From a virus: 23,541 bases of DNA. The stretch spans positions 1 through 23,541 of the IMG/VR virus record IMGVR_UViG_3300020202_000473. One strand, given 5' to 3'. The position numbers were made by a program, and so were the translations under genes. Below are positions 1 through 23,541 of the stretch, piece by piece; position 1 is the first letter of the stretch; every line of letters starts with the position of its first letter. Below the pieces are notes generated by a model. The model saw nothing but the letters and a program-made list of their open reading frames with translations, was not told where the DNA came from and made no database searches.

Positions 1-100
1 CCAGGCATCCCAGATTCGGGACGTGCTGATGCTTCTTGTGACCGCAGCGCGTGCAGGTCGCGCACTTCCCGATTCCAAGGGTCGCGTTCCGTCGAGCCAT
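1..100 (-). CDS. N-terminal part of a small cysteine/histidine-rich protein (cut by window edge)
   Basis: Read on the minus strand from the ATG at 100-98, the frame stays open to the window edge and gives 33 residues. It begins MARRNATLGIGKCATC and continues with TRCGHKKHQH. Cysteines at residues 13, 16 and 19 with a CGH and a downstream HxH look like a small zinc-binding motif. A GGAGGAAAGG Shine-Dalgarno sequence lies about 7-10 bases upstream of the ATG, and a near-consensus sigma70 promoter lies further upstream at 156-184. It is the first gene of a leftward transcription unit, divergent from everything to the right. No family is recognised; function unknown. Confidence 0.6.
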   Translation of the reverse strand, partial: MARRNATLGIGKCATCTRCGHKKHQHVPNLGCL

Positions 101-155
101 TAGACCTTTCCTCCATCTCGATCATTCGTCGCGTTCGTTGTCATCACTCTGCCCT

Positions 156-184
156 AATATACGCCGTGAAGTATTAATTGTCAA
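156..184 (-). promoter_or_regulatory. Sigma70-type promoter for the leftward gene
   Basis: On the minus strand TTGACA (plus 184-179) is followed by exactly 17 bases and TATATT (plus 161-156): a perfect -35 and a 5/6 -10. Transcription would start near 149 and give a leader of about 50 bases before the ATG at 100. The -35 lies inside the left copy of a direct repeat (176-186), so it is a natural repression site. Confidence 0.75.
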
Positions 185-207
185 CAGAAAAAGAATAATT
201 GCTAACA
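176..207. repeat. Two direct repeats 21 bp apart, candidate operator
   Basis: AATTGTCAACA at 176-186 and AATTGCTAACA at 197-207 match at 9 of 11 positions. Their starts are 21 bp apart, two helical turns, so both face the same side of DNA. The left copy covers the -35 of the minus-strand promoter. They lie directly upstream of the ribbon-helix-helix gene at 249, a family that typically binds paired direct or inverted boxes. Binding by that protein is inference. Confidence 0.45.
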
Positions 208-248
208 AATATTTTGACGGGATGGCTAGCCGCCCGTATAGTAGGTGC

Positions 249-488
249 ATGAAGCAGCTCAGCCATGCCGATAGAAGTGAGGTGGGGAAGCGTAAGCGAG
301 GAAGGCCCAAGAAGCAGCCTGGGGAGCGGCTGACTCAGAAGGTCTTTTTCCGGCTCACCTACGCGGAGCTGCTCAAGCTACGGGAACTGGCAAGGGCCGC
401 TAACGTGGACTACAACGAATGCGCCAGGCGGATCGTTCGGGATCGGCTGACCGGCGCTGGGGAAGCCAAGCACATTACAGAACCGTAA
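249..488 (+). CDS. Ribbon-helix-helix DNA-binding protein with an AT-hook
   Basis: 79 residues if started at the ATG at 249; an in-frame ATG at 222 is possible, and a still longer frame begins at 51 but would run through the divergent promoter. Residues 14-22 (KRKRGRPKK) form an AT-hook, which binds AT-rich minor groove. Residues about 30-68 fit the Arc/MetJ ribbon-helix-helix pattern: a beta strand KVFFRLTYAE, then two helices around LLKLRELARAANV and YNECARRIVRDRL. The AGGTG before ATG 249 is closer than ideal. The gene is alone on its strand, next to an AT-rich divergent control region with 21-bp-spaced repeats, so it is likely a regulator, perhaps of itself and of the leftward promoter. 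Its own promoter is not obvious: AATAAT at 194-199 could be a -10 but has no good -35. Confidence 0.7.
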   Translation: MKQLSHADRSEVGKRKRGRPKKQPGERLTQKVFFRLTYAELLKLRELARAANVDYNECARRIVRDRLTGAGEAKHITEP

Positions 489-554
489 TATGCTCTACAG
501 GTAGCGGTTAGTCTTGACCGTTACTACTACCTATAGGCTAGACTCTTTACCTCG

Positions 555-574
555 GAGCATGCGTAGAGCATGCG
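555..574. repeat. 11-bp tandem repeat, two copies
   Basis: GAGCATGCG occurs at 555-563 and 566-574, one helical turn apart. Each copy contains the palindrome GCATGC. A pair of in-phase boxes could bind a regulator; no more can be said. Confidence 0.45.
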
Positions 575-633
575 ACCCCGCCACCCGAAGGGCCTGTACT
601 CCCCCCATCACATTACAGATTCCGCATACGCTC

Positions 634-661
634 TTGACAACCCATGGGTATGCAGTATCCT
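634..661 (+). promoter_or_regulatory. Sigma70-type promoter with a palindromic spacer
   Basis: TTGACA (634-639), a 16-base spacer, then TATCCT (656-661, 4/6). The spacer contains the perfect 10-bp palindrome ACCCATGGGT (640-649), and another ACCCAT half-site follows at 662-667. A repressor bound there would block polymerase. Transcription would start near 668, which is the ATG of the 26-codon ORF. Confidence 0.55.
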
Positions 662-667
662 ACCCAT

Positions 668-748
668 ATGATGCATAATGCTTCAGCCCTGGATGCCTGG
701 GAGCTGGACATCCTGCACACGATGTACGGCTCCTGCTGGTCCATCTAG
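668..748 (+). CDS. 26-residue ORF, possible leaderless or leader peptide
   Basis: ATG 668 to TAG 748 encodes a peptide starting MMHNASALDAWELDI and ending MYGSCWSI. There is no room for a Shine-Dalgarno site after the predicted start of transcription, so if translated it would be leaderless from the promoter at 634-661, or start at the second ATG (671). The stop codon sits in a 13-bp palindrome and is 26 bases before a strong hairpin, an arrangement like a leader peptide with an attenuator. It has no run of a single amino acid of the classical attenuation kind. It may equally be a chance ORF inside a short noncoding transcript. Confidence 0.3.
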   Translation: MMHNASALDAWELDILHTMYGSCWSI

Positions 749-774
749 CCTAGATAACCCCCTTTTCTCCAGGG

Positions 775-801
775 GTCTGGGGGCCGAATAGGCCCCTAGA
801 C
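775..801 (+). terminator. Strong hairpin, probable terminator or attenuator
   Basis: GTCTGGGGGCC (775-785) pairs with GGCCCCTAGAC (791-801) over 11 bp with one G-U pair and the loop GAATA. The bases that follow, CTCCTTCTT, are pyrimidine-rich but not a clean T-run. Upstream CCCCC (758-762) could instead pair with GGGG (772-775) or GGGGG (779-783), giving an alternative fold. Confidence 0.5.
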
Positions 802-820
802 CTCCTTCTTGCCCGGCACC

Positions 821-888
821 ACTACCTATGGGGGCTATCTACCACCCCTAGGCTACATTAATCAGAAAACCTACTACGTATGGGGGCT
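821..888. repeat. Two near-identical 16-mers upstream of the sugar-operon promoter
   Basis: ACTACCTATGGGGGCT (821-836) and ACTACGTATGGGGGCT (873-888) differ at one base and start 52 bp apart; the second ends 6 bases before the -35 at 895. A related ACTACCTATAGGCTA is at 526-540. The position suits activator or repressor sites. Confidence 0.45.
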
Positions 889-894
889 TTTCCC

Positions 895-923
895 TTGACA
901 CCCCTACATGTAGTCCCTATACT
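895..923 (+). promoter_or_regulatory. Sigma70-type promoter of the sugar operon
   Basis: TTGACA (895-900), 17 bases, TATACT (918-923): 6/6 and 5/6 matches with ideal spacing. The spacer holds the perfect 10-bp palindrome CTACATGTAG (904-913). The start would be near 930, leaving about 38 bases before the GTG at 968, including GGAGAGAGGA at 948-957. Confidence 0.75.
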
Positions 924-967
924 CCTCTCCAGCACTAGCCGGATACCGGAGAGAGGATCCTAGGCGC

Positions 968-1945
968 GTGGCTGATACCTACCTTGTTACGGGCGGCACC
1001 GGCTTTCTTGGGTCCGCCATCACTAAGCATCTCCTCGCAAGCGGCCACAAGGTAAGGGTTTATGCTCGCAATGAGCATTCGCATGAGGCTCTAGAGAAGT
1101 CCATTCCGGAGGAGCTGAAGCCTAATCTCTCCTGCTTGCTTGGGGCGGTTGAGGATTTGCCTAGACTCCTCAAGGCTATGCGTGGAGTTACTTGCGTAGT
1201 CCATGCCGCCGCTCAGAAGATTGTGCCCTTAGCGGAATACGATCCTGGGAGCTGCATCAGTACGAATGTCCAAGGCAGCAGGAATGTAGCGGACGCCTGC
1301 CTGAGTAGTGGAGTGAGGCGAGCTGTCCTTGTCAGCACAGACAAGGCCAGTTCACCAGCAACGCTCTATGGAGCTAGCAAGCTCTGCGCGGAGAGAGCGT
1401 GGCTGGCAAGCAATAGGTACTCAGCGGGGAGTGGAACGGAGTTTGTCGCCTGTAGGTACGGCAACGTCTGGGCCTCTAAAGGAAGCGTTCTAGAGGCTTG
1501 GTTAGCGTCGGCAACCAGGGGTATTTCACTCAAACTCACCGATCCGAGGTGTACTCGCTTCCATATCCACAGAGGGGAAGCGGTAGAGCTGGTCCTGAAC
1601 GCCTTGCGCCATGCCAGCCCTGGGGAGCTGTGGATCCCCAAGCTACCCACCTACCGGATTGGGGATCTCTGCATGGCCTTCCGCAAGGTCTTTGACATCC
1701 CCAGTCAGCCGGAAGTGATTGGGCTACGCCTGGCGGAGAAGCTGCATGAAGACTTGATCTCTCCTCATGAGTCGATTGCTTGCAAGGCGCAGGAGCAGGA
1801 CAAGTACGTGCTTGAGCCTGGACGCATTCACGACAAGGGGGGATGGGGGTACAGCTCTGGCACGCCGGGAGAGACATCGAAGACGCATCGCATGAGTGTT
1901 GAGGAGTTGATTGGAGAGGTGAAGACGTGGAGGGAGAACGAGTGA
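968..1945 (+). CDS. pseB: PseB-type NDP-sugar 4,6-dehydratase (extended SDR)
   Basis: 325 residues, about the family length. The Rossmann motif GGTGFLG is at 9-15. S123-T124-D125-K126 followed by Y134-x3-K138 is the catalytic signature of PseB/FlaA1-type UDP-GlcNAc 4,6-dehydratases, where Asp and Lys replace the usual second Thr/Glu. Downstream, KLTDPRCTRFHI, GELWIPKLPTYRIGDL and GLRLAEKLHEDLIS match the PseB blocks (TDERMTRFWI, GEIFVPK, G.R.GEKLHE). The known reaction is dehydration and C5 epimerisation of UDP-GlcNAc, first step of pseudaminic acid synthesis; the exact substrate here is inferred. Start is GTG at 968, with AGAGGA 10 bases upstream. First gene of the operon, with its own promoter at 895-923. 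Confidence 0.85.
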   Translation: MADTYLVTGGTGFLGSAITKHLLASGHKVRVYARNEHSHEALEKSIPEELKPNLSCLLGAVEDLPRLLKAMRGVTCVVHAAAQKIVPLAEYDPGSCISTNVQGSRNVADACLSSGVRRAVLVSTDKASSPATLYGASKLCAERAWLASNRYSAGSGTEFVACRYGNVWASKGSVLEAWLASATRGISLKLTDPRCTRFHIHRGEAVELVLNALRHASPGELWIPKLPTYRIGDLCMAFRKVFDIPSQPEVIGLRLAEKLHEDLISPHESIACKAQEQDKYVLEPGRIHDKGGWGYSSGTPGETSKTHRMSVEELIGEVKTWRENE

Positions 1946-2166
1946 CTGTAGCCCTCCTATGCCTAGCGGCATACATCCTGGTTGACGTTGTGATGCTGTT
2001 TATCCTAGCCCGCCTTGAGAGGCGTGGAGGACGTGGGTGGGTGGCCCACTGGCTTCCGACGTCTGTAATGCTCTGCTGCTTTGGCTTATGGCCCTTGGCC
2101 CTCATGGGCCTTCCGGCGTTCCTGCTAGGCGCTCTCTACGACATCTTCAGGGGGAAGCATGGGTAA
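1942..2166 (+). CDS. Small two-helix membrane protein
   Basis: 74 residues from GTG 1942. This start is preferred over GTG 1927 because GGAGGGAG lies about 8 bases upstream and because GTGA overlaps the stop of the dehydratase gene, typical of coupled translation. Two hydrophobic segments are visible, roughly residues 3-23 and 43-66, separated by a basic loop (RLERRGGRG). The end overlaps the next gene (ATG at 2159). No family is recognised. Its place inside the sugar operon suggests a membrane-linked role in surface modification, but this is only context. Confidence 0.6.
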   Translation: MTVALLCLAAYILVDVVMLFILARLERRGGRGWVAHWLPTSVMLCCFGLWPLALMGLPAFLLGALYDIFRGKHG

Positions 2167-2914
2167 GACGTTCGTCATTTGCGAGGCCGCCTGTACTTGG
2201 CTTCATGCTGGCCTGGAAGGGGCTTACAGGTCTATTGAAGCCGCTAAGAAGTGCGGGGCGGACGCGTGGAAAACTCAGTATTGCTCCGATCCAGAGGAGA
2301 TGCACCGGCGAAGAGGCATTCCAGGGAATCACTACTCCCGCCTGGCGTGGCCCAAGGAATGGCATGAACAGCTCGCCGCTAGGTGCAGGGAGTATGGGAT
2401 TGAGTACATCTGCACGACGTTCATTCCGAAGGACATTCCCATAGTCGCTCCGCATGTCTCGCGGTTCAAGGTGTCAGCATTCGAGACCAAGAGCGGAGAT
2501 GACCTGTCCTTCGTCAAGGCCCACAAGAAGTACAAGAAGGAAGTCATTGCCAGCACGAACGGGAGCGATTGTCTAGCTGAGACGATTGGCGACAGTGAAT
2601 GGCTCAAGACCTTGCGTTGTGTGTCAGAGTACCCGACACCTCTAGAGAAGTTGGGCCTATCCAGGATGCTGCCGCAGGAAGACTCGATACTTGGGCTGTA
2701 TGTTCCGTATGACGGCCTCTCCGACCACACCACATCTCTGCTGACCGGCGCTGTAGCTGTCGGCGCTGGCGCACGGATCTTAGAGAAGCACGTCCGCATG
2801 GTGGACACTCCCAGCTCTGACCCCGACTTCGGGCATTCCCTGCTCATGGAGCTGAGGGATTGCGAGTTATCCCGCTACGTGGACAACGTGCGGGAGGCGG
2901 AGCGCATGCTATGA
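2159..2914 (+). CDS. NeuB/PseI-type nonulosonic acid synthase, TIM-barrel domain only
   Basis: 251 residues. The family condenses phosphoenolpyruvate with a 6-carbon amino sugar to make sialic, legionaminic or pseudaminic acid. Recognisable blocks: VICEAACTW then EAAKKCGADAWKTQ (28-40), the substrate-binding strand RFKVSAFET (102-110), CVSEYPTP (154-161), GLSDHT (186-191), ILEKHV (207-212) and DPDFGHS (221-227). Family members usually have about 330-350 residues because a C-terminal antifreeze-like SAF domain closes the active site of the partner subunit; here the chain stops after the barrel and no SAF-like ORF follows. It may be a single-domain variant or act with another protein. It overlaps both neighbours by a few bases. 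Confidence 0.8.
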   Translation: MGKTFVICEAACTWLHAGLEGAYRSIEAAKKCGADAWKTQYCSDPEEMHRRRGIPGNHYSRLAWPKEWHEQLAARCREYGIEYICTTFIPKDIPIVAPHVSRFKVSAFETKSGDDLSFVKAHKKYKKEVIASTNGSDCLAETIGDSEWLKTLRCVSEYPTPLEKLGLSRMLPQEDSILGLYVPYDGLSDHTTSLLTGAVAVGAGARILEKHVRMVDTPSSDPDFGHSLLMELRDCELSRYVDNVREAERML

Positions 2915-3168
2915 CCGAGATCCTTGGCTACATGCAGCTTGGGAATGACTGCTGCGGCTATCCGTTCGGGGAGCTGCGGGACGCCTCTAAGCTCGATGAA
3001 GCCATAGAGGACATGAAGGATCAGTGGTGGATGGCTCCCTTCGTCGTGTTTTACCGCAAAGACGGAGTCTTCTTGTGCGAGCAGATCCACTCCGAGCCAG
3101 ACAATGGCAAGGACTACCAGAGGCACATCGACTACGTCCGCTCCCGCATCAAGGAGCTTTCCGTATGA
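2911..3168 (+). CDS. Unknown 85-residue protein in the sugar operon
   Basis: Start ATG 2911 overlaps the stop of the synthase gene (ATGA); GGGAGGCGG lies upstream at 2892-2899. The product starts MTEILGYMQLGNDCCGYPFG, has an aromatic stretch DQWWMAPFVVFYRKDGVF, and ends in a charged helix. No signal peptide or membrane segment is seen, so a small alpha/beta soluble protein is likely. I recognise no family. Lying between synthase and aminotransferase genes, it could be an accessory factor; it is far too short to be the missing UDP-sugar hydrolase or a typical SAF domain match. Confidence 0.65.
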   Translation: MTEILGYMQLGNDCCGYPFGELRDASKLDEAIEDMKDQWWMAPFVVFYRKDGVFLCEQIHSEPDNGKDYQRHIDYVRSRIKELSV

Positions 3169-4259
3169 CCTGGCCCATGTACTCGGAGAAGTGCAGGAAG
3201 GCCGTGGATGCCCTGCTCCGGAAGGGTGGAAGCCTCAGCGCCTATCGCGCGAATCCGCAAGTAGGAGTAGAGCCGAGAGAGGGGAGTTATGCCTGGCGTC
3301 TGGAGCGAGAGATCGAGCGGCGGTTCCGAGTTCGTCACGCGGTGGCTGTTAACTCAGGCACGGCGGCGCTTCATTGCGCATTGGCGTCTCTACGTCTCCA
3401 GAGAGGGGATCAAGTCATTACGTCTCCCTTTACATTCTCTGCTACCGCATCGGCTATCGTGCTTGCTGGAGGTACTCCAGTCTTTGCCGACGTCGATCCC
3501 TACACCTTCAACATCACCCCGGAAACGGTCAAGCCGCTCATCACGAAGAAGACGAAAGCCATCCTCCCGGTCAGCCTCTTCGGTGGAATGGCGGACGTTC
3601 ATGGCCTCCAGGCATTCGGCCTCCCGGTAGTGGAGGATGCCTGTCAAGCGGTAGGGGCACGCAATCAGCACGGCTACGCCGGTACGCATGGGCTTGCTGG
3701 CGCTTACAGCATGAACGGGGGGAAGAACGTCCCGGCAGGGGAGTGCGGCGTCATGGTGACGAATGACGCCGACGTCGCCCTCCGTGCCCGCTACCTCATG
3801 AACCACGGGGAGAACTTCCACCAGAAGGAAGTAGGGCTCAACTACAGGCCCAACGAAGTGACGGCGTGCATTGCCTATCACGGCTTGCTGGAGCTGGAGG
3901 AGAGGAACCAGAGGCGCAAGGACTTGGTGAGAACGCTGGAGGACTCTTTCGGTTTACTCCCCAGAGCGTCATGGGATGAGCATGTGTGGTACGTGTACCC
4001 CTTTCGCGTTAAGCGGGGGACGCGAGAGCGGTTCTGTAAGCTCATGGCAAAGCGCGGCATCCCCGTAGGTGCTGGGTACCTCACTCCGCCTCTGCACAAG
4101 TACCCCGCCTTCCGTAAGTACGCCCGTGGACCTCTGCCTGTGGTTGAGGAGCTGTCCTCCAAGACCCTCTGCATCCTCTCGACGCTCACCCCGGATAAGC
4201 CGCTGTCCTATGCGCGAAAGGTGGCGAAGGCGATGAGGGACAGCCTATGCGAACGGTAA
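3165..4259 (+). CDS. DegT/DnrJ/EryC1 family PLP sugar aminotransferase (PseC-like)
   Basis: 364 residues from ATG 3165, which overlaps the preceding stop (ATGA). Members transfer an amino group from glutamate to a keto-sugar nucleotide. Visible motifs: VNSGTAALH (62-70, cofactor phosphate binding), DQVITSPFTF (82-91), FADVDP (107-112), VEDACQAVGA (156-165, with the PLP-pyridine aspartate D158), and SMNGGKNVPAGECG (182-195) with the Schiff-base lysine K187. The C-terminal part contains HVWYVYPFRV and GIPVGAGYLTPPLHKYPAF, usual for the family. In a pathway with a PseB-type dehydratase it would aminate the 4-keto sugar. Length is normal. A longer in-frame extension to 3024 overlaps the previous gene and is rejected. 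Confidence 0.88.
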   Translation: MTWPMYSEKCRKAVDALLRKGGSLSAYRANPQVGVEPREGSYAWRLEREIERRFRVRHAVAVNSGTAALHCALASLRLQRGDQVITSPFTFSATASAIVLAGGTPVFADVDPYTFNITPETVKPLITKKTKAILPVSLFGGMADVHGLQAFGLPVVEDACQAVGARNQHGYAGTHGLAGAYSMNGGKNVPAGECGVMVTNDADVALRARYLMNHGENFHQKEVGLNYRPNEVTACIAYHGLLELEERNQRRKDLVRTLEDSFGLLPRASWDEHVWYVYPFRVKRGTRERFCKLMAKRGIPVGAGYLTPPLHKYPAFRKYARGPLPVVEELSSKTLCILSTLTPDKPLSYARKVAKAMRDSLCER

Positions 4260-4966
4260 TCGCAATACAGGCACGTCTCGCATCCACGCGCCTTCCGCGC
4301 AAGATCCTCTCCGACATCTGCGGCAAGCCCATGCTGTCCCAGATCGTGCGGAGGTGTAGGGCTGTCCCGAATGCGGATGCTGTAGCCATCGCTTGCCCCG
4401 AGAAGGATTCGGAAGTCATCTTCCGTGCCACGGGGATGTTCCCCATCACTGGCCCGGAGGATGACTGCCTCTCCAGGCTTCTCAACGTGGCGGATGAGTT
4501 GGAGGCGGATAAGCTGGTGAGGGTCACTGGAGATTGCCCGCTCATCCCTCCGGATCTCATCCGTGCCGCTATCGAGACGGCGACGAAGGACAAAGCCCTG
4601 CCGCTCGTTCAGAACTGGCGTCCGCGCACGTTCCCCGATGGCTTTGATTTTGAGGTCTGGGACGTGCCGCTTCTCCGCAAGCTCTCCATGCGGCTCACGA
4701 GCGAGAAGGATCGCGAATACTTCTCCCTCTGGGCGCTCAACAACAAGCTTGACAACCACTCCATGCGAAACCAGGGGACGGATTTCTCCCGGATGCGCTT
4801 CACGGTGGACTATCTGGAAGACCTGGAAGTGGTGCGAGCCATCTACGAAGAGATGGGAGATGAAGTCTGGGGGGCCAATCTCGTCGTCCAGTGGGGCATG
4901 ACGCATCCGGAGATCATGAAGAAGAACGCGAAGCACGTGAAGGACTTCGGGGAGACGGTGGGATGA
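4247..4966 (+). CDS. SpsF/PseF-type cytidylyltransferase (CMP-sugar synthetase family)
   Basis: 239 residues from ATG 4247, overlapping the aminotransferase by 13 bases, with GAGGGA upstream. IQARLASTRLPRKIL (7-21) is the nucleotide-binding signature of SpsF/KdsB/NeuA-like enzymes. GPEDDCLSRL (69-78), TGDCPLIPPDLI (94-105), PDGFDFEVW and RFTVDYLEDLEVVRAIYE complete the SpsF pattern. The inferred job is to activate the nonulosonic acid as a CMP-sugar for transfer. SpsF genes in bacteria commonly sit beside NeuB, DegT and GNAT genes, as here. The sugar specificity cannot be read from sequence. Confidence 0.82.
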   Translation: MRTVIAIQARLASTRLPRKILSDICGKPMLSQIVRRCRAVPNADAVAIACPEKDSEVIFRATGMFPITGPEDDCLSRLLNVADELEADKLVRVTGDCPLIPPDLIRAAIETATKDKALPLVQNWRPRTFPDGFDFEVWDVPLLRKLSMRLTSEKDREYFSLWALNNKLDNHSMRNQGTDFSRMRFTVDYLEDLEVVRAIYEEMGDEVWGANLVVQWGMTHPEIMKKNAKHVKDFGETVG

Positions 4967-5508
4967 CGTTCTGCAAGGGAGAACTCTGCGAGCTTCGGCC
5001 TCTTGACCCAGAAGACGAAATGCAAGTGGGCACGTTCACGGACTACGTGAATCGCGGGCTCACCACGCAACACCTTTTCACCGGCTCCATCCCAATGAGG
5101 ACGAAGGACTATCAGCAGAAGTGGGCGGCGGAGCTGAAGGCGGGGGAAATCCTCTTCGGCATTTGGGTGGACGACCGCTTCATCGGCACCTGCGGCCTCC
5201 ACACCCATCGGGACATCTATAAATCCTGGGAGTTTCGCATCCTGATCTTCGATCCCGAGTTCATCGGGAAGGGGATCGGTGCTGAGGCCACCAGGCTCAC
5301 CGTAGATTACGCCTTCAGTCGCCTCAACGCTCATCGCGTCTGGCTTGGGGTCAACGAGGAGAACAAGGGAGCGGTGAAGTGCTACGAGAAAGTCGGCTTC
5401 AAGCACGAAGGCACGCTCAGAGACGAGATCTTCGTCTTCGGTCATTACGTGAACGCTCTTCGTATGGGCATCCTTGAGAATGAGTGGAGAGAGATGTATG
5501 CGCGTTAG
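4963..5508 (+). CDS. GNAT-family N-acetyltransferase (PseH-like position)
   Basis: 181 residues from ATG 4963 (ATGA overlap with the previous stop; GGGGAGACGG upstream). Acetyl-CoA binding is shown by the loop GKGIGAEA (102-109), and the RimJ/RimL-type C-terminal block by NEENKGAVKCYEKVGFKHEG (131-150). An N-terminal LRPLDPED is also typical. PseH, which acetylates the 4-amino group of the sugar intermediate, belongs to the same RimL-like group, and the gene sits where pse/sps clusters carry PseH/SpsD. The context favours a sugar substrate; protein acetylation remains possible. An upstream in-frame ATG at 4891 lies inside the previous gene. Confidence 0.8.
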   Translation: MTFCKGELCELRPLDPEDEMQVGTFTDYVNRGLTTQHLFTGSIPMRTKDYQQKWAAELKAGEILFGIWVDDRFIGTCGLHTHRDIYKSWEFRILIFDPEFIGKGIGAEATRLTVDYAFSRLNAHRVWLGVNEENKGAVKCYEKVGFKHEGTLRDEIFVFGHYVNALRMGILENEWREMYAR

Positions 5509-5866
5509 TAGCGCAAATGCCGCCAGGGTGCGGGAGTACTTTCGTGAGTACTACTACGTCAAGCGCGATCGCCAGACGGACGAACAACGCGAGCGTCGCA
5601 ACGCGGCAGCCAGAAAGAGGTACTCCGCTAATAGAGCCAAAGCCCTTTCGCACGCCTCGCGTATGCGCATAATCCACGCGGATAAGTACAAGGCTCGGTA
5701 CGCAGTCAGAAACGCTTTGAGGAATGGCGTGTTGAAGCGCCTGCCGTGCTCCTCGTGTGGAGCGGAGAATGCTGAGGCGCACCACGAAGACTACTCTAAG
5801 CCTCTTTCCGTGGAATGGCTGTGCAGGAAATGCCATGGCCTTAGACATAGGAGCCGCCATGCCTAA
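5498..5866 (+). CDS. HNH endonuclease
   Basis: 122 residues from ATG 5498 (GTGGAGAGAGATG upstream), overlapping the acetyltransferase gene. The N-terminal half is a basic helical region rich in Arg (VREYFREYYYVKRDRQ, RERRNAAARKRYSANRAKA). The C-terminal nuclease motif has C84-x2-C87, AHHEDYSKPL with H95-H96, then WLCRKCH with C109, C112 and H113, and H117: a zinc-stabilised HNH fold common in phages. It interrupts the sugar operon in phase and with overlaps, so it may be a free-standing homing-type nuclease that joined the operon. It does not fit the sugar pathway. Confidence 0.85.
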   Translation: MRVSSANAARVREYFREYYYVKRDRQTDEQRERRNAAARKRYSANRAKALSHASRMRIIHADKYKARYAVRNALRNGVLKRLPCSSCGAENAEAHHEDYSKPLSVEWLCRKCHGLRHRSRHA

Positions 5867-6548
5867 GCATCGCCTCCTCATCGTCGGCGCGGGCCGGATA
5901 GGAGCCGCCTTTCGCTGGCACGACTCCGCGTACACGCACGCGGGAGCAGCGAGGATGCTGCATGACCGCGTGGAACTCGTCGGCTTTGTCGAGCCCAACC
6001 CGGAAAGGGCGGATGAGGCGGAGCGCAAGTGGAACGCGACCGCCTACGAGAGCCTCCAAGAAGGGCTTACGTCCTCTCAGCCCGACATCGTATCGGTCTG
6101 CGTGCAGCCGGAGGACCAGATCGCGGTGATGGCGGCGCTTGAACACGCGGACATGGTGCGCGGCATCTGGTGCGAGAAGCCGTACATGGGTTTCCCGTCA
6201 AAGAAGCGTGTTCAGGTGAACTACTTGAGGCGGGCGGACGCGCGGCACCAAGCCATCGCCGCCGAATCCGGCCGCGCTCGGAAGCTCATCGTCTACGGGA
6301 AGGACGACATCCACACCCGCTGCCATTTCGAGGATCTCCGGAAGTGGTGGGAGTGCGAGCTGGACTATCGCGTCTTCAACGGCCCGTGCGCCTACGCGCT
6401 CGTCTACCCCCACGCGGGAGAAGACGCCTTCTTTGACAATGGCGGCCTCAGGGATCCTGGCCACTGTATGGCCCGCATGCTCGGCAACCTCCTTAACGTC
6501 CTTGACGGCTACGAAAACAAGCTCTGGAGCCCCGCCGATGCTGCTTAA
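5859..6548 (+). CDS. Short Gfo/Idh/MocA-family NAD(P)-dependent oxidoreductase
   Basis: 229 residues from ATG 5859, with AGGAG 5 bases upstream, overlapping the HNH gene by 8 bases. The Rossmann motif IVGAGRIG is at 8-15, VELVGFVEPNPERADEAE (38-55) gives the second strand, PDIVSVCVQPEDQ (75-87) the fourth, and WCEKP (104-108) is the family's Lys-Pro signature. QVNYLRRADARH (119-130) matches the region leading into the C-terminal domain, and GGLRDPGHCMARML (195-208) keeps the histidine position of the active site. Typical length is 320-370, so the substrate domain is compact. Related enzymes act on sugar nucleotides or sugar acids; here a late oxidation or reduction of the sugar is inferred from the neighbours. 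Confidence 0.78.
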   Translation: MPKHRLLIVGAGRIGAAFRWHDSAYTHAGAARMLHDRVELVGFVEPNPERADEAERKWNATAYESLQEGLTSSQPDIVSVCVQPEDQIAVMAALEHADMVRGIWCEKPYMGFPSKKRVQVNYLRRADARHQAIAAESGRARKLIVYGKDDIHTRCHFEDLRKWWECELDYRVFNGPCAYALVYPHAGEDAFFDNGGLRDPGHCMARMLGNLLNVLDGYENKLWSPADAA

Positions 6549-7818
6549 AGTCCCCGACGAATTCGCCTCTAGCGTCAAGTCGCTTCTCCTCTACGCCGGT
6601 CCTCCGCGTGAGGATGAGTGCGAAGGCATCGAGGCCCTCAAGAAAGAGGGTGGGAAGGTCATCTTCTTCCTGACGCCTGAGGAGAAGAAGGTCTACACCC
6701 TCAAGCCTGACGAAGCCGGAGTGACGTGGGAGAACGACGCGCTCCTTCAGAAGTGGCTCATGGAGAACATGGCGATTTGGACGGGCGGGCAGATCGGTGG
6801 CTCTAGCCGGGAGAAGGCCAGCCAGTTCGCGGCGGTGCTAGGGGAGGTCATCAACCTCACCAACTTCGACACGCGGAGCCTGGAGTTTCTCTCCAAGGAC
6901 AACGAGCCCGCGAGGAACATCTACAGGAACTACCGCTGGGTGGAAGATGGGATTCCGCTCCGACGCGCGAAGGGCATGGGGCAAAACGCCGTCGTCTTCA
7001 TCGTCGCGGCCGGGCCGTCCCTCAACAAACAGTGGGAGACGCTCGCCCGGATTCAGCGCGAACGCGCCGACACGACCTTCATCGTCTGTGGCCGTAGCTA
7101 CGCCCGCGCTATGGAGGCCGGAATCATCCCTGACTTTGTGGTGGAAGTAGAGCAGTTCGAGTGGAACGACCGAATCTTCATGTTCGCCCCGAAGCCGCAC
7201 CCGACGACCATCCTTTGCGCCCCGCTCACGGCCTGTCCCGGCGTCATGTCCGCGTGGCCCGCCAGGCGCATGATCCTCATGGATCACAACATGGCGCAGT
7301 TCATGAAGCTGGAGTTGGGAACCGACAGCATCGACGGCGGGAACTCCATTCTCCACCACATGTTCAACCTCGCGATGTTCCTTGGCTCCACGAATGTTGT
7401 TCTGGCTGGCGCGGATCTATCGTATCCTCCCGGCTCGACCGACACGCACGCGGACGGGACCTTCCCGGCCTGGCCTCGGCCGATTCTCGTCGCGGAGCAT
7501 AACCGCCAGGAGCCGCTCATGCTTCCATCGACGGACGGCAGCATGGTCGAAGCCTCACAGCCCTACAAGAATTTCTGCCTCTTCCTGGAGATGCAGATCG
7601 CCACGCACAGAAAAGCCAAGCCCGTGCTTCGGGTCTACAACGCCTCAGCGCACGGGCAGAAGATCGAAGGCACGGAGTTTAAGGAACTCACGGAATGGCT
7701 TACGCCCTTATTGCCTGCGCCATCATCCTCGCCGCCGCCCTCGTCTCCGGAGTCTTCTTCTTCGTCGCCGGAGTCGGGGTCTATCTCTTCTTTGAGCGCC
7801 TCTACGGCCAGCGCTTAG
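6538..7818 (+). CDS. DUF115/Maf-type protein, probable nonulosonate transferase
   Basis: 426 residues from ATG 6538, overlapping the oxidoreductase gene by 11 bases. The core matches the MAF_flag10/DUF115 (MptE-like) fold: VVFIVAAGPSLNKQ (152-165), FIVCGRSYARAMEAGIIPD (181-199) with FVVEVEQ next, and NVVLAGADLSYPPGSTDTHA (286-305), like the family's GQDLAY...H block. Maf proteins of Aeromonas, Campylobacter, Magnetospirillum and others are needed to put pseudaminic or legionaminic acid on flagellin, so its place after a nonulosonate operon is telling. The last 33 residues are almost only Ser, Pro, Glu, Ala and Gly and are encoded where the next gene starts in another frame. Related archaeal MptE enzymes are pyrophosphokinases, so transferase activity is inference. 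Confidence 0.75.
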   Translation: MLLKVPDEFASSVKSLLLYAGPPREDECEGIEALKKEGGKVIFFLTPEEKKVYTLKPDEAGVTWENDALLQKWLMENMAIWTGGQIGGSSREKASQFAAVLGEVINLTNFDTRSLEFLSKDNEPARNIYRNYRWVEDGIPLRRAKGMGQNAVVFIVAAGPSLNKQWETLARIQRERADTTFIVCGRSYARAMEAGIIPDFVVEVEQFEWNDRIFMFAPKPHPTTILCAPLTACPGVMSAWPARRMILMDHNMAQFMKLELGTDSIDGGNSILHHMFNLAMFLGSTNVVLAGADLSYPPGSTDTHADGTFPAWPRPILVAEHNRQEPLMLPSTDGSMVEASQPYKNFCLFLEMQIATHRKAKPVLRVYNASAHGQKIEGTEFKELTEWLTPLLPAPSSSPPPSSPESSSSSPESGSISSLSASTASA

Positions 7819-8036
7819 TCTGGGAGCGTCAGAAGGCGTTTGAGGCGGGGATTCGCGACGCTAACCTCAAGCACGCGGAGAAGGTCGCGGCTCTTCAGCT
7901 CCCAGCAAACAAGTACGAGATCGAAGAGAACAAGACTTACGCGGAAGGGCTCGCGGGACTCTACCCGCAAGACAGCGAACTCAAGAAGGCGATAGAGGAA
8001 GCCCAGAAGCTCAAAGAAATCGTCGGGGACGCTTGA
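7695..8036 (+). CDS. Membrane-anchored protein with charged helical tail
   Basis: 113 residues from ATG 7695; AAGGA lies 9 bases upstream. Residues 3-33 are strongly hydrophobic (AYALIACAIILAAALVSGVF and a following FFFVAGVGVYLFF), enough for one long or two short membrane helices. The rest is charged and helical (ERQKAFEAGIRDANLKHAEK, SELKKAIEEAQKLKEIV). The first 124 bases overlap the end of the Maf gene in a different frame. The architecture resembles small phage inner-membrane proteins, including i-spanins, but no partner lysis genes are seen nearby, so function is unknown. Confidence 0.65.
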   Translation: MAYALIACAIILAAALVSGVFFFVAGVGVYLFFERLYGQRLVWERQKAFEAGIRDANLKHAEKVAALQLPANKYEIEENKTYAEGLAGLYPQDSELKKAIEEAQKLKEIVGDA

Positions 8037-8061
8037 TTCCGTAGCCCCCATAAGCCATAAT
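8033..8061 (+). promoter_or_regulatory. Candidate promoter of the packaging/head operon
   Basis: TTGATT (8033-8038, 4/6), 17 bases, CATAAT (8056-8061, 5/6). It is in the only gap between the sugar operon and the terminase genes. A start near 8068 would give a leader of about 75 bases that contains the two hairpins described at 8082-8134. Confidence 0.5.
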
Positions 8062-8081
8062 TTTCACTGACGGCATCTCTC

Positions 8082-8134
8082 CCCGGTAGCCCGCGAGGGT
8101 ATCGGGACATGACCGTAAGGCGCAACGCTTTGCG
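8082..8134 (+). promoter_or_regulatory. Structured leader upstream of the terminase genes
   Basis: Bases 8082-8092 pair with 8097-8106: three C-G pairs, G-C, G-U, T-A, A-T, a bulged G (8089), three C-G pairs, and a GCGA (GNRA) loop at 8093-8096. A second, 5-bp hairpin CGCAA/TTGCG with loop CGCT is at 8121-8134, directly before the ribosome site GGAGAGAG of the next gene. There is no T-run, so this is not a standard terminator. It could be a translational control element, an RNA stabiliser, or part of a packaging site. Confidence 0.45.
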
Positions 8135-8142
8135 GAGAGAGT

Positions 8143-8526
8143 ATGCCGGAGCCCTGCAAGGGGACTAAGAAAGACGGCGCTCCCTGTCCGATGAAGGTCT
8201 ATCGGACTTACGTCACCCCTGGCTACTGCCTAGGCCACGATCCCGGCATCACGCTTGAGATGCGGCAGGCGTTCGCCAAGGGCAAAGGCTTGGCCGGTGA
8301 CGCCACGCTTCGCAACATCCGCCTTCGCACCGTCGATGACATCCTGATTTACGTTGAGGGGCTCATCGACGAGTGGAGGAAGGGGCCTGGGGCCGCCCTC
8401 ACCGTTGAGAACATCGACTCGCTCGCGAATCTCCTTCGCATCCAGCTAGGCGCGATCAAGGAGAAGAACGCCGGGAAGAAGGGGGCGAAGAAGGAGAAGC
8501 CCGAAGGCTGGAGGGAGGTTGGGTGA
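8143..8526 (+). CDS. Zinc-finger protein, candidate small terminase subunit
   Basis: 127 residues, ATG 8143 with GGAGAGAG upstream. The N-terminus has C5, C15, C29 and H32 (PCKGTKKDGAPC ... GYCLGHDP), a short zinc-binding module found in many phage and bacterial proteins. The middle (LRTVDDILIYVEGLIDEW, then VENIDSLANLLRIQLGAIKE) looks like two helices of the kind seen next to terminases. The C-terminus is Lys-rich (KEKNAGKKGAKKEK). It lies directly before the large terminase with GTGA stop/start overlap, the usual place of terS. The small-subunit role is inferred from position; no classical TerS sequence motif is recognised. Confidence 0.6.
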   Translation: MPEPCKGTKKDGAPCPMKVYRTYVTPGYCLGHDPGITLEMRQAFAKGKGLAGDATLRNIRLRTVDDILIYVEGLIDEWRKGPGAALTVENIDSLANLLRIQLGAIKEKNAGKKGAKKEKPEGWREVG

Positions 8527-10052
8527 TCGCCCTCCTCGCTCTCATGCTTAATTGGGAGCGCCTCTTCGATCCCGAGGGGATGCCGTCGCCCCTCCAGAAG
8601 GCGTACATCGAAGACTGCGTCAACCCGCAGTATCAGTACGTCGCCGCCTCCTGCGGCCTTCAGAGCGGAAAGACCTACGCGGAGTGCGACGGCGGACGCC
8701 TCGCCCTCTACGGGCCGCATCCGATCATGCTCCCGGAGAAGATCCGGGGCAAGATCCCGATGGAAGTCTGGCTCATCAGCCGGAACTACGCCCAGTCGGA
8801 AGTTCTCTTCGACACCTTCAAGAGCCGCACCCCTCCGCAGATTTGGATGTCGGATTCCCAGATCCGCGCGTGGGGTCTCAAGCGCGGCGACAGCCGCACG
8901 CATTGGCTTGTCCCGAGGAAGGGGACGGCGGATCCCTGCCCGATCAAGCTCCTTGTCCGCACGGCCTCCGACCCGGACAGCCTCCGCGCCACGAACAAGC
9001 TCGGCCTCGCCATTTGCGACGAGCTTGCCCACTGGAAGCCGATGGCCTGGAACAACCTTCAGGCTCGCGGCATCGTGGTCAAGACCAAGTTCCTGATCGC
9101 GACTTCGCCCAAGGCCAAGAACTTCTTCTACCGAGGCATCGCCCTCCCGGGCGGCTTCATGACCGGCCAGAAGGGAAGGCATCCGGAGAACGACCCGAAA
9201 ATCGCGCTTCATACCTGGACGTCCGAGGACAACCCGCACGCCGACAAGGACCACATCCAGCGCTTGCGCCGCCTCTTCGGCCGCGAGTATGCCCGCCAGG
9301 AACTGGACGGCATGTTCACGGAGGCGGTCGGCTACGTCTACGGGACGTTCGAGCGCTCCATGATGGTCGAGCCTCCGAGCATGAAGCCGGAGGATTACGA
9401 GACGATCACGGGAGGCGTGGACTTCGGCTGGACGGATCCTTACGCCGCGTGCGTGTGGGGGAAGAGCAAGGCGGATGGGCGCTGGTATCAGCTAGAAGAG
9501 ATCCACGCCACGCAGTCTACGGACGAGGACGTCGCCCCGGAGTTGCTCGCCGCTCAGGCTAAGTGGCAAGTACCCAAGTGGTATTGCGATAAGCGCTTCC
9601 CATCGAACATCTCGCGGCTTCGCAAGCTCGGGGTCCGCGCCTATCAGAACCTCGATCTCCACGCCGAGAACGACAAGCGCACGATCCCCGTCATGCTCGC
9701 GGTCTGCCAGGGCCTCATGCAGAACGACATGATCCGGATCGGCAAGGATCACGAGTGGACGGCGGAAGAGTTCGAGAACTACCACTATCCGGACCCGTCC
9801 GAGGACAACCCGAAGAACACGAACGACATCCCCGTGGACTGGGCCAACCACCACATGGACGCGATGCGCTACGCGCTTTGCTCCGTGGTGGAGCTTCCGA
9901 AAGGCCCCATGCAGTACCAGCGTCGGAGCCGCGACGGGGAGCTTCAGCCGATTAACAAGAAGCCGAGGCCTTTCAAGGTGCCGTCTATCGCGGATTCGCT
10001 CGCCGCTCAGGACCAGACCTGGGAGAAGGAGGCCGCGAACCGTGGAGTTTAA
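8523..10052 (+). CDS. terL: Terminase large subunit (packaging ATPase and nuclease)
   Basis: 509 residues, GTG start at 8523 overlapping the preceding TGA, with GGAGGGAGG upstream. ATPase domain: Walker A-like SCGLQSGKT (43-51) with K50; Walker B LGLAICDE (160-167) with D166 and E167; coupling motif FLIATSP (190-196). Nuclease domain (RNase H-like): GGVDFGWTD with D300, WYCDKRFP with D356, and DWANHHMDAMRY with D446, three acidic metal-binding positions. Length and order are normal. The protein docks on the portal, drives DNA into the capsid and cuts the concatemer. The packaging type (cos, pac or direct repeats) cannot be told from the window. Confidence 0.92.
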   Translation: MIALLALMLNWERLFDPEGMPSPLQKAYIEDCVNPQYQYVAASCGLQSGKTYAECDGGRLALYGPHPIMLPEKIRGKIPMEVWLISRNYAQSEVLFDTFKSRTPPQIWMSDSQIRAWGLKRGDSRTHWLVPRKGTADPCPIKLLVRTASDPDSLRATNKLGLAICDELAHWKPMAWNNLQARGIVVKTKFLIATSPKAKNFFYRGIALPGGFMTGQKGRHPENDPKIALHTWTSEDNPHADKDHIQRLRRLFGREYARQELDGMFTEAVGYVYGTFERSMMVEPPSMKPEDYETITGGVDFGWTDPYAACVWGKSKADGRWYQLEEIHATQSTDEDVAPELLAAQAKWQVPKWYCDKRFPSNISRLRKLGVRAYQNLDLHAENDKRTIPVMLAVCQGLMQNDMIRIGKDHEWTAEEFENYHYPDPSEDNPKNTNDIPVDWANHHMDAMRYALCSVVELPKGPMQYQRRSRDGELQPINKKPRPFKVPSIADSLAAQDQTWEKEAANRGV

Positions 10053-10236
10053 CCAGATCATGCCCGATGGCGGGACCTTCTACGGCGTGGGCCTGGAAGA
10101 GTACCTGAAGGCCATCCAGAACGCTCCTCCAGGCACTCTCATCAAGGTCGGGGAACTCTCTCCGGGGTCGTGGGTGAAGTGCCTCAAGTGCGGCGACGAG
10201 ATGGAAGAGGCTCTCAAGGACTTCCACTCATGCTGA
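10042..10236 (+). CDS. Small protein with C-terminal CxxC motif
   Basis: 64 residues from GTG 10042, overlapping the end of terL by 11 bases; AGGAGG is at 10028-10033. C47-x2-C50 (VKCLKCGDE) and C64 near H62 could bind one zinc. The N-terminus (GVGLEEYLKAIQNAPPGTLI) looks like one amphipathic helix. No family is recognised. It is one of three consecutive Cys-containing small ORFs between terminase and portal. Confidence 0.6.
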   Translation: MEFNQIMPDGGTFYGVGLEEYLKAIQNAPPGTLIKVGELSPGSWVKCLKCGDEMEEALKDFHSC

Positions 10237-10361
10237 AGTGCCCAAGCTGCGGGCGTGACTACGACGCCGAGAAGGAAAGACACGTCCCCCAGGTCGTGGA
10301 AGAGACGCGGGGGATCATGGTGATTCGCTACTCGCGCGGCTGCAAGGTGGAGAAAGTCTGA
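10230..10361 (+). CDS. 43-residue zinc-ribbon-like protein
   Basis: ATG 10230 overlaps the previous stop (ATGCTGA) and its own TGA overlaps the next ATG at 10361. The product starts MLKCPSCGRDYDAEKERH and ends RYSRGCKVEKV; C4, C7 and C38 could make an incomplete zinc site. An upstream in-frame ATG at 10170 lies inside the previous gene and is not favoured. The tight packing between two supported genes is the main evidence that it is real. Confidence 0.55.
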   Translation: MLKCPSCGRDYDAEKERHVPQVVEETRGIMVIRYSRGCKVEKV

Positions 10362-11071
10362 TGCCAGCTTACGGATACCGCTGCGAGGAACACGGGGAGT
10401 TCGAGCATTTCTTCAAGACTCTCCCGAGCGAGGCCAAGCAGAAGTCCATGCCATGCCCGGACTGTGATAAGCCCGGAGTGCGGCTTCTCTCGAACTTCAT
10501 GGTGAACGGCACTCAGCATAGCGGGATGGAGGAGGTGACGTCCTTCGCCGCCCCCTCCGCCGACATCGGGGGTCGCCGCCGCCCCGTCTTCCGCGACAAC
10601 AACGGCCAAGTTCACGAAATCAAGACGTCGAAAGACATCGACCGCTGGCGCACGGACAACCGCCTGGGTCCTCCCCGCATGGTGGAGTGGACGAACCCGA
10701 TCACTGGCACGAAGTCCTGGGTGCCGCAGCGGATCAAGATGGTCGCCGGTCCCGACGGGGAGCCTCTCGACGCTCCCGTGGTCCGCGAGCAGGGGAAGAT
10801 CGTCCCTCTCGACAACCACTACGAGCCTCCGAAGGAGAGCCGTAACGGCGTCCCCTTCAACAAAAACGGCGTCTCCGTCCTGAAGGGCCAGGATCCGGGC
10901 CTTCGCCAGCATGGCCGCCCTGTCATCGACCCGACGACCGGGAAGCCCATGAAGATGTCGGACCTGTGGGGAGGCCCGGTCAAGAACCCGGCCGCCGAGC
11001 GCGATCAGGGTACCGTGACCCCTCAGATCCAGAAGGCGATTCTCCCTTCCAAGCTGAAGAAGAATGGGTAG
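10361..11071 (+). CDS. FmdB-like zinc-ribbon protein of the head module
   Basis: 236 residues. The N-terminus MPAYGYRCEEHGEFEHFF ... MPCPDC follows the FmdB/putative regulatory zinc-ribbon pattern (MPxYxYxCxxCG...), with H11 in place of the second Cys; C8, H11, C32 and C35 would hold the metal. The remaining 200 residues are polar, Pro/Gly-rich and charged, with no recognised domain. FmdB-like proteins near terminases and portals are common in phage genomes, of unknown role. It overlaps the portal gene by 8 bases and is probably translated with it. Confidence 0.65.
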   Translation: MPAYGYRCEEHGEFEHFFKTLPSEAKQKSMPCPDCDKPGVRLLSNFMVNGTQHSGMEEVTSFAAPSADIGGRRRPVFRDNNGQVHEIKTSKDIDRWRTDNRLGPPRMVEWTNPITGTKSWVPQRIKMVAGPDGEPLDAPVVREQGKIVPLDNHYEPPKESRNGVPFNKNGVSVLKGQDPGLRQHGRPVIDPTTGKPMKMSDLWGGPVKNPAAERDQGTVTPQIQKAILPSKLKKNG

Positions 11072-12896
11072 CGGAAACTTCGTCTCGGACAGCCTGAAAG
11101 GCGGGGAGGGCCTTGGGTTCCTCCTCACGGCCGGGACTCCCTCCCAGGCCGCGACGCTCTCCGACAGCGACCGCAAGAAGGCGGAGATGCTCTGGGGGAT
11201 GTATCAGGCCGCCCGGAAGTGGAAGGAAGAGTGCGGCCTGGGCTCCGGCGTCTGCCAAGAGCGCTGGGATTTCTGGCGCGGCAAACAGTGGAAGAAGCGC
11301 CGCCCTCAGAACCTCTCCATGTGCGTCATCAACATGACCTACGAGCAGGTGGAAACCTTCGTAGGCACCATCGGGGAGGATCTTCCGGACTCCAACGTCC
11401 TCGCCCGCGAGCCCGAGGACAAAGAGACGGCGGAGATCGCCACAAAGCTCATCAACTGGACGCACGATCTCAACGATCAGCACACGGATGTCGAGCTTCC
11501 GGTGCGCTCGGCGGTCGTGACCGGCTCGGGCTTCCGCCGCGTGGACTGGGACTGGAGTCTGGACGGGAAGCGCGGGGCTCCGCGCCTCACGTTCGTTGAC
11601 GAAGCCTACGTCTTCCTCTCGCCTCATACGAAGAAGGTGCAGGACGCCTCCTACATCATCGAGGCGAAGAACGTCCCCTTGGAAGAGATCCGGAAGCGCT
11701 GGCCGGATCGCGGCTGGGAAGTGCCGGGCGGCGTCTGGGACGGCTCTCTCACGCCCGTCTACGGGCATTCCGGGAACCTCACCACGGGCGGCTCCGGCGA
11801 CGTCGCCGCCTTCACCATTCCCGACGGCACGCAGACGCAGCAGTCGAAGAGCGTTCTCAAGCGCAAAGACAAGCATCTCGCCACGCTCATCGAAGCCTGG
11901 ATCCGGCAGGACGACGGGACGCTTCGCTATGTGGTATGCGCGAACGGGCTCATCCTCCAGGACGACCTTAGCCCTTACGAAGACGACCTCTACCCCTACG
12001 TGGCCTACAACGTCATCCGCAACAAGGACGCCGTCTACGGAATTAGCCTCGTTGAGCTTCTGGAGTCGATGCAGAAGGAGATCAACGAGGTTCACTCCTA
12101 CGCGCTCGACCAGCAGCGCTACGAATCCGACACCCCCCTCGTCGTGAACCGGGAGAACATGGACGAGGCGAAGGTCTTTACCAACGCGGCGGGCAGCGTC
12201 TACTTCGACAACTCCCCGAACGGGAACGGCTACTACCTCCTCTCCAAGCCCGGCGCGAATCCGAAGTGGTTTGACATCGAAGACCGCCTCACGTCCCGCG
12301 CTCGGTCCATCTCGGGCGGCGTGGACATCCTCCACGGCGAGCGGCCCGCTGGCGTCACTACGCTCGGCGGCATGGAGATCATCAAGGAGCAGGCCAACGT
12401 GGTCGTCTCCAAGATGACCAAGCACGTCTTCGCCGCGATCCGCCAGGAAGATCGCCTCATCTTGAACCGCATCAAGCAGTTCATGAGGGACGAGCGCGTC
12501 GTCCGCGTGACCGGCTTGGGCGGCCAGGAAGAGTACGTGACGGTGAACGAGCGGGCCGCGCTCGACGTGAACGGGGAGTGGGAACGCAAGAACACCATCC
12601 CCGAGGACTTCGACGCGGACGTGGACTTCTCGCCCACGCCCCCCGGAGGGTTCCAGGCGAAGCTCGAACGCTCGCTCGCGCTCCTCCAGGCGGGCGTTGT
12701 CGACCCGCAGTACGTGTTGGAAGAGATCGAGGAACCCGTCGCCAAGATCCAGGCGCTTCAGGAGCGCATGGCGGCGGCGCAGAAGCAGCAGATGCAGGCG
12801 GAGATGGCCGCGAAGGGCCAGACCCCGCCTGGGCAAGAGGTCCCGGAAGACGACCCACAGCAGCTAGTCCAGGAAGCGATGAATCTTTTGGCTTGA
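11064..12896 (+). CDS. Portal protein (P22-like group)
   Basis: 610 residues from ATG 11064. Position after terL and before scaffold/capsid, length, and sequence features fit a P22/podovirus-type portal. RWDFWRGKQWKKRRPQNLSM and INMTYEQVETFVGTI are like the N-terminal clip/wing start of these portals, PYVAYNVIRNKDAVYGISLV and ELLESMQKEINEVHSYALDQ like the conserved stem helix region, and RARSISGGVDILHGERPAGV the region before the crown. The C-terminal 100 residues are helical and Gln-rich (RMAAAQKQQMQAEMAAKG), like the barrel extension. It forms the dodecameric DNA gate at one capsid vertex. The first residues (GNFVSDSLKGGEG) resemble a motif in the next small protein. Confidence 0.85.
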   Translation: MGSGNFVSDSLKGGEGLGFLLTAGTPSQAATLSDSDRKKAEMLWGMYQAARKWKEECGLGSGVCQERWDFWRGKQWKKRRPQNLSMCVINMTYEQVETFVGTIGEDLPDSNVLAREPEDKETAEIATKLINWTHDLNDQHTDVELPVRSAVVTGSGFRRVDWDWSLDGKRGAPRLTFVDEAYVFLSPHTKKVQDASYIIEAKNVPLEEIRKRWPDRGWEVPGGVWDGSLTPVYGHSGNLTTGGSGDVAAFTIPDGTQTQQSKSVLKRKDKHLATLIEAWIRQDDGTLRYVVCANGLILQDDLSPYEDDLYPYVAYNVIRNKDAVYGISLVELLESMQKEINEVHSYALDQQRYESDTPLVVNRENMDEAKVFTNAAGSVYFDNSPNGNGYYLLSKPGANPKWFDIEDRLTSRARSISGGVDILHGERPAGVTTLGGMEIIKEQANVVVSKMTKHVFAAIRQEDRLILNRIKQFMRDERVVRVTGLGGQEEYVTVNERAALDVNGEWERKNTIPEDFDADVDFSPTPPGGFQAKLERSLALLQAGVVDPQYVLEEIEEPVAKIQALQERMAAAQKQQMQAEMAAKGQTPPGQEVPEDDPQQLVQEAMNLLA

Positions 12897-12915
12897 GGAA
12901 TTGAAGGAGAGCGAC

Positions 12916-13140
12916 ATGGGCAGCAAGGGCAACTACTGCGGACGTTCCGACTACGGCCCCGGCAAGAAGGGGAGCTTCGTGTCGGACACGTCGAAGGGCG
13001 ACAAGGGCGTTCCGCCCGGGAAGAAGACCGCCCCCAAGCAGAGCGTGGTGAAGGGCGGCGTCGAGACCAGCTACAACGCGGGCAACAAGGGCATTCCTCC
13101 CTTCAAGGCCAATCCGTCCGGGAAGGCCCCTCTCGACTAG
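12916..13140 (+). CDS. Small Gly/Lys-rich protein, unknown
   Basis: 74 residues from ATG 12916, with AAGGAGAG 5-8 bases upstream; this is better than the TTG at 12901. The sequence is low in complexity and probably disordered (GKKGSFVSDTSKGDKGVPPG, GNKGIPPFKANPSGKAPLD). GSFVSDTSKGDKG resembles the portal N-terminus GNFVSDSLKGGEG. Lying between portal and scaffold, a minor virion or assembly protein is likely, but no function is recognised. Confidence 0.6.
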   Translation: MGSKGNYCGRSDYGPGKKGSFVSDTSKGDKGVPPGKKTAPKQSVVKGGVETSYNAGNKGIPPFKANPSGKAPLD

Positions 13141-13149
13141 GAGGCTCAT

Positions 13150-13359
13150 ATGGGCTGGCGGAAAAAGTATCGGCGGGCCAAAGAGTCCGTCAAGAAGGTT
13201 GTCTCCAAGGACCCTCTCATGGGCCAGTTTGTGAAGCCCAAGGAGAAGTCTGAGAGCGTGTCCGCCGGGACGGAGTACGCGATGACGGACGTCGCTCGCT
13301 CGCGGGCGGCGGGCTCCGGCGTCTTCAACTACACCGACCAGGAGCTGAGGCCGAAATGA
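13150..13359 (+). CDS. Small basic protein with ARSRAAG motif, unknown
   Basis: 69 residues; AGGAGG is 7 bases upstream of ATG 13150. The N-terminal 25 residues are strongly basic (MGWRKKYRRAKESVKKVVSK) and could touch DNA. The C-terminal part has TDVARSRAAGSGVFNY. ARS[RK]AA recurs in two other small proteins of this module (13356-13550 and 14558-14710). The stop overlaps the next ATG (ATGA). Confidence 0.6.
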   Translation: MGWRKKYRRAKESVKKVVSKDPLMGQFVKPKEKSESVSAGTEYAMTDVARSRAAGSGVFNYTDQELRPK

Positions 13360-13550
13360 ACCGCCCTCGACCTGTAGCTCCAGGCACCACAAGCCCTCGG
13401 GCGGGTGCGATTCCGTCCGCGAAACGTGCGGAGATGCTCCGCCAAGGCGCGGCGGGAGCCATGAAAATGCGTGCGCGGTCTAAGGCAGCGGGCAGCTATG
13501 GAGCGGTGAAGCCTGACCCGGGTAGCGGCGATGGAGGCTTCGTGAGCTGA
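13356..13550 (+). CDS. Small basic protein with ARSKAAG motif, unknown
   Basis: 64 residues, coupled to both neighbours by ATGA overlaps. Pro/Ala/Arg-rich and probably disordered; RARSKAAGSYGAV and the end GSGDGGFVS repeat motifs seen in nearby proteins (ARSRAAG; GxFVSD in the portal and the 74-aa protein). No domain is recognised. Shared motifs suggest that these proteins bind the same partner, perhaps capsid or portal. Confidence 0.58.
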   Translation: MNRPRPVAPGTTSPRAGAIPSAKRAEMLRQGAAGAMKMRARSKAAGSYGAVKPDPGSGDGGFVS

Positions 13551-14176
13551 TGGCTCGCCTTCCGGTGTCCGTCCTGGTCCCGCACCAGAAGAAGCGCAGA
13601 CACTTCTTCCTCAATTACTCCCTGCCGTCGTTTTACGCGGCCGGAGCGCTTGAGGTGCTGGTGGACGACTCCGACCGGCATCCCAACGTGAAGAGGAACG
13701 CTCTCGCCCGCAAGGCGAAGGGGAAGTACCTCTTCTTCGCGGACGACGATGTCATCCTCGCGGCGGGAGCCTTGGAGCAGATGCTGACGCGGCTCCGGAA
13801 GGCCAACGCTTCCAACCAGCGAGTCGTCTTCTGCTACGCAGACTCCCACGCCTTTACGTATCCGGGCGCGGGGACCGTATGGCAGGGCTCGCGACGGCTT
13901 ACGCAGCCTTCGTGGGATGAAGACGAGGTTCGCCGCTCCGGAACGATCACGCCCATGTCTCTCATCCTTCGCTCCGCCTTCCCGGGCTTCGATGAGAGCC
14001 TCGGGAAAGGCCACATGTGGGACCTCTGCCTCACGCTTATGGCGCAGAAGCTGCGCGGCGTGAAGGCTCCCGTGGAAGCCTTCCTGCAATTCGACGTGGA
14101 CGACGGCTTGACGAACAACGCCCGCCTGAATGTTCAGCGGGAGATCAAGAAGATCCGCAAGAAGCACGCTTGCTAG
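13550..14176 (+). CDS. GT2-like (GT-A fold) glycosyltransferase in the head module
   Basis: 208 residues, ATGA overlap with the previous gene. VSVLVPHQKK at the start, LEVLVDDSD (34-42), NALARKAKGKYLFFADDDVIL (50-70) and GALEQML follow the GT2 scheme, with D65-D66-D67 as the nucleotide-sugar/metal-binding DxD equivalent. PGFDESLGKGHMWDLCLTLM resembles the acceptor-side block where GT2 enzymes carry a G.xxEDxDL motif, here with WDLC. It is shorter than most GT2 enzymes (230-350) and has no membrane segment. Its place between portal and scaffold is unusual and suggests modification of a virion protein, inferred only from position. Donor sugar unknown. Confidence 0.75.
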   Translation: MARLPVSVLVPHQKKRRHFFLNYSLPSFYAAGALEVLVDDSDRHPNVKRNALARKAKGKYLFFADDDVILAAGALEQMLTRLRKANASNQRVVFCYADSHAFTYPGAGTVWQGSRRLTQPSWDEDEVRRSGTITPMSLILRSAFPGFDESLGKGHMWDLCLTLMAQKLRGVKAPVEAFLQFDVDDGLTNNARLNVQREIKKIRKKHAC

Positions 14177-14185
14177 GAGATCGCG

Positions 14186-14557
14186 ATGGCAAACATGGCC
14201 GACATGGCGCGGATGCTCGCCGCGCGGGGGGGCTCGGAGGGCATGGGGATGACGGGCGGCCCGGAGGAGAACCCCGAGCTGATGCCGCCGCCTGAAGACG
14301 AGATGGCGGAGGCGACCTCCGACCCGATGAGCGACCTCATGGGGGCCATCGACACCATCGAGGCCACGATCCCGCAGCTTCCTGAGTCGGTCGCCCAGAA
14401 GGTCCGCCAGCAGGTGGAAGCCTTCCGGGCTTTGGTTGAGGAAGTGGGTACGGAACTCAACCAGGAGGAGGCTCCGAAGATGTCCGAGGCCGCTCCCGCG
14501 GCTCCTGGGGCTCCCGCTGAAGGCGCGATGGCGGAAGACGATCTCTCGGGGGTCTAG
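14186..14557 (+). CDS. Acidic Met/Pro/Ala-rich protein of the head module, unknown
   Basis: 123 residues; AGGAG lies 6 bases upstream of ATG 14186. The N-terminal half is Met/Gly/Pro-rich and acidic; residues about 48-90 (DLMGAIDTIEATIPQLPESV, AQKVRQQVEAFRALVEEVG) form likely helices; the tail is Ala/Pro-rich (AAPAAPGAPAEGAMAEDD). Acidic helical proteins before scaffolds may be assembly factors, but no family is recognised. The stop TAG abuts the next ATG. Confidence 0.65.
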   Translation: MANMADMARMLAARGGSEGMGMTGGPEENPELMPPPEDEMAEATSDPMSDLMGAIDTIEATIPQLPESVAQKVRQQVEAFRALVEEVGTELNQEEAPKMSEAAPAAPGAPAEGAMAEDDLSGV

Positions 14558-14710
14558 ATGCACATAGACAAGCGCTGGAAGCCCTCCAAGATCCTCACCC
14601 CGGCTCCCGCGACGGCTCCGCCGCCGTGGATGCCAAAGGGAAAGCCGTCGTCTCACGAATCCCAGCTCAAGGATCTGGCCCGCTCGCGGGCCGCGAAGAA
14701 AGGACACTGA
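14558..14710 (+). CDS. 50-residue protein ending in an ARSRAA motif
   Basis: ATG 14558 follows directly on the previous TAG; TGA ends at 14710, one base before the next ATG at 14712. It starts MHIDKRWKPSKILTPAPATA, has PPPWMPKGKPSSHESQ, and ends LKDLARSRAAKKGH. The exact fit between neighbours and the ARSRAA motif shared with two other small proteins of the module support it. No strong Shine-Dalgarno is seen, so translation probably depends on the upstream gene. Function unknown. Confidence 0.6.
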   Translation: MHIDKRWKPSKILTPAPATAPPPWMPKGKPSSHESQLKDLARSRAAKKGH

Positions 14711-14711
14711 T

Positions 14712-15125
14712 ATGCCTATCGCCATCCCGAACGCGGTTCCAGGCGCTTACGTGGAAGAGTGCTACGACGATGAGGGGAAGGCTCTTCCCGTCCGCCGCAA
14801 GGGCTGGATCACCCGCGTCGAGTACCCGAAGAACGCCCCCTACGACTCGACGGGGATCAAGAAGGTCTTCGCCTTCTTCGACAAGGAGAAGGGCGAGGAA
14901 GAGACGAAGCTGCGTCGGCTCAACCTGATCCGGGTGGCCGATCAAGCGGCCCTGGAGCGCCTCCGGACTGACAAGCGAAATGAGGCGGGCGACGCGCTCC
15001 GCGAGTCGCTCGACATCTCGCTTTCCCCGGCCAAGGACAAGCGGGCGATCTCCCAGGACAAGACGGGACTCGACCCCAAGCAGCGGATGACCTCCGCGCA
15101 GGCGGCGCAGCTCAAGAAAGACTGA
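14712..15125 (+). CDS. Unknown 137-residue head-module protein
   Basis: ATG 14712, with AAAGGA 11-16 bases upstream. The N-terminal part looks beta-rich (GAYVEECYDDEGKALPVRRK, GWITRVEYP, KKVFAFFDKEKGEEETKLRR), like a small barrel; the C-terminal part is helical and charged (ALERLRTDKRNEAGDALRES) and ends in AQAAQLKKD. No family is recognised. Position between portal and scaffold suggests a minor virion or assembly protein. Confidence 0.65.
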   Translation: MPIAIPNAVPGAYVEECYDDEGKALPVRRKGWITRVEYPKNAPYDSTGIKKVFAFFDKEKGEEETKLRRLNLIRVADQAALERLRTDKRNEAGDALRESLDISLSPAKDKRAISQDKTGLDPKQRMTSAQAAQLKKD

Positions 15126-15138
15126 CAAGTCGGAGCGC

Positions 15139-15216
15139 GTGGGCGTCTGGCGCTCCTTCAAATCCGGACGCCCGAAGGATCTACGGTTCCGCGATGGGCG
15201 GATAGGAGAGGACTGA
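15139..15216 (+). CDS. Possible 25-residue ORF before the scaffold gene
   Basis: GTG 15139 to TGA 15216 encodes MGVWRSFKSGRPKDLRFRDG plus five residues, a basic peptide that would fill the 95-base gap. CGGAG at 15131-15135 is too close for a normal ribosome site, and no initiator ATG is present. It may be only untranslated leader for the scaffold gene. Confidence 0.2.
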   Translation: MGVWRSFKSGRPKDLRFRDGRIGED

Positions 15217-15220
15217 GCGA

Positions 15221-16018
15221 ATGGAAATGCCGCAGGATGAAGGGCTCGAAAGCCTGGTCGAGTCCGCTCTTGGCGGTGGCGAGGGCTCCGGACAGGATAC
15301 CCCTCAGACCATCGGCCAGGATACCGGACACGCCGACCGGCTCACGACACCCCAGAATCCGGGAGCCGCGAGGCAGGAGGCTGGGCAGCAGCAACAGCGA
15401 CTTCTGGCGGGGAAGTACAAGACCGCCCAGGAGTTGGAGAAAGCGTATCAGAACAGCGACAAGCAGGCCAAGCAGACGCTTTCCAAGCTCCAGCGTCTTG
15501 AGCAGTTGATCGGCTCCGAGAAGTTTCAGCGTCTGGCTCAGACCGATCCGGAAATCCGCGAAGCCCTGGCGAAGAGCGGTTACGAGCTTCGCCGGGAGGA
15601 GTCTCGCCAGGAAGAGCGGGCGGACGATTGGGATGGGGACGAAACCGATCCCCGCTTCCAGATCGAGCTTGTGAAGGCGGACAACAACCTCCGGTGGGAA
15701 CTCTTTGAATTCGGCAGCCAGAGGGGGAAGCCTCTCTCGCCCGAAGAGACGAGGGCCATCAAGGAGGTGCTTGTCGCCTCGCCGCGCCTCACCGTCGCCC
15801 AGGCTTGGAAGCTGACCCCGAACTATGAGAAGGAAATCAAGGCTCGGGAAGACGCCCGCCTGTCGGAGATGGAGAAGCGGTTCAAGCCCAAGGGTCGGCC
15901 TCAGCCGAACCCGATGGCGCTTCCTGGTCAGAAGCTCGACCTCAAGAAGAGCGTGACGGAGATGAACGACGCTGAAAAGCGCGCTTATCTCGCCAAGATC
16001 GCGGAGGAAAACCCGTAG
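15221..16018 (+). CDS. Capsid scaffolding protein (probable)
   Basis: 265 residues, ATG 15221, GGATAGGAGAGG upstream. Acidic Gly/Gln-rich N-terminus, then LLAGKYKTAQELEKAYQNSD (61-80), a motif common in phage scaffolds, followed by a long Gln/Lys/Glu-rich coiled-coil-like region and a charged C-terminal part (KEIKAREDARLSEMEKRFK). A highly helical charged protein encoded just before the major capsid protein is the standard scaffold arrangement. It would template procapsid assembly and leave before or during packaging. No protease domain is visible. Confidence 0.78.
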   Translation: MEMPQDEGLESLVESALGGGEGSGQDTPQTIGQDTGHADRLTTPQNPGAARQEAGQQQQRLLAGKYKTAQELEKAYQNSDKQAKQTLSKLQRLEQLIGSEKFQRLAQTDPEIREALAKSGYELRREESRQEERADDWDGDETDPRFQIELVKADNNLRWELFEFGSQRGKPLSPEETRAIKEVLVASPRLTVAQAWKLTPNYEKEIKAREDARLSEMEKRFKPKGRPQPNPMALPGQKLDLKKSVTEMNDAEKRAYLAKIAEENP

Positions 16019-16038
16019 GCAGCGACAAGGACTAAGCC

Positions 16039-17010
16039 ATGGCGTTTTCTCTGAACACGATTCAGAGCATCACGCAGAACTACATCGCCCCTCAGATCGT
16101 GGACAACACGAGCAAGGGGACGCCGTATGTGTGGTGGCTCAGGGAGAACGGCCGGATCTCCGTGCGCGGGGGTCTGAGCCTTCGTTTCCCCATCGTCAAG
16201 TCTCACCTCAACTTCGACTGGTACTCCGGGATGGATCCGGCGACGCTTGAGGCCCTCGAGCCGTTCACGGCGGCTCAGTTCGAGTGGTACAACGGCCGGT
16301 GCCCCTTCGTCATTCCGGAGGAGGACATCGACAAGAACAACGGTCCCGACGGGATCGTTGACATCGTGGACGCGGTGACGCAGACCGCCTCCGCGACGCT
16401 CATGGAGCAGCTCGCGACGGCCCTCATGGGGTCGAACAGCTCGAACTCGCTCCAGCCGAGCGGCCTTCAGGATCTCTTCGCCGGGACGGGCACGCCTTAT
16501 GGCGGCCTGACGGATACGGACTTCACTTCCCCGGCGACGTGGCTCGCGTCGCGCCTGGACTGCATCACGAACAACGTCCTGACGGCGCTCGACATGCGGC
16601 GGCTGCGTGGCTCGGTCACGCGGGGTCCGTCGAAGCCCAACCTGGGTCTCTGCAACTTCCCGGTCTATGACCGCATCTGGGCCATCGCGCAGAGCAATCA
16701 GCGCTTTGGCATGGAGCGGATCGCGAAGATCGGCTTCGACCACATGATGTTCGAGGACATGGTCATCATGCCCGACGAACACGCGGAAGGCTCGGGCTAC
16801 ACGCAGACGGATAACTGCCTATGGTTCCTGAACACGGACTACATCAAGTTCGTCGTTCACGAGTCCAAGGCGTTCATCAGCCGCGTGTACGCTCCGATCC
16901 CGCAGATCGAAGCCTACATCGGGAAGCTGCTCTTCATGGTGTCTCACGGCACGTCTCAGCGGCGAGCGCACGGCGAGATCGACAACATCGATCCGGCTGA
17001 CGCGAGCTAG
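16039..17010 (+). CDS. Major capsid protein
   Basis: 323 residues, ATG 16039. It starts MAFSLNTIQSITQNYIAPQI and continues with VDNTSKGTPYVWWLREN; the pattern of an N-terminal arm, then a beta-rich domain (SLRFPIVKSHLNFDWYSGMD), an acidic spine helix (VDIVDAVTQTASATLMEQLA) and an axial-domain-like end (DNCLWFLNTDYIKFVVHE, SRVYAPIPQIEAYIGKLLFM) fits HK97-fold capsid proteins. Position after the scaffold and before adaptor genes agrees. The coding sequence is strongly biased to C/G-ending codons, as expected of a highly expressed gene in a GC-rich host. No cleavage site or cross-linking residues can be assigned. Confidence 0.82.
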   Translation: MAFSLNTIQSITQNYIAPQIVDNTSKGTPYVWWLRENGRISVRGGLSLRFPIVKSHLNFDWYSGMDPATLEALEPFTAAQFEWYNGRCPFVIPEEDIDKNNGPDGIVDIVDAVTQTASATLMEQLATALMGSNSSNSLQPSGLQDLFAGTGTPYGGLTDTDFTSPATWLASRLDCITNNVLTALDMRRLRGSVTRGPSKPNLGLCNFPVYDRIWAIAQSNQRFGMERIAKIGFDHMMFEDMVIMPDEHAEGSGYTQTDNCLWFLNTDYIKFVVHESKAFISRVYAPIPQIEAYIGKLLFMVSHGTSQRRAHGEIDNIDPADAS

Positions 17011-17026
17011 GCGAGGCGTGGGCTGT

Positions 17027-17046
17027 TCTCCCCCTTGTGGGGGAGA
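17027..17046 (+). terminator. Hairpin after the capsid gene
   Basis: TCTCCCCC (17027-17034) and GGGGGAGA (17039-17046) form a perfect 8-bp stem with loop TTGT, 17 bases after the capsid stop codon. It is followed by GGCGGGACGG and not by a T-run, so it is more likely an mRNA-stabilising structure or a leaky terminator than a complete intrinsic terminator. Confidence 0.45.
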
Positions 17047-17123
17047 GGCGGGACGGTGGCCGCTAGACAGCCCGAGTGAAGCCCCTGGGCCTATGTTCCC
17101 CAGGGTGCGCGGAGGTCAGAACA

Positions 17124-17726
17124 ATGCCTACTCTTGGTGAAGGGTTTGTCGGGATCAACCCCCCGGCCGCGCGAGTGACGGCGGACGGCGGGATTGACGC
17201 CCAGACGGATTCCTCGCGGAAGAACGCCCCCGGCCAGATCGCGTTCTATCGGGACGCGAAGGGTCGCTGGTCGGCCCTCAAGTACGTTCAGGCGTTCGCG
17301 TCGATCCCCAAGGGCGCGGTCATCACCCAGGTCCACGCCGCCGAGGCTACGACCGGAGGGGTGAGCAGCGCCGGGATCTCGCAGGACCCGAACGTGGTCA
17401 CGGTCGCGTCCATCGGTCAGTTCAACAACCTGACGCCCGCTGGCATCAGCGCGGTGGACGTGAACAACACGGGGTACTGGTTCTGGGCCTACATCGCGGG
17501 CTACTGCCCGGATGCGGCGATGCCCTCGACGTACGCTTCCGGTCAGCCGCTTCGGATGTCGGCCACGTACGCGGGCAGGCTGTCGAGCGCTCAGATCAAC
17601 GCCTCGTTCGCGTGCGTCGGCGCGACCATTCCGATTCGCGCGGTCGCTGTGTCGCTGGGTGCCCATACGGTGTCCACGGCGAACTCGACCAACTCGGTCA
17701 TGATCCAGGGCTGGCTCAACGCCTAG
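17124..17726 (+). CDS. Probable capsid decoration or head-fibre protein
   Basis: 200 residues from ATG 17124, chosen because GGAGG lies 8 bases upstream; an in-frame ATG at 17076 has no such site. The protein is rich in Ala, Gly, Ser, Thr and Val with few charges (VHAAEATTGGVSSAGISQDP, AVDVNNTGYWFWAYIAGYCP, IRAVAVSLGAHTVSTANSTN), typical of an extracellular beta-sandwich. Encoded directly after the major capsid protein and flanked by two strong hairpins, it probably sits on the outside of the head in many copies. No sequence family is recognised. Confidence 0.6.
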   Translation: MPTLGEGFVGINPPAARVTADGGIDAQTDSSRKNAPGQIAFYRDAKGRWSALKYVQAFASIPKGAVITQVHAAEATTGGVSSAGISQDPNVVTVASIGQFNNLTPAGISAVDVNNTGYWFWAYIAGYCPDAAMPSTYASGQPLRMSATYAGRLSSAQINASFACVGATIPIRAVAVSLGAHTVSTANSTNSVMIQGWLNA

Positions 17727-17736
17727 TGTCTGGGGA

Positions 17737-17763
17737 GGGGGTGGTCCCGAAGGGGCCACCCCC
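17737..17763 (+). terminator. Strong 12-bp hairpin after the decoration gene
   Basis: GGGGGTGGTCCC (17737-17748) pairs with GGGGCCACCCCC (17752-17763) over 12 bp with one T-G pair and the loop GAA. The following CATCTTCC has only three T in eight bases. It could be a partial terminator that lowers transcription downstream of the capsid genes, or protect the 3' end of their mRNA. Confidence 0.5.
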
Positions 17764-17789
17764 CATCTTCCAGGTGAGGAGAAAGAACG

Positions 17790-18140
17790 ATGTCCCTTGA
17801 ACTTGTCCAGCTCAGCAGAGACGTTGGGCTGTCGCTGGCGACGCACGTCTGGACTACGACGGTCGCGTCCCACGCGCTCATCGCGGCCCCCGGTTCTGGA
17901 AAGGCGCTGCGGCTGCATTACGTAGCCGTGGCCCAGAGCGCCGTCACGGGAGCGGTCCATATCACGGCCAATACGACCGCCGGGAGCAACTACTACAACT
18001 ACAACCAGGACGGACCTCACACGGAGCTTGCGCTCATCACGCTCGGGGAGAACGAACCGGCCGTCCTTCATATGGCCGCTGGCGGCGGCGCGGGCTTTAT
18101 CCGCGTGTACTACAGCGTCGCTCTCGTTTCCGGCACCTAG
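17790..18140 (+). CDS. Unknown beta-rich virion protein
   Basis: 116 residues; GAGGAG is 10-15 bases upstream of ATG 17790. Alternating hydrophobic strands (ALRLHYVAVAQSAVTGAVHI, FIRVYYSVALVSGT) with Gly/Asn turns (NTTAGSNYYNYNQDGPHTEL) suggest a compact beta-barrel or jelly-roll. Position between decoration and adaptor genes fits a minor head or connector component. No family is recognised. Confidence 0.65.
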   Translation: MSLELVQLSRDVGLSLATHVWTTTVASHALIAAPGSGKALRLHYVAVAQSAVTGAVHITANTTAGSNYYNYNQDGPHTELALITLGENEPAVLHMAAGGGAGFIRVYYSVALVSGT

Positions 18141-18152
18141 AGGGAGGGGGAG

Positions 18153-19031
18153 ATGGCGACCGCCTCGGCGCTTATCGCCCAGATCCAGGTTGAGCTTGGA
18201 GCCGCGAACGCGGACTCCCAGGCGAACTCCCTCTTCGCCTCCGCCAACCTCTACGGCTGGCTGGACGAAGCCCAGCGGGAGTTCGCGAAGAGGACCATGT
18301 GCCTGCGCGGGGTCAACGGCCAAACTGTGGTCACCAACCAGGACTCCCTGCCGCTTCCCGACGACTGCCTGCTGGTGGAGGCCGTGATCGCCCGCAAGAA
18401 CTGGAATCGCAAGGTGAAGAAGGTGACGCCGACCGATTTCATCAACCAGCAGACGGGCGTGCAGACGGCTCTCGCGACGGACCCCTCCATTTGGTGCGAG
18501 ATGGATGGGCGGATCTACGTCTTCCCGCGCTACTCGAACTCCTCCCTCACCTCGACGCTCAACGCGACGACCACGGCGGCGGCGACGACGCTCACGCTCG
18601 CCTCGACGGGCAACCTGCGGAGTTACGGGCGCGTGCTGATCGGCAGCGAGGAGATTGAGTATACAGGGAAGTCCACCACGACGCTTACGGGGTGTCGGCG
18701 CGGGGTGGCGCAGACCACGGCGGCATCCTACGCCTCCGGGCAAACGGTCACGCAGATCGACGTGGACATCCTCTACCGCAGGATGCCCATCGCCCTCGCG
18801 TCCACGGCATCCCCGGAAATCAGGTCTTCGTACCACGACCTTCTCAAGTATTACGTGAAGCACATGGCGCTCACGGCGGAAGGGGCTCTGGAGAAGGCGT
18901 CCGCGCAGTTTGAGCTGTGGGACAAGGGGGTAACGGAAGCGGAGTACACGGCCAAGCGGGAAGCCCTTGGCACGGTCACGATCAGGGACACGGAGACGCA
19001 GTCGCTGAGTGACATGTACGGGCCGATCTAG
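18153..19031 (+). CDS. Head-tail adaptor with an inserted beta domain
   Basis: 292 residues, ATG 18153 with GGGAGGGGGAG upstream. The N-terminus (SALIAQIQVELGAANADSQA, LYGWLDEAQREFAKRTMCLR) and the C-terminus (EIRSSYHDLLKYYVKHMALT, EGALEKASAQFELWDKGVTE) are helical and typical of phage adaptor proteins at this position (P22 gp4-like place). Residues about 130-200 form a separate Thr-rich unit (TTAAATTLTLASTGNLRSYG, RVLIGSEEIEYTGKSTTTLT, GCRRGVAQTTAASYASGQ) of a kind recurring in phage structural proteins. It sits between IYVFP and VDILYRRMP, which would otherwise be one strand pair. The protein probably seals the portal and holds the tail hub. Its TAG abuts the next ATG. Confidence 0.68.
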   Translation: MATASALIAQIQVELGAANADSQANSLFASANLYGWLDEAQREFAKRTMCLRGVNGQTVVTNQDSLPLPDDCLLVEAVIARKNWNRKVKKVTPTDFINQQTGVQTALATDPSIWCEMDGRIYVFPRYSNSSLTSTLNATTTAAATTLTLASTGNLRSYGRVLIGSEEIEYTGKSTTTLTGCRRGVAQTTAASYASGQTVTQIDVDILYRRMPIALASTASPEIRSSYHDLLKYYVKHMALTAEGALEKASAQFELWDKGVTEAEYTAKREALGTVTIRDTETQSLSDMYGPI

Positions 19032-20468
19032 ATGGCGATGCAGGACATCGGGACGAGGGTCATCAACGGCGGCCTGGTGACGGGCCTCCCGCCGCACGCC
19101 ATTACCATCAACGAGGCCCAAGTCTCCGAAAACGTCGATCCCTCCTATCCCCTGGGGCTAAAGACGCGGAGAGGGTCGAGCGCCTATGGCGTCACCCTCC
19201 CGACCTCCGCTTCCGGCGCGGCGATGACGGGGCTTCGGGTCTGGACGCGGGATCTCGGCACCACGTTTCACGTCTTCGCCGTCAACACCACGATCTATTC
19301 GGCGGATGGCAACTCGGCGCTTTCCATCAAGACGGGGATGGCGACCGACTCCATCATGAACGCCGACGCCCTCAACAACATGCTTGTCGTGGTGGCAAGC
19401 GGCCTTTTCCCGCAGATTTCAAGCGCCGGGAGCAGCCTTGCCTCGATCACGGAAGGCACGTATCTCCCGTCCACGGCGCGGGCCAAGTACATCACGGAGT
19501 ACGGCTCCAAGCTCTGGATCTCCGGCGACACGAGCTTTCCGTCTCGTGTCATCTTCTGCAAGGCGGGAGACCCCGAGGACTGGTCGAGCGTCTCCAACGC
19601 CGGGAACGCCGACATCGGCGCGGGCGACGGCGACATCATCCGTGGGCTCGCCGGAACCCGCCGCGCTCTCTACCTCTTCAAGCGCAAGACCACCTACGCG
19701 CTCACCGGAGACACGACCGCCAATTACAAGGTCGATCCCGTTTGCGAGTGGGGGCTTGTGTCGGAGCGCGGCTTCGCCTCGGACGGCCAAGGCTGCTTCT
19801 TCGCCTCCGATGACGGGGTCTATTACCTGAACGGCCTCAACGCCAGCCGCATCAGCGATCCCGTGAGGGACACCTACGACGGGATCTCCGACAAGTCCAC
19901 GCTCACGATGGAGATTAAGGGCGACAAGCTCTTCATCTTCTACAAGGATAGTGGCAGCCAAAACAACAAGGCTCTCGTCTGCGGCTTTAAGCGCAAGATG
20001 TCCGATGGCTCCGTGCGCGGGGTGTGGGGAATCTACACGGGGCAGCCCTGGAGCGTCGCGGACACGTCCCGGGCCAACCAGCTTTACGTCGGGACGAACA
20101 CCGGCACGCTCCAAATCTACGAGATCGACACCGGCTCACCCGGTAGCGTGGACTGCCTCTGGCGCACGCCAGACATGGACTTCGATTCCTTCTCCTTTAA
20201 GACCCTGATGCGCTACTTCGTGCATCAGAAGGCGGACACGGCCACCACCACGCTCACGGTGAGAACTTACGTGGACGGGGCCTCCCACGGAAGCGACGCC
20301 ACGCTCTCCTTCGGGACCACGACGGAGCATCAGGTCCAGATGGCGGGGCCTCTCTCCGGGCCTACGGGGAGATTCTTAGGGCTACGGCTTGCCTGGACGG
20401 GGGACAAGACCTTCTACGGGATCCGGGTCTATGCGGATGTCCGCGCGGACGACATGACGAGGAGATGA
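19032..20468 (+). CDS. Beta-propeller tail protein, P22 gp10-like (tail hub/stabilisation)
   Basis: 478 residues, ATG 19032 directly after the adaptor's TAG. An N-terminal strand-rich arm (INGGLVTGLPPHAI, YPLGLKTRRGSSAYG) is followed by repeated blade-like units: HVFAVNTTIYSADGN, NMLVVVASGLFPQISSAG, YGSKLWISGDTSFPSRVIFC, PEDWSSVSNAGN, ALYLFKRKTTYALTGD, GFASDGQGCFFASDDGVYYL. This pattern and the gene order match P22 gp10-type tail factors, which close the portal after packaging and carry the tail needle or fibres. The C-terminal 120 residues look like a separate beta-sandwich (TLTVRTYVDGASHGSDATL). Family assignment rests on the blade pattern and position. Confidence 0.7.
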   Translation: MAMQDIGTRVINGGLVTGLPPHAITINEAQVSENVDPSYPLGLKTRRGSSAYGVTLPTSASGAAMTGLRVWTRDLGTTFHVFAVNTTIYSADGNSALSIKTGMATDSIMNADALNNMLVVVASGLFPQISSAGSSLASITEGTYLPSTARAKYITEYGSKLWISGDTSFPSRVIFCKAGDPEDWSSVSNAGNADIGAGDGDIIRGLAGTRRALYLFKRKTTYALTGDTTANYKVDPVCEWGLVSERGFASDGQGCFFASDDGVYYLNGLNASRISDPVRDTYDGISDKSTLTMEIKGDKLFIFYKDSGSQNNKALVCGFKRKMSDGSVRGVWGIYTGQPWSVADTSRANQLYVGTNTGTLQIYEIDTGSPGSVDCLWRTPDMDFDSFSFKTLMRYFVHQKADTATTTLTVRTYVDGASHGSDATLSFGTTTEHQVQMAGPLSGPTGRFLGLRLAWTGDKTFYGIRVYADVRADDMTRR

Positions 20469-20481
20469 GTTGGAAGTGCTG

Positions 20482-20817
20482 TTACTCTACGCACCTATCG
20501 CACAGTGGCTTATCCTGATAGAAGCCATCGGGGTCAATCAGTCTTCCGCCAGAGACTTTGCATTCCTTGAGAGGCCACCCAGCAAGCTCGGGGCAGTCCT
20601 TTCTCAGGTGTGCGGTAACTGGAGGTGCTTCAAACGGGATCGTAAAGTTGCCAGCTTTTCTAGGTGGCTTCTCCACAGCAAAGAAAAGACGCGTGCCTTC
20701 AACACGCTCAAGGCGTTGGGCCTCGCGCTTCTTGGACTCTTTCATCATCGTGATTCGAGGGTCCTCTTTTTCGCACCCGAGGAGCAAGATGAGCGGGAGC
20801 GCGTACTGGGGCCTCAT
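20482..20817 (-). CDS. Minus-strand lipoprotein (moron)
   Basis: 111 residues from the ATG at 20817-20815. MRPQYALPLILLLGCEKED is a lipoprotein signal peptide with lipobox LLGC, lipidated Cys at 15, and no Asp at +2, so outer-membrane sorting is expected in a Gram-negative cell. The mature part has Cys-rich ends (HLRKDCPELAGWPLKECKVS, FYQDKPLCDRC). GGAG lies 8-11 bases upstream of the ATG and a TTGACA-N16-TAGACT promoter at 20873-20846. It is the only gene of the window's right part on this strand and is visibly more AT-rich than its neighbours. These are marks of a moron, a gene expressed on its own, perhaps from a prophage. Superinfection-exclusion lipoproteins (T5 Llp, TP-J34 Ltp) have similar form, but no sequence match is claimed. 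An outer spanin is less likely, since no inner partner is seen. A longer frame to 21072 overlaps the next gene. Confidence 0.7.
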   Translation of the reverse strand: MRPQYALPLILLLGCEKEDPRITMMKESKKREAQRLERVEGTRLFFAVEKPPRKAGNFTIPFEAPPVTAHLRKDCPELAGWPLKECKVSGGRLIDPDGFYQDKPLCDRCVE

Positions 20818-20845
20818 ACTGTTTTCTCCATTTGGAACGCCAAAA

Positions 20846-20873
20846 AGTCTAACCCTAACTACTTGAATGTCAA
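20846..20873 (-). promoter_or_regulatory. Promoter of the lipoprotein moron
   Basis: On the minus strand TTGACA (plus 20873-20868), 16 bases, TAGACT (plus 20851-20846; 4/6). The start would be near 20839, about 20 bases before the ATG and just upstream of the GGAG ribosome site. Its -35 edge reaches the ribosome site of the plus-strand gene at 20885. Confidence 0.6.
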
Positions 20874-20884
20874 GGGGGCCAGCA

Positions 20885-21355
20885 ATGGCTGAAGCACCTA
20901 GCTCCTCAGGGTCCGGGTGGAAAATTGGCGGTACTGCCGTAGCGGGCGCTGGAAGCTCTGGCTTCTTCTCTGGCGTCCACGGCATGCTCATGGGCGGTAA
21001 GTACAAACGCGCCCAGAAGAAGTACATGAAGCGGGCGGCGAGGGCGCGGATCGACCAGGCGCATCGCGCCAAGGCTCAGTTTGAGGACGACTCCGCCTAC
21101 AAAGAGCAGATCCTTCAGCAGTCTCACTACGCCCGTGGCCTTGGTAACTCTAGCATCGCCCGCGAGGACACCGACCGCTTCCAGCGGGCCAAGCAGAGAG
21201 CCCTGGAGAATCTTCAGCAGGACATCGACTTGGCTGTGCGCGGCTACGACGTCCTCAAGAAGCAACTTCGCTTCCAGGCGTCCAACCAGTACATCCAGCT
21301 TTTTGACCAGCTTGTGGGCATCGCGGGAGGGGCGGTTGCCGCCGCCTACGGATAA
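20885..21355 (+). CDS. Probable internal virion or ejection protein, small
   Basis: 156 residues from ATG 20885, with AAGGGGG 7-13 bases upstream; ATG 20867 is in frame but has no ribosome site. Gly-rich hydrophobic N-terminus (GWKIGGTAVAGAGSSGFFSG), a long basic helical centre (KRAQKKYMKRAARARIDQAH), the segment ARGLGNSSIAREDTDRFQRA, and a hydrophobic Ala/Gly end (LVGIAGGAVAAAYG). Long-helix proteins with a GLGNSSI-like motif after the tail hub are common in podovirus internal-virion clusters; the place corresponds to P22 gp7/gp14. Assignment is by position and composition. Confidence 0.6.
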   Translation: MAEAPSSSGSGWKIGGTAVAGAGSSGFFSGVHGMLMGGKYKRAQKKYMKRAARARIDQAHRAKAQFEDDSAYKEQILQQSHYARGLGNSSIAREDTDRFQRAKQRALENLQQDIDLAVRGYDVLKKQLRFQASNQYIQLFDQLVGIAGGAVAAAYG

Positions 21356-21358
21356 ACA

Positions 21359-22993
21359 GTGGCCTACTTCAAAAACCTCTTCCCTGAGCTACAGGACGAC
21401 AGGCAGCAGATTCGCAAGCCTGCCGCTCCTGGCGGCCCAGTCCCTTACGAGCAGAGGGAACAGTACCCGTCGAACACGCAAGAGTTGTTCAGCGGGTATA
21501 GCCCTACGCCTGAGTCGCTCTCCCAGGACAACGCGAGAGCCGCTCAGATTAAGCCAGCTCCTCAGCAGGAAGGCCCGAACGTCAAGGCGGAGTACCAGAA
21601 GGCGGCCCAGGCCAAGCAACGGGGCTATAACGAGTCCCTAAAGCTGCTCACGGACGTAGACGCGGACATTGAGGCGACGAAGTTCGGGTCTGAGGGGATC
21701 GTCAACATCACCCCAAAAGACGAAAGCGACCTAAAGGGCGTTATTGAGAAAGTCGGCAAGAAGGCGGAACGACCGTCTAGGCTGGCGGACGACCTGCGCG
21801 TTATCGCTTCCCGGGCAACCGTTTCTCCAGCGTGGAGCCAGAAGCTCCTAAAGGCCGCGACGCTGTTGGACCAGGCGGACAAGGCCGACCAGTACATCGA
21901 GAACCTCAAGAAGCCTGGCGGGGTGCTTGCCTTAACCAAGCAGGAAGCCGCGCAAAGCGCTCAGCGCCTTCAGGGTGACATCCAGCGCCAGCAGCAGGGC
22001 TTGGAAGGGGCTGGCTCTCTCCGCATGCAGGAGCAGGCCCCAAATCTACAGCGCGACATGGCCCAGCAGCAGCGCCTTCAGGAGTTTGCCGGTGGGCAGC
22101 CCGCCGCTGGTGATGATGCCCCGGACTTCAACAGCGTCCTTGTAGCCAACGGCTGGACGAAGGGTGACTTCTTTAAGCGGGCGCTGGCCCTGCAAAGCAC
22201 GCTCGGGCTCAACATGTCCCAGCGCATCGCCCCAAGCGTGGCGGGCATGGCTATCGCAAGCATGTTGCGCGGGATGGGCTCCGCTGGGCAAGCCATCCTT
22301 GTGCAGATGGTCAAGGACTCCAAGCGTGGACAGCAGACGCCTGGGGGCGGGTCCGATCCCAATAGGAAGCCGGGCGCTTCCGAGATGCCTGATCCCTACG
22401 AAGCCAGGATCAGGGATCGGGAGATCCGCTTTGATGAGGCGTTCCGAGAGCTGAAGCAACTCAAGGCGTTCAACAGCATGTGGGACGTCGTCTTCTACGT
22501 CCTCTTCTCGCTCATGATGGGGCCTGGCCCAGCCGCGATCCTCTTCACCAACAAGGGCCGTCGCGGGCAGCTTGAGTTCGAGCTTGAGCAGTACAGGCAC
22601 GAGATTGAATCGCTATCTAGGCGCAGCGAATCTCACCAACGGATGCAGGAGAGCGCAAGGCGCTGGGCGGCCGACAATGACCTCGCGGAACGTCGCTTCT
22701 CGCATCAGGTGGAGAAGGACGAGTTCTACATGAACCTCCGCCAAAAGAACCCCGCTGGCAAGGACCCCGTTCTCGACAACCTCATGGGCGGCTACCGCAT
22801 GTGGCAGGACGTGGTGGAAGAGGCGGAGAAGGTCCTGAACAACGAATTCAGCTTCAATGAGGCGGAGATCAGAGCCGCCAGGCAGAAGCGCGACAGGGCT
22901 ATCCCCATGCGCGACCTCGCCCGAAACAACATTCTGAAATATCAGAGCCAGCAGCTCGCGAAAGCCCAGGGCGGCGGGGAGGTTAGCGAGTAG
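21359..22993 (+). CDS. Probable internal virion/DNA-ejection protein with membrane segment
   Basis: 544 residues from GTG 21359, three bases after the previous stop. The first 260 residues are Gln/Ala/Lys-rich and helical (KAEYQKAAQAKQRGYNESLK, AQSAQRLQGDIQRQQQGLEG). Residues about 274-320 (SQRIAPSVAGMAIASMLRGM, GSAGQAILVQMV) are amphipathic, and residues 374-397 (MWDVVFYVLFSLMMGPGPAA) are hydrophobic enough to span a membrane. The last 150 residues are charged coiled coil. Soluble-to-membrane proteins of this build in the P22 gp20/gp16 gene position form a conduit through the cell envelope during DNA entry. No enzyme domain is visible. Confidence 0.62.
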   Translation: MAYFKNLFPELQDDRQQIRKPAAPGGPVPYEQREQYPSNTQELFSGYSPTPESLSQDNARAAQIKPAPQQEGPNVKAEYQKAAQAKQRGYNESLKLLTDVDADIEATKFGSEGIVNITPKDESDLKGVIEKVGKKAERPSRLADDLRVIASRATVSPAWSQKLLKAATLLDQADKADQYIENLKKPGGVLALTKQEAAQSAQRLQGDIQRQQQGLEGAGSLRMQEQAPNLQRDMAQQQRLQEFAGGQPAAGDDAPDFNSVLVANGWTKGDFFKRALALQSTLGLNMSQRIAPSVAGMAIASMLRGMGSAGQAILVQMVKDSKRGQQTPGGGSDPNRKPGASEMPDPYEARIRDREIRFDEAFRELKQLKAFNSMWDVVFYVLFSLMMGPGPAAILFTNKGRRGQLEFELEQYRHEIESLSRRSESHQRMQESARRWAADNDLAERRFSHQVEKDEFYMNLRQKNPAGKDPVLDNLMGGYRMWQDVVEEAEKVLNNEFSFNEAEIRAARQKRDRAIPMRDLARNNILKYQSQQLAKAQGGGEVSE

Positions 22994-23541
22994 TGGCCCA
23001 GGAGAAGAAGCCGGAGAAGTTCACCATTCCTCTTCCCGAGGATGCTCCGGCTCCAGCTCCGCAGCAGGAAGCTCCAAAGAAGGCTTCTAGGCCGCTAACG
23101 ACTACAGGCTTCGCCCAGGATGCCCTCAACGACGCCTTTGATCTCTTGAAGGGCCTCTACCAGATCATCCCGAGCAGCGTAAAGTCGTACCAGCAGAACG
23201 TTCCGTACATCCTCAAGAACATTGACGCCCTGACACCTGGCATGGTGGGGAAGGCGGCGGCCGAGACAGCTAAAGGTATTGGCGAGTCCTTGGTTGCTGG
23301 CCCGAAAGAGCACGGTTGGGAATACCCGCTTCGTAGGCCAGTCTCCTTTACCCTCGATCTAGCAAGCGTGCTTACGCTCGGAGGCGGGACGGCGGCGAAG
23401 GTTGGGAGGCTAGCTGGCGGCACCATGAACGGGGCCGGGAAGGCGTCGGACCTCGTGCGGGCGGGCACCTACCTACAGGAGCTTCCCGGCAAGGTAGCCA
23501 GATCCGCCGTGGATAAGACGGTCCTTAAAGTGTCCGGTGGA
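22993..23541 (+). CDS. Probable large internal virion protein, N-terminal part (cut by window edge)
   Basis: GTG 22993 overlaps the last base of the previous TAG; GGCGGGGAGG is at 22972-22981. The frame stays open to the end, giving 183 residues. It starts MAQEKKPEKFTIPLPEDAPA, has a Pro/Ala linker, helices GFAQDALNDAFDLLKGLYQI and SYQQNVPYILKNIDALTPGM, and a segment EYPLRRPVSFTLDLASVLTL followed by Gly/Ala-rich GGGTAAKVGRLAGG. Such Gly-rich segments are frequent in long phage internal proteins. It continues the ejection-protein series; any enzymatic domain would lie outside the window. Confidence 0.65.
   Translation, partial: MAQEKKPEKFTIPLPEDAPAPAPQQEAPKKASRPLTTTGFAQDALNDAFDLLKGLYQIIPSSVKSYQQNVPYILKNIDALTPGMVGKAAAETAKGIGESLVAGPKEHGWEYPLRRPVSFTLDLASVLTLGGGTAAKVGRLAGGTMNGAGKASDLVRAGTYLQELPGKVARSAVDKTVLKVSGG

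Follow-up and report, generated by a model that had tools for sequence, protein, structure and literature searches.

The window analysed here comprises 23,541 nt of an uncultivated bacterial virus, that is, a 23.5-kb fragment from which the complete phage may differ. On one strand it carries a run of predicted genes for the synthesis and transfer of a sugar (positions 968-7818), followed by terminase, portal and capsid genes:

895..923, +, sigma-70-type promoter, TTGACA-17-TATACT (11/12 consensus positions; consensus match only)
968..1945, +, P0001, PseB-type NDP-HexNAc 4,6-dehydratase, 325 aa, GTG start (PF02719, 4e-66)
1942..2166, +, P0020, small membrane protein, 74 aa (no Pfam family above cut-off)
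2159..2914, +, P0002, NeuB/PseI-family synthase without SAF domain, 251 aa (PF03102, 3e-28)
2911..3168, +, P0021, open reading frame of unknown function, 85 aa, coupled to both neighbours (no family)
3165..4259, +, P0003, DegT/DnrJ/EryC1/StrS PLP sugar aminotransferase, 364 aa (PF01041, 2e-72)
4247..4966, +, P0004, SpsF-type CMP-sugar synthetase, 239 aa (PF02348, CTP_transf_3, 2e-18)
4963..5508, +, P0005, GNAT N-acetyltransferase, 181 aa, in a PseH/SpsD-like position (PF13302, 5e-18)
5498..5866, +, P0010, HNH-type endonuclease, 122 aa, within the run (phrog_2340, 7e-23)
5859..6548, +, P0006, short Gfo/Idh-type NAD(P)-binding protein, 229 aa (PF01408, 7e-12, Rossmann half only)
6538..7818, +, P0007, Maf-like (DUF115/MptE-like) glycosyltransferase, 426 aa (PF01973, 3e-23)
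7695..8036, +, P0022, open reading frame with a membrane segment, 113 aa, overlapping the 3' end of P0007 (no family above cut-off)
8143..8526, +, P0008, small open reading frame before TerL, probable TerS (by position; no family match)
8523..10052, +, P0009, terminase large subunit, TerL (phrog_2, 1.5e-30; PF03237/PF17289)
11064..12896, +, P0014, P22/SU10-type portal (PF16510, 7e-33; phrog_156)
13550..14176, +, P0013, GT2-type glycosyltransferase among the head genes (PF00535, 2e-6, over cut-off)
16039..17010, +, P0015, major capsid protein, MCP (phrog_9953, 3e-32)
17124..17726, +, P0024, protein 3' of MCP, 200 aa, in a decoration-like position (by position only)

Profile searches (Pfam, NCBIfam) confirmed the places and families that an earlier note on this DNA had assigned to seven genes of the run, and three further open reading frames (the membrane protein P0020, P0021 and the endonuclease P0010, the last probably a passenger) lie inside it. 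All frames are open, and the overlapping gene ends described in that note extend to every junction (4-13 nt). The strong promoter that it had placed before the genes stands as a match to consensus, and the cluster does lie directly before the terminase, with TerL starting at 8523. Judged from its family match, P0013 could be a second sugar transferase.

Enzyme families and the Maf-like fold

For the dehydratase P0001, the best NCBIfam model is PseB (245 bits, under the equivalog cut-off of 408) and the best relative in the PDB is the UDP-GlcNAc C6 dehydratase 2gn4, with the STDKA and LYGASK motifs retained in the alignment. The aminotransferase P0003 scores slightly higher with LegC (163 bits) than with PseC (154 bits), both far under cut-off, and the solved PseC structure (2fn6) ranks low for it, so that naming the sugar pseudaminic acid is not warranted. 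A SpeG-like (spermidine acetyltransferase) model outscores PseH for the GNAT protein P0005 (NCBIfam), the best PDB relative of P0004 is the cytidylyltransferase 6oew, and P0006 corresponds to half a Gfo/Idh enzyme, with the Rossmann part only.

The predicted structure of the synthase P0002 (pLDDT 91) matches PseI (8h2c) best and is also close to NeuB (1xuu). The metal ligands and most catalytic residues are retained (His190/His211, Glu9, Lys38, Lys104 and Asp223), and position 107 holds Ala where Ser is normal, as does the homologue in the related contig L197 described below. Beyond the second metal His the protein has 40 more residues, and a search for the SAF domain (PF08666) across the whole record found none. 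In NeuB, an arginine of this domain extends into the active site of the partner subunit (PMC7591256); among the structure matches of P0002, the Leptospira sialic acid synthase 6ncs has, at 290 aa, a SAF-less length. The modelled fold and the metal and PEP residues of P0002 are of the NeuB/PseI type.

P0007 matches PF01973 with 83 bits against a cut-off of 34.6, and the NCBIfam flagellin modification model PseD with 59 bits, under its cut-off of 670. Its model (mean pLDDT 65; about 90 for residues 150-200) is closest to Maf (5mu5; Z 17.0, rmsd 3.7, 226 residues aligned), followed by MptE/HPPK (Z 12.8) and, at Z 8-9, the sialyltransferases CstII (9.1) and ST8SiaIII. The core domain of Maf is PF01973 and resembles Cst-II (PMC11339370). 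As modelled, P0007 is structurally nearest to Maf, which is more than merely MptE-like, and the enzyme families and this match uphold the original description of the genes as a pathway of nonulosonic acid type with a Maf-like transferase as its last member. P0007 has the central PF01973 domain, the closest fold and the companion nonulosonic acid genes in common with the Maf flagellin glycosyltransferases, but it falls short of their three-domain length (426 versus about 630-670 residues), is phage-borne and is tied to terminase and capsid genes instead of flagellin genes.

A putative route without PseG

The predicted enzyme families give good support to the synthesis of a nonulosonic sugar by the operon. 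Specifically, UDP-GlcNAc would be dehydrated by P0001, aminated by P0003 and N-acetylated by P0005. The nucleotide would then be removed by a host hydrolase or by a hydrolase yet to be identified, P0002 would join the sugar to PEP, P0004 would yield the CMP-sugar, and P0006 may alter an intermediate or the product. A search for PseG itself (TIGR03590) covered 50 records, namely that of the window plus 49 related viral ones, and found it in 0 of them, control genomes being positive. In Bacillus subtilis, spores of spsC and spsE mutants are devoid of legionaminic acid, but loss of spsG leaves some of it, at a strongly reduced level (PMC7439481); the missing dedicated hydrolase is thus not necessarily fatal.

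A dehydratase, a PLP aminotransferase, a GNAT protein, a NeuB-family synthase and an SpsF-type cytidylyltransferase are common to the phage and to the CMP-pseudaminic and CMP-legionaminic acid pathways of Campylobacter/Helicobacter (PseBCHGIF) and B. subtilis (SpsM-C-D-G-E-F). The phage differs in lacking PseG/SpsG and the SAF domain of NeuB, in an additional Gfo/Idh protein of half length and in the late position of the operon, and the claim of a full set of pathway genes has to be withdrawn. These departures raise the question of whether the product is a nonulosonic acid at all. If the SAF-less NeuB took another acceptor, a different CMP-activated keto-sugar would result and be moved by the Maf-like enzyme, a reading with which the absence of PseG and of the SAF domain, the unusual Ala107 common to the branch and the acceptance by Maf of CMP-KDO besides CMP-Neu5Ac (PMC11339370) would be compatible. 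We consider such a product improbable: the fold and the metal and PEP residues of P0002 are those of NeuB/PseI, dehydratase, aminotransferase and GNAT form the usual route to diacetamido sugars, and 6ncs is a sialic acid synthase of similarly SAF-less length.

Related gene sets in uncultivated phages

A second phage, the 43-kb contig L197, has the order PseB-NeuB-DegT-SpsF-GNAT-Gfo-MptE-TerS-TerL, as in the window, at 27-64% protein identity (59% for P0001, 64% for P0003, 51% for P0004, 61% for P0005 and 39% for P0006, whose homologue has 256 aa). P0008 has a 29% identical counterpart in the equivalent place, and the endonuclease P0010 has no match in L197. Between the two sets of genes, third codon positions vary most and amino-acid changes are strongly suppressed, which, with the gene order kept at such identities, argues that the operon is not a chance assembly. 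The same conserved synteny already disfavours the view that these are passing, partly decayed morons of host derivation without a fixed phage role. The shortened NeuB and Gfo/Idh, the missing PseG, the inserted HNH gene and a G+C content below that of the structural half of the window would suit such an origin, but the frames are all open and overlapping, the L197 order is kept under purifying selection, and the enzyme classes are near-universal in a podovirus lineage, making it very improbable.

This lineage is a large group of uncultivated podoviruses that encode equivalent enzyme classes at split positions, with a class-III aminotransferase instead of DegT. In a set of 80 loci for which the MptE-like protein was the sole selection criterion, 74 contain MCP and 78 a decoration-like gene; in practically every locus the MptE-like gene lies directly behind these two, 261-669 nt separating the MCP end from the MptE start. 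NeuB stands just before TerL in 24 of the 29 testable loci. The 16 records of this set that measure 34-40 kb contain NeuB in 15 cases, a CTP transferase in 15, a PseB-type gene in 14, a class-III aminotransferase in all 16 and DegT in none. The order PseB-Gfo-SpsF-aminotransferase-GNAT behind a fibre-type gene was seen in most of 11 podovirus records inspected, where the locally built SpsF profile also tags class-III aminotransferases (~400 aa) as SpsF, as Pfam showed for two. Related gene sets are standard equipment across this group, and among uncultivated phages such an operon in front of the terminase is no rarity, against the expectation of the earlier note.

A small membrane protein adjoins PseB in the podovirus group, as P0020 does in the window, a likeness of position. 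By hhalign, homology between P0006 and the short podovirus Gfo/Idh proteins was unsupported, and they may therefore be independent shortenings. Gene family c14, found near some NeuB genes and considered as a pathway member, turned out to be a DNA methylase. Single-sequence searches of viral_contigs with P0002, P0007, P0009 and P0014 found no kin, nor did those of 50,697 phage records with P0002 and P0007; a match in the viral_contigs search, L002, was judged to be chance. An MptE scan of GTDB genomes matched a single short contig, from an Actinomycetota MAG, which is not usable as host evidence.

Virion proteins as candidate acceptors

The transferase gene is linked to virion genes in both settings: in the window and L197 it lies before the terminase, not behind the capsid gene, and in the 80-locus set it lies behind MCP. 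P0015 shares 27% identity with its counterpart, the MCP, in podoviruses carrying NeuB and MptE; near the MCP genes of isolate relatives (Mx8, BUCT555 and others) no annotated NeuB or MptE was found. Virions, host flagella and another surface structure had all been named earlier as possible targets, and the virion is now favoured over flagella because, in the related podoviruses, it is the capsid gene that the MptE-like gene follows. We propose, with a probability of roughly 0.55, that a CMP-nonulosonic acid is made by the phage and that its Maf-like enzyme attaches the sugar to a virion protein, a target suggested by gene position. During infection, P0007 would move the sugar onto Ser/Thr residues of a protein, which is most likely to be the capsid protein or a decoration protein, with P0015 and P0024 as candidate acceptors. 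P0024 showed no significant similarity to the podovirus decoration-like protein c6 (probability 0.6%).

Alternatively, the CMP-sugar could be destined for flagellin, capsule or LPS on the surface of the infected cell, where it would block superinfection or change a phage receptor. Precedents lie in bacterial Maf enzymes, which modify flagellin (PMC11339370), and in phage enzymes that modify the pseudaminic acid of the Acinetobacter capsule (PMC12053666). However, the Maf-like gene is tied to the terminase here and to MCP and a decoration-like gene in the podoviruses, no flippase or polymerase was seen within the window, and a late operon would probably act late for receptor masking; on balance, we find a host-surface target rather unlikely.

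Flagella and capsules are familiar carriers of sialic-acid-like sugars. Attachment to the virion, if true, would imply that there are tailed phages which glycosylate their heads with sugars of this type. As a tentative extension, the podovirus lineage, to which the window phage would belong as a remote member with a compact operon, might use a self-contained, PseG-free route to a new sialic-acid-like sugar with which a capsid-linked Maf coats the head, so that flagellar glycosylation chemistry would have been redirected to virion biology. Head glycosylation may bear on phage adsorption, aggregation, mucus binding and recognition, it might, as the earlier note suggested, shield the phage from defences or rival phages, and small Maf enzymes with non-flagellar acceptors would be on offer for protein glycoengineering.

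In the open-licence literature, we found no account of nonulosonic acid synthesis by a phage, nor of the gene sets of the podovirus group. Mycobacteriophage-encoded glycosyltransferases have been put forward as modifiers of the capsid of the encoding phage (PMC11256854), but that work names transferases only, whereas the window phage encodes the donor-sugar pathway too, and for a sialic-acid-like sugar. The Acinetobacter prophage proteins EpaA/EpaB and phage O-acetyltransferases (PMC12053666, PMC6586298) are likewise phage gene products acting on nonulosonic acids, but they alter the host capsule sugar and come without a Maf-like transferase. The marine virus AG-345-L05 (MH319754) and the huge phage LR756508 differ in their large genomes, broad sugar islands and lack of a PF01973 match; both have, as in the window, a NeuB without SAF domain, and in AG-345-L05 the genes SpsF-DegT-NeuB are consecutive.

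A terminase-linked sugar operon in the window and its sister phage

The phage fragment fills its IMG/VR record (23,541 bases) and carries, at 968-7818, a run of plus-strand genes whose ends overlap, in which profile searches of the Pfam, PHROG and NCBIfam type upheld the family assignments made for seven proteins in an earlier note. Located 3' of this run are genes for terminase, a P22/SU10-type portal, a GT2-type glycosyltransferase, a scaffold-like ORF and the major capsid protein.

Additional features of the window, with matches in the sister-phage contig L197 where noted
895-923: promoter TTGACA-17-TATACT, consensus match
1942-2166, +: membrane protein, 74 aa, further ORF within the run
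2911-3168, +: ORF, 85 aa, further ORF within the run
5498-5866, +: HNH-type endonuclease (phrog_2340), ends overlapping, inserted in the sugar operon; no L197 match
13550-14176: GT2-type glycosyltransferase, 3' of the portal gene and 5' of the capsid gene; unmatched in the L197 contig

Across the window (1-23541), G+C content is ~0.55-0.60 for the sugar operon and climbs to 0.62-0.66 for the structural genes, a rise consistent with the operon having been gained later. Repeated CTACCTATGGGGGCT-like motifs occupy non-coding positions 500-960, 5' of the operon, with a similar stretch at 8030-8080 before the terminase genes; these are possible regulatory sites.

The order PseB-NeuB-DegT-SpsF-GNAT-Gfo-MptE-like-TerS-TerL, followed by portal and capsid genes, is identical in L197, a 43.1-kb contig retrieved with the window's DegT protein (65% identity). 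Protein identities to the window are 59% for PseB, 40% for NeuB, 64% for DegT, 51% for SpsF, 61% for GNAT, 39% for Gfo, 27% for the MptE-like protein, 29% for the probable TerS and 42% for TerL, such that several pathway genes are more conserved than TerL; L197 has additional epimerase-type and ATP-grasp genes. Divergence of the pathway genes is greatest at codon position 3, and for each one tested dN falls well short of dS, the ratios being indicative only because dS is saturated. Directly 5' of the sister phage's PseB gene lies a tyrosine-recombinase-like ORF (L212, 12320-13249) with a RecT-like gene nearby, both recognized by eye, hinting at a temperate life style.

A pathway without PseG and without a SAF domain

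The window encodes a dehydratase, an aminotransferase, a GNAT, a NeuB-family synthase and an SpsF-type CMP-sugar synthetase, but the 'full set' of the earlier note does not hold: the UDP-sugar hydrolase PseG (TIGR03590) had no match in the window record and 49 related viral records, with control genomes positive, and NeuB lacks the SAF domain, none being detected by profile search anywhere in the window record. In Bacillus subtilis spores, legionaminic acid is strongly reduced in an spsG mutant and absent from spsC and spsE mutants (PMC7439481); since the spsG mutant retains some product, a hydrolase of host or other origin may, by analogy, substitute for PseG.

An arginine of the SAF domain in bacterial NeuB reaches the active site of the partner, and a Caulobacter mutant of this arginine is non-functional without induction (PMC7591256). 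In alignment, the window NeuB ends 40 residues past the second metal histidine. SAF-less NeuB is common in phages: most of the NeuB genes nearest to that of the window encode tails of 54-66 residues. There is also a solved structure of a 290-residue sialic acid synthase from Leptospira (6ncs). For the window NeuB, the model (pLDDT 91) is closest to Campylobacter PseI, Neisseria NeuB and this Leptospira enzyme. Across 36 phage homologues, His190, His211, Lys38, Lys104, Ser132, Ser188 and Asp223 are invariant and Glu9 nearly so; position 107 is Ala instead of Ser in both the window and the sister phage.

The Maf-like protein and its capsid linkage in podoviruses

The model of the window's Maf-like protein (P0007) is weaker than that of NeuB (pLDDT 65), with a well-predicted core. 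Its closest fold is Magnetospirillum Maf (Z 17.0 over 226 residues; Foldseek concordant), followed by MptE/HPPK (12.8), Campylobacter CstII (9.1) and human ST8SiaIII (8.7). The Maf-like transferase proposed earlier is thus sustained in fold and PF01973 core, but P0007 reaches neither the length nor the family score of Maf. Because Maf is the best fold match and PF01973 is the Cst-II-like core domain of Maf (PMC11339370), P0007 would most plausibly act like Maf.

An alignment-based scan found NeuB relatives on 312 viral contigs, and two patterns were prominent among the 80 examined. In the first (noted in L010, L013, L017, L019 and L023), PseB, Gfo/Idh, SAF-less NeuB, GNAT, SpsF and a class-III aminotransferase occur together, apparently an independent second phage version of the pathway. 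In L010/L011 this set stands upstream of a terminase (Pfam check on L010). The second pattern is seen in podoviruses whose terminase, portal and capsid genes are relatives of those in the window (capsid 27% identity, terminase 24%); here NeuB is directly 5' of TerL, and the capsid gene is followed by an MptE-like gene. Together with L197 and its matching order, these are the terminase-side clusters that the earlier note suggested seeking in viral metagenomes. In a Manatee Spring podovirus (L005, MW202713; 5592-7998), a DegT-type aminotransferase gene overlapping TerL, with a glycosyltransferase upstream, is another terminase-linked sugar gene.

To avoid circularity, loci of the second pattern were chosen by the MptE-like protein alone (n=80, 7 on contigs seen earlier). 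The capsid gene was present in 74/80 and a decoration-like gene (c6) in 78/80, the MptE-like gene always starting 261-669 nt after the capsid gene; in the few loci lacking either, it lies close to the contig end. Of the 29 loci in which 1 kb or more precedes TerL, 24 have NeuB directly 5' of that gene, and one of the five exceptions (L152) carries NeuB farther upstream. The order NeuB, TerL, portal, scaffold-like gene, MCP, decoration-like protein, Maf-like gene is constant in the IMG/VR contigs L089-L098 and L099-L178, which form an uncultivated podovirus lineage. The decoration-like protein is Ser/Thr-rich (~160 aa), and that of L089 had no match in Pfam or PHROG.

Among 16 records of 34-40 kb, NeuB and a CTP transferase each occur in 15, a PseB-type dehydratase in 14, a class-III aminotransferase in all and DegT in none. 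Behind a fibre-type gene, a cassette of small membrane protein, PseB, short Gfo/Idh, SpsF, class-III aminotransferase and GNAT is complete or nearly so in most of 11 records inspected. For one group member, the MptE-like protein had no isolate-genome match and NeuB weak matches only. One genome of the podovirus group (G048; L195, L196) lacks NeuB, CTP transferase and PseB but has retained the Maf-like gene along with a weak class-III aminotransferase; either it relies on CMP-sugar from the host or the trait is being lost.

Proposed target and known systems

Building on the observed gene families, fold, conservation and linkage, we propose that the phage would direct the attachment, by O-glycosylation, of some sugar of the sialic-acid-like class to a virion protein; the presumed reaction order is taken over from known nonulosonic acid pathways. 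Gene position, capsid-linked in the podoviruses and terminase-linked in the window, points to a virion protein as target. The main rival is modification of the host surface instead. Acinetobacter prophage enzymes act on capsular pseudaminic acid, altering the sugar (PMC12053666). Capsid glycosyltransferases have been suggested in mycobacteriophages (PMC11256854). Nonulosonic acid pathways and Maf are already known in bacteria, separately from the phage set; the individual parts are therefore known, whereas we found no published account, in the open-licence literature, of phages encoding both route and Maf-like enzyme. The window's GT2-type glycosyltransferase could add a second sugar.
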